From: Fabrea salina
Taxonomy: Eukaryota > Ciliophora > Heterotrichea > Heterotrichida > Fabreidae
Length of the DNA stretch: 64,000 nt
NCBI GenBank assembly: GCA_022984795.1
Contig: JALIHJ010000032.1
Coordinates: forward strand, 62,001 to 126,000
Direction: 5' to 3'
Of the stretch, positions 1 through 64,000 are shown piece by piece. The notes below the pieces were generated by a model. That model was not told the DNA's origin and did no database searches. It worked only from the letters and a program-made list of their open reading frames with translations. The position numbers were made by a program, and so were the translations under genes. Position 1 is the stretch's first letter; every line of letters begins with the position of its first letter.

Positions 1-2
1 AA

Positions 3-311
3 CAAAGACACACTTTATTGCAAGCCCTTAGCAACTACAGAAGTTTCCAGGTGTCCAGAGTGATAACTCTAATGAGTTACCCCTGCCAAATAACCATTTC
101 CAAAGCACCAGAACCTAGACTCAAACTCAAGTATGCACACACAACTGATTCTTTCTGTACAGAAGACATAGACAGTGTTTATATGCACCCTAAAACTCAC
201 AATCACTTCATTATTGAAGTAAAGGGAAAAGCTTTAAGCTTCAAAGCAGATCAAGCTTTTTCAGTAGTTACTCAACTAAGACAGTTCCTTTTAATTGTTG
301 GTGTTAATTAA
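3..311 (+). CDS. C-terminal part of an unidentified protein (partial)
   Basis: The frame is open from the left edge of the window to a TAA at 309-311, so about 102 C-terminal residues are visible and the gene starts outside the window. The last 50 residues alternate short hydrophobic strands with charged turns and end in an amphipathic helix (around FKADQAFSVVTQLRQFLL), which resembles the end of a PH-like fold; this is an impression only. The stop codon overlaps the stop of the convergent GST-like gene in the palindrome TTAATTAA. I do not recognise the family. Confidence 0.6.
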   Translation, partial: QRHTLLQALSNYRSFQVSRVITLMSYPCQITISKAPEPRLKLKYAHTTDSFCTEDIDSVYMHPKTHNHFIIEVKGKALSFKADQAFSVVTQLRQFLLIVGVN

Positions 312-1003
312 AGGAATTTTGCTTGTCTTGTGCTTAAGTACTCCTTCAATTCTTCTGAAGAGTCCATAAAGTTTTCTGCGAACTTTTTCAGAACAGGCAC
401 TTCTTCCAAAAAGTCTCCAAAACTATCTCTTTTAGAAGCTGACATAAAGAAGTCGTAAAGGAACTCAAACACCACAAAGTCTGCCATAGAAGTTTTGTCT
501 CCTGAAAAGTGGTTTTCACTGGTGTTTTGCTTAAGGCGGTTCTCCATCATTTCGAGTATGGAGGGCATTTTTTCTCTATAGTACTTCTCTACTTCTTCAG
601 TGTTGTTGGCAAACACCAGTGGAATCAATGGTTCAAGTGCGTCTGAAACTAAGTCGCATACTGACTCTCCCTTGTAAACTTCCATATTGTCTTCGGGGTA
701 AAGGCCATTCTTCATGCAAATGTACCTTAGTATAGCTCGGCTGGTCACCAGTCTAATGTTGTCTATTTCTAAACAAGGCAGCTGGCCGAACTCATAGGGG
801 GTTTTATCGCATGTCTGCCATTCTTCCATACTAACCACGTTTTCGGTGTAGTCGATCTTCAAGTATTTCAGTACCATTCTGATCACCTCGGCCCTTCCGT
901 ACAAGTCGAAGTAGTGCAAAGTCACTCCTGAAGTGGAAGTCTTTATTGTTGAAACTTTCTCTTGTTTCTTTGGCGGCTCTTCTTTGGAATTTTTGCAACC
1001 CAT
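308..1003 (-). CDS. Glutathione S-transferase-like protein with acylation signal
   Basis: 231 residues. After a 25-residue basic extension, residues 27-105 look like the thioredoxin-like GST N-domain of sigma/S-crystallin type: a LHYFDLYGRAE start with the catalytic-type Tyr, the cis-Pro strand FGQLPCLEID, and a TSRAILRYI helix. The rest is the helical C-domain with the buried MADFVVFEF segment. The N-terminus MGCKNS fits an N-myristoylation signal with a neighbouring Cys for palmitoylation, so membrane attachment is inferred. GSTs conjugate or isomerise with glutathione. The gene converges on the upstream partial gene with overlapping stops. Confidence 0.85.
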   Translation of the reverse strand: MGCKNSKEEPPKKQEKVSTIKTSTSGVTLHYFDLYGRAEVIRMVLKYLKIDYTENVVSMEEWQTCDKTPYEFGQLPCLEIDNIRLVTSRAILRYICMKNGLYPEDNMEVYKGESVCDLVSDALEPLIPLVFANNTEEVEKYYREKMPSILEMMENRLKQNTSENHFSGDKTSMADFVVFEFLYDFFMSASKRDSFGDFLEEVPVLKKFAENFMDSSEELKEYLSTRQAKFL

Positions 1004-1038
1004 TTTATAAGTTACAGGGTAGTTTTTATACCACGACT

Positions 1039-2223
1039 TTAATTAGTCTTAAAGATTTGGGAGACAGCCACAGACATGTCTCCTTCGGCTTGCTGCAGAC
1101 CCAAAATAGCCTGCTCAGCAGTAAAGCCCATTTTGACTAGTTGGGAGACCTTTTCCATGTCTTCTTCGTTAAGCTCAGTAGCCTTTACTACAGTTTTGAG
1201 TTTACCAAAGTTTTGGCACTGAGTTTGGAGGTTCCAGATTCCTTTATGCTTCCCAGGCACTTCAGGTACTCTTAAGTTCACTTCAAGTTCAACATAGTTT
1301 CCAGGCAGAACTCCGCCTACAAAGCTTTCTTCACCAATCAAACTTCCTTTTTTGAAAACCAGCTTGGTGTCGTCTGGCCAGGCCACTTGTCCGTTGTTCA
1401 TAACTCGCCACTGCTTGGTAAGGGTAGTTCCAGTTTTTACAAGTTGGTTCTTTTGAATAGTAATGTGCTCCACTACTTTGGCTTTAAGCTTGTTTTTGAG
1501 CATTGAGTTTTTAAACTCCTTGCCAATGTTTTTCATGAAGTTCTTCACAAAGGCAGGAGGTCCTCTGCGGTTGTTGAAGGGACCTCCTCTGCAGTTGTTG
1601 AAGGGGGCTCCTGGAGTTTTCATCTTGATAAAAGGATGAGGGTGTTCAATGCTATCCTCGCACTTCTCGCAGTAATCAAAGTCAGGGCACACAAAGCACT
1701 TGTACCTGATGCCAGGAATAGGATTAACGCCGCACCCGTCACAAGTAACTCCATGGTGGACTGTGGTTTTGGGTTCAATGGCTTTTTGAACTTCTTCTTG
1801 GATGATTTGTCTTAGCTGAGTTACGTCGATGCTGCTTAGTTCTTGGGACTTCTGACTTGGGCTTTTAGGGCATTCTTTGGTTTCTAGGTCTTCAAAACTA
1901 CCATTGCTTCTGACGGACACCTGAGCAAGGCTGTCTCTTAAAGTATCAATTCTTTCAAGCATCTGGTTAGCTTTGCTTTGGGAAAGGTCGTAGTCGCGCA
2001 GAACTAGTTTGATAGTGCCTTGTTGTTTCTGGTAGAGTTCTTTGAGCTCTTGGTCGTTTGAAATAGTAATAAGGTCTCCTTCTTCATCAAGGTAAGTCAC
2101 GTGGAAGTCGTTGGTTCCAAAGAGGCTTTTGAGGGTTTGTTGCATTTCTGGCCAACTTTTAGGGAGGCTTCGGAGTTTCCTGATTTCTTCTCCTCTAACT
2201 ATCTTCAAGCTTTGAGTGTTCAT
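1039..2223 (-). CDS. NBR1/p62-type selective autophagy receptor
   Basis: 394 residues with the NBR1 domain order. A PB1 domain lies at about 1-78. A ZZ zinc finger lies at about 157-205 (CDGCG, then CFVC and CEKC, then paired His). The four-tryptophan NBR1 domain is at about 250-345 (TLTKQWRVMNNGQVAWP, GIWNLQTQC) and a UBA domain at about 352-392 (VKMGFTAEQAILGL). NBR1 receptors bind ubiquitinated cargo through UBA, oligomerise by PB1 and bind Atg8 through a LIR. A candidate LIR, FEDL preceded by polar and acidic residues, lies near residue 110. The start codon is the first ATG after a short AT-rich gap. Confidence 0.93.
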   Translation of the reverse strand: MNTQSLKIVRGEEIRKLRSLPKSWPEMQQTLKSLFGTNDFHVTYLDEEGDLITISNDQELKELYQKQQGTIKLVLRDYDLSQSKANQMLERIDTLRDSLAQVSVRSNGSFEDLETKECPKSPSQKSQELSSIDVTQLRQIIQEEVQKAIEPKTTVHHGVTCDGCGVNPIPGIRYKCFVCPDFDYCEKCEDSIEHPHPFIKMKTPGAPFNNCRGGPFNNRRGPPAFVKNFMKNIGKEFKNSMLKNKLKAKVVEHITIQKNQLVKTGTTLTKQWRVMNNGQVAWPDDTKLVFKKGSLIGEESFVGGVLPGNYVELEVNLRVPEVPGKHKGIWNLQTQCQNFGKLKTVVKATELNEEDMEKVSQLVKMGFTAEQAILGLQQAEGDMSVAVSQIFKTN

Positions 2224-2283
2224 TTATTATGGAACATGTCAGATCGACTTAAGCACTTGTACTGACAAGGACTGATGGTTTAT

Positions 2284-2508
2284 TTATTTACTAGTTTTGA
2301 GTTCTTCCATCAAGTATCCGAACTCTTTGGTTACTTTCTTGGTTTGCTTCATGACCTTTTTGAGGAGTTGGGTGTTTTCGTCAAGTAGTTCTTGGAGCTG
2401 TTGCTGCTGGTTGCAAGCACTGGTCTCAACGTTGAACTGACTTAACTGGGAAGAAAATCCGTGATCGCAACTAGAATCACAAGGAGTGCCGTCAACTTGC
2501 AAACACAT
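2284..2508 (-). CDS. Small coiled-coil protein with Cys-rich N-terminus
   Basis: 74 residues, ending in TAA. The first 33 residues contain five cysteines in spaced positions, including CDSSCDHG. Residues 35-72 form a predicted heptad helix rich in Gln, Leu and Lys (QQQQLQELLDENTQLLKKV). No family is recognised; a small scaffold or adaptor is possible. It is divergent from the next gene, with about 70 nt between start codons. A clean ATG, TAA stop and base composition like its neighbours support a real gene despite its size. Confidence 0.6.
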   Translation of the reverse strand: MCLQVDGTPCDSSCDHGFSSQLSQFNVETSACNQQQQLQELLDENTQLLKKVMKQTKKVTKEFGYLMEELKTSK

Positions 2509-2577
2509 TTTTTAAGGTCCAAATAACAAATTGCCTAAAAACACTATTCGAAAACTAACTTTAAATTGGTCATTTTT

Positions 2578-3327
2578 ATGGAAAGAAAAGGTGTATCTAA
2601 TGAATTTATACGAGAGGTCTCCAAGCGAATAAACAACCTCAAGAAGTACTCGAGTTTAGTTAACATTGACCTTTCGTCAGAACTGGAACAAAGCATGAAC
2701 CAACTTTCTCAGATTTCGGGTAAAAACAAAAGGATACTTTCCCCTGAGTCCTGCCAAGCCAACCCTCCTCCTGAAGAATACCAAGTAGAGCCTGTTTCTT
2801 CCCACTCAACCAGCTTTGAAAGCAGCATCACCAACTCAGACTGCGAAGACGAAGTCAAGTACCAAGCTGCCAAAGTAAAGGGTTACAGAGAGCGCACTAA
2901 GGTCCTTAAAGGCCGGATCTCACAGAAGATGCAAGCTCTGAAACGCGCTACTATGCTTTACACTGCTAAGCAAGAACAAGAGTCCCGGGAATTCGGAATG
3001 CTTGAACACGAACTAGAACAGTTAAAAGGAGTAGTTGGAGAGATGATTGAAGAAGTAAGTCGGCCCAAAGAAAGCTTAATTGACTTTGGTGAGAGTCCCA
3101 TTAGCTCCCAAAAAGAAGGTCACTTGTACTCGCACATCACAGAGCTCCAACAAGAAGTTTTCTTAGCCAAAGAAAAACTTAACTGGAGTGAAAAGCAACT
3201 TAGAAACAGAGAAGACCAAAACAAAGAACTTAAGTACACTATTCGGAAACTTGAGTCTTCTATTTCTAGTTTGATTTACATGCGGACTGAAAACAACTCT
3301 GGGGTGTGTAAATGCAATTTATTTTAA
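2578..3327 (+). CDS. Coiled-coil protein, unknown function
   Basis: 249 residues. I chose the ATG at 2578 because the frame upstream lacks another ATG. Residues 5-45 form a first amphipathic helix, 46-95 are Pro/Ser-rich and probably disordered, and 95-240 are long heptad helices (for example LEHELEQLKGVVGEMIEEV). The C-terminus ends in a short Cys-containing tail (GVCKCNLF) that might be prenylated or palmitoylated, though it is not a CaaX box. Cytoskeletal or membrane-tether roles are possible but not shown. It ends in TAA, 45 nt before the next start. Confidence 0.7.
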   Translation: MERKGVSNEFIREVSKRINNLKKYSSLVNIDLSSELEQSMNQLSQISGKNKRILSPESCQANPPPEEYQVEPVSSHSTSFESSITNSDCEDEVKYQAAKVKGYRERTKVLKGRISQKMQALKRATMLYTAKQEQESREFGMLEHELEQLKGVVGEMIEEVSRPKESLIDFGESPISSQKEGHLYSHITELQQEVFLAKEKLNWSEKQLRNREDQNKELKYTIRKLESSISSLIYMRTENNSGVCKCNLF

Positions 3328-3372
3328 TGACTTGTAGCTTAAATATGATCGAGCGGTATAATCAAATACAAA

Positions 3373-4062
3373 ATGGAAGATATCGTGTTTGGCACCTTAA
3401 CCAAAAGTGATGTATATACTATCAAAAAAGTCACAAAAAACAACGTTTTGAAACCTCTAGACACTAACAAACCCAGAACCCACTACCCCCTCCCTAAAGG
3501 AGACTCCTTTTATGCCCAGGCTAAGAGGTCTGAGTACGTAGATAAAGACCTTTCTAAAGCCGAAGAACTTTACAAAAAAGCTATCAAGCAAGGAGACAGG
3601 CCAGAAAGTGCTGTCAAAGACCTAGCTGGACTGCTGCACCAACAAGGCAAAACCCTTGAAGCTATTCAGCTACTTAAGAAGCACAAAGAGCTTTTTAACA
3701 ACGAGTTGCCTAAGTACAGGAACCTCATGGGAAGCCTCAGAAGGCAAATCTCCACTAAAGGCAACCGCCTCAACAAGAACCTTAAAATCTTCGGAGCTGT
3801 CACCAAAAAACAAGTGATGCAGATGTTCAGAAAACCTCACAGAATACTTGGAGTGGAGTTTAAAGAAGGCTACGCCATTGCTAAGTTCCCCAGTCACTCG
3901 GCTGCCCGCAAAACCTTAGAGACCAAAAAGGACTCTTTTAAGTTCCACATAGAGTTTTCAGCTGTTCCTGAGTACTCAGAACAAACTAACAAGAACCAGG
4001 TCTCTGAACCAGAAGCTGAGTTTTTACTTGGAAGTGTTTTGTACAGAATAATTAATTCTTAA
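3373..4062 (+). CDS. TPR-like plus RRM-like protein
   Basis: 229 residues. Residues 48-112 look like two tetratricopeptide-type helical pairs (KAEELYKKAIKQGDRPESAVKDLAGLL is the clearest). Residues 135-195 have the beta-alpha-beta-beta-alpha-beta rhythm of an RNA-recognition motif: LKIFGAVTKKQVMQMF, then GVEFKEGYAIAKFPSHSAARKTLE. The RNP motifs are poor, so RNA binding is only an inference. It is close to centrin (38 nt between stop and start) on the same strand. The exact family is unknown. Confidence 0.65.
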   Translation: MEDIVFGTLTKSDVYTIKKVTKNNVLKPLDTNKPRTHYPLPKGDSFYAQAKRSEYVDKDLSKAEELYKKAIKQGDRPESAVKDLAGLLHQQGKTLEAIQLLKKHKELFNNELPKYRNLMGSLRRQISTKGNRLNKNLKIFGAVTKKQVMQMFRKPHRILGVEFKEGYAIAKFPSHSAARKTLETKKDSFKFHIEFSAVPEYSEQTNKNQVSEPEAEFLLGSVLYRIINS

Positions 4063-4100
4063 TATAAATTACGCAATTATCCGTTAGATTGTAAATAAAA

Positions 4101-4613
4101 ATGGCTGGCAGAGGTTCTCGTCCCGGACAAAAGTCCTTCAACCCCAAGCAGTATGAGAGGCCTGGTCTCACTGAAGACGAAATTGAAGAAATCAAAGAAG
4201 CTTTTGACCTCTTTGACACTGACGGATCTGGAACTATTGACCCCAGAGAACTCAAGACCGCTATGCAGTCTCTTGGCTTCGAAGCCAAGAACCAAACCAT
4301 CTACCAGATGGTAAGCGACCTTGACAAGGACGGCTCAGGAGCTATTGACTTTGACGAGTTCTTGGACATGATGACTGCTCGTATGAGTGACAAGGACACC
4401 AAGGAGGACATTAACAAGGTCTTCCGTTTATTCGATGACGATAAAACTGGCCTCATCAGCATCAAGAACCTCCGCAGAGTAGCCCGCGAGCTTGGAGAGA
4501 CCATGACTGACGAGGAGCTTATGGAAATGATCGAAAGAGCAGACAGTGACGGCGACGGCCAAGTAACTGCTGAAGATTTCTACAACATCATGACTAAGAA
4601 AGCTTTCCCTTAA
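4101..4613 (+). CDS. Centrin
   Basis: 170 residues, normal centrin length. A basic N-terminal tail of about 25 residues is followed by four EF-hands at about 30-60, 66-96, 103-133 and 139-169. Loops one and two are canonical ([24 protein letters not shown]). Loop three, [12 protein letters not shown], ends in Asn instead of Glu and is probably weak. Loop four is [12 protein letters not shown], ending in Asp. Centrins act at basal bodies and, in heterotrichs, in contractile fibres (established for the family). It ends in TAA, with the next gene converging 16 nt away. Confidence 0.95.
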
Positions 4614-4629
4614 CTTAATTTAGCTTACA

Positions 4630-6243
4630 CTAGTACTTTTTTTGAGAGAATATATGCGAAGGAAATCCTGACTGCCTAGCTACTAAAGGTTTGGTGTCCC
4701 TTTTGGGGAGTTCGAAGTTAATGCAGCTGGACCAGGGAGAGTCCCTCAAGCTTTGTGAAGACTCAAACTTAAACTTGGAGTCTCTTTCTTGAAGGAACTT
4801 GTCGAGTTCGTCTTCCACTCTGAAGTTACCTTCAGAGTCCGGGTAGATGAAGTAGCTGTTGCCTGCAGTGTCTAGGTTTTGCCTTTCAGTGTCAAGCTGT
4901 TTGGGAGTTTCAGGTGGTTGGTACATAGGAGTTTCTGAGGGAAACTTGGCAATAGTTTGCTTGCCCGGTGAAGAAGGCAGTTCTGGGGAAGAGGGCGAAT
5001 GGGGAACGTGGGCACTTTGCATGCGCTGGACTTTGGACTGGTTGGGCTCGTTGGCTTTTTTGTTTCTATTTAAGCTTTTGCCCCTGGCTTGGTTTTGTTC
5101 GCGTTTTTTGCGGGCGTTTTCTATTTTTTGTTCGATGGCGGCTATTTTGGCAGACTCTATTTGGTGTTGAACTTTGCGGTTCTCAGGCTTGGGAATGCGT
5201 GACTTAGGGGTGCTTCTTTTGGAGCGGGTGTTGATGCTGGGGGTGTTGTTTTTGGTGCGCTGGGGTTTTTCAGTGCATGACTCTTCTGTGGACATGTCTT
5301 GGGTTTTGGTGGACTTTAGGTCTTGGATGAGGGACTCTTGGTTGGTTATTTTATCTTTGAGTTGGCTTTGTTCGTTTTGGAGTTTCAAGCAGAGTTCTTT
5401 GAGGTACTCAATGGTTTCATCTTGTTTGCTAGGTTCTTGAAACTCGGAAACAGTGTTGGAAACTAGACTGGGGATTGAGTTGGAAGCTGGATTAGGAACT
5501 AAATTGGGGACTGGCTCAGCATCGTAAGCAGACTCTGGAAAAGACTTAGGAAGGAAATTCGGGTTGGGCAGTTTTTCATTGAAAGTTTCTTGTTTAAGTT
5601 CTTCTTCGAACTTTTTTTCTTGCTGCAACTCTAAGTTAATTCTGGTGTTTCTTTCATACTGTTTGAGTTTTTGCTTTTCTTCGATTTGTGCCTGAAGAAC
5701 ACGCTGCATTTCTCTTTGCTGTTCTTCTTTTTTCTTCTTAAGCAAGTTAGTTTCGTCCCTTTGAAGAGGCCCTCCTAAGATTTGGCTTCCGTTCACTCCA
5801 AACCCTACGTGGTTCTCAATGTCGTACTTGAGTTTGTACCTAGGAACCCCTCCTACCATCTCTGAAAAAGACTTACCGAACTTATCTACTTGCGGGGAAG
5901 AGTCCACCTCGGAACCTACACTTTTCATCTTAAAAGAAAGATGGTCAGGTTGTTTCTCGTGGACTTGCCGAGTCAGTTCTAAGAAGTAAGCTTTTTGTTG
6001 CAGTTGTTTTTGTTTGCGCAACTCTTCTCCCTGGTGCATACTGTAAATGTGCCCACCGAAAGGAACTGGTCCTGCTGAAGCGTCTGGCCCTCCACGCATT
6101 GGGGCTGACTTAGGGATCATTAGGTTTTTGGCCAGTTGCAGATCGTTGTTGAGGGACTCTGTTGAAGATCTAACTGTTGAGTGTTTGTCTGAAACTTTTT
6201 GGGAGGAATTTAGTCCTGGGCTGGCATTGTTAAATTCGAACAT
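4630..6243 (-). CDS. CSPP/CCDC66-like coiled-coil protein (ciliary or centrosomal)
   Basis: 537 residues. Residues 75-105 carry a QQKAYFLELTRQVHEKQ helix. Residues 175-230 are a long single charged helix of Lys/Glu/Gln (EEQQREMQRVLQAQIEEKQ). Residues 340-430 are basic and Ser/Pro-rich, and the tail has short GFPSH-type motifs. This architecture resembles the CSPP1 and CCDC66 centrosome/cilium proteins, but the match is by eye and not exclusive. The ATG at 6243 is the first in the frame. It ends in TAG and converges on centrin, which suits a shared cortical or basal-body context without proving it. Confidence 0.6.
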   Translation of the reverse strand: MFEFNNASPGLNSSQKVSDKHSTVRSSTESLNNDLQLAKNLMIPKSAPMRGGPDASAGPVPFGGHIYSMHQGEELRKQKQLQQKAYFLELTRQVHEKQPDHLSFKMKSVGSEVDSSPQVDKFGKSFSEMVGGVPRYKLKYDIENHVGFGVNGSQILGGPLQRDETNLLKKKKEEQQREMQRVLQAQIEEKQKLKQYERNTRINLELQQEKKFEEELKQETFNEKLPNPNFLPKSFPESAYDAEPVPNLVPNPASNSIPSLVSNTVSEFQEPSKQDETIEYLKELCLKLQNEQSQLKDKITNQESLIQDLKSTKTQDMSTEESCTEKPQRTKNNTPSINTRSKRSTPKSRIPKPENRKVQHQIESAKIAAIEQKIENARKKREQNQARGKSLNRNKKANEPNQSKVQRMQSAHVPHSPSSPELPSSPGKQTIAKFPSETPMYQPPETPKQLDTERQNLDTAGNSYFIYPDSEGNFRVEDELDKFLQERDSKFKFESSQSLRDSPWSSCINFELPKRDTKPLVARQSGFPSHIFSQKKY

Positions 6244-6338
6244 TTAAACTATGGATTTAAAGCATTATTTTTAGAATCAGGTTATTTTGTAGGGTTGCTT
6301 TGCAAGTAAATGGTTTGTGCGAGAGTTAGTTCTTTAAA

Positions 6339-7163
6339 ATGATTATATGCGTTTTATTGTGTGGGTTGCTAGTGAAGGCTGAAGACTGTGAAGAAGCACC
6401 TCAGTCTCCAATAGACATAGCTTCTCCTTTTAAGTACCTAGACCCCAAAATCGAGTTTTACTTTGGCTACCAAAGCAATGCTATTCTTTACCACGACGGC
6501 AATTCCCTCAAAGTAGACGGCGACTTTGGAACTTTTAAATACCAGAACAGCAACTTCTGGGCTGTCGACTTAGTGTTTAAGCAGCCAAGTGAACACACAC
6601 TGGACGGAGTGTACTTGCCAATGGAAATGCAGGTGTCTTTTAGGGACCAGTACGAAAACTTGTCAGTGCTAGTGGCTTTTTTCAGCAACTCCACTGAAAG
6701 TCAGTTTTTGAACGAAGTGGGTTTTGGAAACCCACAGCTAAAAGAGGCAACTTCGGGGTCGCTGTTTAAGATAAACACAGTGCTGGACTTAGGAGGGTTT
6801 TTGGGCTACCCTGTTTCTTACCTTTACTACACAGGAACCACTACTGTGACTCCTTGCGAAACCAACGTAACCTGGATTGTTCTCACAGACACCTACAAAG
6901 CTTCACCTGACCAACTAGAGAACTTCCCTCAAAACCTCTACGGAAACACACGAGAAGTCCAGTCCAAAGAAGGAAGAGAGATTTACACCAACGTGAAAGA
7001 AGCCACTTACACTGAACCTGAAACAAGTTCCTCAGACGGAGAGAACCTAATGGAAGACTTAACTTTAGGCCAGACTTACAAAGACGTGAACGACGACTTC
7101 ATAATTGAGTACGAAAGCTACAAAGAAGAGTTTCCAACCGTAGACAGCATTTATTCTAATTAA
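6339..7163 (+). CDS. Secreted alpha-carbonic-anhydrase-like protein, zinc ligands missing
   Basis: 274 residues. A signal peptide of about 15 residues is followed by an alpha-CA fold: QSPIDI near the N-terminus, PSEHTLDGVYLPMEM in the middle, and YYTGTTTVTPC with WIVL in the C-terminal half. In active enzymes the zinc is held by FHFHWG and the ELHLVH histidine. Here the corresponding stretches read VDLVFK and EMQVSF, so all three zinc histidines appear absent. This makes it a probable CARP-type pseudoenzyme outside the cell, perhaps binding a ligand. The last 75 residues are acidic, Tyr-rich and lack an obvious membrane segment. It is divergent from the CSPP-like gene. Confidence 0.85.
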   Translation: MIICVLLCGLLVKAEDCEEAPQSPIDIASPFKYLDPKIEFYFGYQSNAILYHDGNSLKVDGDFGTFKYQNSNFWAVDLVFKQPSEHTLDGVYLPMEMQVSFRDQYENLSVLVAFFSNSTESQFLNEVGFGNPQLKEATSGSLFKINTVLDLGGFLGYPVSYLYYTGTTTVTPCETNVTWIVLTDTYKASPDQLENFPQNLYGNTREVQSKEGREIYTNVKEATYTEPETSSSDGENLMEDLTLGQTYKDVNDDFIIEYESYKEEFPTVDSIYSN

Positions 7164-7183
7164 CTAAACTGCCAGTTTTAAAC

Positions 7184-9508
7184 ATGGAAACCGGTTCTAT
7201 TAAAATCTACGTCAGAGTCAAGCCCAACACTCAGTGCGAAACAGTCTCTACTTCAAAAGACCTCCACGAAGTAGTGCTTATCGACCCTTTGACCAAGGAA
7301 CAGTTTAACTTTGACTTTTACAGAGTGTTTACTGAAGAAGTTTCTCAAGAAGAAGTGTTTGAAACTGCGTGCAAACCACTTGTGGACAAAATATTTGATG
7401 GAAAGGATGCTTGCTTTTTGGTTTACGGTTCTTTGGACTCAGGTAAGTCACAAACGGTTTTTGGGTCTGAGTCCAGAAAAGGAATGCTGAGCTTTTGCTG
7501 TGAGTCTGTGCTTGAGGAGTCAGACAGACTCAAGTCCCAAAAAGACATCAGACTGAGCATGAGTGTTATAGAGATCCACGGAGATGTGGTGAGGGACCTG
7601 GGAGTTAGGGACTTTTATGACATAGACTCCTTAGTGAACATGGATCTTCCTGTAGAGTCCCTTGATGGAAAGAACTTTTTCAACGCTACTAAAATTGAAC
7701 TGAACTCAGTTAACTCAGCACAGAGACTACTTAACAGAGCCTTTGAGCTAAGAAGCAACATTGAGTCTCGGTTAGGAGACTACTCGCACAGAGCACACAC
7801 CTTTTTCATCATCAATGTTTCCCAAAAGTTCAAAACTGAGGACTGGGCTGAACTCACTAGCAACAGCCTTATTCTAGGAGAAATTGCAGGGTCTGAAAAC
7901 TCTAAAATCAAAAAAGGCAAAGACTTTGCTGAAGCACTCAACGCTAGTTCTGGTTTGGACGCTTTGTGCAGAGTTTTTAAGTCGCTTAACTCACTGGACA
8001 TAGACTTTTCGCAGCACAAACTGACTCAGTTACTTAAGAACCCCTGTACAGACAGAGGACTGGTATCCTTTGTAGCCAATATCAGCCCTGAAAGAAACAA
8101 GTTCCAAGAAACTCTGGAAACACTTAACTACTCAAAAGAATGCAACCCCAGACCAGAAAACCTAGTTCACAAAGAACCCCAGGACTCCTCAGAAAGCTTA
8201 ATAGCTTCTAAAATCAAAAAGCTCCAGGACGAAAGGTCAGAACTCAGAGAAAAACTCAGAGTCATCGAACACAAACACGAAGAACAAATGAGGAAAATAC
8301 TAGAAATGCTAGGTATAGAAGGGGACATAGACTCCCTACTGCAGTCTTCTCACGGTAGCAAAGAACTCTCCCAAATCCATGCCCAAAAAGAAGCAGTGCA
8401 GAAGATATCAGGTCTGGTCAAAAAGAACAAAGAACTCGAAAAGAAAATACAAGAAAACGACAAAATGTTCGAACAGGTCAAAACTCTAGAATACCAGAAC
8501 CAAGAAAACCACCTACGCAAAGTGCTTGAGTTAAAGGACGAACTCAGAAGTTTGCAGGAAGAACTGGAGATCACTAGGTCTTCTTGGGAGCACAACCAAA
8601 GAGACATCATTGGAACCAAAAGCGAAGAACTCCAAAGAATGCTGGCTAACTCCCAGTTGCTTGTCGAAGAAAAACTCAACATCGTCCAAACTCTTCCTAA
8701 GAGCATGAAGCCCCTAAGATCACTTCCAGATCCTTCGCGGATCAAAGAACTCGGCAAAACACAAGTCCAAAACGAGTACAAAACTAAACTAGCTCAGCAA
8801 GAAAAAAACCACAAACAACAAATACAAAACACCAAAGAGCAGTGCCAGCAAGTACTGGAGCAAAAAGACCAAATACTTCAAGAACTAGCTAGTAACTTCA
8901 AAAACTCCAGAAAAGAAAAAAAACAAGAGATTTCTAGCCTCAGAAAAGAAATGAACAACTTACTCGAAATCATCAAAAAACAAAGAAAAGTCCTACAAAA
9001 TATCAAGAACGGAAAGTATAACCAGAAACTCAGACCTGTACACTTCCCCCAAGAACTAGTTCCCCCAATGCCTAGTGCTGAAACTTTTCCTTGTCTTTTC
9101 AAAGACACTTCGTTCACAGACACCCAAGAACTAACCTTTCCTAAGTCAATTAGACAAGAAGAACCACAAATAGTTCAGGTGGACCTTGCTTCACTGTCTC
9201 CAAAAGACGTCAAAAAAAAAGTTGAAGAACTCAGAGAACTCCACGAATCACTCCAAGAACAACTCACCAAAAAGACCCAAGAATACTCTAAACTCAGTGA
9301 ACAGCACTCTGTGCTTCTCCAACAAGTCAAAAAAGCCAAGGAAGAAAAAGACCGCTTCCAAGAACTTTACTCCAAAGAACTGAACTCAAAAAACCAAACT
9401 GCAGGACTCGTAGAAAGGAACAAAAGAATACTTGAAAAAGGAGTCGAAAGACCTATGAGCAGAGGAAGCATTCGCAGTGCTTTAATGAGCAGGTCAAGTC
9501 GCAGGTAA
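7184..9508 (+). CDS. Divergent kinesin with long coiled-coil tail
   Basis: 774 residues. The motor domain covers about 1-310. It begins IKIYVRVKP, and its P-loop reads YGSLDSGKSQT (GxxxxGKS kept, but not the usual GQTGSGKT). Switch I is GDYSHRAH in place of NxxSSRSH. Switch II is GEIAGSE in place of DLAGSE. The motor ends with the usual ISPERNKFQETLETLNYSKE stretch. Residues 330-740 are nearly continuous coiled coil with a Pro-rich break near 620-655. An N-terminal motor suggests plus-end transport or ciliary work, but altered switches leave ATPase speed uncertain. It begins 20 nt after the carbonic-anhydrase-like gene. Confidence 0.88.
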   Translation: METGSIKIYVRVKPNTQCETVSTSKDLHEVVLIDPLTKEQFNFDFYRVFTEEVSQEEVFETACKPLVDKIFDGKDACFLVYGSLDSGKSQTVFGSESRKGMLSFCCESVLEESDRLKSQKDIRLSMSVIEIHGDVVRDLGVRDFYDIDSLVNMDLPVESLDGKNFFNATKIELNSVNSAQRLLNRAFELRSNIESRLGDYSHRAHTFFIINVSQKFKTEDWAELTSNSLILGEIAGSENSKIKKGKDFAEALNASSGLDALCRVFKSLNSLDIDFSQHKLTQLLKNPCTDRGLVSFVANISPERNKFQETLETLNYSKECNPRPENLVHKEPQDSSESLIASKIKKLQDERSELREKLRVIEHKHEEQMRKILEMLGIEGDIDSLLQSSHGSKELSQIHAQKEAVQKISGLVKKNKELEKKIQENDKMFEQVKTLEYQNQENHLRKVLELKDELRSLQEELEITRSSWEHNQRDIIGTKSEELQRMLANSQLLVEEKLNIVQTLPKSMKPLRSLPDPSRIKELGKTQVQNEYKTKLAQQEKNHKQQIQNTKEQCQQVLEQKDQILQELASNFKNSRKEKKQEISSLRKEMNNLLEIIKKQRKVLQNIKNGKYNQKLRPVHFPQELVPPMPSAETFPCLFKDTSFTDTQELTFPKSIRQEEPQIVQVDLASLSPKDVKKKVEELRELHESLQEQLTKKTQEYSKLSEQHSVLLQQVKKAKEEKDRFQELYSKELNSKNQTAGLVERNKRILEKGVERPMSRGSIRSALMSRSSRR

Positions 9509-9512
9509 CTTA

Positions 9513-10421
9513 TTAAAATTCTTTGTTTGATTTTTCAGGAAGTTGCTTCAGAATGTCTATAAACGAAGGCAAAGACCCTGTTGCCAACTTAAAAGAGTCC
9601 TGTGGAAACAAGTTGTTAGAGCTTTGTCTGCTTAGTGGAAAGTCAACACTACTGAATGAGTTCCCTCGGCTAAAGGATTCTTCGTGAGTTTCATTTTTCA
9701 TAGACTCTAGTTTCATTAAAAACGAGTCGGCTCTTAGTGCTGAACTAAATGAGTCAAGTTTCAGCAAGCCTGTTTGGGAGTCGTAACGGTTGGCTTGCTG
9801 AGAGTCCAATCTTAGTATGCTGCTTTGTGAGTCTAGTCGCATAACTCCGGGCTCAGGGGTTGCTTCTTCAGGAAACACTACAGGACTGTTGAGGGCAGGC
9901 TGGGGCTTTACTGGCAGAGGCACAGTGACTTGTGTTTGGTTGGTGGGTTTTTTACATATACCTTCTTTACTAGGTACTAAAAGAACTTTGGCAAGTTGGG
10001 GGTCTTTGATGATTTCTAGAACAGATCCTTTCAGTTTTAAGTGGTTGGGCTTTTTACGGTTATATACTCGAATGTTTCTCCTAACAATGCTATAAAAGTG
10101 ATTTTTAATATCATTGTCGCTTCTTCCTGGCAAGTACTTGCATATTTCCCTCCACTTATTGCCTAGTTTGTTCTGGACTTCAAATAGTGTTTTTTCTTCT
10201 TCTTCACTCCAAACGTCATTTCTTATTTCTGGATCTAAATGGTTATGCCAGCGTTCTCTGCACTGTTTTCCAGTTTTGTGAGGGAACTTGTACCTTTCTG
10301 TAAACAGTTTAGCTACTTTAGACCACTTTTTCTCGCCTAGTTCTTGAACTATGCTTATAATGGCTTGGTCCTCCTAATTGGGTGTTACTTCTTCAGTCCA
10401 GGCTTTTTTGCTAAGTGACAT
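9513..10421 (-). CDS. R2R3-Myb transcription factor (one 15-nt intron)
   Basis: 297 residues after splicing. Exon 1 (10389-10421) encodes MSLSKKAWTEE; a 15-nt intron at 10374-10388 follows; exon 2 runs to TAA at 9513. Splicing restores the classical Myb start WTEEEDQAII. Two Myb repeats follow at about 7-57 and 63-112, each with the spaced aromatic residues (W, W, W in the first; W, W and an F/Y in the second) and PGRSDNDIKNHFY at the end of repeat 2. The rest is low-complexity with repeated LDSQ/LRLDS motifs, probably regulatory. It should bind DNA in the nucleus. It converges on the kinesin 4 nt away. Confidence 0.93.
10374..10388 (-). other. 15-nt intron in the Myb gene
   Basis: GTAACACCCAATTAG on the minus strand, phase 0. 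Unspliced, its final TAG would stop translation after 15 codons; removal gives a perfect Myb motif. The likely branch A is at intron position 10. Confidence 0.93.
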
Positions 10422-10465
10422 TTATATTAGAGTCATTGATAAATGAAGAAACCATAGTGTATAAT

Positions 10466-12040
10466 ATGTCAAAAACTCCTGGACTTTCAAGTGCTTATAG
10501 CACTCAAGACCCTAGAACTAGACGTTCTTCTGTGTACTCTGTAAGTTCATTCTGCAAAATTCTTCCTAAAGTCAGGAACCGCAGCCTAACTAACACCCAA
10601 AACATCCCAAAAGACCAAGCAGACCGAGTAACCAAGAACTACATCCTTCCTATGCTCAGAGACATGTACAGACCCCACAAAACTAACTTGCCAAGTCTAT
10701 GCAAAACTACCAGAAGGCTCAAAAGCTCTTCACCTTCAGAACAATTAACTTCTTCCCACAAAAGGATCAGAAGTCTGTGCAGTACTCCTACTCACCAAAC
10801 GAACTTCATGCCCTTGAATTCTTTACTTAGGAAGAAACTCAGCACTGCTAAAGCAAGGATCAGTTATACAAACAAGGACCGCAACTCAGTAGTTCAGAAC
10901 TGTAAAGACCTTAAACACCAAATAACAACCACCAAGACCAAACTTAAACTAGCTAAGTTGCAGCTGTTCGACTTGAAGTTCCAGAAAAAGCTTGAGTACA
11001 ACTCAACTAAAACTCAAATGCTGAACTTAAAGAACCTCCAGATTGACCTAAATCAATACAAACAGTCTTTTTCAGAGCAGTTTTCAAAAGTAAACACTCT
11101 GCGTGGGAAAATCACGCAAGAAAGAAAACTAAACACTCAGTACAAAAAAGCAGCAACTCGTTTACAGTATGATTCTAACTTACTAAGAACCTCTAACTTG
11201 ATCACAGGAGACTCCCTTAAGGAACTTTACTTCTCAATAAAAGAGATGCTAAACTCCCAAAAGACTCTCAAACTCTACTTCAACCAGCTTAAGTGTTCCA
11301 ACTTAAAAGACTTCCAAAACTACATCCTAGAAGCACTAACTAGCACCTTAGAAGACAAACAAGTATCAGAAGAGCAGAACTTTAACTCGGTAAAACTCAT
11401 AGACAACTTAAAAACCAAACTCAAAACCCTCCAAAACAACTTTAAGTACAAAATCCAAACACTAAGCACCCAAACTACCAAAAACAACCAACTCACAGAA
11501 AAGTACAAAAACCAGTTTGAAAAAAAAGAATCCCAAGTTAAGCTTAGGAAAGAAGAACTTGAAAAACTCAAACTCAAGTACAACAAACACCAACGCAAAA
11601 AAAACATCAACCCCGAAGAAGAAGAAAAGGTCTGTGAAGTGTGCCAAGAATACTACACTGAAAAGGCCAACTTAAACTGGTCTTGTTCTTTCCACACAGG
11701 AAGTTGGAACCACACTGAAAAACTCTGGTGGTGCTGCGGAAGCCAAAACCCGAATAGTAAAGGCTGCGTCAGGTCTTTCCACAAAAGCTCACAGGAAAAA
11801 AAACCCCAGGAAAAAGAACTAGTTTGTGCCAGCTGTAACTCTACTGGGCACCTTGCTTTCCAGTGCCCCAAGGACTCTGGCACCCGCACTGGAAAGAACC
11901 CTGCTCAAAAGGTCAAATGGACTAAAGAATCCTTTGAAACACTTGGGTTTGAAGACATTGCAAAGTTAAAAGACAGGATCGAAAAACACTCCCAAAGGAA
12001 CTCCAAGGAAACCCTCGAATCCTTAATTTCTAAGCTGTAA
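10466..12040 (+). CDS. Coiled-coil protein with CHORD-like zinc domain and CCHC knuckle
   Basis: 524 residues from the ATG at 10466, which lies 44 nt after the divergent Myb start. Residues 1-125 are basic and Ser/Thr-rich; 125-380 are long coiled coil. At about 395-450 comes CEVC, then WSCSFHTGSW, then LWWCCGSQ and GCVRSFH. This Cys/His/Trp order matches a CHORD-type zinc module, though its start is divergent. At about 463-478 comes CASCNSTGHLAFQC, a CX2CX4HX4C zinc knuckle. CHORD proteins assist HSP90 clients and CCHC knuckles bind nucleic acid or partners; the joint function here is unknown. Ends in TAA, 3 nt before the next start. Confidence 0.75.
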   Translation: MSKTPGLSSAYSTQDPRTRRSSVYSVSSFCKILPKVRNRSLTNTQNIPKDQADRVTKNYILPMLRDMYRPHKTNLPSLCKTTRRLKSSSPSEQLTSSHKRIRSLCSTPTHQTNFMPLNSLLRKKLSTAKARISYTNKDRNSVVQNCKDLKHQITTTKTKLKLAKLQLFDLKFQKKLEYNSTKTQMLNLKNLQIDLNQYKQSFSEQFSKVNTLRGKITQERKLNTQYKKAATRLQYDSNLLRTSNLITGDSLKELYFSIKEMLNSQKTLKLYFNQLKCSNLKDFQNYILEALTSTLEDKQVSEEQNFNSVKLIDNLKTKLKTLQNNFKYKIQTLSTQTTKNNQLTEKYKNQFEKKESQVKLRKEELEKLKLKYNKHQRKKNINPEEEEKVCEVCQEYYTEKANLNWSCSFHTGSWNHTEKLWWCCGSQNPNSKGCVRSFHKSSQEKKPQEKELVCASCNSTGHLAFQCPKDSGTRTGKNPAQKVKWTKESFETLGFEDIAKLKDRIEKHSQRNSKETLESLISKL

Positions 12041-12043
12041 AAT

Positions 12044-12970
12044 ATGGACATTCCCAAGCAACTTGAGTACTTAGTCAATATCGACAAAGTAGAAGGAGAG
12101 GACATTGGGTCTTACTCTTATGAACACCTTAAGATGGGAGGAGCTTACTGGGCTATATGTGCACTGGCCACTTTAAAGTCTTTGGACCTTTCTCGCAAAG
12201 AAGAAATTGTATCATTTGTTTTGTCGTGCCAGCACCCTAACGGAGGCTTTGGAGGCAATGTGAAGCACGACCCACACATTACTTCTACTCACTACGCTGT
12301 GTTAGTTTTAGCTTTATACAACGCTTTGGATCGGATTGACCGTGACTCTGTTGCTTCTTACATTCTTTCTCTGAAAAACCCCGACGGAAGCTTCAGTGGT
12401 GACGAGTGGGGAGAAACCGACTTAAGGTTCACCTATAACGCACTGGCTTGTCTAAAACTTATTGGGCGTTCCACAGACACCCAACTCACACTTGAGTACA
12501 TTCTTAAGTGTAAGAACTTCGAAGGTGGGTTTGGAGCAGTGCCTGACGCAGAGTCCCACGCAGCGTATACCTTCTGTGCAGTGGGGGCGTTGGCAGTGGA
12601 AGGTCGGTTGGACTTGCTGGACTCGGATGAACTGGGACACTGGTTGATGCAGAGACAAACTGCTTCTGGAGGGTTTAACGGAAGGCCAGAGAAGTTGCCA
12701 GACGTGTGTTATTCCTGGTGGATTTTGTCGACTTTGTTTATGATAGAGAGAGAGCACTGGGTGAACTTCCAAGAACTAAAGAACTTTATTTGCAAAAGCC
12801 AGGACTTAGAAGGCAAAGGAGGCATATCAGACAGACCTGGGAACGAACCTGACGTGTTCCACACTTTCTTTGGAATTGCTGGCTTGTCTTTGATGGGTTA
12901 TGAAGGCTTAGAAAGGGTAGATCCTGTTTACGCGCTGCCTGAGTCTACTTTAAAAACAGTTTTAACTTAG
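12044..12970 (+). CDS. Rab geranylgeranyltransferase beta subunit
   Basis: 308 residues, close to the family length of about 330. It contains the repeated alpha-alpha barrel motifs NGGFGG, DGSFSG, EGGFGA and SGGFNGRPEK, each preceded by a helix. The zinc ligands are visible as Asp and Cys in PDVCYSWW and His in DVFHTFFG. The HYAVLVLAL and GGAYWA segments fit the Rab-type enzyme better than farnesyltransferase. It transfers geranylgeranyl to C-terminal cysteines of Rab GTPases together with an alpha subunit and an escort protein. The ATG follows the upstream stop by 3 nt. Its TAG abuts the convergent formin stop. Confidence 0.95.
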   Translation: MDIPKQLEYLVNIDKVEGEDIGSYSYEHLKMGGAYWAICALATLKSLDLSRKEEIVSFVLSCQHPNGGFGGNVKHDPHITSTHYAVLVLALYNALDRIDRDSVASYILSLKNPDGSFSGDEWGETDLRFTYNALACLKLIGRSTDTQLTLEYILKCKNFEGGFGAVPDAESHAAYTFCAVGALAVEGRLDLLDSDELGHWLMQRQTASGGFNGRPEKLPDVCYSWWILSTLFMIEREHWVNFQELKNFICKSQDLEGKGGISDRPGNEPDVFHTFFGIAGLSLMGYEGLERVDPVYALPESTLKTVLT

Positions 12971-15502
12971 TTACAGTGACACAAGGCCTTTTTGTTTGTG
13001 CCTTACGCTTAGGCGAACTGCTTTGGCAAGTTTTTGTTGGGTTTTTTTGGGATTAAGTTGGGTTTTTTCCTGGGAAACTAGGGTTTTCTTGGAGTTAAGT
13101 TGGGTTTTTCCTTCTTGCACAGATAACTTTTCGTGGGACCTTTTGCAACTTGCAGAAAAGTCTGTGAACTTCTGAAAGAATTCTTTGGACTTAACTTCTT
13201 TGTTCTCGCCAAAGAGTTCTTTGCAGTGGTTAACTTCAGACTTGAGTTTTTGAAGTTGGTTTTTGAGGTCTTCGAATTCAGGTTGGACTAACTTAACAAA
13301 AGAGTTCATTTCGTAGTTGAACTGCTGGATTTGGGGTGCTTGGTCAGAATTCGTTTGTTCAAGTGCTGAGTTGAGTTTAGTGAATCCTAGTTGGAGTTCG
13401 TTAACTTTGCTTTCTATGTCGGTTATGTCTACTTTAGTAGCTTCTTCACAGATTTCAAACTCAGTAGTGAAGTTTAGAATGCTTTTGTCTGTTTGGAGCA
13501 GCTGTTTAAGTAATAGCTGGAGCAGGGTGGTTTTTTCTTGGTTGTTGGCTTTGAAAAACTCTAACTGGTTCAAAGAGTTCAAGGAGAACCCTGTGGTGTT
13601 GCCTTTGTTTGTGCCGTGATTTAAGTAGTTCCCGACCTTAAGTACTGCTAAGAGGAGTGTATAGAAAGACTCTGAGGTGCGGATTACTTGTGTGCTTTGA
13701 CTGATAGTTTGGATCTTTTGAGTGATTTCTGGGAACTCAGTTTTGAACTCTTTGCGGAATACCAAGCACTCTAGTCGTGTTTGGAAGTAAGGCATTCTTC
13801 CCCAAAGTTCTACCATGAACTGTTCTGCGTAAACTAGTTGGGACACTTGGCCTTGGTAAGATTGGAGTTTCTCGAGTTCTTCTTGAGTTGGTTTTAGTTT
13901 GGACAGGCGTGCTAACTGTTCTAGTTCTATGCTTTGATCCTCTAAGGAGTCTATTAACTCTATGGTTTTTTCAATACTTAGTGGAAATGAAGACAGTATT
14001 ATCCCTGCGTTGTTGGCTTTTTTGGGGTCTGTTATGTAAAACTGAGTTTTTTTGGGTTGGGAAGATACTGGCTTGGTGGGTTGCTCTTCAAACAGTGCTG
14101 AAATTGTGTTGAAGTCAATGGAAGGGATGGGCTTTTGCAGTTGGTTCCAGATTGTGTTTTTCAGTTTGTACTTCTGTATGGGTTCCCAGTGGAGCTTTTT
14201 TAAAGTTCTGTCTTTTGGAGGAACTGGGTAGTCTATTTGTGGTTTTGAAGAGGCTGGAGCATTTGGTAAAGCTGGAGCATTACCTGGTAAAGCAGGCGGA
14301 ATTGGAACATTACTTGGCAAGGGTGGCGGAATTGGAGCATTACCTGGCAAGGGCGGCGGAATTGGAGCGTTCCCTGGCAAGGGCGGCGGAATTGGAGCAT
14401 TACCTGGCAAGGGTGGCGGAATTGGAACATTACCTGGTAAGGGTGGCGGAATTGGAGCATTACCTGGCAAAGGTGGCGGAATTGGAGCGTTCCCTGGTAA
14501 AGCAGGTGGAATTGGAGCATTACCTGGCAAGGGTGGCGGAATTGGTGGACTAGGAACCACATTAGTTTTTTTGGGGGTTTCTTGAACTGGTCTGTCAACT
14601 CCAACACATTTGTAGGCACTCCAAAGCCTAAAAGCCCTGCACATATTCTTAAACTTGCACATCCTAACAACACTCCACACTTGCAAAGTTTTGGTAAAAT
14701 CATCAACACTCCTATGTGCCTTAACATATCTAAAAAAACTCTGCACTAAAGAACCCGAAGTTACTCTACTAAAAATGTTTTGTCCACTATAAAACGTTTT
14801 TTCTCCAAAGTCAAATTTCCTAGAAGGTCCCAAAGTGCTTCTCATAGACACAAAGTTGCTTTTCTGAATTACTTTTCTGGACTTAAAAGTGTCAGCAGCT
14901 CCTTCCATGATACACCCAAGTGTGTGCACCTTGAGGACTTCTAAGGCTTCCTTTCTAGTTTCTGAAACAACTCCTCTTAAGTCTCTTCCTAGAAGCCTTG
15001 CTCCGCAGTTTTTGACCATAGCTCTATGGGCCTCTGCGCATTTCTGTGCAAACTCACTCTGCAGGTCAGGCTGGCTCTCCATACTTGAAACCGAGGAGTC
15101 AGGGGCTACAAACATGCTTCCGAACTCCTTAGCCATTGCAGCTGTGAGTGTTTTGCGTTCAAAAGAGTAGGTGCAGCGGTACCACTTTCCGAAACATTTC
15201 TTGATTGAGGAGTTTTTGTGTTTGTTGGCTATTTTAGTTAGGAGTTTAAGTGCTTTGGGCTTTACTGGGAAGTCCTGAGTTTGCATAAGCTGAGATTCTA
15301 AGTGCTTTAGAACTAAGCAGTGTTCAGATTTAAGGAGTTTGTGCTTTTGTAACTTAACAGAAAGTTCTTGTATAGTTTGTTCTTGATTTCCTATTAAAGT
15401 CATTTGACGGAAGTAGTCTTCTTGCACTGAAACTAACTCGTGTTTGAGCATTTCTACTTCGGGGTTTTCTACTTCATTTTCAGAGCTTTCACTGTCAGTC
15501 AT
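12971..15502 (-). CDS. Formin (FH1-FH2)
   Basis: 843 residues. Residues 1-310 have a short coiled coil (20-65) and an alpha-helical region with repeated short aromatic-rich motifs (KCFGKWYRC, SFFRYVKAH, CRAFRLWSAY) that are not a typical GBD/FH3. FH1 is at about 320-430, made of ten-residue PIPPPLPGNA repeats. FH2 is at about 440-790, with KKLHWEPIQ (the lasso), then GNYLNHGTNKGNTTGF and LNSLNQLEFFKA (the conserved core). The tail is basic with a thrice-repeated QLNSKKT-like motif. Formins nucleate and elongate actin filaments, using profilin-actin delivered by FH1. Ends in TAA directly against the RabGGT stop. Confidence 0.95.
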   Translation of the reverse strand: MTDSESSENEVENPEVEMLKHELVSVQEDYFRQMTLIGNQEQTIQELSVKLQKHKLLKSEHCLVLKHLESQLMQTQDFPVKPKALKLLTKIANKHKNSSIKKCFGKWYRCTYSFERKTLTAAMAKEFGSMFVAPDSSVSSMESQPDLQSEFAQKCAEAHRAMVKNCGARLLGRDLRGVVSETRKEALEVLKVHTLGCIMEGAADTFKSRKVIQKSNFVSMRSTLGPSRKFDFGEKTFYSGQNIFSRVTSGSLVQSFFRYVKAHRSVDDFTKTLQVWSVVRMCKFKNMCRAFRLWSAYKCVGVDRPVQETPKKTNVVPSPPIPPPLPGNAPIPPALPGNAPIPPPLPGNAPIPPPLPGNVPIPPPLPGNAPIPPPLPGNAPIPPPLPGNAPIPPPLPSNVPIPPALPGNAPALPNAPASSKPQIDYPVPPKDRTLKKLHWEPIQKYKLKNTIWNQLQKPIPSIDFNTISALFEEQPTKPVSSQPKKTQFYITDPKKANNAGIILSSFPLSIEKTIELIDSLEDQSIELEQLARLSKLKPTQEELEKLQSYQGQVSQLVYAEQFMVELWGRMPYFQTRLECLVFRKEFKTEFPEITQKIQTISQSTQVIRTSESFYTLLLAVLKVGNYLNHGTNKGNTTGFSLNSLNQLEFFKANNQEKTTLLQLLLKQLLQTDKSILNFTTEFEICEEATKVDITDIESKVNELQLGFTKLNSALEQTNSDQAPQIQQFNYEMNSFVKLVQPEFEDLKNQLQKLKSEVNHCKELFGENKEVKSKEFFQKFTDFSASCKRSHEKLSVQEGKTQLNSKKTLVSQEKTQLNPKKTQQKLAKAVRLSVRHKQKGLVSL
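14295..14534 (-). repeat. Eight 30-nt tandem repeats encoding the formin FH1
   Basis: Eight consecutive 30-nt units (on the plus strand each begins GGCGGAATTGGA) encode PIPPPLPGNA-type decapeptides, with partial units at both ends. Units differ at only a few positions (PLPGNA, ALPGNA, PLPGNV, PLPSNV), which points to recent expansion and exchange. Each unit supplies one profilin-binding polyproline stretch. Confidence 0.95.
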
Positions 15503-15555
15503 AATTACTGAAGGTTAATGGAAACTGCCAGGCACTCTAACCATACTGTTAGAGT

Positions 15556-16065
15556 TTACTTTATTAGACTTAAAGAAATCTCAGTAACTGAGTTATTGTT
15601 GGGCACTTCAAGTGTTTGGTTTTCAGGAACCAAAAAGTGGTCTGATTGACTTAAGTTTACTAGGGCACCACCAATGATTACTTGGACGCTAGTTGAACTT
15701 AAAAGCGTCCCTAATGCAAAGCCAAATTTAGTTTCAGGCAACTCTCCAGTAGAGTCGATGGTTATGAAGAGTTTTTTGAACTTTTCATTTTCAAAGACAA
15801 CAGCTTCTTTGTAAGGGCCCTTTTCAGTGGAACTAAGTAAATCTTTTTTAAATACTAAGTGAGTTCCAGAGGGTTTGGCTTTTTTAACTTGAGAGTTCAA
15901 ACTGCTTTTCTTCCGCTTAAGACTTAACTCAGTTTCTTCATCGCTGTCTAAAGTGAACTGTGTAAAGGCAGAACTTGCACTGCTGCGTTTGTTAGACCCA
16001 AAAGCACTGTAAAGGTTCTTTTTGGTTTCTTTGAAAGGCGTGAAGGAGTGTTCCTCTGTTGCCAT
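15556..16065 (-). CDS. Unknown small nuclear-type protein
   Basis: 169 residues. Residues 1-70 are Ser-rich and disordered, with acidic LDSDEETE followed by basic KRKK and KKAKPSG, which look like a nuclear localisation signal. Residues 70-165 are beta-rich (EAVVFENEKFKKLFITID, KFGFALGTLL, VQVIIGGALVNL). No family is recognised. Its ATG immediately follows the stop of TFIIE-alpha on the same strand with no intervening base, so it may share transcription with that gene. Ends in TAA. Confidence 0.6.
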   Translation of the reverse strand: MATEEHSFTPFKETKKNLYSAFGSNKRSSASSAFTQFTLDSDEETELSLKRKKSSLNSQVKKAKPSGTHLVFKKDLLSSTEKGPYKEAVVFENEKFKKLFITIDSTGELPETKFGFALGTLLSSTSVQVIIGGALVNLSQSDHFLVPENQTLEVPNNNSVTEISLSLIK

Positions 16066-16977
16066 TTACAAATAAACGCGGTTTTTAGTTAGGTGTGTGA
16101 AATGGTCTTGGTAGCTTGACTCGGGCATTGCTAAGAGGCTTTTAGGAGAGTGTTGGGTTCCGTTTTCTGGGAAGTCTTCTTTTTCTTTGCGTTTCTGTCT
16201 TCGTTCGATCTTTTGGTAGTATTTAAGGATTTCAGGGTCTACTTGGTAGTCTTCGTTTATGTTTTTCCTTTCAACTTCTTCTTCAGGCAAGCTTATGCTA
16301 ATTCTAATTCCTCTCACAGGGGCTCTTTTTTCTCTGGGTTTCCTTGAAATAGCTCCTTCTTGGGGCTCTCCTTCGTGGTATATTCCAAAGAAGCTTGAAG
16401 GCAAACTTACGTGGAGGCACTCGCCTAGGAGTCTTTGGATGTGTTCTATTTGTTCAAGGCCTTGCTTTCTGGCTTCTTTGGCAGCTTCGATGTCTTTTTC
16501 TTCTTTGGTTAAGTCAACGTCTGGACAGACCAAGCACTTAAACAAAGGCATGGCTTCTTCTATAGAGTACTGCTTTCCACACTTACCGCACCAAAACACT
16601 ATTTTCTTGGCGTCTTCTACTATTTGGTCAAGTTTGTTCCTCAACGAAATCAGCCGAGAAAGGATCACGTTTTTAATGTCTGAGTCAAAAGTCCAGTAAA
16701 CCATCTTCCCCATGTCAGGCCCCCTTGTGAACATGTTGCCTGTTTTTTCTTCGTGCCTTCGGTCGCGTTTGCCTTCTTTCGAAGTGAGGATTTCGTGTTG
16801 CTGGAGTTCTAGCAAAGCTTGTCTTACTCGGTTGAAAGGCAAGTTTAAGTCGTCAGCCATTCTGTGTTCTTCTACTTGGCCGTACCTCAGGATGTACTCC
16901 ATCACCACAACGGAAACCTCGTCATAGAAGCTCCTAACTACTATGCGGAGTAAGTCCTCAAACAGTTTAGAAGACAT
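16066..16977 (-). CDS. Transcription initiation factor TFIIE alpha subunit
   Basis: 303 residues. Residues 1-110 are a winged-helix domain (VVMEYILRYGQVEEHRMADDLNLPFNRVRQAL) of the TFE/TFIIE-alpha type. Residues 128-152 form a zinc ribbon with CGKCGK and CLVCPD. A helix and acidic/basic tail follow. TFIIE recruits TFIIH to the RNA polymerase II pre-initiation complex. It is shorter than the human protein, as in other protists. Downstream, the unknown nuclear protein starts with no spacer; upstream, the phospholipase D ends 4 nt before this ATG. Confidence 0.93.
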   Translation of the reverse strand: MSSKLFEDLLRIVVRSFYDEVSVVVMEYILRYGQVEEHRMADDLNLPFNRVRQALLELQQHEILTSKEGKRDRRHEEKTGNMFTRGPDMGKMVYWTFDSDIKNVILSRLISLRNKLDQIVEDAKKIVFWCGKCGKQYSIEEAMPLFKCLVCPDVDLTKEEKDIEAAKEARKQGLEQIEHIQRLLGECLHVSLPSSFFGIYHEGEPQEGAISRKPREKRAPVRGIRISISLPEEEVERKNINEDYQVDPEILKYYQKIERRQKRKEKEDFPENGTQHSPKSLLAMPESSYQDHFTHLTKNRVYL

Positions 16978-16981
16978 TTAC

Positions 16982-18409
16982 TTAAACAAAGGAGATGTAG
17001 GGCAAGTAGTACTCTTTGTCTGAGAGTTTTATCTTCAGTTGTTCTTCTTCTAAGAACTTCAGTGGAAACTCAACTAAGAACCCTTGGACTTGACTTACTT
17101 TCTTGAGGTAAGTACTGAGTCTCGGAGTTTTTTGGAAGATGTCTGTGAACTTCTTGATTTTCGAGTCAGGATAGCACTTAAAAACCCTTCTGTAGAAAAG
17201 AGTGTTGGTTTTGGCTACTCCTTTCCAAGCCTCTTTGAAGCTTTTGCTAAGAGGGTCAGTTAAGACTTCTTCACTTAATCCAGAGAACTCTTTGAATATA
17301 CTTATTCTTAGTTGGTGGGCAGACTTAGCTACTTCAAAAGGGTTGCCTGCCATGGAGCTTTGAGTCATTTCTTTGTCTTTGATTACCATTGCGATTTCAG
17401 AGTCTCTGTTCCCAAGCATGCTTCTGTCATTGATGTTTGCACTGCCTATGATGACTGTTCTGTCGTCAACTATCATTGCTTTAGAGTGGATGTAGATCAT
17501 TTCAGTCACTGGAGTTTCTCCCAACACTGAGTGAGTTCTTAGTGAGTAAAAAGAAATGTAGTCTTTGGGGTTGATTCCTTCGGCTTCTAGTTGCTTGTAT
17601 ATTGAAGAAGGACCTCTGCAGATAGTTTTGTACTGCCAGTGCATTTGGACTCTGAGCACTGCAGCTGAGTCAGCATAGACTTCCCCTTCAAACCCAGGAA
17701 GTATAGGCATTGCCACTATTACTTGGAAAGGTTCTTGGGTTCTATGTTTCTGAAGAATCTTGTCTACAAGTTCCTGTGCTATTGAGTTCCGAATCCGCTT
17801 CCCAGCAGTGCTTGACATGAAAAACTGGTTTTCTATGTAAATAAAGTACTGGGCATTTCTGATTTCGTGAATGTAAAACTTCAAAACGGAGTTTTCAGTC
17901 TCTTCCTTTCCAAGCGACCAAAGTGCTGCACTCCTAGTTAACTGGCACTCTACTGAGTTTTGGGTTTTGTTAAGTAGCAGGTTGGTCAAGCCAACCTTTA
18001 GGGACTGATAGCCCTGCTTTTTTTCTGTTAAAAAAGGAGTTTTCCCAGTGTTGAGTTGCTCCAGTAAGTTAGTTTTCGTAACTTCGTAGTCGTTCTTTTC
18101 CAGGGCTCCTTTGGTTTGGGGGTTAAAAGATCTTGACCTTCTAGGCGGGCTTAAAAACTCAGTTACTATGTTAGCTTGGTTGTTTTTGACTTTAACTAAG
18201 TCACAAACTTCAGAGTTGTTTTCGTTCTGATACTTAAGACGGTCAATTAGCTTTTTAAACAATCCCTTTTCTGGGTTCACTTGAGTGTGGTCTACTACTT
18301 TATTCAAAACTACTTTTACGTTTGACTGAAAACGAGTTTTAAAACTCCGGATTGACTGTTGGTGCTGCAGCCCAATCATGCTTTGTCCCACTCCAGTTAT
18401 GTCGCACAC
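16982..18409 (-). CDS. Phospholipase D, C-terminal part (second HKD), +1 frame relative to N-terminal part
   Basis: 475 residues in this frame; its apparent ATG at 18409 is probably not a real start. After a variable 120-residue stretch come CQLTRSAALWSLG, FIYIENQFFMSS and the second HKD motif IHSKAMIVDDRTVIIGSANIN, then NRDSEIAMVI, all hallmark PLD sequence. Neither half would be active alone, because PLD needs both HKD motifs. The two frames differ by +1. Possible explanations are a recent one-base insertion, a programmed +1 frameshift, an unusual intron or a sequence error. Ends in TAA, 4 nt from TFIIE-alpha. Confidence 0.85.
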   Translation of the reverse strand: MCDITGVGQSMIGLQHQQSIRSFKTRFQSNVKVVLNKVVDHTQVNPEKGLFKKLIDRLKYQNENNSEVCDLVKVKNNQANIVTEFLSPPRRSRSFNPQTKGALEKNDYEVTKTNLLEQLNTGKTPFLTEKKQGYQSLKVGLTNLLLNKTQNSVECQLTRSAALWSLGKEETENSVLKFYIHEIRNAQYFIYIENQFFMSSTAGKRIRNSIAQELVDKILQKHRTQEPFQVIVAMPILPGFEGEVYADSAAVLRVQMHWQYKTICRGPSSIYKQLEAEGINPKDYISFYSLRTHSVLGETPVTEMIYIHSKAMIVDDRTVIIGSANINDRSMLGNRDSEIAMVIKDKEMTQSSMAGNPFEVAKSAHQLRISIFKEFSGLSEEVLTDPLSKSFKEAWKGVAKTNTLFYRRVFKCYPDSKIKKFTDIFQKTPRLSTYLKKVSQVQGFLVEFPLKFLEEEQLKIKLSDKEYYLPYISFV

Positions 18410-19850
18410 TGAATGGTTCCAAAACCTCTCTAAAGTGCTTTGCCATGTCCTTTACTACTTGGCCCTTTACGTACACAGCTAAGTCATGCCAAGGCATTCT
18501 TGGACACTCATGTCTGCTAATTAGTTCTTGTTGCCAGTTTTCTACTTCCACAAAGTCAGCAACTCTCACGTTCGAGTAGTCTATTCCGTTCCACACGTAA
18601 GGTTCTTCTGCATCCTTTAAGTAGTGACTGGAGTTATCGAAGCGTCCGTAACACAAGTCCAGTCCCCCCATGAACCCTACTCTGCTGTCTATACAAACCA
18701 TCTTTGAGTGGTGGCTCCACAAAAACACCCAGCCGCTCAACTCAAAGTTAGGGTGCCTTATTACTTGTATATTGGGATTTCTTTTCAGTAACTGGTTTTT
18801 GGTGTGCAGGGAATTAATACTTAGAGATAAAGTGATTTCTTTATACAGGAAGACGTAAACTTCAATACCCCTGTCAGCTAAGGAACCCAGCACTTCTACA
18901 ATTTGTGACTCAGGGTGGCTTTCACTGGGTCTAAGCAGGTAAAGTTCTGGACTCATCCACCAGTCAGAAATGAATACGTACTTCTTAGCTGACTTAAGTG
19001 TGTAGTACAAGTCACTGTAGTAGTTTTGGGAGTCAACGTAGTACTTTAGTTCCTCGGCAGTTCTAACTGGAAAAGACACTCCGTTTTCTAAGCTAAACTG
19101 CAAAGAGTCCAGAGCTTTGAAAGCTTCAAAAGCTTGAGTTATGTGGTCTTCCCACTCCTTCTGCTTAAAACGACTTCCAACTCTGAATATAAAGTTGTGT
19201 TGGGAAGTCCTTATACAAATACCGTCAGAATGAATTGCATTCTTTCTGTCAGTTAAAACTTGGAAGTTCTTTTCAAAAGGTATAACTTCAACAACCTCGT
19301 TAAAAAAGTTAGACTGTGAAAACTCTACTCCAAATTTGTTTATTCTTAGCCAGAGTTTGCGGAAGCCCCTGACTGCTTTGTAGCAGACCCAGCAAGTTTT
19401 TTGTTTTTTTATTCTTGAAGAACCTAGGGCTGACACATACCCTTCTTTGTACTTCTGAGTATTTTCTTCAAATGAACTAAAAGACAATTCTATGAATTCT
19501 GCAAAGACCAGGGCTTTTCTGTAGCTTTGGTGGTCTAATATGCCTGAAAGAACTGAATCGCAGAGTTCTAGTTGGGCTTTTTGAGTCATCCTTACAAACT
19601 GATACTTAGCAGGCAGCTGAGGTAGGTCTAGTTCACTGCCTGTTGCTTTTTTAAGCGTTTTAACCATAGCTTTAAATTCTTTGTAACTCTTGAGTATTTC
19701 CCACTCGAACTCCTTGTCTTTATAAACTGCTTTTATCTCAAAAGCAAACACACTTAGTGTTTTTCCGTGTACTAGGTGTTCCTCCGCCCGGGACTGTGTA
19801 ATAATTAAGTTTAGTTCTTCAAGCACACCACTTAAGTTTTTGGTTTCCAT
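18339..19850 (-). CDS. Phospholipase D, N-terminal part (PX, PH, first HKD)
   Basis: 503 residues in this frame. A PX domain lies at about 12-140 (KSYKEFKAMVKTL, LPQLPAKYQF) and a PH-like domain at about 150-240 (WLRINKFGVEF, NFIFRVGSRFKQKEW). The first PLD catalytic motif is HSKMVCIDSRVGFMGGLD at about 385-402. The frame then ends in TAA, just after a conserved HF-type helix (MAKHFRE). The second catalytic half continues in another frame that overlaps by 71 nt. PX-PH-PLDs make phosphatidic acid from phosphatidylcholine at membranes. No 15- or 16-nt intron with GT/AG ends bridges the two frames. Confidence 0.85.
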   Translation of the reverse strand: METKNLSGVLEELNLIITQSRAEEHLVHGKTLSVFAFEIKAVYKDKEFEWEILKSYKEFKAMVKTLKKATGSELDLPQLPAKYQFVRMTQKAQLELCDSVLSGILDHQSYRKALVFAEFIELSFSSFEENTQKYKEGYVSALGSSRIKKQKTCWVCYKAVRGFRKLWLRINKFGVEFSQSNFFNEVVEVIPFEKNFQVLTDRKNAIHSDGICIRTSQHNFIFRVGSRFKQKEWEDHITQAFEAFKALDSLQFSLENGVSFPVRTAEELKYYVDSQNYYSDLYYTLKSAKKYVFISDWWMSPELYLLRPSESHPESQIVEVLGSLADRGIEVYVFLYKEITLSLSINSLHTKNQLLKRNPNIQVIRHPNFELSGWVFLWSHHSKMVCIDSRVGFMGGLDLCYGRFDNSSHYLKDAEEPYVWNGIDYSNVRVADFVEVENWQQELISRHECPRMPWHDLAVYVKGQVVKDMAKHFREVLEPFSVRHNWSGTKHDWAAAPTVNPEF

Positions 19851-20079
19851 GCTATTTTTTTAATGTGAATTTTTGCAAGCCTGTGGGTTGAATTTTATTC
19901 TTAAATTAGCGGTTACTTTGGTTTGATAGGCGGGCCAACTCACTTAACTATATGCACCATTGAAGAATGCTACCGAATTCTGGGTAGCCTGAATTTCTTA
20001 CCAGAACTTATAAAGCAACCCCTGCACTTCCTTATGCCATCTTGTTTCCGAAGACTTTATTCACGACAACTACAATGAC
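19851..20079. other. Non-coding spacer, nothing recognised
   Basis: Between the PLD start and the acyltransferase relic I see no gene, RNA or repeat. Short plus-strand phrases such as SLNFLPELIKQPLHFLMP near 20000 may be the oldest remains of the next pseudogene. Confidence 0.4.
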
Positions 20080-20700
20080 TTACACTCCAGAGCTATTGTT
20101 ATGGTCATGGCGTGTCTACTGATTGGGCTGGTCTGTGTAGCAGGAGTTCACTATGACCTACTTGCACAGGTTCATTAGGTTGCTTCCCGCCTAAACTTTT
20201 TGCTTGTTCTTTATATGGGCTTTTACTAAGTATATGGGTATGGACCTGTCTGGCTAGCAGCAGATGCTCTATCAACTGATTGTGGCGACTGGACCAACCT
20301 GATATTTCTCAACAACTTTATTCCAGACGGAAAAGGGAATGCTTGCATTGGGTGGACTTGGTGCCTTGCAAACGACATGCAGCTTTTCATTATCTCTCCA
20401 ATAATACTTCCACCACAAGGCTTCGAGGTGGAGTTTTTATTTCAAGGCACTACAACCTCACTGTAGGTCCTCCTGATAAAACTCAATTCCAACAACTCTA
20501 CACAAAGCCTTATGGAAGGTGTGGAGCCTATGCAATTGGAGTTGATTGTGGACTCATACTGCACAGTAAGCACTTTTGGCAGAAGAACAAGGAACACTAC
20601 GATAGCTAGGGCATTTGACAACTGGATAGTGAGATGGGTGCTTTATGTAGTAGGTGCAGCTCTAATCAATCTCTTTGTCCCAAGGTGCACCTTGAGTCTC
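20080..20700 (+). pseudogene. Decayed NRF-6/acyltransferase-3 family gene
   Basis: Pieces of a polytopic acyltransferase-3 (nose-resistant-to-fluoxetine type) protein appear in order but in different plus frames. There is a membrane helix IVMVMACLLIGLVCVAGVH near 20100. Near 20280-20400 comes CGDWTNLIFLNNFIP followed by CIGWTWCLANDMQLFIISP, the family's signature. YTKPYGRCGAYAIGVDCGLIL lies near 20500-20560, and AFDNWIVRWVLYVVGAALIN near 20610-20670. The N-terminal lumenal domain is missing, and there are at least three frame changes or stops between these pieces. It is a host gene in decay, not a mobile element. Confidence 0.85.
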
Positions 20701-20801
20701 ACGAACCCAGAGTGAATTCTGATTCTGAGACTTGCTTAATGCCCGAAGCACTCCTTAACACCATTTTGCAGTTTTTAAAATTGTTCCATAAAGTTATTCT
20801 T

Positions 20802-21797
20802 TTAATGATTATTTTCTTGTGGAACTAACAGGTTTTCTAGGTCGAAGGGTGTTAGGGAATCTCTAAATTTCTTGTCAATTTCGTAGACTACCTTGGACTC
20901 CTTTTTCCCGTTGATTTCTCCTAAGAAAGTTTCTAGTTCACTTTCTAAATCTTTTAGCTGTCTTTTAAGTATTAGATTGCAGGATCCACCGCTAAGAATC
21001 CTTGAAATAGTATGCCCGCCGATTCCAGTAAACACACGGCCTATTTTCCAAGCACGTCTTCCAGTCAAAGCAAGTCCCTGTAGCAACTTGGGGATTGTTG
21101 TAGCTGCTCCATAAGTAAAGAATAGACTCACCACGTCGAAACCATAAAGGGATAAGTCTTTGACTCTATTCCAGTCTAGCTTATTATCGAATAGATTTGA
21201 GAAATGGTTTACCTTACTCTTTATCATTTCTCTAATCTTAGTTTTTAGTTCTTCTGGGAATTGAGATCCATCTAAAAACCTAAGGTCATTGATCTTTTCG
21301 TTCATTTCTGTTTCAAATTCTTCTTTCCTTCTGTCTACAATACCTATTTTGAACTTTTTAAACCAAGTTCCCAATAACTCGCATAAGTTTATTTTAAACC
21401 GGTAGTACTCAATGTCTATTCTCATATACCCCGATCTGAACAGTGTAGCTTTTGTAATGAAATCGTCTTTGATCCTTTCAAAGGGTTTATATAGAATATC
21501 ACAAAAAAGACTTTGAATTCTATCACTGTATATTCTTTCAATTCTATTCTCTAATTCAAGGTCTAATGGGTCTATGCTCTCCAATTCGTTTTGAAATTCT
21601 TGTTTTTTAAAATCTAGTTGTCTTTTGGCTGCATCAATATCACCTAAAATATTGGCAGCTGCGTAATTCTCGGACTCTGCAAGTCTTTGGAGCACTGTTG
21701 TAGACTTGGAGTCACTTGCTATGATACCTGAAATTCCTTCAGTTCTTTCGTATATTCTACTAGTGCTATTGAACTCAACAAACTCAACGTCGGACAT
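20802..21797 (-). CDS. C-terminal helical part of the large GTPase
   Basis: 331 residues in this frame, ending in TAA. Long charged helices (1-190) are followed by a hydrophobic stretch with VVSLFFTYGAATTIPKLLQGLAL at about 220-245, GRAWKIGRVFTGIGGHTISRIL, and a C-terminal tail with LTPFDLENLL. This is the type of helical or membrane-associated domain that follows GBP/atlastin/RHD3-like GTPase domains. The frame overlaps the GTPase frame by 14 nt at +1, so the two most likely formed one protein. Decayed copies elsewhere in the window contain both parts, supporting a single ancestral gene. Confidence 0.7.
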   Translation of the reverse strand: MSDVEFVEFNSTSRIYERTEGISGIIASDSKSTTVLQRLAESENYAAANILGDIDAAKRQLDFKKQEFQNELESIDPLDLELENRIERIYSDRIQSLFCDILYKPFERIKDDFITKATLFRSGYMRIDIEYYRFKINLCELLGTWFKKFKIGIVDRRKEEFETEMNEKINDLRFLDGSQFPEELKTKIREMIKSKVNHFSNLFDNKLDWNRVKDLSLYGFDVVSLFFTYGAATTIPKLLQGLALTGRRAWKIGRVFTGIGGHTISRILSGGSCNLILKRQLKDLESELETFLGEINGKKESKVVYEIDKKFRDSLTPFDLENLLVPQENNH

Positions 21798-22509
21798 TGT
21801 AGTTGCTATCTAAGTTTGCCCTTTCTGTTTCTTCATCCAGTTCGTTTAACTTCTCTATGGCTTCATTCCATTCTTCAGCTAGTCTTTGTTTTATTTTTTC
21901 TGTTATTTCATTTAGTTCTGGAGAGTCTAATTCTTCTCTGCTTAATCCCCTCACTACAACAACAAAGTTCTTCTTCGGTATTTCTTGTCTGTCCTCGCTG
22001 CGGGCTTCATGCTTCATTAACTTGTTGAAGAACAAGGGCATTATGAACTTATCATAGATATTATTTCTATTTGTGTGTTCTTCAAGCTCCACAAGAACTA
22101 AAATCGTATCAGAAAAGCAAGAAACAAAAGCTGCCATCTTCATGGTTTCATTGCTATCTTTACCTTTGTTGAATGCTCCTTCGCAGTCTAGGTATATTTG
22201 ATTCTCCACTTTAAAGATGTCTATACCTATTGTGGTGTTTTCTGTTTTTGCTTTGATGGTGTCTGGATTAACATAAAAGGCAACTTGCTTTAAAAGACTG
22301 TTCATCAAAGTTGATTTACCCGTTGACTTTCTTCCGATCACAGAGACGACCGATGTCCTTGAACTCTGAAGAATCAAGTCTCTTCCTTCATCCCGAATTC
22401 TAGGATTGGGGTCTACTTGGAATAACTTTTTACTTGGAATTCCTTCAACCATTTTTCGATAATAACTGCCGCTATCTATTAAAATAAGAGTTTGGCAAAT
22501 GGTTCTCAT
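21784..22509 (-). CDS. GBP/RHD3-like large GTPase domain
   Basis: 241 residues if started at 22509; the ATG at 22452 (MVEGIPSKK) is an alternative. The P-loop is GRKSTGKSTLMN at about 61-72 and the G3 motif is YLDCEGAF, as in guanylate-binding and RHD3/atlastin GTPases (DTEG). Residue phrase ENTTIGIDIF fits the switch region. Where these families use Arg-Asp as G4, this protein reads VVVVRGLS, so the nucleotide-specificity Asp seems lost. It ends at TGA, one of very few TGA-terminated frames here, with the helical domain continuing at +1. Membrane remodelling or defence roles are known for the family; the role here is unknown. Confidence 0.75.
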   Translation of the reverse strand: MRTICQTLILIDSGSYYRKMVEGIPSKKLFQVDPNPRIRDEGRDLILQSSRTSVVSVIGRKSTGKSTLMNSLLKQVAFYVNPDTIKAKTENTTIGIDIFKVENQIYLDCEGAFNKGKDSNETMKMAAFVSCFSDTILVLVELEEHTNRNNIYDKFIMPLFFNKLMKHEARSEDRQEIPKKNFVVVVRGLSREELDSPELNEITEKIKQRLAEEWNEAIEKLNELDEETERANLDSNYNVRR

Positions 22510-22990
22510 AAGCTTATAGTTTAACTAAACGTCTCATGGATACCCCAATAGCTCTTGAGCCTTCACCCGCGTCGTATTTACCGCTATGCATATAAGTGTA
22601 AGGGTCCGGGCCTGAAGACCTGTTTCGCCATGAAATCGGTCATCCAGGTACTTCAGCACTTCTTTGAGTCTTCATGTTACAGCCACCTAGGAAGCCTTCG
22701 TCCACATCAGTCACTTGCATGCTTCACCACTCCCTTTCTGATCAGAAATTCAATGAATTCTTCTCATCTAACCGGGGTCCTGCGAAGTCCACAGAACTGA
22801 GCTGGATGTGAAAAAACAAGCAAACCAATAAGTTTGATAAGGTAAAAAAACTCACCCACCGGGAACTAAATATAGTTTGTGGCCCATATTTAATTCAGTG
22901 ACCGCTCAAATAACTGGGCTTTATGCTAGAAAACGAATTTTTAGCGGAAGTAAAGAAAACACCATTAGAGTGATTTTGATTATCATTAAG
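22510..22990. other. Gene-poor stretch with traces of coding sequence
   Basis: No intact gene. On the minus strand at about 22540-22790, phrases in neighbouring frames look like a decayed protein (EEFIEFLIRKGVVKHASD, then VLKYLDDRFHGETGLQART), but I could not name a family. 22800-22990 is AT-rich with nothing recognisable. Confidence 0.4.
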
Positions 22991-22999
22991 GACTATTTA

Positions 23000-23655
23000 A
23001 AAGCCAATTCTTAACTACTAAGACCTAGTTAAGAGGTTTTCAAGGTCCAAGGATTAAAAGTCTTGCTTTAATTTATTGTTAATTCAAAAACCACTTTTGA
23101 GCCTTTTGATTCCTTGATAGGCTCTATGAGTTTTTTAGTTCTTTTGGAGTCTAGCAGAACTGACTTTGAGGAATACACTTCCTAAAATAAAAAATCTTTC
23201 TTTCTTGAGCTTTTCATAGAAAACTGGCAAGAACATTCCTTTTTTCTGTTTATTCTGCCTCTAATGTCTGCTTTGGATCATCCCACTGAACTTTTTCTCG
23301 AATGCTGCTCTCATTATTCTTTCTAAGTTTCACCATCAAACCAACTTTCAGTAACCTGCACAACTCCAAGTTAAAGTAGAAATACTCAATCTCAGTCTTG
23401 CATAATTAATAGATTCTTCAAGTCTTTGGACTACTTGAGCCTTGGTCGTCCAGTCTGAAGATCTCTATTCCTTCAGTGGTGTTTTCGACTGCTTGGACTC
23501 TTCTTGTTTGACCTGGAAAACATTCGCTCCTATAAGGCTGTTCATGAAAGTTGACTTCCCGGATGGCATGGCTCCAACCACAGACACAACTGATACTTTT
23601 GAGTATTGAGGAATCAACGACTTGCCTTCATACAACTTGTTTAGCTACATCGGGA
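23000..23655 (-). pseudogene. Decayed copy A of the large GTPase
   Basis: Read on the minus strand, about 23650-23510 encodes LIPQYSKVSVVSVVGAMPSGKSTFMNSLIG in pieces, matching the intact LILQSSRTSVVSVIGRKSTGKSTLMNSLL. At the other end, about 23110-23010 encodes KESKGSKVVFEL and DLENLLT, matching KESKVVYEI and DLENLL of the intact C-terminus. The middle is shortened and interrupted by several stops and frame changes. The presence of both ends in one order shows that GTPase and helical part were once one gene. Confidence 0.85.
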
Positions 23656-23769
23656 ATTTTAAAGACTTAGATGACAACTCCTATAGCCGCATGAGTCTGT
23701 TCAGTTCTTTCGAACAGAAACATGGTTCCACTAAACGCCTTTCTCCTGTGAGTTACCTTAGGACCTGGC

Positions 23770-24560
23770 AGAGTTCTAGAGTTGCTTCTAGAAGACCAAG
23801 TCAAGGTAGGTTTGAATCCAGTACCTAATAAGTATACTGAATTTGAATTTACTTAGAACAAAGTTGGAACCTATTTGAATGCATCTAACTCCGATCTTAG
23901 AAATAGCCCAAACTAAGACCCATCATGATCCAAACAGCCCTAGTAGAATAGTAATACTTCCACCTGCATTTAGCACAAATAGGTTGGAGTCAAATCTGTA
24001 TTCTCTTGAGTAGTAGTGAGTGTTTGGGTTGTAGTTGTTTGAACTGTAGTTAATGACCTTAGGAATCCTTTCTGAAAGACTCAGTCCTTTAAAGTGTCCT
24101 CTGAGAGCAGGAGTCAGTTGGTTACTGCTGATGGGAATGCAGGTAAGGATTCGGACAGTGTTAAGTACCAGACTCCTGAAGGATTGAAACTCGGCAGTCC
24201 AGCTCCTCCTGATACTCCTGCAGTTATAGAAGTTGTAGTTTTTGCAGTATCTTGAGCTTGTTGAGTGGTTTGGTCGTCTGGGTTGAAGAAACTTAGTTGA
24301 GTTTGCAGAGTTTGGGACTCAAGCAGGAAGTTAGACTCACTCAGTAGTTGGGACCTAAACTCCAGAAGTATGACTTCTCCCTCTTTCACGTATGAGTTCA
24401 AGTCTAGGTTGAGTTCATACTTAGCAGTGTTTAAAGAGCATTCATGGTGAACTCAAACCCAATGAACTTGTTCTGAGTGTAAAGGTCGAAGTCACTCAGT
24501 TTTAGAGTTTGGAATTTCTTCAACAACCCAAAATTCAAGTTAGTCAAAGATATGCCTCAT
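23770..24560 (-). pseudogene. Decayed copy A of the Cys-rich polytopic receptor
   Basis: The longest surviving open piece (24114-24401) reads YVKEGEVILLEFRSQLL and later SFNPSGVWYLTLSESLPAFP, matching YVEEGQPFTLKFTSELR and LNPNPASLWSLINTVQILALIP in the receptor at 24962-28541. The match continues downstream in other frames (LTPALRGHFKGL, then SNLFVLNAGGSITILLGLF, then ILIRYWIQTYLDL). Only the juxtamembrane and first membrane segments are retained; the lectin, LamG and Cys-rich parts are absent. Several breaks. Confidence 0.85.
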
Positions 24561-24961
24561 GGAGCCTCATTACAGGCCTATAAAGAAATTGTGGCTTTGA
24601 TAGGGAAAGACTCTTAGTCCCTGGCTCATAGAAATTTCATTTAAAAGGTATTGTTGTAGAATCTATTTGCTTAAGTGCTTTTCTAGTAATGTTCTCTGTT
24701 CAGGGGTTTTGTGGAAAAGTCTGCCAATTCAGGGTTTGACTACTTATTCTGCTTTACACTAAAGAAAACAACTAAGTCAAAGAAGATTTAAACCAAGAGA
24801 GAAATAACAGCTACTTTCATAAGAAAAACTTAATAGTTTATCATTATAAAAAGTTCGAAAAGCAAGCAAGGGACGAAAAACTAAACATGAAGCACTTAGA
24901 CAACGCCTAGAAGAGGAATAGACCAAGAAAGAATAAATAAATAAATAGTTTATCATTAAGC
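24561..24961. other. AT-rich spacer, no gene seen
   Basis: No coding or RNA signal. It contains a 15-bp direct repeat described separately, next to the receptor stop codon. Confidence 0.5.
24832..24958. repeat. 15-bp direct repeats flanking about 97 bp
   Basis: AATAGTTTATCATTA occurs at 24832-24846 and again, identically, at 24944-24958, three bases before the receptor stop codon. The 97-bp segment between them is A-rich and has no open frame. It may be a local duplication or the scar of a small insertion. Confidence 0.75.
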
Positions 24962-26614
24962 CTACGCTTTTCTTCCTTCGAAGAACTCTAGAGCTTTTGA
25001 GTTACTGTTAATTTCTTCAATTTGCAGTTCCTCAACGACTGCATTGTTACGGGCTCTTCTGCGCTTGACTAACTCAACAACTGTCTGGAAAAAGATCAGA
25101 ACAGAAGCCAGCACTTGGACTCCCATCACTGCTAGTGTAGTGTAGATTATAACTTCCTCAACTTGTTTTTCGTAGTTAAGGTCTTCTCCCAAAAAGTAGT
25201 TCACCAGTCCAAACACTGCAAAACAACCCAGTTCAGAAATAGTGTTTGTAACTTGCAGAATTCTTTCGGAGTAAGGTCTAACAGCCACTAAGTAACCTAA
25301 AGACCCCAAAGCCAAGAAGATATTGATGAGTGATTGCATTACTGGAAAAGCACCCATCAACATAAGGTTCAAGCAGTAAAGCAGTCTCCTCAGCACAAAA
25401 AAGACGTAAAAGTACCTAGCAAATTTACCCTCTTTAACACTGAACTCGTAAAACAAGGACCCAAACATTCCGTAAAAAGCTGACTCTTCACTGAGTCTTG
25501 TAATGTGTTCAGGCTTCTTAGCAATGAACCTAAGTACCAAAACAGGAGACACTAGAAGAAATACTCCAAAGACCACTCCTACTACCCAGTTAGCAATGGC
25601 CAGTGGTTCTGTGCTGAAGTTCCACAACTGAATCAAAACTGCCAAACAAATCTCAAGGTAGGACTGAATCCAGAACCTAATGAACACTCCATACTTGTAC
25701 TCACTCAGCACTTTAGTGAACTTCTTGTGAATAACCTTCACTCTGCACTTTGATAGTGCCCAAACTACAGGCCATAGCGCTAAAATAAGGATCATCACAG
25801 AAAGTGAGTTGCCTGCGTTAGTGAGGAACAAGCTAGACTCAAACCCATAGTTATAGGAGTTACTGTGATTGTTAGGAGTTTTTTCTTGGAGGAGTTTAAA
25901 AGGGTTAGGAATAGGCACCACTTCATTGAAAGAAGAAAAGAACCCAACTAGCACTGGAGTGAGTTTGTTCTTGGAAATGGGAATCAAGGCTAGTATCTGC
26001 ACAGTGTTGATCAAAGACCACAGACTAGCTGGGTTGGGGTTTAAAAATCCCACTGTTAGACTTGCCCCAGATGCTAGTGCCACTGCAGTTTGACCATTTC
26101 TAGTTCCTTGCTTTACTTGGCTAGTTTCTGGGTTGTATGAGTAGAACCTTCCACTTAAAGTTTCGTTGAAAAGGAACCTTTCATCTACGTCTCTGAGTTC
26201 AGAAGTAAACTTCAAAGTAAAGGGCTGACCTTCTTCTACGTAGTTTTTGAACTTGAAGCTTGTGAAGTAAGTTCTGTTGGACCTTTTCTCTGTTGAGTAA
26301 GTAGTGCTTGTGTCTTGTAGCAGAATTAAGTAGTCCTCAGTAGTTAAGTTCTTGTTAGGTGGACTTGTGAACGTTAAGTTTAAGTAGTTGTTTTCTTTGA
26401 CTTCTAAGCTTGCGTAGAAGTAGCTTTTCTGGCAACCTTCAGTTTTAAAACCAGGATTGCACTCACAGGTAGAGTTCTGAGTTAAAGATGAATTTTCAAT
26501 GCAACTAGTGCATACTTCCTCTGAGTCACAAGTTGTGCAGAGACTGGGACAAGTTAAACAACTGCCAGAATGGAAGTAGGTTCCTTCAGCACAAAAGACA
26601 CAGCTCTCCTTCAA
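24962..26614 (-). CDS. Receptor C-terminal part: Cys-rich repeats and multi-pass membrane domain
   Basis: 550 residues in this frame; the apparent TTG start at 26614 is not a true start. Residues 1-65 continue the furin-like Cys repeats of the frame upstream (CVFC, CLTC, CTTC, CTSC). A beta-rich region to about 250 follows, then some eight hydrophobic helices at about 265-515 (for example VMILILALWPVVWAL and YFYVFFVLRRLLYCLNLMLMG). The cytosolic tail is basic then acidic. This layout is common among ciliate surface proteins. The frame is +1 relative to the lectin part and overlaps it by 29 nt. Ends in TAG. Confidence 0.8.
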   Translation of the reverse strand: MKESCVFCAEGTYFHSGSCLTCPSLCTTCDSEEVCTSCIENSSLTQNSTCECNPGFKTEGCQKSYFYASLEVKENNYLNLTFTSPPNKNLTTEDYLILLQDTSTTYSTEKRSNRTYFTSFKFKNYVEEGQPFTLKFTSELRDVDERFLFNETLSGRFYSYNPETSQVKQGTRNGQTAVALASGASLTVGFLNPNPASLWSLINTVQILALIPISKNKLTPVLVGFFSSFNEVVPIPNPFKLLQEKTPNNHSNSYNYGFESSLFLTNAGNSLSVMILILALWPVVWALSKCRVKVIHKKFTKVLSEYKYGVFIRFWIQSYLEICLAVLIQLWNFSTEPLAIANWVVGVVFGVFLLVSPVLVLRFIAKKPEHITRLSEESAFYGMFGSLFYEFSVKEGKFARYFYVFFVLRRLLYCLNLMLMGAFPVMQSLINIFLALGSLGYLVAVRPYSERILQVTNTISELGCFAVFGLVNYFLGEDLNYEKQVEEVIIYTTLAVMGVQVLASVLIFFQTVVELVKRRRARNNAVVEELQIEEINSNSKALEFFEGRKA

Positions 26615-28541
26615 ACAGGTTGTACCCAGAATTGCACTCTAAACATTTATCTAGAAAGCACCTGTTGCAGTTAGTAGTGCATTCAGAGCACTTGTCGTTA
26701 TCTTGGAAGTAACCAGTATTGCACTTACAAATCCCCGACTGCTTTGCAGAATGCTCCTTGCAAGTTACACAGTCTGCTTCAAAACTAGTGCATTCCTCAC
26801 AGAGTTCATCCTCACACAAATTGCAGTTTTCTGGTCTCACGCAGCCATAAGAACAAGGTCCACAGTCACTGCACGAGTTGTAGTTAGTCCCTGTCCACCA
26901 CTGCTCTATGTCGCATGACACGATGCAGTCTCCATCTGGGCACACTCCACAACCTTCAGAGCAAGAACTAGTAACTAACCCAGAAACATCAAACTTCTCA
27001 TTGTAGATTCTGAGCTCGTATAAGAACCCAGTGAAATGGTTTTGGTAATTGCCTGAGTTGAGTTTGGATCCTAGAGTTATTTGGTAGTTCTGTCTGATGT
27101 CTGAGTACCAAGAGTCTGGAGTAGAATCTAGGTTGTTGTTCAAGTTAGTTCCCATTTCAATTGTGAAGTCTGGGTCCATGTAGACTTTTCCCCAGACAAA
27201 GTTCCAGGCTTTAAGGGTAGTTGAACTGGTAGAAGCAAGCTCAAAGCTCTGGGAGTTCTTCAGTAGCACTTTGAATTTAGGACTCCCAGAGTCTAGACTG
27301 AACTCTAGTTTGTCTTGGTTGAGGTTTTCATCTATCTTTGAAAGTAAGACTCCACTGCTAGAGTCAGGACGCACCCAAACAGTGATAGTAAAGTGAGGAG
27401 CGAAAGTGAACTCTTGTTCAGAGGGATCAGGGAACCTCATGTAAGAGGAACCTGAGAAGTAGTAGCCTCTTTTGTAGGCAGCCCATGGGTCAGTAGTTCT
27501 GTAATTGGGGTAGAAAGAAGAGTCCTCTCCAGTGTAGACTCTGATTCCTAGTGCCTGGTCCTGCACAGTGTCTTGTATTTGGTGAAGAGTTAAGTGGAAT
27601 ACTGGACTTGCTTGTTTGGTACATTGATCTGGATTCTCAGAGAACCCTGTTGGACAGTAAGTCTGGAACAGGTCGTAAGTGTAACAGCAGAGTTCAGTGT
27701 AGAATGCTGCCCATGATGTGGTCTCAAAAGCAACATGGCTTTGCTCTTCGGTATCTATTTGAGTCTCTTCAACACTCATTGAGATTTGATTGTTCAGATT
27801 ACTTTCGTAACCTCTAGGGTACGAACCATCACCCCCATTGAAAGTGTTAGTAGTAGCAACGAAAACAGGTGGATCAACAAAAGACTCAGTAGTAGTTATG
27901 TCTTTTCTTTCATCCTTTAGACTAACTTTTCCAAATTCGCTTTTTGGTCCAAAATTATAAACTCCTTGAATAATGGCTACCCATCCCACTATTTCTTGAT
28001 TGGTGATTGTATTAGTGAACAAGTCTTCCTCTTCAAGGTTATCAAGCACAATTTCAAACCCATTTGAATCAACATTCCTCATTCTAATGTTGACCCTTTC
28101 ATTATTGCTGGTTTGTACAAAAGCCAGCACAGTAGGAGTCTCAGCAAAAGCAGAACTAAATAATATAGAATGCCAGTTTCCATCACTCAGAGTCTTCTTT
28201 CCACCCTGCATACTGCTAGGCAATTGAGCAATGTCAACCACGAAATAACTAGCTTCTTCAACTGGGTGGTTTGGCCTTTCACTTGTTTTCTCAGTGGACT
28301 CCAACACTAAGTCAAACTTGATTGAGTCCAAGTTAGCTACTCTGCAAGTAGCAGGACGAAGGTCATTGTGAGTCACTACATTAGCAATGACTACTGGATC
28401 AGTGAACTCTTCATCAAAGTACACTCTGGTCGGAATTCCGTTTCCAGAGCTATCAGTTCCTTCTAGAATGACTCTTCCGACTTGAATTCTAGCAAGCATT
28501 TCTCTCACTTGGAAGCACAAAATCAAGGCAATCAAAAACAT
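26586..28541 (-). CDS. Receptor N-terminal part: H-type-lectin-like, LamG-like and Cys-rich
   Basis: 651 residues in this frame. A signal peptide of about 15 residues is followed by two or three beta-sandwich repeats at about 17-270 with F-x-DPVVIANV / ETPTVLAFV / DPPVFVATT motifs typical of H-type (discoidin C-terminal) lectin domains. A LamG/concanavalin-like domain lies at about 345-525 (YYFSGSSYMRFP, FTITVWVRPDSSSGVLLSKI, GFLYELRIYNEKF). Cys-rich repeats run from 530 to the end. It stops at TGA, and the Cys repeat pattern resumes at +1 in the frame that encodes the membrane part. A carbohydrate-binding surface receptor is inferred. Confidence 0.8.
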   Translation of the reverse strand: MFLIALILCFQVREMLARIQVGRVILEGTDSSGNGIPTRVYFDEEFTDPVVIANVVTHNDLRPATCRVANLDSIKFDLVLESTEKTSERPNHPVEEASYFVVDIAQLPSSMQGGKKTLSDGNWHSILFSSAFAETPTVLAFVQTSNNERVNIRMRNVDSNGFEIVLDNLEEEDLFTNTITNQEIVGWVAIIQGVYNFGPKSEFGKVSLKDERKDITTTESFVDPPVFVATTNTFNGGDGSYPRGYESNLNNQISMSVEETQIDTEEQSHVAFETTSWAAFYTELCCYTYDLFQTYCPTGFSENPDQCTKQASPVFHLTLHQIQDTVQDQALGIRVYTGEDSSFYPNYRTTDPWAAYKRGYYFSGSSYMRFPDPSEQEFTFAPHFTITVWVRPDSSSGVLLSKIDENLNQDKLEFSLDSGSPKFKVLLKNSQSFELASTSSTTLKAWNFVWGKVYMDPDFTIEMGTNLNNNLDSTPDSWYSDIRQNYQITLGSKLNSGNYQNHFTGFLYELRIYNEKFDVSGLVTSSCSEGCGVCPDGDCIVSCDIEQWWTGTNYNSCSDCGPCSYGCVRPENCNLCEDELCEECTSFEADCVTCKEHSAKQSGICKCNTGYFQDNDKCSECTTNCNRCFLDKCLECNSGYNLFEGELCLLC

Positions 28542-28559
28542 TATAGACTGTTAAAGGGT

Positions 28560-29800
28560 ATCCCTGATCAAAAAAGGGAGTTAGTGTAAAAACTCTTCTG
28601 GAGACTCACAAAAGGCAACTACTTTGACAGTCCTGATAGCTTCTCAGGATGAAATTGATCCTATGAAACTTTGAAATAACTCAGGGCCTAAGATAGTGCT
28701 TGTCTGTATAGCTCAGGACGCTTCAGTTAGTTGCTAAAACTTTAAGATAAATCCAACTAAAGCTGACTTAACTGGAACTTAACAACCTTTAAGCTAACCA
28801 TAATCTTATATACACAGAATCGAATTAGGTTTCTTCACAAAAATACAGTTCCTTTCAGCAGGTTATAGCCAAATTTTAGAATCCGTAGGGGCCTCATAAG
28901 TTATTTGGTAGTAGTCTCCAGTGTAAGAGTCTGTATTGAAGAAGCCGAAGCAGAAAGGATACACTAGAGCTTAGCTTGACTTCTTATCAGAAATGTAGTT
29001 GGAAGTTTTCTTCAGTGGTAGTTACAAGCCTTGAACTCTCAGAAGCTTTTGACGATGGCTAGAAAGAGCAAGTCGTTTATGAGGAAGTTGAAACTCTCTA
29101 GAGATCTTTTGATTGCTTCTGAAGGCTTGGATTGAGCAGTTTTCTTCGGAAAAAAGACTGGGTTGTCTGGTAGTTGGGATAATACAATGGTGTGTAGTCC
29201 GGAGAACCCATTAGAGTAGTCTAAACCGCCAAAACGTATATGCGGTTTCAGCTTAGCACACACTAAGCCTCCAGTGAGTAAGAAGCTTTAAACTCTTCTA
29301 AACAGAACTTAGCCACCCTAAAGCGAAGCTTTTGAACCAAGCACTTACTCTGAAATAGTGTGCTAGTTCTTTTTTGAACTTAAATAGTTTTAGTTCAATC
29401 GCTGATAGGAACATTTCCGTTTGTGAGGAAACTTTGTAAAGACACCTTAACTCTTATTGCCTTCAAGTTCTTCAATGTTGCTTATAGTTTCTAAATCCAA
29501 AAGTAGGGTTTTTAAGTTCTTTTATAAGCTTTTTTGACTTTGTATGTGCATTGACTAGGACCCCTACGTTGTGCAGGTCTGGCAAGTACTTACACAAGAA
29601 GTCACTTTCCATCAACAAGTCAATTTAAATAAGTTTTTGTAGTCTTCAGTTGTCTTAGTACAGGAGTCCCCAAGACTTAAGTTTAGAGTTAACTAGAATA
29701 TTGTTTTTGGAAGTATAGCAAGTTCATCAGCTATTGACTGCTAAAAGACAAATAGCACTGGAAGTAAACACAAAAACATCAGAGGTGTTTTAGTTATGAT
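28560..29800. pseudogene. Remnant region with unidentified decayed coding sequence
   Basis: No intact gene in 1.2 kb. On the minus strand at 29039-29263 a 74-residue open piece contains IRFGGLDYSNGFSGLHTIVL and LPDNPVFFPKK, and neighbouring frames at 28870-29010 read ALVYPFCFGFFNTDSYTGDYYQ. At 29500-29640 another reads MESDFLCKYLPDLHNVGVLVN. Spacing and strand suggest one or two old host genes, but I recognise no family. Several stops and frame changes separate the pieces. Confidence 0.45.
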
Positions 29801-29819
29801 TACTCAAAACCAATTCTTA

Positions 29820-30480
29820 ATTATTAAGGCCGAGTTAAAAGGTTTTCAAGGTCCTTCACTGCAACTACAATGTTGTTTTTCTGGGTCCTTGCTTTGAGTA
29901 GCTTGTTGAAGAAAAGAAGCATCAAAAACTCTTCATAGAGTTCTCTGAGTGGCACTCTTCTTTCCTTACAAGAATCAAAATGGTGTCAGGAAAACAGACA
30001 CAAAAGCAGCCATCTTCATGCTTTTATATTGTGTAGAAGCTTCTTCGCAGTCTAGGTATATTTGATCGTCTATTATTAAATCTTGTTACCGATCGGAAGG
30101 TCAGCTGTCATAGCCCTATCTCCAAGGACCCTTCTTGTTCAGCCCTCGGTGGTCCTTGCTCCAATCACAGCATATATTGGCAACTCATAAGTCCTAAGGG
30201 ATTCAGTGAATCCAGTAATTACTCCCCTTATGAAATCAATGGTACCGTATCAGAAGGTAGTGCCATAAAGCCCTAGCCCCTAACAGACCCTTCGTGCCCT
30301 CGGTATCACCAAGTCCTTGCATACTATGGGATTGCCGCAGTGCTAGGTATATTGATCCGTCTAGTCTCAAGGTCTTATTCAAGCAAGGGTAGTTTTCGAC
30401 TGCTTCGACTCTTCTTGTTCAGCCTGGAAGACACAACCCCAATTACTGATACAATTGGAACTCATAAGTCCTAAGGAATT
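29820..30480 (-). pseudogene. Decayed copy B of the large GTPase, internally deleted
   Basis: At about 30075-29960 the minus strand reads DDQIYLDCEEAST and SMKMAAFVSVF, matching NQIYLDCEGAF and TMKMAAFVSCF. At about 29915-29835 it reads FFNKLLKARTQKNNIVVAVKDLENLLT: the GTPase core strand is joined directly to the C-terminal DLENLL tail, so the helical domain was deleted. The 5' side (30080-30480) is a jumble with an internal imperfect duplication. Several breaks. Confidence 0.82.
30050..30480. repeat. Imperfect internal duplication, offset about 285 bp
   Basis: Several phrases occur twice in the same order. CTAGGTATATTTGATCGTCTA near 30052 recurs as CTAGGTATATTGATCCGTCTA near 30335. TTCTTGTTCAGCC near 30129 recurs near 30412. 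AACTCATAAGTCCTAAGG with a following AGTGAATCCAGTAATT occurs near 30190 and near 30450. This is a diverged tandem duplication within the decayed GTPase copy. Confidence 0.75.
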
Positions 30481-30640
30481 AGTGAATCCAGTAATTGATA
30501 AGTATAATTAACTCGAACCCGCCTAAGAGAAAGTTGGATGCAGTTCGGATGCATCCAACTCTGATCTTAGAAATGACCCAAACCAAGAGCCATGATCCAA
30601 GCACTTCTATCATCGTGGAAGCATTTGGGATCAGTAATCC
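30480..30640 (-). pseudogene. Short fragment B of the receptor gene
   Basis: The minus strand here is nearly the same as 23800-23950 in receptor copy A, including GGATGCATCCAACTCTGATC versus GAATGCATCTAACTCCGATC on the plus strand. Both correspond to the receptor segment around KFTKVLSEYKYGVFIRFWIQ. Only about 160 nt is recognisable. It sits next to GTPase copy B, just as receptor copy A sits next to GTPase copy A. Confidence 0.7.
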
Positions 30641-30849
30641 CAGCTGGAAGTGGCTATTTGACTCAGGCTTGCAGATAACACAATTCTGGCTAGAACAAAA
30701 CCATATTTATTGTTTTATTCATCTTACCTTGACTTTAGTTATTCATCCATGCTTGTCTAAACCAAGTCCAAACACCCTTTCTGAAGGTCTGATAAGGGTA
30801 CCACTTTTTCTAGACTAAAACAAAGGATCTGATCCCATGTTATTTATAA
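30641..30849. other. AT-rich spacer, nothing recognised
   Basis: Between the receptor fragment and the next intact gene I see no gene, RNA or clear repeat. Confidence 0.4.
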
Positions 30850-31569
30850 CTAAGCTTGTTGCTGGTTTCCAAAGTAAGCCTTCAAGAAAAACTTAACTTC
30901 GTCAATGCCTCCTTTAGCTAGACTTGTTAAGTTCTTCCAGATCTCTTCAGGGTAAGTCCACTGCAAAGTATAGTACCAAAACACCAAGTAGAAGTCCAAG
31001 CACAAAAACACCCAAGCCACCATAGCATAGTACAGACTGGAGTTATCTTCCCCAGCCACGCCTGTAAGGTCCACTAGCAGTCCTACTAAGTCAAACAGTC
31101 CTCCTAAACAAGTGATTACTAAGTAAAAGGCTAAAGGCCTTGTACAACTTTTAAACTGATCAAAAACTTTTTGCTGTGCAAGGTCAGAACCTTCTCTGAT
31201 GTCTTCAGGGAGTTCTTCTAGGATCTTGTGCGACCTAGGCAACTTCAGTATGATTTGGTAAGTGAAGTAAGGCCTTACAAAGTGCAGAAGGTGCATTAGA
31301 ATCATGAGTTTCCCGCTCATGAGCAACAAGATGAAACTTGTAGTCATCAAAAAGAACTCTATAAGACTTTGCCAGTACAAAGTTTGCCTTAAGTTGTACA
31401 GGACAAGTTCTGTTTTAACAGCGTAGAGTCCCCAGCGAGTGTACTCTTTGGTTTTGCTGCCCATGCTTCCTAAGAGTCCTCCTAAAACGTTTCCCTGCTT
31501 TTCTTGAGGAGCAGGTTCTATTTCCTGTGAGTAAGAACTCACACTGATGTGGAAGGGGTCTTCTGCCAT
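30850..31569 (-). CDS. Four-helix membrane protein, unknown
   Basis: 239 residues from the ATG at 31569, chosen because it follows the stop of the upstream large gene by 10 nt. Four hydrophobic helices are visible at about 75-92, 95-115, 150-175 and 190-212 (FFLMTTSFILLLMSG, AFYLVITCLGGLFDLVGLLV, MVAWVFLCLDFYLVFWYY). The N-terminus has a Gly-rich linker (GNVLGGLLGSMGSKT), and the C-terminus is an amphipathic helix. No family is recognised. The gene ends in TAG at the border of the decayed region. Confidence 0.65.
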   Translation of the reverse strand: MAEDPFHISVSSYSQEIEPAPQEKQGNVLGGLLGSMGSKTKEYTRWGLYAVKTELVLYNLRQTLYWQSLIEFFLMTTSFILLLMSGKLMILMHLLHFVRPYFTYQIILKLPRSHKILEELPEDIREGSDLAQQKVFDQFKSCTRPLAFYLVITCLGGLFDLVGLLVDLTGVAGEDNSSLYYAMVAWVFLCLDFYLVFWYYTLQWTYPEEIWKNLTSLAKGGIDEVKFFLKAYFGNQQQA

Positions 31570-31579
31570 AATTATTAAC

Positions 31580-34500
31580 TTACAAGTGGTTTTTCCTAAG
31601 TATTTCAAAATCGTCGTTTTGGGACTCAATGTCTACTTTGCCAAAGGACTGCTCACTGCCTGAGTTGCTGATTGGTTCGAGTTTTGTGCCAGGTCTTACT
31701 GTTCTTTTCTTTAAGTTTTCTATTTTGGGAGACCCAGGTAGTTTTCTAGTTGGTTTTTTGATGGGAGGAAGAGTTAAGCTAGGTGCTTCGATGTCTTGGA
31801 CAGTAACTTGTTCCTCAAAAGAAAACTCTTCTACTTTGGCAAAAGCTTTGGGAGTGTTGGTTTCTGAAGCAGAGTAAGACAAGTCTTGACTGAAAGAAAC
31901 CTCTGGACCTTTGAAACTCATACAAAGCGGAGATGAGATCACTGAAAACTTAGGACTTGTCTCTTCAGATCCTTCTAACACGTCTGTAACTGCAGCTCCT
32001 GAGAAACTCCTCCTTGCTTTAACGTACTCGCCTTTCAAAACTAAGTAAGCACAGTGGATGTCTCCTTGCTCTATGTTCAGTTCGGAAGTGTCTGAGTACT
32101 GCACAAGTTCAGAACTAGGCAAGTTTGTGTGGGGGTTTCGAGCTGGAACTCCTTGGAATCCTTGCTTGACCTTTACTAAGTACCCTGAGTCTTTATGCCT
32201 AACTAGTACAGCTTCCAAGTCATTAGGGTCTATTTTGGCAGAGCCAAAGTCGAAGTCTTGCTCAGAAATGACTTCTCTGCCAATTTTCCAGCCTCTCCAA
32301 GTGTCTTCAATATCTATGATTTTGGCTCCTTTGATTGATCTGTTCACCAGGACTTCTTGGTTGGTTTGTTTGTGTTTGAACATTGCGTAGGTTGGGTCTA
32401 CTTCTACTAAGTAGTACTCGTTTAGGTTGTTAGTAGTGTCTTCTTGAAAGGGTTTTTTAATAACAACTTTTTTTCCTGAACAGTGAGTTATAACTATGCA
32501 TTCAGAGTTCAAAGGGTCTACTTGGGCAGTTTCTAAGTCTAGTTCTTCCTGAGATTCAATAGTTTGGAGGATTTGAGGAGCACTGAAACTAAAGTTTATG
32601 GTTTCACTAGGTGAGCCTCTGAAGGTTTCCCTAAAAGTTTCTCGGAGAGTTTCGCTTTCAGGCTCGTTTTTTTCAGTGTTTATCATTTCAGTAGTTGCTT
32701 CGAACTCAGGCTGCACTTTAGTTCCTCTAAATAACTCTTTGGACTCCTTTCCGATCACAACTCCCATCTGAACCATGTCCAAAACCAACAAAACCACTCC
32801 AAACACAGTGACTATCAATGCATCTAAAGCTGCTGCAAACAGTAAGTTTTCTTGTGAAGACCAAAAAAGTGTACAAGTCAGCAAAGCACCCACAGGAATA
32901 CTTACTACCAACAAACTGATAAAACAAAACACTACAAGTTGTTTGTAAAAACCAGTTTTCTTTCCAAACTTAGCACAGCACGAATCTAACAAGTTGCACA
33001 AAATAAACCTTATGAACTTAAAAGACACCAAACACAAACCTACAGTGAACCACATTGTTTTTTTGTGGTTTTTGGCCCATTCACAGTGCACTTTGTCAGC
33101 TCTCATAAAGACTCCCAAGTACATAATTAAGAACACCACGTTCATAAGCAACTCTCCTAAAAGTATTCCTAGTAAACCATACAAAGCAAAACTAACCTCT
33201 TCTGACTCCATTAACCTCCTACTTTCAGACTCACTACCTAACAACAAACACCCTACCCAAACTCTTGAGGTAGTTTCTAAGATGCTCATCACACTCACAC
33301 TGCCCCCTACCAAACTTCCTCCTTTATAGAACTTAACTAAACTCAGCACGCAAAAACTAAAAGTCCCAACACAACTTAAGGGAAAAGGACTCTGTTCTAT
33401 TGCTAGTTGTTCTTTGTCTTCATTGACTTTTTGACTACTGGGGTTAGTGGACTCCAGGCACATTCCATCGTCAAAGTTGCAGTCTTGGTTATTGCACTCA
33501 AAGTCACAAACGTTGTTGTTAAGTAGTTCTAGCGTGCAGCCCTCAGAACAGTTCTGAGATCCAGCCTCAACCCTTACGCACTGGAAGTCTTGTGGAGTGT
33601 AGCCTTGTGGACACTCTTCTACACACAAACTCTCAAACAAGTAAAAAGAAGCTTTGCACGAAGAACAAGTAGAAGTTGAACTGTAGCAAGTAAGACAGGG
33701 TTCTTTACACCCTAGACACTCTGTGTCAAAACTAATAGTTCCTGGAGGACAAGTTTCTAAGCAAATCCCTTCATACAAGTGCATTTCTTCAAAGCAACTA
33801 GTGCAGTTAGCACTTGAACCACTGCAAGTTCTGCAACTTGAGTCACAGTCTCTGCACTCAACTCCAGATTTAAAAGTTCCAGGTGGGCACGTTTCAATGC
33901 ACTGGTTTTGATATAAAAACTTATTGTCTTGGCACTCCAAACAGTTGTCAGGGGACCCTTCACATATTTTGCAGTTACTTGCACAGTCCAAACACTCGTC
34001 CCCATAAATGATTGTTTCTCCTTGAGGACAAGCACTTATGCAGTTGCCTTTGTACCTGAACTTTCCTTGTTCGCACTTAGTGCAGTAGTTGATATCTCCA
34101 AAGCATTCCTTGCACTGGCTTGAGCACTCTTGGCACACTTTGTTGATTCTGGCGTAGCCTGAGGGACAGTTGTTCAGACACTTGTTTTCATGAAGAAAGA
34201 ATCCATCGTAACAAGAAGTGCATGAGTCTATACTTCCAGCACAAGTTACACAGGAGTTACTGCAGTCATAACAAACTCCTTCAATGGTTAAAGTGAAATC
34301 TTTAGGGCAGGATGATAAGCACTCGTCTTTGTAAAGCACTCTGTTTGTTTTGCAGGATGTGCACTTTGAAACACTTACTTCACAAGTAAGACAGTCTAGC
34401 GAACAATCAAAGCACTCCTGACTTAGTTCTATTTGACTACCTGGTGTGCAGGAGTCAATGCAGGTACTTTTATATAGCTTTTTGTCTTCAAAACAAGAAG

Positions 34501-36766
34501 TGCAGTTTGAAGCAGTCCCTTGACAGTTCCCACAAGAGCTGTGGCATTCAAGGCATTCATTTTCACTTAAAAAGTAGTGACTAGGGCATTCATCTACACA
34601 AGTTGAGTTTAGTTTGAAAGGGTAGTTTCCTCCACACGAAGTGCAGTTGTCAGTAGTTCCACTGCAGGTCTGGCACTTAGGGTTACACTCGTAACAAACA
34701 CTACTGATTTCCGCCCAGTTAGACCTGCAAGAAGCTTCTAGAGTTACTATCGAGTTAAGTTGGTCCACCAAGTAAGACTCACTCAGTGTATAAACGCTAA
34801 AGGACCCAGATTCCTGAGTAGTAGGGGGGTTCTTTACACTGTGTAGAGTGAACCCTAGCTGTCCAGGCAAAAACCTTTGGGACAAAAACCCTTCTTTGAT
34901 AGTTACTTCTGAAGAAGTACTCATGCACTTAAAGGTGTCCTCAAACCCAATTGGCGAAGTGCAGGCTTGAGTAGTGTCTTCTATTGTGACTTCGGGCGGA
35001 AAGCTGACCTTAACAACTCCTCCTTGTGGAATAGGGTTGGAAGTTTCTATGATAAAGGAGTAAGAAGTCACTTCACCAGCATAAGGCACAAAAGGCTCTA
35101 CAAGCACCTTAGTTAAACTTCCAGGAGCAGAACTCACTGCAGCAGAAGTGTCTTGATCTATAAAGTAAAGGAACTCAGCATCCAGAGAAGTCTGTATAGT
35201 AAAGGGGTCAGTGACTAGGGCAGTAGAAGGATTTATAACATTGTTTACTTTGAACTCAACAACTCCTGAGTAGTTTTCGGGGAACCCGTTTGTAATGAAT
35301 AAGTACTTGTTTTCAGTTACTTCACACTGTGCATTTGGACTGACTCCAGACTCAACGTAGAAGCAGGTTCTTTTTGACCTGTTTTCAAATTCGATTCCCT
35401 GAGGTGCTGTTATCTTTATAGTTCCTCCTGCTGGAATTGAATTTAGAGGCTCGAACTTAAAAGTATAAATAGTTTTTGCATTTACAGTCGCAGACTCAGG
35501 CTTTACGGACACTCCTTGCATGTTTCCAGGAGTAGCTTGTATAGACAAGCCTTCGTTTTGGCAAATAAGAAAGTCACTTGCAGTTTTAATAACAATTTCA
35601 ATGGGTTTTGTAGGCTTTGTAGAAAAGGGGTTCTTAACGTTTCTAACTAAAAACTCAATAGTCTCGGTAGAGTCCAAGTACCCACTAAAACAGTCACTGA
35701 CTAAGAAACTGTTCTCTGAAATACTAAACTGCATGTTGAAGTTAACTCCAAAGTACCCCTCTATCGAAGAAGAAAGACTCTCGCTAACTTCAAAGTCTCT
35801 AGGAAAAGCTATAGTCATTTGGGCGTTTTCTGGAATAGGACTGTTGCAAGTTACTTCAAAAGAAATGTCAGTGACTTGGTTGATTTGGGAGTTTCTATGG
35901 TTGTAGCTTGGAATGTTTACTAAGCTTGGCAGAGTTACCTGCACAGATAGGTCTGGCTTTTCTTCGATCTTGCCAGAGTTGTAAGAAGTGTACAAGCTAA
36001 ACCCAGTAACTGCTTCAGTGTTGGGGGGGTTCTTCAACTGACTCACAGTTAATTTGATATACCCAGGTTCAGAAGACTCCCCCGAAATACTAAGAGTGCT
36101 TTGGCTGCAGGAACACACAGGAGTCTCTGAAAAGTTCACTAAACCTTTGCAGCTGGTGCTTCCAGAACAGAACTCTTCATACTGAGGAGGGTTGAGTCCT
36201 TGGTTCCAGTAAGGCAAGTTCAGAACTATAACCACTCCTCCTGAAACAGTGTAACCTGTAGTTAGTTCTATGGTCCACTCAGATAACTCATTAGAAACTT
36301 GGGAACCTGTGCTTAACCTTGCACTTAGTAGCTGCTTAGGTTCGAATTCTATTGTTTCGCCAGAAGTAAGTTCGTCCAAAATGCTTCCACTTTGAGACAC
36401 TGTAAAGATTCTAAAAGACTCAGAGGTCTTGGCAACTTGAGGATTAGTGATTGAGTACACAGTCCACTGAATAGACTCAGAAGTTGAAGGAAAAGCACCA
36501 GTGATGTACAAAGTGTTTTCTTGAAAAGTGCACTCAACTCCTTCTGGAGAAGCCACTCCACTTATGCTACAGAGAACCGATGAAGGCAAAGATTCAAACA
36601 TTTGGGGAAACTCAACTTTTATTTGGCCTCCTTCAGGGATCTCGTTGATCACTTTAATACTGAAGTCGTAGTTAGCTTGTTCTTTGATTTCGCGTGTAGA
36701 AGCGTATATTGAGTGTGTAGTAATTTGAACTCCTTCAGCACACAGTAAAAGAATAGCCCATATCAT
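31580..36766 (-). CDS. Giant Cys-rich polytopic surface protein with Notch-type repeat
   Basis: 1728 residues from ATG 36766, one base after the previous stop; it begins with a signal peptide (MIWAILLLCAEG). Residues 20-690 are about six beta-sandwich repeats of roughly 110 residues with IPEGGQIKVEFP / IPAGGTIKITAP / IPQGGVVKVSFP signatures. Residues 700-1130 are furin-like Cys repeats of about 45 residues (CSGSSANCTSCFEE type). One LNR/Notch-like module follows (CDFECNNQDCNFDDGMC). About six membrane helices and a 350-residue cytosolic tail with two or three repeats (DFGSAKIDPNDLEAVLVRH, ETAQVDPLNSECIVITH) complete it. A cell-surface adhesion or sensing role is inferred. Ends in TAA. Confidence 0.85.
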   Translation of the reverse strand: MIWAILLLCAEGVQITTHSIYASTREIKEQANYDFSIKVINEIPEGGQIKVEFPQMFESLPSSVLCSISGVASPEGVECTFQENTLYITGAFPSTSESIQWTVYSITNPQVAKTSESFRIFTVSQSGSILDELTSGETIEFEPKQLLSARLSTGSQVSNELSEWTIELTTGYTVSGGVVIVLNLPYWNQGLNPPQYEEFCSGSTSCKGLVNFSETPVCSCSQSTLSISGESSEPGYIKLTVSQLKNPPNTEAVTGFSLYTSYNSGKIEEKPDLSVQVTLPSLVNIPSYNHRNSQINQVTDISFEVTCNSPIPENAQMTIAFPRDFEVSESLSSSIEGYFGVNFNMQFSISENSFLVSDCFSGYLDSTETIEFLVRNVKNPFSTKPTKPIEIVIKTASDFLICQNEGLSIQATPGNMQGVSVKPESATVNAKTIYTFKFEPLNSIPAGGTIKITAPQGIEFENRSKRTCFYVESGVSPNAQCEVTENKYLFITNGFPENYSGVVEFKVNNVINPSTALVTDPFTIQTSLDAEFLYFIDQDTSAAVSSAPGSLTKVLVEPFVPYAGEVTSYSFIIETSNPIPQGGVVKVSFPPEVTIEDTTQACTSPIGFEDTFKCMSTSSEVTIKEGFLSQRFLPGQLGFTLHSVKNPPTTQESGSFSVYTLSESYLVDQLNSIVTLEASCRSNWAEISSVCYECNPKCQTCSGTTDNCTSCGGNYPFKLNSTCVDECPSHYFLSENECLECHSSCGNCQGTASNCTSCFEDKKLYKSTCIDSCTPGSQIELSQECFDCSLDCLTCEVSVSKCTSCKTNRVLYKDECLSSCPKDFTLTIEGVCYDCSNSCVTCAGSIDSCTSCYDGFFLHENKCLNNCPSGYARINKVCQECSSQCKECFGDINYCTKCEQGKFRYKGNCISACPQGETIIYGDECLDCASNCKICEGSPDNCLECQDNKFLYQNQCIETCPPGTFKSGVECRDCDSSCRTCSGSSANCTSCFEEMHLYEGICLETCPPGTISFDTECLGCKEPCLTCYSSTSTCSSCKASFYLFESLCVEECPQGYTPQDFQCVRVEAGSQNCSEGCTLELLNNNVCDFECNNQDCNFDDGMCLESTNPSSQKVNEDKEQLAIEQSPFPLSCVGTFSFCVLSLVKFYKGGSLVGGSVSVMSILETTSRVWVGCLLLGSESESRRLMESEEVSFALYGLLGILLGELLMNVVFLIMYLGVFMRADKVHCEWAKNHKKTMWFTVGLCLVSFKFIRFILCNLLDSCCAKFGKKTGFYKQLVVFCFISLLVVSIPVGALLTCTLFWSSQENLLFAAALDALIVTVFGVVLLVLDMVQMGVVIGKESKELFRGTKVQPEFEATTEMINTEKNEPESETLRETFRETFRGSPSETINFSFSAPQILQTIESQEELDLETAQVDPLNSECIVITHCSGKKVVIKKPFQEDTTNNLNEYYLVEVDPTYAMFKHKQTNQEVLVNRSIKGAKIIDIEDTWRGWKIGREVISEQDFDFGSAKIDPNDLEAVLVRHKDSGYLVKVKQGFQGVPARNPHTNLPSSELVQYSDTSELNIEQGDIHCAYLVLKGEYVKARRSFSGAAVTDVLEGSEETSPKFSVISSPLCMSFKGPEVSFSQDLSYSASETNTPKAFAKVEEFSFEEQVTVQDIEAPSLTLPPIKKPTRKLPGSPKIENLKKRTVRPGTKLEPISNSGSEQSFGKVDIESQNDDFEILRKNHL

Positions 36767-36767
36767 T

Positions 36768-37469
36768 TTAGTTATAATTAGGTTTATCTGTGATTCTAAC
36801 GTCACGGTAAGGCAGAGCGTTTTCGTACTTAAGAATGCTTGCTGCAGTGGAAGGCCTAGGGTCAATGTGTTTTTTGTGTGTTCCAAACACGTCAACGTTT
36901 CTTTCGTGTTCAAATACTTGACTGGCGTTGCGTTTGTTACTGAATAAAAGTTACTAGTTCCTTTGTCTGTTTAAAGTGGGTTGGGGAGAAGAGGTTATGT
37001 AGTTCCTGCAAGTAGCTTGTCTGGCTTGCTGTTGTTTGTAGCCAACTCGTTTGCTGTAGTGGTTAGGGACTTCAAAAGACTCCTCGGTCTGCAAAATAGG
37101 GTTGCGGGTTGGAGTTTGTGGCCTCACTCTTTTACTGAATCTTTCTGGAGAAGGTGGTGCAAATGTGGGCTCGAATACTTTTTTGGAAGGTCTGTACTCT
37201 ACAGGGGTGTCGCGGTTGACGTTGAGACTTCCTTGTAGGAGGCTCGAAAACTCTCCTTTAGCTATTCCTCGAGGTCTGTCTTGGAGTCGTTTGGATTCGT
37301 TAAGGTAGTTTTTTACTAGGACTTTTTGGGGTTTGTAAGGGGTTTGTTGGACGTCTTTTTGGAGAATAGGGTCTCTAGTGTTGACTTTGTGTTTGCCAGG
37401 AGGCCTGTTTAACCGACTGAAGAACTCTTTTTCAGCGGCAAGTTGTGCAACAGGAGGACTGTTCTGCAT
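36768..37469 (-). CDS. Unknown basic protein, one 15-nt intron
   Basis: 228 residues after removal of the intron at 36940-36954. Exon 1 (36955-37469) is Pro/Arg-rich with repeated SKRVRPQTPTRNPI-like motifs and no membrane or coiled-coil segment. Exon 2 adds NKRNASQVFEHERNVDVFG and ends YRDVRITDKPNYN. Short evenly spaced conserved-looking motifs and basic charge are typical of microtubule-associated or inner-lumen proteins of cilia, but this is a guess. The TAA is separated by one base from the ATG of the giant Cys-rich gene. Confidence 0.72.
36940..36954 (-). other. 15-nt intron
   Basis: GTAACTTTTATTCAG on the minus strand, phase 2, branch-type A at position 10. Unspliced, its first bases create a TAG/TAA. 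Spliced, the frame remains open 57 more codons and stops one base before the next gene. Confidence 0.85.
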
Positions 37470-37477
37470 ATTTTATT

Positions 37478-38029
37478 TTAACTGCAGTGGTTTTTATGAG
37501 TGACCCAGTGAGAAGCTTGGCAGGTTTTGGAGCAGTAATTAAACAGTTTGCACCTTGAGCACCTGTAGTAAGCAGGTTTGAAACAAAAGGCACAGAACTT
37601 GGTTTCTGGAGAGTGATTAAAAGGGTTGGGCATCTCTGTTGCAAAAAGAATAACGCTTTTAAGGGGGTTTTGTGGGTCTTCCCAAGAAGGATTTTGGAAC
37701 TCTAAAGAGAGCCCTAGAGGAGTGTAAGTAAGTTCTATTCCGTTAGGGCCGCAGTGTAGTTTCTGGTGGGGTTCTCCTAGTTTTAGAACTATTTGTGAGT
37801 TTGTTTGAGTCCAAGCAAGTCCGTAAGGTAATTGTTGGCAGGGGTTTATTTTTGGGTGGCCAGGTCCGTAGAGTATTATGTAGTCAACTTTGTTGTTTTT
37901 GAGTGCCAATGATATTCCTTTTTGGGAGTCAGTTAAAAACTCAACATCTGAAAAAGCTTTGCTGTGAAAGCTGTCTAAGTCTGCTATGCTTTGTTTGGAA
38001 CAACCAATTAAGTCATATAGATTAATCAT
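37478..38029 (-). CDS. MYND-type zinc finger protein
   Basis: 183 residues. Residues 1-140 are a mixed alpha/beta domain of unknown type (VDYIILYGPGHPKINPC, GIELTYTPLGLSLEF). Residues 147-182 are a MYND finger: CAFC, then YRCSRCKLFNYCSKTCQ, then HWVTHKNHC, with all eight ligands present. MYND fingers mediate protein-protein contacts, often in chromatin or signalling. The gene sits 8 nt from both same-strand neighbours. Ends in TAA. Confidence 0.85.
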   Translation of the reverse strand: MINLYDLIGCSKQSIADLDSFHSKAFSDVEFLTDSQKGISLALKNNKVDYIILYGPGHPKINPCQQLPYGLAWTQTNSQIVLKLGEPHQKLHCGPNGIELTYTPLGLSLEFQNPSWEDPQNPLKSVILFATEMPNPFNHSPETKFCAFCFKPAYYRCSRCKLFNYCSKTCQASHWVTHKNHCS

Positions 38030-38037
38030 TTTTATTA

Positions 38038-41000
38038 CTAAGTGTTTTGAGTTACTGACTTCCTAAACTCGATTCTTTTTTTGAGTGAGTAAGTTTGTTT
38101 GAGTCTGTTGGTATAGAACTTGTCGAACGTTTGATCAGGTAAATTTTTCATAGAGGTTTTAAGGGTTTTAAGGTCCTCAGAAGCACTTTTGAGTCTTTTG
38201 CCTACTAGTTTAAGGCTTTGCTTGACTTCGTTTACTTTTCCTTTCCAGTCAAATTCACTGTTTAGGTGAGTTTCTGCAACCCGGCACTCTTGCAAATAGT
38301 GGACCTTCGAGTCTTTTCTGCGCCAGAACATCAAGGTTTCAGCTTCAATCAGTAAAGTTGCAAGTGCCTTTTGGTCAGCAACTTGTAAGTAATGGGAAAC
38401 TCTGTCGTAGGTGTCTCCAATTATTGCAAGTAGTAAGTTGAGCAGTATAAGCGTATTTATTCCAGAAGCTAGTAAAAAGATTGCGGTTCTAAAAGCATCA
38501 TACTCAGCTGTGTCAAAGGCTCCATAAGCAGTAACGTAAGAGTGAAGCACTGCGTCTGAGAAGTAACTTCCTTGGACTTCTATAAACATCAAAACTGAAA
38601 AAACAAATATCGACAAACCAAGTATCAAAATAAAAGGAATGCTGTCTTTGAACACCTGCACAAGCATCCTTATGAAGTACCGAGTAGGCTTGAGTATCCT
38701 TAAAAAACTAATTGCTCTTGAAAAGATCCCCAGTATAATAACTGGCAGTATATTGTCTTCATAGCTAAGCAAGTAAGCATACAAAAGAATGATCTGGAGT
38801 GTTTCAACTATGTTTCCAAAGTCTACAATGAAGAACTTCCAAGCCCTCCACATCCTTAAGGTTTCTTTAAGTGTAAACACTACGTTCCAAAACAAAACCC
38901 TTTGATAAGTAAAAGAATCCCTTTCTTTACTCAAAGAAAACAACAAAAATATTGACAAGAAGTACAAGTAAATGACTGCTTCTGCAGTAGCAATCCAACG
39001 AGCTTTGCTCCACTTGTAAGCAAGGAACTTTTCAGTAAGTTGGGTTTTGAAGATATCATTGTCTTCAGAAAGCACAAGTGACTCTAAAAAGTTTATACTG
39101 AGGTTTGAACCTAAGTTCAGTGGGAGTCTCATTTTCGACTGGTAAAAACTTATTTCTTCTTCTTCAGCTGAAGAGCGTTTTCCACTTAAAAATTTCTGAG
39201 GACTGACTTGTTGGGTTTTTGACTTCATAAGGATACACCTTTGGTTGTGCTTAAGGACTCCAAACTGGGGAAGGCCTTCTACACAGAAGTAACCTGTTTC
39301 GTAAAGGTTTTCTAAAGACTGCAAACTGGTTAGGTTGATTTGAGTCAGGAGCTGTTCAACATACTGATAGAACTCAGGGTTGGTTTTTAAGATGTACTTG
39401 GAAACACACTTAACTATGACTTCAGTGCACTGTTTGCTTTTGGACTTGACTGATATCCAGAGTGGGTTTTCCTTAACTAGGTTTGGGAAGAACTTAGTTT
39501 CTGACTTAATAGCTTCTTTAAGCAAGTCTGCTTTTTTCAGACGAGCAAACAAGTGCAGCACATTGATTCTATAAGGGTACACCGCAAAATTCTTAAAAGC
39601 TGAATGGAATGTGGTGACTCTTCCTTGTAAGGTCTGCTTTATGTAGCTAAGAAACACTCCTGAGTGCCTATTAGGCAAAATACTTACGGTGTTTTCTACG
39701 TTTAAAGGGTTTTTTAGTTCGAAAAGGAGTCCGTACCTAGTTCCTATAACTAGGGTTAACTTGTCTTGGCTTAATGTTAAGCTGCTCACTGTGTAGCTTG
39801 TTTCTATTCTAGTGAGTAAAATCCTGTCTTGTACTGACCACACACAAACACAAAAGTCTTCTCCTCCTGAAAAACAAAACTTTTCGCTCTGAAGCGCCAC
39901 TGCGTTTACCTTCCTCAAGTGGCCTTTTAGAGTGGTGCTTGTGTTCTGGTGAACTTTCCACACTATAAGGGTTTTGTCTGAGCTGCCAGAAACTGCATAG
40001 TTGCCAAGAACGTCTATGCAGTTTACAGAGTCAGTGTGGCCTTTTAGACTTACACACTCTAAGTTTTCAAGACTCCAGATCTTAACTAGTTGGTCTGTGC
40101 TTCCAGAAATAAAGGCAGTTTCGCTTAGGTTTTTGAGACAAGTTACTTGGCCTTTGTGGGCAGGTACTTCTTTGACCTTTTCTAAGTTTTCTAGCCTCAA
40201 AACAACTAAGGACCCCTCTTTCAAGCCTGCTACTAAATAAGCTCCACAAAAGCACACTGAAAGGACAGCAGAGGGTTTTACTTGCTTGGTTATTTTGTTT
40301 TTATTTCTAATCAAAGACACACTGCCGCTTTCCAAGCCCAAAGCAACTTCCCCAGAAAACTTAGCTCCAGACTTAATCTTATCTTCAAAAAGCCACTCAG
40401 TTGCTTTTTCTTCCAGTTCGAAGTACTTAGACTCACAAAAAGCACTTAAGATTGCACCTTTTTTTTCTAAAACAAACACACGGCTGTTCGAGAATTGCCC
40501 CACGCACTTCAGTAAGTCACTCTGCAGGTCTAAATGTTTAAGAGTGACTTGTCTGTTTGAAGCAAATAAGATGCAGTTGTTTTCTTTTGAATAGCAAAAA
40601 GCCTTCGGATAGGGTTGAGATACTAGCTCCAGGGCCTCCCAAGTTGGGCTTCTGACTCCCCAGATCTTAAGGGTGTCACTGCTTCCAGATACTAAAAACT
40701 CTTTGTCGCTAGTTAACTCCAGAAACTCAATAGCCCCTTCGTGTCCTTGCACTCTCCTTTTTATTGACCCCTCAATTAAGTTCCACACCAAAATAGTTCT
40801 GTCAGCTCCTGCACTTACTAGCTCTTTGGAGCTTACTAGGGCAAGTGCCTTAACAGCTTGTTCGTGTCCTTCTAAGTGCGCAAGTACTTCTTTTTTGTCG
40901 GTGCTCCAGACTCTGATTACTCCGTCAAAGTACCCTCCAAACACTAAGTTTGAATTAACTACTAAGCACTCTACCTGGATTGGGGACTCAGCAAGTATGT

Positions 41001-41466
41001 ACTCTAGGTCCATTGTTGTTATGTTCCAGACACAAATTTGGGAGTCCTTGCTTCCTGAAAATAAAGTGTTTCCTTTGCACTCCAAACAAGTTACTTCTTG
41101 GCTGTGGCCTGCTAACTTGGTCTGGACTTTCAGTGACTTTAGGTTCCACACAACAATTAGTCCATCAGTTGCTCCTCCAAAAAGTAAGCCATTAGAATCA
41201 GAAGCCTCCAACACTTTAAGTTCTGTGTTTTCAGCTAGGAGCTCAAAACTTCTGGAGTTTTCTGACTCAAATTCAGTAACCAAAACTTCACCACTTGCCA
41301 GTCCTGTGTATACTAAGTCGCCGCAAACCCCTAAAGAAGTTACTTCGTAAGGGTACTCTAGCGCACGAGTCCTTAACTCAAGGGACTCTTTAACCGACTC
41401 TAGAAAAAGACCTGTGCCCTGGTTGAAGTACCTAAGTACCTCAGCGGCATAGTCACCAGTATTCAT
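38038..41466 (-). CDS. WD40-repeat protein fused to a TRP-like cation channel
   Basis: 1142 residues. Residues 40-590 hold about 13-14 WD40 repeats, enough for two propellers (LFSGSKDSQICVWNI, FISGSTDQLVKIWSL, AVSGSSDKTLIVWKV). A helical linker to about 830 follows. Then come six membrane segments at about 845-1060, starting VIYLYFLSIFLLFSL, with an S4-like FLRILKPTRYFIRML. A pore-loop region comes before S6, ILLNLLLAIIGDTYDRV, which is typical of TRP channels. The C-terminal 100 residues are coiled and basic. A mechanosensory or calcium channel with a cytosolic propeller platform is inferred. Ends in TAG. Confidence 0.88.
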   Translation of the reverse strand: MNTGDYAAEVLRYFNQGTGLFLESVKESLELRTRALEYPYEVTSLGVCGDLVYTGLASGEVLVTEFESENSRSFELLAENTELKVLEASDSNGLLFGGATDGLIVVWNLKSLKVQTKLAGHSQEVTCLECKGNTLFSGSKDSQICVWNITTMDLEYILAESPIQVECLVVNSNLVFGGYFDGVIRVWSTDKKEVLAHLEGHEQAVKALALVSSKELVSAGADRTILVWNLIEGSIKRRVQGHEGAIEFLELTSDKEFLVSGSSDTLKIWGVRSPTWEALELVSQPYPKAFCYSKENNCILFASNRQVTLKHLDLQSDLLKCVGQFSNSRVFVLEKKGAILSAFCESKYFELEEKATEWLFEDKIKSGAKFSGEVALGLESGSVSLIRNKNKITKQVKPSAVLSVCFCGAYLVAGLKEGSLVVLRLENLEKVKEVPAHKGQVTCLKNLSETAFISGSTDQLVKIWSLENLECVSLKGHTDSVNCIDVLGNYAVSGSSDKTLIVWKVHQNTSTTLKGHLRKVNAVALQSEKFCFSGGEDFCVCVWSVQDRILLTRIETSYTVSSLTLSQDKLTLVIGTRYGLLFELKNPLNVENTVSILPNRHSGVFLSYIKQTLQGRVTTFHSAFKNFAVYPYRINVLHLFARLKKADLLKEAIKSETKFFPNLVKENPLWISVKSKSKQCTEVIVKCVSKYILKTNPEFYQYVEQLLTQINLTSLQSLENLYETGYFCVEGLPQFGVLKHNQRCILMKSKTQQVSPQKFLSGKRSSAEEEEISFYQSKMRLPLNLGSNLSINFLESLVLSEDNDIFKTQLTEKFLAYKWSKARWIATAEAVIYLYFLSIFLLFSLSKERDSFTYQRVLFWNVVFTLKETLRMWRAWKFFIVDFGNIVETLQIILLYAYLLSYEDNILPVIILGIFSRAISFLRILKPTRYFIRMLVQVFKDSIPFILILGLSIFVFSVLMFIEVQGSYFSDAVLHSYVTAYGAFDTAEYDAFRTAIFLLASGINTLILLNLLLAIIGDTYDRVSHYLQVADQKALATLLIEAETLMFWRRKDSKVHYLQECRVAETHLNSEFDWKGKVNEVKQSLKLVGKRLKSASEDLKTLKTSMKNLPDQTFDKFYTNRLKQTYSLKKRIEFRKSVTQNT

Positions 41467-41476
41467 TATCTAATAG

Positions 41477-42715
41477 TTAAACTAAGAGTTTTCTGTAGTG
41501 CTCCAAGTATGTAAATAAGATCTTTCTTTCGGTTCTTTCGAGTTTCTTGCCTAGTTCGCTTTGGCCCTCCATTTCTTCGGGTTGGCACCTGATATGGAAG
41601 TCAACTAGTTTTAGAATAAGGGTTTTCATCCTTCTTTCGTTCTTAACAGCTACTTCTCTAGTAAAGTCTACTTCAAAAGCCTGGTCTACACTTGTTTTGC
41701 CTAGTTCTTTTAAGTCGTCCATTTGCAGAAAGAATATTCTGTAAGCTACTTCTAAGTCACTTGCAGGGGGATCCTTAGGAAGTACTGCCCTCTGCAGGTC
41801 ACTGCAGTTCCACTTCTTGAAGAGTTCTTTTTTAAGCGAGTTGTAGGAGTAGTTATTGGGGTTCTCTAGTTCAGTAATAGGTTCTTTTTGGTGGAGTTTG
41901 GCGAAGCTAATACACTTATTCCACTCTTCAAAGCTTTCAGGAAAAGCGTAAAAGCGGTCGTAAGGGTTGTTTTCAGGCACAAAGCCGTAGCGCATTGCAA
42001 ACTGGTAGTTGTCTAGTTTGCCGTAGTCTCTGAAGAGTTCTTGGTCTTCAGGGATTTCTTGGGTGCTTTTAAGTACGAAAGTGTCTTTTTCCTGAAGTAT
42101 TTCACAGTTAGGTTCAAAGCTGTGGCTAACTGAGTCCATAAAAGGAACTATGTAAAGGCCTTCACTTAGTTCCAAACTTCTGTTGAACACCATTGTGTGG
42201 GTCCAGTAGAACTCTTCGAAGCTCATACTTGCTAAAGCCTTTTTCTCTAAGTCATAGATTTTTTCGTAGCAGTCCTTGATAGCATTTATTTCTCGAGCAA
42301 GTAAGTTCTGCATGTAGACTGAGAACGAGCACCCTGGCTTGTTCCAGTAAAATGGAAAAGGAAGGTTGGAAGTTGGAAGGGATTCACAGTAGTCATTCAA
42401 ACGTGACCCTTTATTTCTGAGAATCGAAGATATCTGGAAAGCCAACTTAAGCCTTTCTAGCATGTTTGGACTTTCAGGGTGCAGAGTAGCTGCGTATTCT
42501 AAAACATCTTTGGCAAAGTGAGCTTTGAGTTCGTCAGAATGCAAAAGTTTGTTTCCTGGAATGCAGTCTTCAGTGCTTGCAATTATTTGGTTTTTAGGAA
42601 TTTTTGTGTCAGCTACTAAGCCTCTGGTGTACTTAAGAGGGAAGTTGAGTTTGAGTTTCAGGGGACTCCAGGCTTTTTGCAGAACTTCAGGGGCTGACTT
42701 TAGCAATAGTTCCAT
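41477..42715 (-). CDS. SET-domain protein methyltransferase (SETD3/RLSMT class)
   Basis: 412 residues. The split SET domain covers about 25-275: TRGLVADTKIPKNQII at its start, PFMDSVSHSFEPN in place of the usual D-x-x-NH-x-x-x-PN, and LFRDYGKLDNYQFAMRYGFV with NPYD. The substrate-binding LSMT helical domain follows at 280-410. These enzymes methylate Lys or His on non-histone proteins such as actin. The change of the conserved Asn-His to Ser-His could affect SAM binding. The ATG touches the stop of the upstream SNARE-like gene with no spacer. Ends in TAA. Confidence 0.85.
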   Translation of the reverse strand: MELLLKSAPEVLQKAWSPLKLKLNFPLKYTRGLVADTKIPKNQIIASTEDCIPGNKLLHSDELKAHFAKDVLEYAATLHPESPNMLERLKLAFQISSILRNKGSRLNDYCESLPTSNLPFPFYWNKPGCSFSVYMQNLLAREINAIKDCYEKIYDLEKKALASMSFEEFYWTHTMVFNRSLELSEGLYIVPFMDSVSHSFEPNCEILQEKDTFVLKSTQEIPEDQELFRDYGKLDNYQFAMRYGFVPENNPYDRFYAFPESFEEWNKCISFAKLHQKEPITELENPNNYSYNSLKKELFKKWNCSDLQRAVLPKDPPASDLEVAYRIFFLQMDDLKELGKTSVDQAFEVDFTREVAVKNERRMKTLILKLVDFHIRCQPEEMEGQSELGKKLERTERKILFTYLEHYRKLLV

Positions 42716-43231
42716 TTACAAAAGTAATATTAGCAGTATCATAACTATTACCAAGATGATTATTGTAACTACTAAGCACTTGTCAGAGGAGGCTTCAACT
42801 AACTGCATGAGTTTAGAGTCTGAAGTTTTAGTTAACTCAAGGTTGGACTGAGTTTTGTTTTCGAGGTAGTTCAGTCTTCTGTTTTGGGACTTAAGTTCAA
42901 GGTGCATTGAACCTGAGAGTTCTTTTAAGTAAGAAGCATTTCTAAGCAGAAGGTCTTCGTTTGACAGTAGGTTTGAAGGCTGGATCTTTTCTAACGACAG
43001 CCTGTCCTGGACAAACCTTATGTCGCTTTCGAACTCAAATATTTGTTTGTGTCTGTTGTGGAGTTCCCTAGTGGCGATTTTTCTGTCTTGGCACAGTTTG
43101 CGAAGCTCGCTTACTTGGCTCGTGAAGTTGTTTAGGAGTTCTAGAGAAGCTTGAGGGTCTTTTTGGCTTATTGATTTTTGGAGTTCATTTCGAGTTGCAG
43201 CTGCTTTCTGGGCTTGTTGGGTGTAATCCAT
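42716..43231 (-). CDS. Tail-anchored SNARE-like protein
   Basis: 171 residues. A helical N-terminal region (1-80) is followed by a coiled-coil stretch at about 85-145, with a central Gln in ELKSQNRRLNYLENK that could be the zero-layer residue of a Q-SNARE. The protein ends in a single C-terminal anchor (LVVTIIILVIVMILLILLL) with no lumenal tail. Q-SNAREs drive membrane fusion. Subfamily (Qb or Qc) is uncertain. Its start codon lies only 6 nt from the start of the divergent dehydrogenase gene. Ends in TAA. Confidence 0.75.
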   Translation of the reverse strand: MDYTQQAQKAAATRNELQKSISQKDPQASLELLNNFTSQVSELRKLCQDRKIATRELHNRHKQIFEFESDIRFVQDRLSLEKIQPSNLLSNEDLLLRNASYLKELSGSMHLELKSQNRRLNYLENKTQSNLELTKTSDSKLMQLVEASSDKCLVVTIIILVIVMILLILLL

Positions 43232-43237
43232 AAAAAT

Positions 43238-43900
43238 ATGAGACTTACTAAAAGAGCAATAGTTGTAGGTGGAAGTGGCAACTTAGGCAAGTGGATAGTT
43301 GACGCTTTAAGAACTAAGTGGGAAGTTACTTCTATAGACTTTGCTGCTAACGAGTTTGCCAAAGCAAACATTCTGCTGTCTGACTCAGACACTTACACTA
43401 CTCACGCAGAGCTCTGCAGCAAACAACTAGAAAAGAAGTATGACGCTATTATCTGTGCAAAGGATAGCTGCAGCCCAGGCAGTATATTCGAAGAAGACAT
43501 TTTTGAGAAAGTTGAAGAGATGCTAAGGACAAACTTAAGTCCTTCTGTGTTGACAGGACACATAGCTTCCAAGCACTTAGAAGACGGAGGCTTCTTACTG
43601 TTCACAGGGGGGTTGCTTCCTTTCAAGGACTCACTTACAGAATACTTGCCTTTTTGCCTTGCCAAAAACACTGTACACATGCTAGCTTTGAACATGGCTA
43701 AAAGGGAAAGCCTGCCCTCAGACGTCATTGTTGCAAGTGTTTTGCCTAGCTTTCTAGAGAACCCTGACTGTTCAGTCACTAACCCCAAAGAACTTGCTAG
43801 CATTATTAAGGACTGGGCAAACGGAAGCCGGAGGCCTGACAACGGAAGTTTTGCTTCTTTTAAAATGGTTGATGGTAAACTAATACCTGAATACATTTAA
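43238..43900 (+). CDS. Short-chain dehydrogenase, dihydropteridine-reductase-like
   Basis: 220 residues from ATG 43238. A Rossmann fold starts AIVVGGSGNLGKWIVDAL (GGxGxxG), with Asp ending strand 2 (TSIDFA). The middle reads LEDGGFLLFTGGL, and the catalytic helix reads PFCLAKNTVHMLALNMA, aligned with GYGMAKAAVHQL of quinoid dihydropteridine reductase. The catalytic Tyr of YxxxK is therefore Phe here, while Lys is kept. VASVLPSFLENP agrees with the family's C-terminal loop. Reduced or altered chemistry is likely. Ends in TAA, 15 nt before the next gene. Confidence 0.82.
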   Translation: MRLTKRAIVVGGSGNLGKWIVDALRTKWEVTSIDFAANEFAKANILLSDSDTYTTHAELCSKQLEKKYDAIICAKDSCSPGSIFEEDIFEKVEEMLRTNLSPSVLTGHIASKHLEDGGFLLFTGGLLPFKDSLTEYLPFCLAKNTVHMLALNMAKRESLPSDVIVASVLPSFLENPDCSVTNPKELASIIKDWANGSRRPDNGSFASFKMVDGKLIPEYI

Positions 43901-43915
43901 GTTGGAACTAATAAA

Positions 43916-45037
43916 ATGGCGTATAGCTATCTTAAGTCAGAACAAGCAGAAAACCTTCATAAGTACAACTACAGATCCCAAAACAACTCTTTGTGCTTTA
44001 AGTACTTGTTAGACCCCCTTTCAAAAGTGTTTATGAGGTTCTTGCCTAAGTGGATTCAGTAAGTTTTAATTAGTCCCAACATGGTAAGCTCCAGTTAGCT
44101 ATTCTTCATAGGACTGATTTGTAGTGTCAACAGCTACTTAGTTATGTGCTTTGACTGTGGTTTGAGTTTGGACTGCCAGCCTTCTGAGTTCTTGACTGTG
44201 CTGTGTTCGGTGCTTCACTTGTTCTGTGTTTTCTTTAGACACCTAGGAGAGAACCAAGCCTGGAAAACTGGAATGCTGAACCCAATGGCTTTTTTCTATG
44301 CTAGACAGATAGAAGCTGTTAACCTCACAACTCTAGCTAGTTTGCTTTGTGTGGTTTCTGGCTTAGGCAACTCTTTGTACTGCTTTTTGGTGTGGGTGTC
44401 TCTAGCTTTGCCTTTTTACTACTCCAACTGGGAAGAGTACCACTTGGGCTTTACAAAAATCACTCCTTTGGTAGGCACTACTGACCAGTGGGTGCTTACA
44501 GGACTGCTTTGCATATGTCTGCCAGCTTTTAAAAGCTCTTTGGACAGTCAAATGCTAGTTAACTTGATGGTGTGTTACTCGATGCTGAGTGCAAGTTTAA
44601 GGTAAGGTTTACTTAGCATCTGCAAAGTGCTTAAAGAAAAGTCCCTGAGAGTTATAAATTCAGAAGGGTTTTACTACTTTATGTTTACGATGGTTGTGGT
44701 GAGTATGTTTTCTTCCATAAAAACTGAGAAAACCAAAGAACTCATTTTGCTTTTAGGAATTACCTTTGCAAAAGAAATAGCTTCTATGCACCTAAGTCAC
44801 CTTTCAGGGTCTCTTTATTCACCAATTGAAAACCACAACTTTGTGCTGATGTCAGTGTTTATATTCAACATTTCAGTTGAAGCTTGGGGCATCCACCTCC
44901 TAGACGAGTACTCTTTACTTGTCTGTTTGAACTTTTTAGCTGCTGCGAGTTATGCCTACATGGTGCTTGAAATCACCATGGATCTCGTTAAGGAACTCAA
45001 CACCTCTGTTTTTAGAGTTTCCGTAAAATCTATATAA
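43916..45037 (+). CDS. CDP-alcohol phosphotransferase homologue without catalytic residues (three 15-nt introns)
   Basis: 358 residues from exons 43916-44058, 44074-44083, 44099-44601 and 44617-45037. Splicing creates WIHPNMLFFIGL, the conserved W-x-x-PN-x-x-x-x-x-G segment of choline/ethanolamine phosphotransferases, and about eight membrane helices follow. The active-site motif DxxDGxxARx8GxxxDxxxD should lie in VFFRHLGENQAWKTGMLNPM and the residues after it. Here the aspartates are replaced by Arg, Gly, Ala and Glu, and the motif Gly and Arg are changed as well. The fold is kept but catalysis should be lost, so a regulatory or scaffolding pseudoenzyme is inferred. Ends in TAA. Confidence 0.85.
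44059..44073 (+). other. 15-nt intron 1
   Basis: GTAAGTTTTAATTAG, phase 2, A at position 10. Splicing joins WI to HPN. Confidence 0.92.
44084..44098 (+). other. 15-nt intron 2
   Basis: GTAAGCTCCAGTTAG, phase 0, A at position 10. It follows a 10-nt exon. Confidence 0.92.
44602..44616 (+). other. 15-nt intron 3
   Basis: GTAAGGTTTACTTAG, phase 2, A at position 10. Unspliced, TAA would end the frame in the middle of the membrane domain. Confidence 0.92.
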
Positions 45038-45046
45038 ATAAGTTAT

Positions 45047-45844
45047 ATGGCCCAAAACAAAGGAGTGCTTGAAATAGACCAAGCTGCAAGCAGTGCTCGC
45101 AGAAAAAGGTCTTGGTACTCAGCGCCCCAGATAACCCTTGTTTGTTTGACTGTGGGTTTCGGAGTTTTTTTAGTGTACTTTCCAGAAAGAGTAGCGTACC
45201 TAACCTTTATTTGTTTTGGATGGACGCTGTGTATAGCTTTCCACGAAGCAGGACATGCTTTGTTTGCTAGGTATTCAGGAGACCGCTTTGTGAACAGTTA
45301 CATTAAGATGAACTTTGTGAAGTACAATGACCACATGATCACTATGCTGAACCCCTTAATGCTGATGCTTCTGCAAGGTTGGGGACTGTTTGGGGGCCTT
45401 GACTACATCAACCAAACTACCCTCCAAGTGTGTGGAAGGCCCAAAAGAGCCTTGATAGTTCTAGGAGGTGCTTTTTCTAGTTTGATCTTGGTAGCTTTGT
45501 TTACTTTGGTTGTTTTGTTTTTCAGAGAAAACATGCTCATTGAAGGAATTGCTGCTTTGGACTACTTGCTTGTGTTTTCGGTGTTGGTTAATCTGATGCC
45601 TCTTCCTTACTGCGACATGTTTTACTTTCTGATTCCTGAACTCCCAGAAAAAGCCCAGGTGTTAGTTAGCAAAGCTTTAAACCACAGACTACTGAACCTG
45701 CTGCTGTTAGTTCTGACGTACTCAGTAGTTTGGTTACTGTTCAACTACATAGACACATTAGACCTCTTCATTATGAAAACACTGTTTATACCTAAGAACT
45801 TAGTTAAGTCAGGGTTAGGGTTACTACCTAAGTTAAGTAACTAA
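45047..45844 (+). CDS. M50-type intramembrane metalloprotease-like protein
   Basis: 265 residues with about six hydrophobic helices. The zinc motif is AFHEAGHALFARY (HExxH) at about 66-78. The second M50 motif is VNLMPLPYCDMF (NxxPxxxxD) at about 184-196, so both catalytic parts are present. The N-terminus is basic (SSARRKRSW). Site-2-type proteases cut membrane-anchored regulators. Starts 9 nt after the phosphotransferase-like gene. Its stop TAA overlaps the stop of the convergent gene within CTAA at 45841-45844. Confidence 0.85.
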   Translation: MAQNKGVLEIDQAASSARRKRSWYSAPQITLVCLTVGFGVFLVYFPERVAYLTFICFGWTLCIAFHEAGHALFARYSGDRFVNSYIKMNFVKYNDHMITMLNPLMLMLLQGWGLFGGLDYINQTTLQVCGRPKRALIVLGGAFSSLILVALFTLVVLFFRENMLIEGIAALDYLLVFSVLVNLMPLPYCDMFYFLIPELPEKAQVLVSKALNHRLLNLLLLVLTYSVVWLLFNYIDTLDLFIMKTLFIPKNLVKSGLGLLPKLSN

Positions 45845-46389
45845 AGAACGTTGGTCATGTCATTCTTGCAGCCAAAGTACCACAGCATAAAAATAGGACC
45901 TGCTAGAAGCGTGTAACCTACGTAGTTGATAAACCTATACTGGGCCCAGTTATACCAGGGTTCACAGTTGTTTTTGTAGAAGTTGTTAAGTATAAGCACT
46001 AAGTAAATGTAGTTGAGCCAGGAAGCGTAAGGAAACATAATCAACAAGTTGTGACATGCAAAGGGCAAAATAAGGTGCCAAGGGAAGTAGGGCAGAGTTA
46101 AGCACGACCTTGCTCCTGCCAGCGTCACAACGTGGTGGAATACGTAAGAAAAGTTGCAAGGACCCATTCTGTCGTACTGCCAAAGTATGTAAATTGAGTC
46201 TAAGGTGTAGTAGAACAGCCCCGGACTTAAAAGCAGCCGAAATATGTGATCGAGTTTGTAGGACTTGGGAGGACTTGACTTGTACTTAGTGCAGTCTTCT
46301 TGTGTGAAAAACCTGTAAATTCCACATAGAAGCATAGGTTCAAAAGCCACCCAGGCCCAGTAGCGCCAAAAAACTGAGTACCAGTTCAT
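45841..46389 (-). CDS. TLC-domain-like multi-pass membrane protein
   Basis: 182 residues with five hydrophobic helices. Around residue 88 it reads SYVFHHVVTLAGARS, which resembles the HH motif of TLC-domain proteins (TRAM, LAG1, CLN8), and YASWLNYIYLVLILNNFYK follows. It is shorter than a full TLC protein and lacks the Lag1 motif, so ceramide synthase activity is unlikely. Lipid sensing or transport is possible. Ends in TAG, overlapping the convergent stop. Confidence 0.6.
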   Translation of the reverse strand: MNWYSVFWRYWAWVAFEPMLLCGIYRFFTQEDCTKYKSSPPKSYKLDHIFRLLLSPGLFYYTLDSIYILWQYDRMGPCNFSYVFHHVVTLAGARSCLTLPYFPWHLILPFACHNLLIMFPYASWLNYIYLVLILNNFYKNNCEPWYNWAQYRFINYVGYTLLAGPIFMLWYFGCKNDMTNVL

Positions 46390-46421
46390 CTTTATAAGTG
46401 GAAACTGTTAGTTATGTTAAG

Positions 46422-47825
46422 TCAGTGTATGTATATGAAATAGAAGTTGGTAGAAAGAATCACTGAGCTAATCACTATGATGAACCAAGCTAGGATGTCA
46501 CTAGAGTGCCAGCCTTCAAACTGGCTTTTTTGGGTGACTTTTCTTCTTGAAACTAAAAAGTTCAAGGCACCGTTAATAAACATCACAATAAAGGAGCACA
46601 AGCCTAAAAAAGCAGTCACTTTCCCCATGTCGTAAAAAAACACGTTCAGCACTAAAGGAACTGCCCAAACGCACATTTTAGTAGTCACCAACAACTGCTT
46701 CCTCGAGAATCGGTTTTTCAAGTGACTTGGCAAATAAGAAACAACGTTTTCTGAAAGCACTATAGCGTTGATTGGGGCGCTAGTAAACATGTTTAGCGCT
46801 GGAAACAAGATAACCATGAATTCCACTATTCTAGTCCAAAAAGGTCTGGGAGAAATCGAAGCGTCGTACCCACTCCAAGCCAAAGTGCTCAAACTAAGCA
46901 CACTGTACCCCTCAAAAGCCTTACTGCACACCACTCCCATAACTCCGCAAAAAACAGCCACTCCAGAACAGCCTATGATTACAGCCTTTTTGGAGTTTTC
47001 TTCTTTGTTAGAAAGACTTTGTATTAAGCTAGGCAGCACGTTGTGGAAGATAGTAGTGCACTGGAGCACTGCAATGCCTGTGGCTAAGTGAGTTAAAGAA
47101 AAGGTGCCTTCCTCTTTTGGAAGTGAGGAGTTCAAAGGCAAGTCTAGGATCACTGAGACCCCAGAAGTAACTATCATCATTCCTAAAATAATAGCTCGTA
47201 AGTAAGTCGAAGCCATCTGTATGAACTTTTGTTCTCTGATCTCTTTTAGCGTTATAAGCAAAAACAAACTTGCAACTATACAAAGCCAAACCCAGTACTT
47301 AATTCGGCATTCAGTGAGCAAGCTAGTTGTTTCGTATATGTTGCAGGTAGAAAAGGGTCCTAAAGGCACGTTGTCTAGAAAAGAAGTCACAGCTATCATG
47401 ATGTAGCTGCATAGTAGTCCGTCTAACTCAATAGTCATGATGAAACTGAAAATCTTTTTTCCGACATCTCCCAAAAAAACTTCACATATTTCTAGGAGTT
47501 CAAATTTCCTTTCACTAGAAATGTGGGGCTTGTAAGCTCCTTTGTCGAGCAAGCCTTCTTTCTTAGGAGCTCTCAAAAGGTCTGCAAAGCTGACTTTGGG
47601 CAGAGCTACTCCGTCTTCCGTCATGCTTTTGGCTGCTTCTGCTCTGCTTAAGGTCTCGATGATCATTAGCCCAGTCACTATAGAGAAAAAAGTCAGAATA
47701 GCAAGTATAGCTATAGAAGCCAGCGTGCCTATGTTTAGGAACACATAAGGAATCACCAAAAACCCACTCCCTAAACAGGTGTTTATAATCACAGCTGTGG
47801 CTTGCTTTAGGTTGAGTGACTCCAT
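46422..47825 (-). CDS. Amino-acid permease of the AAAP (SLC36/38) family
   Basis: 467 residues with about eleven membrane helices. The first reads LKQATAVIINTCLGSGFLVIPYVFLNIG, with the GxGxLxxPxx unwound helix typical of the AAAP family. TGIAVLQCTTIFHNVLPSLIQSL and APINAIVLSENVVSYL fit later helices. These carriers move amino acids with H+ or Na+. It ends at a TGA (46424-46422), rare in this window. If TGA coded Trp, the frame would run ten residues more to TAA at 46394-46392, two bases before the next ATG. The start touches the stop of the upstream gene. Confidence 0.88.
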   Translation of the reverse strand: MESLNLKQATAVIINTCLGSGFLVIPYVFLNIGTLASIAILAILTFFSIVTGLMIIETLSRAEAAKSMTEDGVALPKVSFADLLRAPKKEGLLDKGAYKPHISSERKFELLEICEVFLGDVGKKIFSFIMTIELDGLLCSYIMIAVTSFLDNVPLGPFSTCNIYETTSLLTECRIKYWVWLCIVASLFLLITLKEIREQKFIQMASTYLRAIILGMMIVTSGVSVILDLPLNSSLPKEEGTFSLTHLATGIAVLQCTTIFHNVLPSLIQSLSNKEENSKKAVIIGCSGVAVFCGVMGVVCSKAFEGYSVLSLSTLAWSGYDASISPRPFWTRIVEFMVILFPALNMFTSAPINAIVLSENVVSYLPSHLKNRFSRKQLLVTTKMCVWAVPLVLNVFFYDMGKVTAFLGLCSFIVMFINGALNFLVSRRKVTQKSQFEGWHSSDILAWFIIVISSVILSTNFYFIYIH

Positions 47826-50800
47826 TTATTTAACGGCTTGATTAAATAACACTTCTTGTAAACTTCTAGAAAACACTTGCTTGCTCAAGTTAGTTTTTTT
47901 GATTAAAACAAACTGCAGCAGAACTGAAATGGTTTGGAAAACAGCCAATTCACCAACAACTCCAAGCCCAAAAACCCAGTACCAGTTAAAGGGCTGCAGA
48001 ATTCCTGCACCTGAACCCAAAACTATAACCCCTGCTCCCAAAAGCATTCCTAAAAACCTTTTGAAGTACTGAATTGGAGGCACTTGGGGGTCCTCTGACA
48101 GGTTCCAAGGAGTCACTTGTAAGTTCTGAGTGCCACTGTGGTTTTGGTTGTCTTTATCCGTTACCACACTTATTTTGCTTTGCTTCTTAAAAGAACCCTC
48201 AATACTTGACTCTGAGTGGTTATCTTGACTTGAAGGAAACAAAGTGCAGGTTTTTGTAAAGAAGCTTCCCACAACGCAAGCTGATAAACTTGATACTCCA
48301 CCAAACACCAGTAAGTCAGCAAGTTCAGAGTGATCCACTTCCAATATAGCCAAAGCAGCTATTAAAGTAAAGTTCTTAGCTGTAAACACCCACACTCTGA
48401 AGGGTCTAGAAAGGAACTTGTCGAATCTGTAAAACACTCCTAGAAAAGGGTGACAATTTTTAAGCACTGCAGTTAAAAGAACTAACTTTGAACTTGGCTT
48501 AGGTTGGAATTCAGCTTCTTCGTTGTTGCAGGAGTCAATCCTGTTTGCCCTTACCCTCAAACTTTTTTTGTCTTGTTTCCAGCCCCATACTCCCCAAACT
48601 AAGCTTTTAAGCAGGAGTCCAGCAACTAACAGTATAGGAACTATGTTCACTGAGTCTTCACTGGGTTCTTCAGCTGAAGGCTGGACCTGTACTTGCTTAA
48701 GCAGTTTTTTAGATAAGGCAAATGCTGAAAGATGAGTGCAGTGACACACTCCGTAACTGTTCTTCAAAGAGTCATTGGTAAGTTTCCAATCCACCAGTTC
48801 GCACCCTTCTGAGCTCCAGTTGTTTTCTTTCCAAAAAGTGCAGGTAAACTCTTCTTGGGTGTTGACAAAAGGAATTGTAATGTTTGCATCGATGTCAACT
48901 ACTAAAGGTTCAAAGGTTTCCTGGGACTTGATGTCTATTAACACCAGTGAAGAGTTCACTCCAGTTTCAGTAACCCAAGAAAAGGGGTTCTTGTTGAGTT
49001 GTATATAAGAAAACACAGCTTCTGAAGAAGAAAACTCCAATGAGGAATTTGAGTAAACTAAGTTGGATTTATAATCAAGGCTGGAAGGAGGGTAGTTGCC
49101 TTTGAAGCCTCGGACCTTTTCAAAGTGACCAATAATATTAGTTGTAACAATAGAATAAGGCTCTTCGTAAAGAGTCATGTCCTTAACTGCATTCTCAGAA
49201 AACCTTTCTGTAAGGGTTATAATCAGTTTGGAATAGCCTTTTTCAGGAGTTCCCTGTTCGTTGCCTACTTCAAGCACTCCGCAAATGCACTTGAAAGCCA
49301 TCTCAGTAGTTAGCTCTTGCAAGTCGCTGTTGAAGTTATTAGGGAACTTGCTTAGTAGTTCCAGTGCAACTTTGGCTTGGTGCCAAAAGAACACTTCAGT
49401 GTTACGGGCTAGTTTAGCCAACGCCACTGCAGTTATGGCCTGGACTTCTTCTATTTGGGGAAGTTTCAGAAAACTAGACAGAACTAAACTCATGAGTTCC
49501 TCAACTATCTGAGTATCTGTGGTTTCTTCGTCTTGCCTGTAAGAACAACCCCTTCCAAAGTACCCAGGGTCACAAACACAAGACTCCTCAGAACAAGTTC
49601 CGTGCAAACAAGGACAGCTTTGGTCCTCTATGGAGTGGAGATGTTGCCCTTCCAATAAGTAACTCAGAATTAAACTATTCTGCAGAGACAACTCAGGGTC
49701 TTTAGAAGTTACTGAGTTCTGGTAAGTGTTGAGTTTAGAAGCTCCATATGTAGAGTTGGTATTGAAGCTTGGAAAGGACAGTTTTAAACTAAGTTTAGTT
49801 TGAGTGTACGCATTTGATATAGAAAAAACTCTCAGGTAAACAGTTAGGTCTTGGGAAATGTAAGGCAACTTAGTAGAGAACTCAGGAACTAACTGTCTAG
49901 TTGACAAAGGAATGAGCATTGTCTGATTAGTTTCAGTGACTTCCTCAAAAAAGTATTGGTAGTAAAAGGCATTGTGCCAATCAGGAGCTGAAAATTTAAA
50001 CTCTGTCACAAAGGACTCGCCTGAGTTTTTGTCTACAGAAAAGCTTCCTCCTGAAGGTGCAGCTACCAACTTAAAGTTTTCAGTGCACTCTAAGTCATTT
50101 GTTTGGAACTGTACATAAGCTTCTGGGCCTTTTCGGAATTTAAACCTAACCTGAGCTTGGTCAAGTGGACTTAGGGACTCTAAGTTTGAACTCCAGTTGT
50201 TTTGAGTGTATGTTGAAAACAACTTTAAGGTGTTCATTTGGGTTGGGTGGTAATCCAGCTGCAAGTTGCCCTGAGTGCTTGCTACCTTTAGCAAAGTGCG
50301 GTCTTCTGAGGTTTTTCGGCCAAAACTTACCTTTAGTGTAACGTTGTATAGCCCCTCTGACAAGCCACTAACACTGAAAACTTCTGCTTGGCTTTGGAAA
50401 AGGTTTCCAGTTTGGTTACTTAAAGACCAGGAATAGTTTAAGTTCCTTAGAGGCATTCCTAAGTCCTGGCTAAAGTAACTATCGAAAGTCACTGTGTTTT
50501 CTGACTTGGTAGTTACGCATCTGGGGTTGATTCTAGACAACAGTTGGCTTTCTTTGTAATAGACAGTGTAGTCTACGAAAGAACTTGACGTTTCATTAAC
50601 TGAGTGCCACATGTGTACTCTAAAGGTAGCCCAGTCCCCTGGTCCAAAGCTGTAGGCTGGCACTACCAAGAGCCTTTCTTGGTTTTTATCAATACTAAAG
50701 TCAGCACTTGAGTCAAGTAACTCCCACTCAAACTCCAGTTCTAGGCTAGGCTCGCAACTTTCAGCATTAGCTCTAATAAGTAAGTCGAACTCTGGAAAGT

Positions 50801-52022
50801 ACTCAATGTTTGTAGGTCCTGAGTCAAGGGCTTTGGGAGCTGAGAACTCACTAGAAGTTATGTTGAAGTAGTCCACTGCAGTCTGACCCAAAAAGTTAAA
50901 GGCCTCTGCTTTGATTAAGTAAGTCCTTCCAAGAATCAGTTCTGAAACAGGAATGTGTGTGGAGTAGTTGTTGGAATTGAAATTTAAAGTTTGACTAAGG
51001 CTGCTTTTCAAGTTGAACTCTTCTGAGTACAAAGGAGTGACTGACTCAACTACCCAGTTTACTTGGGTTATTTTTCTGCCTCTAGTTGAAGAAAGTTCAG
51101 TTGACAGGTGTGCTTGCTGTTGACACTTACTTACAAAAGGCGTTCCTGAAAGCACTAACCTAAACTCTTCGTCCTCTCCTGAAACACTAAAGCTGTAAGG
51201 AATGCTTTCTCCACAACCCACTCCAAAAATATTATTTTTGGGAATGCTGAGTTGGTCTTTGTAAGTTAAAACAGGGTTGAGTCCTAACTTTACAATAAAA
51301 TGGTTGGAAGAAACATAACATTTTGCTCCCAGCCCTAAAGCACTCAAATCAGAAAAAACACTGCAAGTTTCTGCTTGTTGAAGCTCTTTGTCAAACTCAA
51401 CCACTACTTCTGTGAACTCGTTTCTGTAGTACGCCCTGATTACTTCTGGAGCAGTGCACTCTTCCACTTCAACTTTGCACTCGAAACAACCGTCCCCCTG
51501 CAAGTCGTTACCGTCATCGCATTCTTCAGTGCCTACTTTGATTCCGTCTCCGCAAACTTCAGGAACGCAGATACCTACTACTTTGAAAGTGCCTTCTGTG
51601 CACTCCAAACAGTCCCCAGCAGTTCCTTCTGTACAAGTTTTGCAATACTCGTGGCACTTTAAGCACTCTCCGTTGTTTGGAAAGTACCCTTCAGGACAGG
51701 GGTCTACACAGGTATGCTGGTGGAGGTTCCCTGTTTTGCAGGAAGTGCATTTATCTGGGTTTTCTACACAAGTTTGGCAAGGGTCGTTGCAGACTGTGCA
51801 GCTGGTAAGGTTGCAGTTTGGCATACAAAAACCCTCACTATCAGGGTACTCGTTGGAGTCAGAGCATTCGTAACACCCTGGGTCTTGGCCTGGGCTCTTA
51901 TAGTAGCAGGTTACGCAGAAATCTGGGCAGTCCAAACACACACCTGAAGAAGCATACTCATACTTTCCGTCTTCGCAATCTACTGCGCTCACAATTACAA
52001 CCAGTCCTAGGAAGATTATCAT
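47826..52022 (-). CDS. Polycystin/adhesion-receptor-like protein with GAIN-GPS
   Basis: 1398 residues. Order: signal peptide; Cys-rich furin-like repeats (20-150); a CGDG/ECDDGNDLQGDGC module; a long REJ/PKD-like beta-rich region (190-800); an EGF-like module (CLHGTCSEESCVCDPGYFGRGC) near 825. A GAIN domain follows and ends in a GPS: CTFWKENNW, then CHCTHLSAFALSK near 1140. Autoproteolysis would occur at HL-S. Then come about five membrane helices. PLAT and channel domains of true polycystins are absent. Surface adhesion or recognition is inferred. Ends in TAA touching the permease start. Confidence 0.85.
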   Translation of the reverse strand: MIIFLGLVVIVSAVDCEDGKYEYASSGVCLDCPDFCVTCYYKSPGQDPGCYECSDSNEYPDSEGFCMPNCNLTSCTVCNDPCQTCVENPDKCTSCKTGNLHQHTCVDPCPEGYFPNNGECLKCHEYCKTCTEGTAGDCLECTEGTFKVVGICVPEVCGDGIKVGTEECDDGNDLQGDGCFECKVEVEECTAPEVIRAYYRNEFTEVVVEFDKELQQAETCSVFSDLSALGLGAKCYVSSNHFIVKLGLNPVLTYKDQLSIPKNNIFGVGCGESIPYSFSVSGEDEEFRLVLSGTPFVSKCQQQAHLSTELSSTRGRKITQVNWVVESVTPLYSEEFNLKSSLSQTLNFNSNNYSTHIPVSELILGRTYLIKAEAFNFLGQTAVDYFNITSSEFSAPKALDSGPTNIEYFPEFDLLIRANAESCEPSLELEFEWELLDSSADFSIDKNQERLLVVPAYSFGPGDWATFRVHMWHSVNETSSSFVDYTVYYKESQLLSRINPRCVTTKSENTVTFDSYFSQDLGMPLRNLNYSWSLSNQTGNLFQSQAEVFSVSGLSEGLYNVTLKVSFGRKTSEDRTLLKVASTQGNLQLDYHPTQMNTLKLFSTYTQNNWSSNLESLSPLDQAQVRFKFRKGPEAYVQFQTNDLECTENFKLVAAPSGGSFSVDKNSGESFVTEFKFSAPDWHNAFYYQYFFEEVTETNQTMLIPLSTRQLVPEFSTKLPYISQDLTVYLRVFSISNAYTQTKLSLKLSFPSFNTNSTYGASKLNTYQNSVTSKDPELSLQNSLILSYLLEGQHLHSIEDQSCPCLHGTCSEESCVCDPGYFGRGCSYRQDEETTDTQIVEELMSLVLSSFLKLPQIEEVQAITAVALAKLARNTEVFFWHQAKVALELLSKFPNNFNSDLQELTTEMAFKCICGVLEVGNEQGTPEKGYSKLIITLTERFSENAVKDMTLYEEPYSIVTTNIIGHFEKVRGFKGNYPPSSLDYKSNLVYSNSSLEFSSSEAVFSYIQLNKNPFSWVTETGVNSSLVLIDIKSQETFEPLVVDIDANITIPFVNTQEEFTCTFWKENNWSSEGCELVDWKLTNDSLKNSYGVCHCTHLSAFALSKKLLKQVQVQPSAEEPSEDSVNIVPILLVAGLLLKSLVWGVWGWKQDKKSLRVRANRIDSCNNEEAEFQPKPSSKLVLLTAVLKNCHPFLGVFYRFDKFLSRPFRVWVFTAKNFTLIAALAILEVDHSELADLLVFGGVSSLSACVVGSFFTKTCTLFPSSQDNHSESSIEGSFKKQSKISVVTDKDNQNHSGTQNLQVTPWNLSEDPQVPPIQYFKRFLGMLLGAGVIVLGSGAGILQPFNWYWVFGLGVVGELAVFQTISVLLQFVLIKKTNLSKQVFSRSLQEVLFNQAVK

Positions 52023-52073
52023 TATTACCCAGATACTGCTTGATATAAATCTTATAGTGAAAATGGTGGATAC

Positions 52074-52700
52074 TTAAAGCTTTTTAATTAGTGCTAGGAG
52101 TTGACTGTCTTCATCAGACTTAGAAAACTTTTTTGCAATGAACCTCCACTCGAGTTCTTTTGCCTGCGAGATTCCTATTCTTGGAGTAGCTTTGATGTCC
52201 TGGGGAGAGTACCCTTCATCGTAAATCTTGAGTGGGCACTCCTCGTCAAGTAAGGACATTCCGTAGTAGTCCATAGGGATCTTCATGCTTTTCACCAGTT
52301 TAGCAGGCCCGTCTAGTAACTTTGCAACGTTTTTGGCTTTGCCCAAAAGGTGCTCAGTTCCTCTCAAAGGCAAAACTCCCCTTAACAAAACTCCACAGCC
52401 TTTGCCAGCTACTTCAGTGATGAAGTTGATGCACTTGTGCATTCCGTAGATGTTGTAAATGTAAATTGTGGAAGCTTCTTCAAACATAGCCCTTGTCCTT
52501 TTAGTTTTGCCTTTGTAAGCATGACAAGAGGGCTCTTCTTCAGAGTAAGCTTCAGTTTCGTTTATAATCACACTGATAGTTCCTTCGGAAGTCTTGTGCT
52601 CAAGAACCTTCCCCACCAGTTCCTGAGCCACTGTTAGGGTGTCTCGCGCGTAAAACTCTTTGTCAAGTAACTTCTTTATGGGAGACCGTGCTCTTTTCAT
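52074..52700 (-). CDS. 3-methyladenine DNA glycosylase (AAG/MPG type)
   Basis: 208 residues, typical length. FYARDTLTVAQELVGKVL begins the fold. INETEAYSEEEPSCHAYKGKTKRTRAMF carries the catalytic Glu and the HA/SHAY-type substrate loop. IYNIYGMHKCINFI holds the intercalating-Tyr region, and GVLLRGVLPLRG and DGPAKLVKSM complete the family pattern. The enzyme excises alkylated purines in base-excision repair. No targeting signal is obvious. The gene ends in TAA, and its start faces the divergent coiled-coil gene 28 nt away. Confidence 0.95.
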   Translation of the reverse strand: MKRARSPIKKLLDKEFYARDTLTVAQELVGKVLEHKTSEGTISVIINETEAYSEEEPSCHAYKGKTKRTRAMFEEASTIYIYNIYGMHKCINFITEVAGKGCGVLLRGVLPLRGTEHLLGKAKNVAKLLDGPAKLVKSMKIPMDYYGMSLLDEECPLKIYDEGYSPQDIKATPRIGISQAKELEWRFIAKKFSKSDEDSQLLALIKKL

Positions 52701-52728
52701 CTAAGCTGTTATATAAGCTATTTAAACC

Positions 52729-53292
52729 ATGAAACAAAAACGTCAATACACTTACAAAAAGAAAGCAGCTAACCTAGCGCACATACTAAACAGCAGAGAC
52801 TCTGAAAGCAAACTACTCAAAGACGGACTGTCTCCAGTGTCTTCTAGAACTCCAGATCTCAAAAGCACTATTTCTCCTCGGAAGTCGCATCCAATAAGAG
52901 GCTCCCACATCCTCAACCTGCAAATTCCTTCTAAGTCCACCGAAAGCTTAAAAGGCAGAAGCTCCGTGGACCTTAACAACCAAGTTGAAGAAAAAAGCCA
53001 CGAACTAGCTTCTATTCTTGTCCAAAAACAAAAACTCTCAAAAAGCATCTCTGAACTCGAGTCAGAAATCGAAACACTCAAATCCCAAAACGGGTTCCTC
53101 AAGGAAAAGTTCACTCGCAAAAAGTCACTTGAAACACAACTTTCAGACGCTTACAAAGAAAACGAGTTTTTGCGGAGCCAGATAAAAGGAATTCCAGACC
53201 CCAAGGATAGAAACTGGCAGTCACTCACAAAACAAATGAAAGAATTCAAAAAAACAATCCAAGAAACCTTCAAAAACCACTATGGCTTTTGA
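52729..53292 (+). CDS. Basic coiled-coil protein, unknown
   Basis: 187 residues. The first 75 are basic and Ser-rich (KQKRQYTYKKKAANLA, SSRTPDLKSTISPRKSH), then two coiled-coil helices at 85-125 and 128-180. A cytoskeletal role is plausible. It ends at TGA (53290-53292), one of only two intact-looking genes to do so. Reading TGA as Trp would add six residues and end at TAA 53308-53310, overlapping the convergent stop exactly as other convergent pairs here do. Confidence 0.72.
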   Translation: MKQKRQYTYKKKAANLAHILNSRDSESKLLKDGLSPVSSRTPDLKSTISPRKSHPIRGSHILNLQIPSKSTESLKGRSSVDLNNQVEEKSHELASILVQKQKLSKSISELESEIETLKSQNGFLKEKFTRKKSLETQLSDAYKENEFLRSQIKGIPDPKDRNWQSLTKQMKEFKKTIQETFKNHYGF

Positions 53293-53306
53293 TTACAGTA
53301 CTGTAA

Positions 53307-54080
53307 CTAACTAGGAATTAACTTATAAATGTAGATCCAGCACATACTTTGCCTTAAAACGTTCCCAGAACTAGTTTTGCTTTTCTTGTACTCCATAGCT
53401 TCCTTCAAGCACTTAGCTAGCTTAGCAGGGTCTTTTATCACAGTGTTAATTGGTTCATTTGGAAAATTCGACCTAACAATGTTAATGAACTGGGCTTGGA
53501 AAGATAGTTCACACTGCTCTATAGTTTCTGTCCACTTGTCCTCAGTAAAGTGCCTTTTAAAGATTGGTGACCTAATCTCCGGTCTCCCATGGGTCACAAT
53601 AACTACTGAGTAACTTGCAACTCTTTCCATCTCTTCTACTAGTTTAAGTGGAGCTTCGCTTTCAGTGTCGGACTAATTATGTATTACAGCTAGTGCATCA
53701 AAAGTTCCTTTGTCAAACACACAGTCGAAGCACCTGCTTTTGAACCCCATAGAACAGGCATCCATAAGCAGGTAGTCTTGAGTGGATTTCTGAACCATTT
53801 GGTCAACTACAACGTTTGAAATGTCAATGTTAGTAACTAAGTACCCCTGCATCTTTTCACTGAGTTCTAAGTATAGATTACTTGAGTTCCCGCAACCAAC
53901 CATCAAAACGTTTAAAACTTTTTCGTGTGGAATGTGTTCTTGCACAATTGGACTCAGTTCTTCCCAGCCTGCATACCAGTCAAAAGGACTTTTATGCCTT
54001 ATTAGTGCTTACTCAGTGAAGCGTTTGTTCCAGAACTCAGCATTTGAGTATTCTTTTTTGAGCAAATTGGGTTCTTCCAT
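53307..54080 (-). CDS. EEF1AKMT4/METTL-type methyltransferase (two 15-nt introns)
   Basis: 247 residues from exons 54013-54080, 53688-53997 and 53307-53672. Spliced sequence begins YSNAEFWNKRFTEHKSPFDWY, the family's Y-W-x-x-R/FDW start. Motif I is VLNVLMVGCGNS, the acidic end of strand 2 is TNIDIS, and motif post-I is FDCVFDKGTFDAL, which matches EEF1AKMT4/METTL13 relatives. The C-terminal half is poorly conserved. These enzymes methylate lysines, for example on elongation factor 1A. The start lies 7 nt from the stop of the aspartyl protease gene. Ends in TAG. Confidence 0.9.
53673..53687 (-). other. 15-nt intron 2 of the methyltransferase
   Basis: GTAATACATAATTAG on the minus strand, phase 0, A at position 10. 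It removes an in-frame TAG. Confidence 0.9.
53998..54012 (-). other. 15-nt intron 1 of the methyltransferase
   Basis: GTAAGCACTAATAAG on the minus strand, phase 2, A at position 10, 3' end AAG rather than TAG. Splicing restores the RFTEHKSPFDW motif. Confidence 0.93.
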
Positions 54081-54087
54081 GTTATTA

Positions 54088-55443
54088 TTATATTCCTGAA
54101 TTACTTTCGATTTCAGAAACTTCTTCCCGCAGGATGTTAGTGCCTTTGCTGAGTTTTTTGTACAAAAGAATACCCAACAGGACCAACAAAAGAACTGCCC
54201 CAATTACAAACCAAACCACACTGTGGGCTGGTTGGGTTTCTTCAAGGTGAATTTCGTGGGTGTAGTTTGTAGTTGTTTTTTCAGCTGGCAAGAGTCTGGG
54301 GTCGCAGTCAGATGGAGCAAACCCAATTTTTTTGGTGTACCTGTCGATTACAACGTCCATCCCCCTCATAAAGTTTCCACCTAGTACGTTCCCTCTGTAG
54401 TTCCTATAGACGCCCAAACAGTAACTTTGAGGGTGGTCTGGCCAAGCGAACAAGTAGTACTCAGGCACCCAGTCAACAAGCAAGTCTTCAATTTTAAAAG
54501 AAATCACTGGAAAGCTTTGGTAGAACTCTTCCAAAGACATCTGACTAGAGTCAAACTTGTAGCACTTGTGTGTTTCCCGTGGAACGCTTACTTGCTCGCC
54601 TAGGCAGTTCTTTTGGCTTCTGCAGTAATCTTCGAACTCACTCCAAAGTCGGTCGTAAACTCCACTTGCTAGGTAAGTAAAGGTAGTTCCTGAGTCAACT
54701 ATTGTTCCAGAAGTGTAGTGGTGCGAAAAGTCTGATTCTTTGAGACCTAAACTTTGTTCGTTTAGAAGTATGTTAGTTGCTTTGATAGAGTAAAAGTTGT
54801 TATCGTACATATTGACCCACTCCAATGGGTAGTTGTGCAGGGAAGAGTTATACCCTCCGACCGACATGTAACCGTCTTTTTTTCCAAAGCATATTCCAAA
54901 CAAATCAGTGTTTATCTCGTGCTTTTCGTATAAAACGTCTATTATGCTCCTTACTCTAGACCTAGCGTAACCAAGTCCCATTATTCCGTCAGCTTTTTGG
55001 GTGCGGAACAGGTTAGTTTCTCTATTGTGGCATCCAAAAATGTGTCTTACCGAGTGGTCACTGGTGTTCCCAATACTAACTAAGTCTTCAACCAAGAAGC
55101 CTCTCAAAGAGCTTCCTTCTGCGTAACTTTGTGCGTAGCCACATTTGTTGTCTTGGCAAGTGCTGCAGGAAATCCCTTCGTCGCAGGAAACCTCTCGGGA
55201 AGTTGAGGAAGCTTTGTAGTCAAAGTAGTCGTCCATGTGAGTTCCACAGCTTTGACACCCTTCACAGGGAAAAGCTGTGAGGTGACTGCCTGTGTCCACA
55301 ATCACAGTTTGTCTCATTGGCGGACTTCCGACGTAAATGGAGGTGTAGTAGTACCCTAGTTCTTCTGTGTTCCCGTATACTATGGCGTGCATGAGTTCTT
55401 CAGAAAAGACTGCTTGGAAAAGGCATATAAATATCAATGTCAT
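54088..55443 (-). CDS. Membrane-anchored pepsin-family aspartyl protease
   Basis: 451 residues. A signal peptide (MTLIFICLFQAVFS) is followed by a short pro-region and the bilobal A1 protease: YYTSIYVGSPPMRQTVIVDTGS (first catalytic Asp) and TSGTIVDSGTTFTYL (second). Many cysteines after the first Asp (CEGCQSCG, CSTCQDNKCG) resemble the nepenthesin/plasmepsin-V-like insert. A single membrane helix (WFVIGAVLLLVLLGILLY) lies near the C-terminus, with a short acidic tail. It should act in the endomembrane system or at the surface. Start codons of this gene and the next are 11 nt apart. Ends in TAA. Confidence 0.93.
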   Translation of the reverse strand: MTLIFICLFQAVFSEELMHAIVYGNTEELGYYYTSIYVGSPPMRQTVIVDTGSHLTAFPCEGCQSCGTHMDDYFDYKASSTSREVSCDEGISCSTCQDNKCGYAQSYAEGSSLRGFLVEDLVSIGNTSDHSVRHIFGCHNRETNLFRTQKADGIMGLGYARSRVRSIIDVLYEKHEINTDLFGICFGKKDGYMSVGGYNSSLHNYPLEWVNMYDNNFYSIKATNILLNEQSLGLKESDFSHHYTSGTIVDSGTTFTYLASGVYDRLWSEFEDYCRSQKNCLGEQVSVPRETHKCYKFDSSQMSLEEFYQSFPVISFKIEDLLVDWVPEYYLFAWPDHPQSYCLGVYRNYRGNVLGGNFMRGMDVVIDRYTKKIGFAPSDCDPRLLPAEKTTTNYTHEIHLEETQPAHSVVWFVIGAVLLLVLLGILLYKKLSKGTNILREEVSEIESNSGI

Positions 55444-55454
55444 TTTTATTCCGA

Positions 55455-56474
55455 ATGATCATTTTAACTCTGATTTCACTTGCCTGCGGACTTACTTGTC
55501 CTAAATACAAATGTAAACCCGAAAACCTTAACTTCGAAAAAGGCACTTGCATATACTATGATAACTCTACTTACTTTTTAGAAACTTGTGGAAGGGACCA
55601 TTACTGCCCAGCTATTTCTACTCCTGGAAACTCTACCTGCACTCCTAAAGAAAACCCTACTCAAAAGTCTTGGCCAGGCGAGCCCTGTGAGTCCAACTCT
55701 ACATGTGCTTTTGGGTACTGCCAGAACAACACTTGCATTGGCAAGCACTGGCTTCAAAAATGCAACATTACTGACGAGTGCCACGTGGGCTTGTTTTGCA
55801 GCAAAGGAATTTGTTGGCCCCAGTTCAAAGAAGATCAGGAATGCACCCAAGACACTGACTGCTTAAACAACATGAAGTGCTGGAGACTAGACTCTGAACC
55901 TACAGGAAGATGCCAAAGGTACTTTAGCTTCAAGAAGAGGTATAGAATCTACGACTGCCAAAACTACGAGTCTGACCTATGTGAGTCTGGAGCGTGCATA
56001 GCACCAGGAGGCAACGGAAAAGGCAGATGCATTGATAAAATCAAACCCAACTACCTTGTTTCTAGTTGTGAAGAAAATTCAGACTGTCCTTCTAAAAGCG
56101 GGGACTGGGAGTTCTACGGAAACTGCGAGTGCGGAATTAACTCAGAGGGCAAAAGGTACTGCAAACCCTTCCTGGGCTCTGAAGAAGGAACTAGTTACCT
56201 AGAGTTACTTAAGTTATGGTACGAGTCCCCAGAAGTCCATAAGTGCCAAACTGTAAGACGCAACAGTTTAACTTGCAAAGCTAACTGGGAACACCTGGAC
56301 TCCTATATTTACAGAGAACTAGAATTCAAGCACTTCCCTTTAATACAAGGAAACGACGAGTGCATAAAGGAGATCTACACCCAAAAGTACTGGGAAGCCA
56401 AACAAAAGGTCAATACCACTGACTCGCACTCTCTAGGACTGGTTCCATCTTTAGTGTTACTTTTAATTAGTTAA
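55455..56474 (+). CDS. Secreted Cys-rich protein, probably GPI-anchored
   Basis: 339 residues from ATG 55455, so that the sequence starts with a signal peptide (MIILTLISLACG). About 30 cysteines in EGF/dickkopf-like spacing run through 20-270 (CESNSTCAFGYCQNNTC, CNITDECHVGLFCSKGIC, CTQDTDCLNNMKC). The C-terminus is a short hydrophobic stretch after Ser/Asp (SLGLVPSLVLLLIS), which fits a GPI signal. Several N-x-S/T sites. Such proteins coat the surface of ciliates. Ends in TAA, 17 nt before the next secreted gene. Confidence 0.8.
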   Translation: MIILTLISLACGLTCPKYKCKPENLNFEKGTCIYYDNSTYFLETCGRDHYCPAISTPGNSTCTPKENPTQKSWPGEPCESNSTCAFGYCQNNTCIGKHWLQKCNITDECHVGLFCSKGICWPQFKEDQECTQDTDCLNNMKCWRLDSEPTGRCQRYFSFKKRYRIYDCQNYESDLCESGACIAPGGNGKGRCIDKIKPNYLVSSCEENSDCPSKSGDWEFYGNCECGINSEGKRYCKPFLGSEEGTSYLELLKLWYESPEVHKCQTVRRNSLTCKANWEHLDSYIYRELEFKHFPLIQGNDECIKEIYTQKYWEAKQKVNTTDSHSLGLVPSLVLLLIS

Positions 56475-56491
56475 TAAGACGTTAAATAAAA

Positions 56492-57484
56492 ATGCTAAGC
56501 AAAGTTTTGGTTTTGAACTTCGTTCTAATTGCTTTTAGTTCTGATTTAAAAAGCATTCAAAACGACCACTTTGGGTCTCACTTACTCCAGACAATCGCAC
56601 TCAGATCAAGAACTCCAAAGAGTGACATTAACGAACTACTAGACAGTATTTCTAACAAACTTTTAGAAGAGCAGAGAAAAGACGACTACTTAAACAAAAC
56701 GCGGTCTTACGACTGCTTTTTTGAAAGTGACTTTTTAGACAGACCAATTGAACTTATGGAATCCGAAATCAAACGCTCAGAAGCTATAGTAGCTGAAAAA
56801 GAACCTATTTACCACACAGTGCAGAGTGAACTAGAAGACATTCAGCAAGAAATAAACTCTCTTAACACACAAAACAAAAAACTAGAAACCTCCAAAGAAA
56901 CCTCTAAAGAAACTTCAATCCAAGACTACCAAAGCATTTTAAACACCTTGCAGAACCACCTCGACTACTTGCACTCTATACAAGAAACACAGACTTCACA
57001 AAACATCCATGACGTGTCCCAAACAATGGACCCGCTTCCTCCCAACCTACTGCAGGCTGACCAAGACTCAGTCAACAAAGTAGCTGACATCATGCAGGAA
57101 CTCCACTCTTACTACTACCAAACAATCAACCTCCAAAAACAATACATGTCCCAGGCCAAAGCCCAGTCAGGAGAAGTCAACTTGGAAATAAGCATAGTGG
57201 TCTCTAACTTAAAAGCTGTCACTGAAGAACTGGAAATCCAGAAAATGCAGTTGCTCGACGATATTGAAGGAGCTAGGCGCATGATAGCTGAGGCCTCTGA
57301 AGAGCTTAGAAGTATGGTAGCAGCTAAAGACGCTAAAACTCTCCAGTGCTCTGTTTGGACTAAACAGTACTTTAAAGACTCCAACCGAAGATCCAAAGAG
57401 ATCGGCATGGTTGAAGCCATTAAAGAACTTTGGAACCAAGACTCGAAAAGCTTCTTAGAAAAGCTCCAAACTAATGTGTATTAA
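56492..57484 (+). CDS. Secreted coiled-coil protein, unknown
   Basis: 330 residues. A signal peptide (MLSKVLVLNFVLIAFSS) is followed by nearly all-helical sequence. Coiled coils are at about 90-155 and 225-285. Two cysteines (YDCFFESDF and KTLQCSVWTKQYFKDSNRRS) in flanking conserved-looking patches are typical of ciliate trichocyst- or granule-type and giant-helical secretory proteins. That link is an inference. No membrane segment. The stop overlaps the convergent Nup155 stop in TATTAA. Confidence 0.7.
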   Translation: MLSKVLVLNFVLIAFSSDLKSIQNDHFGSHLLQTIALRSRTPKSDINELLDSISNKLLEEQRKDDYLNKTRSYDCFFESDFLDRPIELMESEIKRSEAIVAEKEPIYHTVQSELEDIQQEINSLNTQNKKLETSKETSKETSIQDYQSILNTLQNHLDYLHSIQETQTSQNIHDVSQTMDPLPPNLLQADQDSVNKVADIMQELHSYYYQTINLQKQYMSQAKAQSGEVNLEISIVVSNLKAVTEELEIQKMQLLDDIEGARRMIAEASEELRSMVAAKDAKTLQCSVWTKQYFKDSNRRSKEIGMVEAIKELWNQDSKSFLEKLQTNVY

Positions 57485-60400
57485 GCATTATCGCTAAAGT
57501 TAAGTCTTTTTCTCTGAATAAAAGGACTAGTTCTAGGCCCGGTGTGCTTAGGTATAGCTTTGAGTTCTTTAGTAAGAGACTCAATTTCTCTTTGGTGAGT
57601 TTGAAAAGCTTTTAAAAGAATTTGCTGCAAGTTCACAGGAAGCACTTGCATGACTTGGACCATTTGGGAGAAGAACTCCCAGATCCTTGGAATTCTTTCT
57701 TCGAACTTGTTGATGTGGCACTTTTCCTGGACAGTGCCTCCTATTATTTCTTGGATTTCTTTTTTCCTGACAGCAGTTATCCACTTCTTGAGAAGTTCTT
57801 CTGTTCTTATAAGTAGTCCTGAAAGTAACTCTGGGTGCTCTAGGTTTTCGTGGATGAGTTTCTGGTAAATGTCCCAGATCTCTGCAAACCCTTCTTCGAT
57901 CTTTAAGTTCAGCAGTAAATTGATCACTGGCAAAAACTGAACTTGTTTATGGGCTGTTATTTTTTCTAGCAGTGAAATGACTACAGACAGGTTAAAAGCA
58001 AAGGGGTACTTGTTGCCTATTTCTTCGAGTTTAGAAATCACTTCGTTGGGCCAAGGAAGTCCTTGGTAGTAGTGTATCAAGGGTTCGAAGAGTTCTTGCA
58101 TAGCTGTTAACTCGTCGTCTGTAGGGATTTTGGACCGTTTTCGAGATAAGTCTAGTATTTCAAACTGAGGTTCAAACAAAAAGTAAGGCCTTGCGAACTT
58201 TTTTAAAAGCTCTTGCAAAGAAAAAATGCTTCTGTCTAAGAGGTGTATCGACTCTTTATAAGCAGCTGCTTCGTTTTCGTTGAGTGAAACTTTTAGTCTT
58301 GACTTTAGCTCTAACTTGATTGAGAGTTGTATTTTGGCAAGTTGCTTGTAAAAGCACAAGTTATCTTTTTCGTCTAAGAGTTGCTGCATCTCAGTAGGAG
58401 TTCCTTTGAAGCTCTGGATGTACTTATCCAAACACAAGTTAGACAAGTCAAAGAACTCTAGTCTGTCTTCTAAAAGAATAACTTGAGTTTCGTCTGCCTG
58501 GGGCTGATTCAAACAACCTAGTCTTCCGAACTCTTGGAAAGCAGTTAAGTAGTCTTGCATCTTCATGCAGTATCTAGCTAGCAAAGAAGACTCTGGAACT
58601 ACTTCAGGACTGTAGAACTTTTGAATGTACTCTTTTATGTAAATACTTTCTGTAGATATTATTTCTTGAATTGCTCCAACATCGTTCAGCCAGTTAAAAA
58701 CCGCCCAGTGGAGTTTTTTGTCATTGGTTTTACAGCACTCGTCCACAATGTCTCTGCGAAGTTCTTGGAGTTCTTGTTTTTTGAAGTTGCTTTTTGAAGA
58801 GTGAATTTCTTCTAAGAGTTCAAAAACAAACTCGTAACACAAACTAGGGTCTTCTTCTATGTCTATAAGTGCTTTGGCTTTTTCCAGACAAAGTTGAACC
58901 AGTCCTTTGTAGACTTGCAAGTACTTAAGTTCGCCAACTACTTTTTTAAGGTCTACCATGGCAGCGTTTCTGAGGAGTCTTTGCATAGCTTGGTCTATGT
59001 AGTCTTCTTTGGGTTTTTCTTGTTTGGCCCTTCTCAAGTACTCCTCTGCAACATAAATTTCTGAGTCAGAATATGTGAAGTAAGAAGGACACTTTGAAAT
59101 CAGCAAGGCTAGGCATTCTTGAATAGGAACCTTTTTCTGACGAGGAACTCTTGGGTTCTGTAAGTGAGTAATGTAGCTTTCAATCAAAGACTTAGCTAAG
59201 GAGTGGCCTTGGTTTGTGCACACAAAGTCTCTGAAAGTAGAACTAGCTAAAACTTCTTGGTCTTCAGTGCTGAGTAAACTAACTACCCTTCTGAAACTGT
59301 GGTTTTGGCCTAGCAAACACAGCAACTCCAGAGTGTCTACTAGTTTAAGAACCAACACAAACAAGTTCACAACTGGGTTTTGGTTGAACTTGCTTAGGTC
59401 TGTGCAGGTTTCTTTGTAACTCTCTTCTAAAAACTTTTTAAACAGCAAAAGGTTAGTTTTGGGGATCTGAAGTTGTTCAGAAGTGAACTGTTCAAGTTGG
59501 TTAGTGATGTCACCTTCGTAGTAACTAAGGTACTCTCCCCAGAGAGGCCTGACGATCCTTGACAAGTGGATGTACAAAGCTTTGTACTCTGCTAAGGACA
59601 TAAGCGGGTCTTCTGGTCTGTAGGAGTTTATAAAGGTGTCGCTGACCTTCATGTTCCCAAACTGCTTGAACATGCTGTAAGCTTTTTCACGAACTGGTTC
59701 TTTCAAAGGAGTTTTAAGTAAGTCTTTGCTGAAGTGGACAGTAGTTTCCGAAGTCAGTAGAGCTAAAAGCATAGCGCACACGTGGACTGAGCCGTACTTT
59801 TCAAGGAACTGTTTGGCGTGCTGGATATCAGCTGAAGGTGCTTCAAGCAGGCACTTGTACAAAGAGTCAATAGGTCTAACTTCTAAGTACTTAATTAGTT
59901 GGTAAGAAGTAAGCACTAACACTTCGCTAGGAGGTATGTATAAAATGTTACTTAAAGCGTTCATGCACTCTATAGAAACAGTGCCAGCTGGACTTCCTAA
60001 GTACCTGTTTCTGCCCAGCACTCTGTACTCGCTTTTAGGAATGCAGTTGCAAAGCTGTGCTGCTGCCCGAGACATACTTGTTTTCAAAGGAACTTCACAT
60101 ATACTCTGAAGCTCCCCCTGAATTTCCTGTATAAAGCTCACAGACTCGTCAGGCTCCAGTGTAAAAGCACCTCTTTCGCCTTGGAGTTTAGCTATTCGGA
60201 ACAGGTTTTTACGAACACACACTACACGCACTGTGCCTTCAGACTCTTCAGCAAGTATAAGTTTGCCTTCCTGGGACAAAAGACCCTGAGCAAAGTTTGT
60301 GGACTTGTCAGAGGTGAAGCCTAAAGCCATACCTGAGTAGGAGGTTCCTTCGACCTTTAAGCCTGAAGGAGGGAACTTTATGGTGATTGCGTAGTGCTGT

Positions 60401-61554
60401 GAAGGACGTTTTTGAAGGAATTCGTCTTCTATTTGCAAGTCAGAAACTACTTCTTCAAAGGTAAAGAATATCCTTATTCCGTTTTTGGCCAGAGCTAAGA
60501 AGTGGTACTGGAGAGTTTGGTTCCTTTTGAGAGCAGAGATGTAGCAGATTTTAAGTCTTTCTGGGCTTAAACTTAGAAGTTTGGGGCTTTGTTGTCTGAG
60601 TCTTTGCAGGAGTTCTTGAGAATTAATAGTAACTAGTTTTTTGTTTTTCTCAGAATAAGGTCCTAAGTCGTACACTTCAATCCTGAACCTTTCAGGCCTG
60701 TTTTTGTTTTCAACTAAAGCATACAAAAGGTTCCTAGAAGGGTCGTAACTCAGCTGAGCTACCTTGTAATTAGAGTAGTTCTTCAGAAAAGTGGGTACAA
60801 ACGCTGAAAGGATGTTTGAAGAAAACACTTGTCGTTTGTACTTTTTGGCAGATGAAAACCAAGAGTAGTAGTCAAACTTAAGTTCACTCACGTTTCCGTC
60901 GTCGCCTCCTATGATTATTCTTCCGTTGTCTAGTGGCAGCAAAAAGTCCACTCCTACTTCGTCTGTAGGAATCCTAATGTCGCTTTGAACCAACTTAAAG
61001 TTGGGTTGCATCACTACTCCTAGCAAACTAATTTCAGTTCGAGTCGAAACTACCAGCACACTGTGCACTTTACTAGTAAACACCTCTGAGTTCCTTTCTA
61101 CTGCACTTACGTTTACTATGATGTCTTGCATTCCGCTGAACTCCATAAAGGTTTCTTTGCTCCACTCCCACAAAAACAACAAGTTGTCTAAGGAGTACCA
61201 AACTCTTTTGAGCTCAGGTAGAATCCCTCCTAAGCAAGTGGACTCAGAATTAGACCGGAACTTTTCAGCTAAGTAAGGCGGAATGTTGTAGCAGCTGAGT
61301 TGAGTGAAGTCTGGGGGCACTTGTTGGTAGGGGTGGTCGGAAGCTTGTTTGTAGGTTTCTTCTAAAAGGAGGTTTTGTTCTTCTAGCGATAAATAGCTTT
61401 CTAGGGTTTGTCCTGCTGAAGAGGATAGTCTTAGTTTGTAGAACTCTTTTATGAAGGTAGACTTTTCTGTGTTGAGTCTCTGTTGGATTGGGTTGCCCCA
61501 CGAAACCCCTCTCTTCTGGCTTAGTTGTGTTGGATTTGAATTTTTTATTTCCAT
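57481..61554 (-). CDS. Nucleoporin Nup155/Nup170 family
   Basis: 1357 residues, the usual size. The N-terminal beta-propeller (75-500) starts with GGILPELKRVWYSLDNLLFLWEW, the family's GxxPEIxRxWxxxDxxLxxW signature. At about 545 it reads MNALSNILYIPPSEVLVLTSYQLIKYLEVRPIDSL; the C-terminal 800 residues are an alpha-solenoid. Nup155 is a scaffold of the inner ring of the nuclear pore. A basic tail (RTSPFIQRKRLNF) ends the protein. Ends in TAA overlapping the convergent gene. Confidence 0.93.
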   Translation of the reverse strand: MEIKNSNPTQLSQKRGVSWGNPIQQRLNTEKSTFIKEFYKLRLSSSAGQTLESYLSLEEQNLLLEETYKQASDHPYQQVPPDFTQLSCYNIPPYLAEKFRSNSESTCLGGILPELKRVWYSLDNLLFLWEWSKETFMEFSGMQDIIVNVSAVERNSEVFTSKVHSVLVVSTRTEISLLGVVMQPNFKLVQSDIRIPTDEVGVDFLLPLDNGRIIIGGDDGNVSELKFDYYSWFSSAKKYKRQVFSSNILSAFVPTFLKNYSNYKVAQLSYDPSRNLLYALVENKNRPERFRIEVYDLGPYSEKNKKLVTINSQELLQRLRQQSPKLLSLSPERLKICYISALKRNQTLQYHFLALAKNGIRIFFTFEEVVSDLQIEDEFLQKRPSQHYAITIKFPPSGLKVEGTSYSGMALGFTSDKSTNFAQGLLSQEGKLILAEESEGTVRVVCVRKNLFRIAKLQGERGAFTLEPDESVSFIQEIQGELQSICEVPLKTSMSRAAAQLCNCIPKSEYRVLGRNRYLGSPAGTVSIECMNALSNILYIPPSEVLVLTSYQLIKYLEVRPIDSLYKCLLEAPSADIQHAKQFLEKYGSVHVCAMLLALLTSETTVHFSKDLLKTPLKEPVREKAYSMFKQFGNMKVSDTFINSYRPEDPLMSLAEYKALYIHLSRIVRPLWGEYLSYYEGDITNQLEQFTSEQLQIPKTNLLLFKKFLEESYKETCTDLSKFNQNPVVNLFVLVLKLVDTLELLCLLGQNHSFRRVVSLLSTEDQEVLASSTFRDFVCTNQGHSLAKSLIESYITHLQNPRVPRQKKVPIQECLALLISKCPSYFTYSDSEIYVAEEYLRRAKQEKPKEDYIDQAMQRLLRNAAMVDLKKVVGELKYLQVYKGLVQLCLEKAKALIDIEEDPSLCYEFVFELLEEIHSSKSNFKKQELQELRRDIVDECCKTNDKKLHWAVFNWLNDVGAIQEIISTESIYIKEYIQKFYSPEVVPESSLLARYCMKMQDYLTAFQEFGRLGCLNQPQADETQVILLEDRLEFFDLSNLCLDKYIQSFKGTPTEMQQLLDEKDNLCFYKQLAKIQLSIKLELKSRLKVSLNENEAAAYKESIHLLDRSIFSLQELLKKFARPYFLFEPQFEILDLSRKRSKIPTDDELTAMQELFEPLIHYYQGLPWPNEVISKLEEIGNKYPFAFNLSVVISLLEKITAHKQVQFLPVINLLLNLKIEEGFAEIWDIYQKLIHENLEHPELLSGLLIRTEELLKKWITAVRKKEIQEIIGGTVQEKCHINKFEERIPRIWEFFSQMVQVMQVLPVNLQQILLKAFQTHQREIESLTKELKAIPKHTGPRTSPFIQRKRLNFSDNA

Positions 61555-61574
61555 TTTATATCTAAGTCTTTTGA

Positions 61575-62279
61575 TTAACTACTTTTAGACTCTTCTTGAC
61601 TTGACTGTTGAAGTTCCCCTCCCCATTTGGCTATCTTGTTGTTCCAGGGAAGCTTGTTGTTGTCGTAGAAGGCTGCAACTCTGTCTAAGGCCCTTATTCT
61701 GTCTATGTATTGCTTGAATTTGGGAGTGATTCGGTCAAGGATTCCTGAACTATGTTCTTCAATCATTTCTAAGTACTCAAAGAATGTAAAGTCAACGTAA
61801 GTGGGTTGGTCCCCAATGAGGTATTGGTTCTCTCCTAGGAATTGGGCAAACATTTCCAAAGCTTGGGTGTTTTTCTCAAGGGCTGGGCCTATCAAGTTAC
61901 TGAAATCAGGGTTGTAGCATATCATGGTAATGCTGGACTTTTTGTCTGCGATCACTGAAGCTAACATGTCCACCTTGGCCATTTCAACGTCATCTCTCCC
62001 AAGCATGTCTTGTCTATGCCTTCTGCAGATATGCCTGAGAATAGCGTTGGTTTCAGTAAGCTTGACTTGGTCATCAATGTAGTAAGGCAGATTGGGGAAG
62101 TCTAGGCCCAAGCTGAACTTTTCGTTGATCCAATTCTTAGGACTGTAACCCTCACCTTCTTTGACAAGCGAGTAGTGCTTATCTTGGAATTCAACATCAA
62201 GATAAGCAAGTAAGGCCCTAATAGGGTGTGCCAGGCCCCTGATATCCCAGTATCCCAAAGTAGGCTTGCTTTCTGCCAT
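61575..62279 (-). CDS. Glutathione S-transferase, mu class
   Basis: 234 residues. LGYWDIRGLAHPIRALLAYLDVEF carries the catalytic Tyr of the mu/alpha/pi group. LDFPNLPYYIDDQVKLTETNAILRHI is the glutathione site with cis-Pro and the ETNAI turn. The C-domain has GENQYLIGDQPTYVDFTFFEYLE. The mu-type loop after strand 2 (GEGYSPKNWINEKF) is present. It conjugates glutathione to electrophiles in the cytosol. It differs in class from the acylated GST at 308-1003, so the two are not recent duplicates. Ends in TAA. Confidence 0.95.
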   Translation of the reverse strand: MAESKPTLGYWDIRGLAHPIRALLAYLDVEFQDKHYSLVKEGEGYSPKNWINEKFSLGLDFPNLPYYIDDQVKLTETNAILRHICRRHRQDMLGRDDVEMAKVDMLASVIADKKSSITMICYNPDFSNLIGPALEKNTQALEMFAQFLGENQYLIGDQPTYVDFTFFEYLEMIEEHSSGILDRITPKFKQYIDRIRALDRVAAFYDNNKLPWNNKIAKWGGELQQSSQEESKSS

Positions 62280-62296
62280 TTTTTATAACCATTAAA

Positions 62297-62809
62297 CTAA
62301 GGATAAGACTCCTGATCAAAGTCATTCTGGAAAAAGGCCCTTAAAGACTCAAGGTTCATCCTATCTTCATCAGTGAGTTCCTGAACTCTAGACAAAATTC
62401 TGGCACCTTCTTCTTCGTTTGGTATTCTTTCGCCTAAAAGCGAACCAAGCTGCACTAAGTCCTCCGGAGATACAAAGCCTCGGTTATTAAGGTCTAGAAA
62501 TTTAAAGGTTTGCTTTAACGCCCTGTTGAAAACTACAGGGTCTGAAATAGCATTTTCTATAGTTGACACAAAACTTTCGAAGTCGCATTCTGGACTTGAG
62601 CTAGGGAAGCATGAAGAGTAACTTAAATCAATGTTCCTTCCAGGGTTTTTAGGCGTTCTTTGTTCCCCTGAGTTTTCTAGTTTCTCAACAAAACTCTGAA
62701 CGTTTCCTATAGATATTTTTCCTTGGTCGTCTGGGTTGAACTTGTTAAAGGCACCTTCGAGTTCGGCCTTTTGGTATTCAGTGAATTTAAAAGACTTTTC
62801 TTCTTCCAT
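62297..62809 (-). CDS. Centrin/calmodulin-like protein with degenerate EF-hands
   Basis: 170 residues. Two EF-hand lobes are recognisable by FTEYQKAELEGAFNKFNPDDQGKISI at the N-terminus and FKFLDLNNRGFVSPEDLVQLGSLLG in the middle. The calcium loops are poor: NPDDQGKISIGN lacks the final acidic ligand, and DLNNRGFVSPED keeps only some ligands. The fourth hand is almost gone. It probably binds a target peptide without calcium. Same strand as the GST. Ends in TAG. Confidence 0.75.
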   Translation of the reverse strand: MEEEKSFKFTEYQKAELEGAFNKFNPDDQGKISIGNVQSFVEKLENSGEQRTPKNPGRNIDLSYSSCFPSSSPECDFESFVSTIENAISDPVVFNRALKQTFKFLDLNNRGFVSPEDLVQLGSLLGERIPNEEEGARILSRVQELTDEDRMNLESLRAFFQNDFDQESYP

Positions 62810-62831
62810 TTAAAGTGTATAATCCCAATAA

Positions 62832-63011
62832 ATGGACGAGCCACAGAGCAAAGAACCCAAGGACTTCCAGTCGCTTCCCATTAGGGCTTACCTGGACCAA
62901 AGTGTAGTCCCAGTTTTGTTACAAGGACTCTCAGAACTAGCCAAGCAAAGACCCTCCAACCCAGTCAAGTGGCTAGGTGACTACCTTATCCAGCACTCAA
63001 GTACTCAGTAG
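62832..63011 (+). CDS. DPY30 homologue
   Basis: 59 residues. After 14 polar residues it reads [39 protein letters not shown] in pieces that match the Dpy-30 motif almost position for position (RxYLDxTVVPxLLxGLxxLxxxRPxNPxxxLxxYLL). Dpy-30 dimerises and serves in COMPASS histone H3K4 methyltransferase complexes. Dpy-30 domains also occur in radial spokes and sperm-tail proteins. The size, lack of extra domains and clean ATG and TAG show a complete gene. Its start lies 22 nt from the divergent EF-hand gene. Confidence 0.95.
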
Positions 63012-63135
63012 TTTTAGTGTACTAATTAAACCACCTTTAATCCTGCGAAGTGACCCAATTCAAATGGAACAGGCCTGGCTCTAGAAAGTTCCATCGAATT
63101 CAAGTCTCCATTTTAGCACGAAACTTATAATTAGA
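63012..63135. other. Spacer with a 7-bp hairpin
   Basis: No gene. ATGGAAC at 63064-63070 pairs with GTTCCAT at 63088-63094 across a 17-nt loop. I could not fit tRNA A and B boxes, so no RNA is called. Confidence 0.45.
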
Positions 63136-63810
63136 ATGTCAAAACCAGACTATTACGAACTTCTTGGAATCCCACGCGACGCCTCTGAAAACCAAATTAA
63201 AAAAGCTTACAAAAAACTCGCCCTAAAATGGCACCCTGACAAGAATCCTGAAAAACGCGAAGAAGCCGAACTGAAATTCAAAGAACTCGGAGAAGCCTAC
63301 AGCGTTCTAACTGACCCCCAAAAAAGACGCATTTACGACAAGTACGGCCACGAAGGACTAGAGTCAGGAGGAGGTGGTCCTTCTTCTGACTTTGAGTTCC
63401 ACCACTTCGACTTCAAAGAAGCAGAAGACATTTTCAAAGCTTTCTTCGGAGGAAGGGACCCTTTCTCAATGTTTATGGACGACGACGACGACTTCTTCGG
63501 AGGAAGTTTGTTCGGAAGCAGAGGGCGGAACGGAAGAAGCAACAGAAGAGACCCCTTCGAAAGCATGTTTGGAGGAAGGGATCCTTTTGAAGACATGTTT
63601 TCAGGAATGGGTGGTTTCAGCTTTTCTTCTTCGAGTTCTACGAGTGGAGGCAGAGGATGTACTTCTAAAAGTGTAAAAACTGTAGTTGAAAACAGAAATG
63701 GCAGACAAGTCAAGAAAACAGTAACTACTATCAAAAAGCCTGATGGAACTGTTGAAACCTATGAAGACGTCCAAGAAGGAGACGTTCCCAAAAAGCATTT
63801 AAGGTACTAG
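63136..63810 (+). CDS. DnaJ/HSP40 protein, DNAJB6-like
   Basis: 224 residues. The J-domain is at 3-70 ([33 protein letters not shown]), with HPD at 32-34. It is followed by a Gly/Phe-rich region ([30 protein letters not shown]) and a Ser-rich stretch ([12 protein letters not shown]). The C-terminal part has [19 protein letters not shown], like the DNAJB6/B2 type, and there are no zinc fingers. It stimulates Hsp70 ATPase and binds unfolded or aggregating clients. The ATG at 63136 starts the J-domain directly. Ends in TAG. Confidence 0.93.
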
Positions 63811-63834
63811 TGTAATTAAACTCTTTGTATTAAT

Positions 63835-64000
63835 ATGGAAGACTTTAAAGACCCTGTGCAAAGAATTAACTTTGACTTGGACCTTTTGCACCAACAGCAA
63901 CTAGAGTTCCAGAAAATCTCTCACGAACCAGAAAGCCCTGTAGAACTTATTCAAAGCAGTTACCAGCCAAAGTCTTTTGCTGACCTAGCGTTTGGGTACT
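63835..64000 (+). CDS. Start of an unidentified gene (partial)
   Basis: The frame is open from ATG 63835 to the right edge, giving 55 residues: acidic and Gln-rich (LDLLHQQQLEFQK), then SYQPKSFADLAFGY. No family is recognised from this fragment. The ATG follows the DnaJ stop by 24 nt in AT-rich sequence. Confidence 0.6.
   Translation, partial: MEDFKDPVQRINFDLDLLHQQQLEFQKISHEPESPVELIQSSYQPKSFADLAFGY

Follow-up and report, generated by a model that had tools for sequence, protein, structure and literature searches.

A hybrid receptor gene among gene fragments in Fabrea salina, and probable ectodomain exchange between related receptors

Introduction

In a 64,000-nucleotide stretch of the Fabrea salina genome (hereafter the window, in whose numbering all positions are given), a receptor gene and a GTPase gene lie together with two decayed sets of the same two genes, sets A and B. 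Was a receptor-GTPase unit duplicated here as a whole, as a sequence-only reading had proposed, or did the pieces come together in another way? Comparison with the genome assembly confirmed both genes and both sets on the minus strand, roughly at the coordinates first given. The genes had been called near-intact. They are present where they were placed, but each carries one frame change, the receptor is chimeric and the GTPase is a mosaic.

The receptor gene in the window

The receptor gene (24962..28541, minus strand) is a hybrid, in which a C55-type lectin/LamG ectodomain sits on a C77-type core that elsewhere bears PA14-TIG. The ectodomain (26651..28541), which comprises a signal-like start, an H-type lectin, a LamG and a Cys-rich segment, is 91-92% identical in DNA to the copies on contigs C53 and C55. 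The Cys-rich and polytopic membrane half (24962..26673) is 93-94% identical to those on C77 and C69, whose own ectodomain is PA14-TIG. At the protein level, the N-terminal half showed 85-94% identity to C55, C53, C39, C85 and C71, and the C-terminal half showed 92-93% identity to C69, C77 and C43, as against 35% to the C-terminal half of C55 itself. The two types overlap in a switch interval of 23 bp (26651..26673), matched by both parents and located within the Cys-rich block. The upstream DNA (28541..29385, minus strand) is common to C55 and travels with the ectodomain; together they are 93.5% identical to C55 over 2,755 bp. Within this upstream DNA, a decayed piece (28905-29071, minus strand) can be aligned with TIG sequence from C77-type receptors. 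We dropped it as proof of selection on the core, since C55 has the same piece.

The frame change of the receptor, a single base at 26586..26614, might have been expected to lie exactly at the crossover. This was rejected, because it is located about 55 bp further downstream and the reading frame is kept across the crossover. Tiny introns were also rejected as an explanation for the disrupted frames of receptor and GTPase, since inspection by eye revealed no suitable GT-AG stretch. The dN/dS ratio was 0.26-0.30 in either half of the receptor gene, inside the range of its relatives. This ratio mixes different histories, because even inside the ectodomain identity varies in a mosaic fashion: dS was 0.31-0.39 in the lectin part versus 0.04-0.17 elsewhere. 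Positive selection on the lectin part was rejected, as its dN/dS was 0.30-0.34 and it is dS that is raised.

The LamG of the window receptor scored 32.2 bits against PF13385, above the cut-off of 27.6. The H-type lectin scored 27.0 bits in the genome search and 23.6 bits in the hmmscan of the open reading frame, on either side of the curated cut-off of 24. LamG was found in 18 of the 22 relatives scanned (over the cut-off in 12) and PA14 together with TIG in three; H_lectin matches occur at five places genome-wide. The TRP-like family PF06011 exceeded its curated cut-off at 28 places in the genome, 21 of which are on mapped membrane halves of these receptors, and matched 8 of 17 aligned family members at E 0.1 or better. 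The membrane half of the window receptor gave no match in Pfam, PF06011 included, or among the PDB sequences searched with it, and its single-sequence structure prediction had a mean pLDDT of 39.5. The receptor family occupies about 129 loci on 56 contigs in a still incomplete map of 244 pieces (79 rows, 132 of 134 rows, 28 entries from 92 rows, and 5 places), which omits places found later such as C75, C73:52k and C69:73k. Among the titles and abstract beginnings searched, a range in which subscription papers are mostly not covered, none describes this family.

Probable ectodomain exchange in the receptor family

The mismatch between the two halves recurs across the genome. We compared 29 receptors, picked non-randomly by similarity to the membrane half of the window receptor; C43, C24 and C67:56k were excluded owing to an incomplete ectodomain or frame. 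Identity was 99% in the ectodomain and 38% in the membrane half for C68:14k and C58:110k, 94% and 36% for C53 and C55, and 95-99% and 51% for C4, C12 and C19 against C81. The opposite pattern was observed for C58 and C53 (44% in the ectodomain, 88% in the membrane half) and for C57 and C58 (47% and 90%). A change-point scan was then applied to 27 of the receptors, C4 and C12:60k being absent from it as shorter than 400 residues. Its 351 pairs were not preselected and do not represent independent events. The scan located 41 sharp switches of identity. Of these, 23, with the 14 strongest all among them, fall between -51 and +75, a 127-residue stretch around the Cys-rich block out of about 1,040 residues. 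The remaining 18 lie outside it, nine of them near -350 to -430.

The exchanged tracts differ in their ends. That shared by C68 and C58 is 97.3% identical over 4,474 bp, from the start codon of C58 to the Cys block, and that of C19 and C81 begins within the gene. The C57 tracts, including that of C53 and C57, stop 7 bases past the stop codon; the tract of C53 and C58 continues for about 170-210 bases beyond it. Such exchange gives stronger evidence for a fast birth and death of surface receptors than the sequence-only reading, which had suggested it, could itself offer.

It might be argued that these loci are a heap of pseudogenes, in which the swaps arise neutrally from recombination between repeats and have no functional meaning. 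The window indeed holds fragments, broken frames, a mosaic GTPase and non-coding pieces shared with C45, C56 and C58, and swapped copies elsewhere also have changed frames (C68:14k, C4, C12:60k, C76:20k and C20). Since the window hybrid and these copies carry frame changes, many exchange products may be dead. However, eight swapped receptors (C53, C55, C57, C58, C19, C81, C21 and C68:49k) keep open frames of 1,477-2,747 amino acids, the switches cluster where ectodomain and core meet, and both halves of the window gene show the dN/dS given above. We therefore regard a meaningless heap as unlikely, though it is the strongest of the competing explanations.

The decayed sets A and B

The two decayed sets are real: their matches reached 87.4 bits, versus a best score of 26.2 bits in 100 two-base-block shuffles of the same stretches. 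In set A, the decayed membrane half of a receptor (23796..24846, minus strand) corresponds to a copy on C69 with 87% identity over 1,063 bp; its best piece, in 24419-23797, gave the 87.4 bits (E 2e-26). The GTPase remnant, together with the 5' flank that belongs to it (23021..23764, minus strand), is nearest to relatives on C82, C44 and C12, at about 80% identity in DNA, with a best piece of 54.7 bits in 23635-23021. In set B, the decayed GTPase (29843..30433, minus strand) aligned with L011 over 30076-29848 at E 1e-19, its best piece scoring 52 bits, and further GTPase sequence lies at 30433-30358. The receptor scrap joined to it (30470..30661, minus strand) matched at 36.6 bits (E 1e-4) and is 75% identical in DNA to set A (E 2e-17). 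A partial duplication in set B (30127-30220 and 30407-30496) takes in the receptor-GTPase joint.

The receptor lies directly upstream of the GTPase in both sets, from which duplication as a unit had been concluded. In its full form, this explanation makes receptor and GTPase one functional unit, with one live and two dead copies in the window. It is favoured by the receptor scrap before the GTPase in each set and by the receptor cuts, which lie within about 18 bp of each other. The genome comparison, however, argues against it for set A. The breakpoint, where receptor sequence ends and the 5' flank of the GTPase begins, lies at 23764..23796 (minus strand): receptor homology ends at about 23795 in 11 of 11 other receptor matches, GTPase homology begins at about 23764, and the genome search found the junction spanned nowhere else. 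One weak match, on C79, starts directly at the break and is confined to the side of the GTPase flank. The set A piece also sits behind a related receptor on C69, which thus carries the same two-receptor pair as the window receptor and the set A remnant; the C69 receptor continues past the break, and no GTPase match was found on C69. Moreover, the receptor part is 89-96% identical to nine of the 11 receptor matches, whereas the GTPase part is 78-81% identical to its relatives; the two parts thus differ in age. We therefore rejected receptor-GTPase co-duplication for set A, and the sets in the window find no support as copies of one unit. By these alignments, the set A receptor remnant was duplicated together with the neighbouring receptor, and its junction with the GTPase recurs at no other place. 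The junction of set B is unlike that of set A: the receptor sequence breaks off about 18 bp earlier and is joined to a point within the GTPase gene. Sets A and B may nevertheless share an origin, because their breaks nearly coincide in receptor position.

The GTPases and their neighbourhood

The near-intact GTPase of the window (20802..22509, minus strand) consists of two open reading frames, 21784-22509 and 20802-21797, split by one frame change (21784-21797). Its C-terminal half is in part up to 98% identical in DNA to the copy at C29:169 kb, and its N-terminal half shows about 50% protein identity to its relatives. The N-terminal half scored 19.4 for GBP (cut-off 21.1), 23.3 for RHD3 (42.4) and 35.9 for MMR_HSR1 (21.9); the C29:169 copy scored 25.5 for GBP and 36.7 for RHD3. 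The C-terminal half was not recognized in the Pfam scan. The P-loop, GRKSTGKST, fits GxxxxGK[ST]. In GBP/RHD3-type GTPases the G4 motif is RD; the window GTPase reads VRGL at this site, and the other aligned GTPases read KDL, KNH or, on C18, RDL. A scan of three GTPases for defence families gave weak matches only, around the P-loop, and nothing here supports the immune role that had been suggested.

The GTPases are a family separate from the receptors and enriched at contig ends: 14 of the 16 loci were observed close to an end, on the basis of lengths available for 101 of 103 contigs. A genome-wide test of neighbourhood had been called for, and its outcome is divided. A receptor lies no more than 3 kb away from nine of the 16 GTPase loci, above random expectation, but seven of these nine belong to one duplicated subfamily. 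Counted by lineage the figure is 3/6, with p values of 0.0006 against random places and of 0.006 and 0.018 under contig-end controls of 21 kb and 10 kb, all of which are too small because the receptor map is incomplete. The seven loci (C47, C49, C50, C51, C52 and C68 twice), near contig ends, share the order GTPase then receptor; this subfamily forms a true GTPase-receptor cassette. On C55, an open frame that is probably a receptor ends about 0.5 kb upstream of a GTPase. These neighbourhoods speak for a common unit. Against it, of about 129 receptor loci 10 lie within 3 kb of a GTPase, which does not support the GTPase as a regular partner of the receptors, and in the three aligned GTPases of the cassette subfamily the P-loop is damaged, being two residues short. 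Taken with set A, a functional unit duplicated as a whole is improbable.

Discussion

We consider that these observations are probably explained by a large family of receptors that diversifies through the exchange of ectodomains, with the window holding one product and debris of the exchange system. The outer half of these receptors consists of recognition modules, LamG in most (with an H-type lectin in a few) or PA14-TIG; a stalk rich in Cys connects it to the membrane half, which is polytopic and TRP-like. Dispersed members would undergo ectopic recombination or gene conversion, switching in or near the stalk, so that a given ectodomain would land on different membrane halves and the reverse. 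In the cases examined closely, the switches preserve the reading frame. Sets A and B would be examples of the fragments left when an exchange fails or is truncated, and the GTPases, lying in the same recombining DNA, would be dragged along. The receptors may bind sugars, cells or prey, ligand binding may open a TRP-like cation path, and receptor diversity may be under selection.

The weakest alternative is an assembly artefact, in which hybrids and frame changes come from faulty joins or uncorrected reads within a repeated family. It can draw on the frame changes that also split a large Cys-rich gene and the PX-PLD gene next to the locus, and on contig C54, which starts without a telomere and repeats C83 at 97.8%, but it is very improbable. 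In most 100-base bins, both halves of the window receptor differ by 2-19% from the closest copies found, so that joining reads of these copies would not produce it; the joints share identity over short stretches only (23 bp in the window), which should not mislead an assembler; and swaps were found repeatedly, at separate loci, eight of which have the open frames listed above.

If ectodomain exchange is right, a single-celled eukaryote has a repertoire of roughly a hundred or more receptor genes, in which recognition modules are exchanged on channel-like cores, and these would be concrete candidates for prey, mate or self discrimination in heterotrich-type ciliates. The exchange would occur in a compact genome, and the region flagged here holds one hybrid gene among broken gene pieces. 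The exchange might even be programmed, macronuclear development joining lectin, LamG or PA14-TIG cassettes to TRP-like cores at the Cys-rich block, so that each new somatic nucleus would have its own repertoire, by a logic like that of the Tetrahymena mat locus and lymphocyte receptor assembly. We hold this to be doubtful at best. As the switch positions are mapped, germline and somatic origin can be tested directly with reads.

Several known systems resemble parts of this picture. The window GTPase shares GTPase motifs and weak Pfam similarity with GBP/RHD3 large GTPases, but it is below the RHD3 cut-off, the P-loop spacing is lost in three aligned members and the C-terminal half was not recognized among the families scanned. 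Many membrane halves share PF06011, a Pfam model without an adhesive ectodomain. Trypanosome VSG and Plasmodium var are antigenic-variation families with gene-conversion mosaics and subtelomeric debris. Mosaic genes and debris are likewise found here, but Fabrea is probably a free-living ciliate, its receptors are polytopic, and exchange is concentrated at a module border. In Tetrahymena, leucine-rich-repeat families are young, overrepresented at subtelomeric and pericentromeric sites of the micronuclear chromosomes and subject to ectopic recombination (PMC6564038). The Fabrea families resemble these expansions in ectopic recombination and chromosome-end enrichment, the latter measured here as distance to contig ends of an apparently macronuclear assembly; they differ in that modules are exchanged between ectodomain and channel-like half, whereas the Tetrahymena genes are repeat-based.

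The closest pattern is that of Tetrahymena MTA and MTB. Two papers describe a variable extracellular N-terminal part and a shared C-terminal exon, with a Cys-rich growth-factor-receptor domain and five TM helices, and recombination is thought to occur between the C-terminal exons (PMC10901506, PMC7398496). In both ciliates a variable ectodomain is carried on a Cys-rich and transmembrane part and switching appears to take place there, a likeness of pattern rather than of compared sequences. The Tetrahymena genes form a head-to-head pair at a single locus and are rearranged in the new macronucleus, whereas about 129 dispersed loci are involved in Fabrea, no sign of programming was seen, and the receptors have lectin, LamG or PA14-TIG ectodomains and a TRP-like core. 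If our reading is correct, such a family would provide an evolutionary setting in which the mating-type assembly of Tetrahymena could have arisen.

The GTPase and Receptor Genes and Their Decayed Copies

The window (bases 62001-126000 of contig C29) belongs to an assembly of 18.33 Mb in 103 contigs, in which genes are long, intron-poor and written in the standard code. Together with the telomere type and the size of the genome, these traits agree with a heterotrich ciliate. Translation and tblastn confirmed the two near-intact minus-strand genes of the sequence-only reading, a GTPase (20802-22509) and a receptor (24962-28541), together with both decayed sets: set A, a receptor piece (23796-24846) and a GTPase (23021-23764), and set B, a receptor scrap (30470-30661) and a GTPase (29843-30433). 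The best fragment pieces of the sets scored 36.6 to 87.4 bits, as compared with a maximum of 26.2 bits in 100 shuffles. Across the genome the N-half of the GTPase gave 17 matches, namely 16 loci (the window's own counted) and set A; the set B GTPase was detected by tblastn within the window. The membrane half of the receptor gave at least 79 matches in the genome (79 of 246 candidates scored). Merging these with the other receptor searches under a 1.5-kb rule, which may split or fuse receptor genes, gave a map of approximately 129 loci on 56 contigs, which omits further places seen in a later TRP profile search.

Beside the array, a PX-phospholipase D gene (16982-19850) is split by a frame change showing no obvious tiny intron; the cause is either an indel in the assembly or the decay of a further gene. 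Directly upstream of set B lies a very large Cys-rich gene (30850-36913; furin-like, weakly VSP-like) with a frame change at 31580-31629. An ORF at 47826-52022 weakly matches the Cys-rich parts of the receptor at 51441-51983 (best E 6e-9).

Probable Exchange of Ectodomains between Receptors

As read from alignments, the near-intact window receptor is a hybrid of two receptor types. Its N-half (the ectodomain) shares 85-94% protein identity with receptors on C55, C53, C39, C85 and C71, and its C-half (the polytopic core) shares 92-93% with those on C69, C77 and C43, as against 35% with the C-half of C55 itself. At the DNA level, C55 aligns over 29385-26651 (93.5%), a span that takes in some 850 bases ahead of the start codon, and C77 aligns over 26673-24932 (93.8%). 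On the N side of the joint the final 100-base bins are 97-99% identical. The joint is in frame; some 55 bases beyond it, a single-base change shifts the frame. Since dN/dS, although blurred by the mosaic history, is 0.26-0.30 in both halves and inside the range of relatives, this frame break arose recently, is an error or is tolerated. Pfam assigned H_lectin (borderline) and LamG to the window ectodomain and PA14 and TIG to C77, C69 and C99; one core type thus carries different recognition modules. In the lectin part (27700-28200), silent-site divergence was above that of the surroundings in all three pairs among the window, C55 and C53, and this part is perhaps a second exchange unit within the ectodomain.

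Judged by the same kind of comparison, swapping of ectodomain and core is general in the receptor family. Among 29 receptors (406 pairs), several pairs combined one near-identical half with one distant half: ectodomain and core identities were 99% versus 38% for C68:14k/C58:110k, 94% versus 36% for C53/C55, 47% versus 90% for C57/C58, 44% versus 88% for C58/C53 and 95% versus 51% for C19/C81. Loose clustering gave 13 ectodomain types and 16 core types in 19 combinations. A scan without pair selection (27 receptors, 351 pairs) found 41 sharp identity switches. Of these, 23 fall within 127 residues spanning the Cys-rich block, 9 lie near -350 to -430 and 9 are elsewhere; a repeat of the scan gave the same counts. 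They are not a rate, because the pairs have events in common and the receptors had been selected for likeness to the window core.

Exact tract ends were read for some of the swaps. The C68/C58 tract begins at the C58 start codon and ends in the Cys block, the core tracts of C57/C58 and C57/C53 end 7 bases past the stop codon, that of C53/C58 extends about 170-210 bases beyond it, and that of C19/C81 begins within the gene. Open frames of 1,477-2,747 aa are present in the swapped genes on C53, C55, C57, C58, C19, C81, C21 and C68:49k; frames are split in the window copy, C68:14k, C4, C12:60k, C76:20k and C20.

Origin of the Decayed Sets

The proposal that the decayed sets arose by duplication of a receptor-GTPase unit is contradicted, for set A, by a junction query and by a receptor-receptor arrangement on C69. 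With a 521-base query over the set A junction, homology of 11 other receptor places ends at position 163-166, and that of six GTPase loci starts at position 197 or later. One weak match, on C79, was confined to the GTPase flank (71% across the 121 bases of query positions 166-286): there C79:3412-3521, directly upstream of a receptor gene, resembles the sequence 5' of the set A GTPase. In this genome search both sides occurred together only in set A and, piecewise, in set B. On C69, the receptor found decayed in set A likewise comes after a relative of the window receptor and continues past the window's breakpoint, and GTPase searches of the genome found no match on that contig.

In set B, the receptor scrap stops about 18 bases earlier than in set A and is joined inside the GTPase gene. 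Because the two receptor breaks nearly coincide, the two sets may share a local origin. Extragenic pieces at 22521-22773, 24847-24906 and 30616-30776 are common to receptor-adjacent DNA on C45, C56 and C58 (70-95%), and we read them as further debris of exchange.

GTPase Loci, Contig Ends and Adjacency

In a PDB-sequence profile search with the GTPase, SMG9 and Era ranked top, followed by matches that included GBP5 and Sey1. Clear GBP-type GTPases form a separate set on C16, C31, C15, C59, C11, C70 and C19, two of them in frames of 1,666 and 1,704 aa. The window GTPase is itself mosaic: its DNA identity to the copy at 169 kb of C29 is 87-98% in 21720-21321, 61% in the bin from 21220 and 47-67% across most of the N-half.

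Fourteen of the 16 GTPase loci, namely all that are not on C29, sit no more than 21 kb from a contig end; that zone makes up 21.7% of the genome (binomial 4e-8, the loci not being independent); the enrichment of receptors there is weaker (49/129). The telomere-type repeat CCCTAACA, with 11,301 overlapping pattern matches across the genome, stands at both ends of C1; of the other ends inspected, C83 also terminates in it and the C54 start is without it. C54 and C83 share a near-duplicate stretch (L127 and L128; 97.8% over 6.7 kb), as do C58 and C78 (L126 and L054; 97.5% over 7.6 kb), the receptor copy on C78 stopping early.

A receptor lies within 3 kb at 9 of the 16 GTPase loci. Seven of these nine belong to one duplicated subfamily (C47, C49, C50, C51, C52 and twice on C68), with the receptor downstream. 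A large-ORF gene precedes this conserved cassette at five of the seven loci, the C68 loci being the exceptions. On C52 (stretch L017, 1-1365) it is the end of a large-ORF family found at 27 places in the genome, and it gave no Pfam match at E 0.01. In three aligned cassette GTPases near contig ends (C52, C51 and C47), the P-loop spacing is lost and the G3 and G4 motifs are altered; the cassette GTPases are possibly pseudo-GTPases. Collapsed to six lineages, adjacency holds in three. The p-value is 0.0006 relative to random places and 0.006-0.018 with the two contig-end controls; these values are optimistic because receptors are missing from the map.

Possible Function

Of 17 receptor members, 8 have a core that resembles PF06011. 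This profile exceeded its cut-off at 28 genome places, 21 of which coincide with membrane halves among the listed receptor matches; the window's own core gave no PF06011 match. The predicted domain make-up, a signal-like start, an adhesive or lectin ectodomain, a Cys-rich stalk and a TRP-like polytopic core, suggests ligand-gated cation entry. The role may be prey, mate or self recognition. The mating-type pair of Tetrahymena carries a variable ectodomain on a shared Cys-rich, five-helix exon, within which recombination is thought to occur (PMC10901506, PMC7398496). This pair is the closest parallel to the proposed function of the receptors described here.
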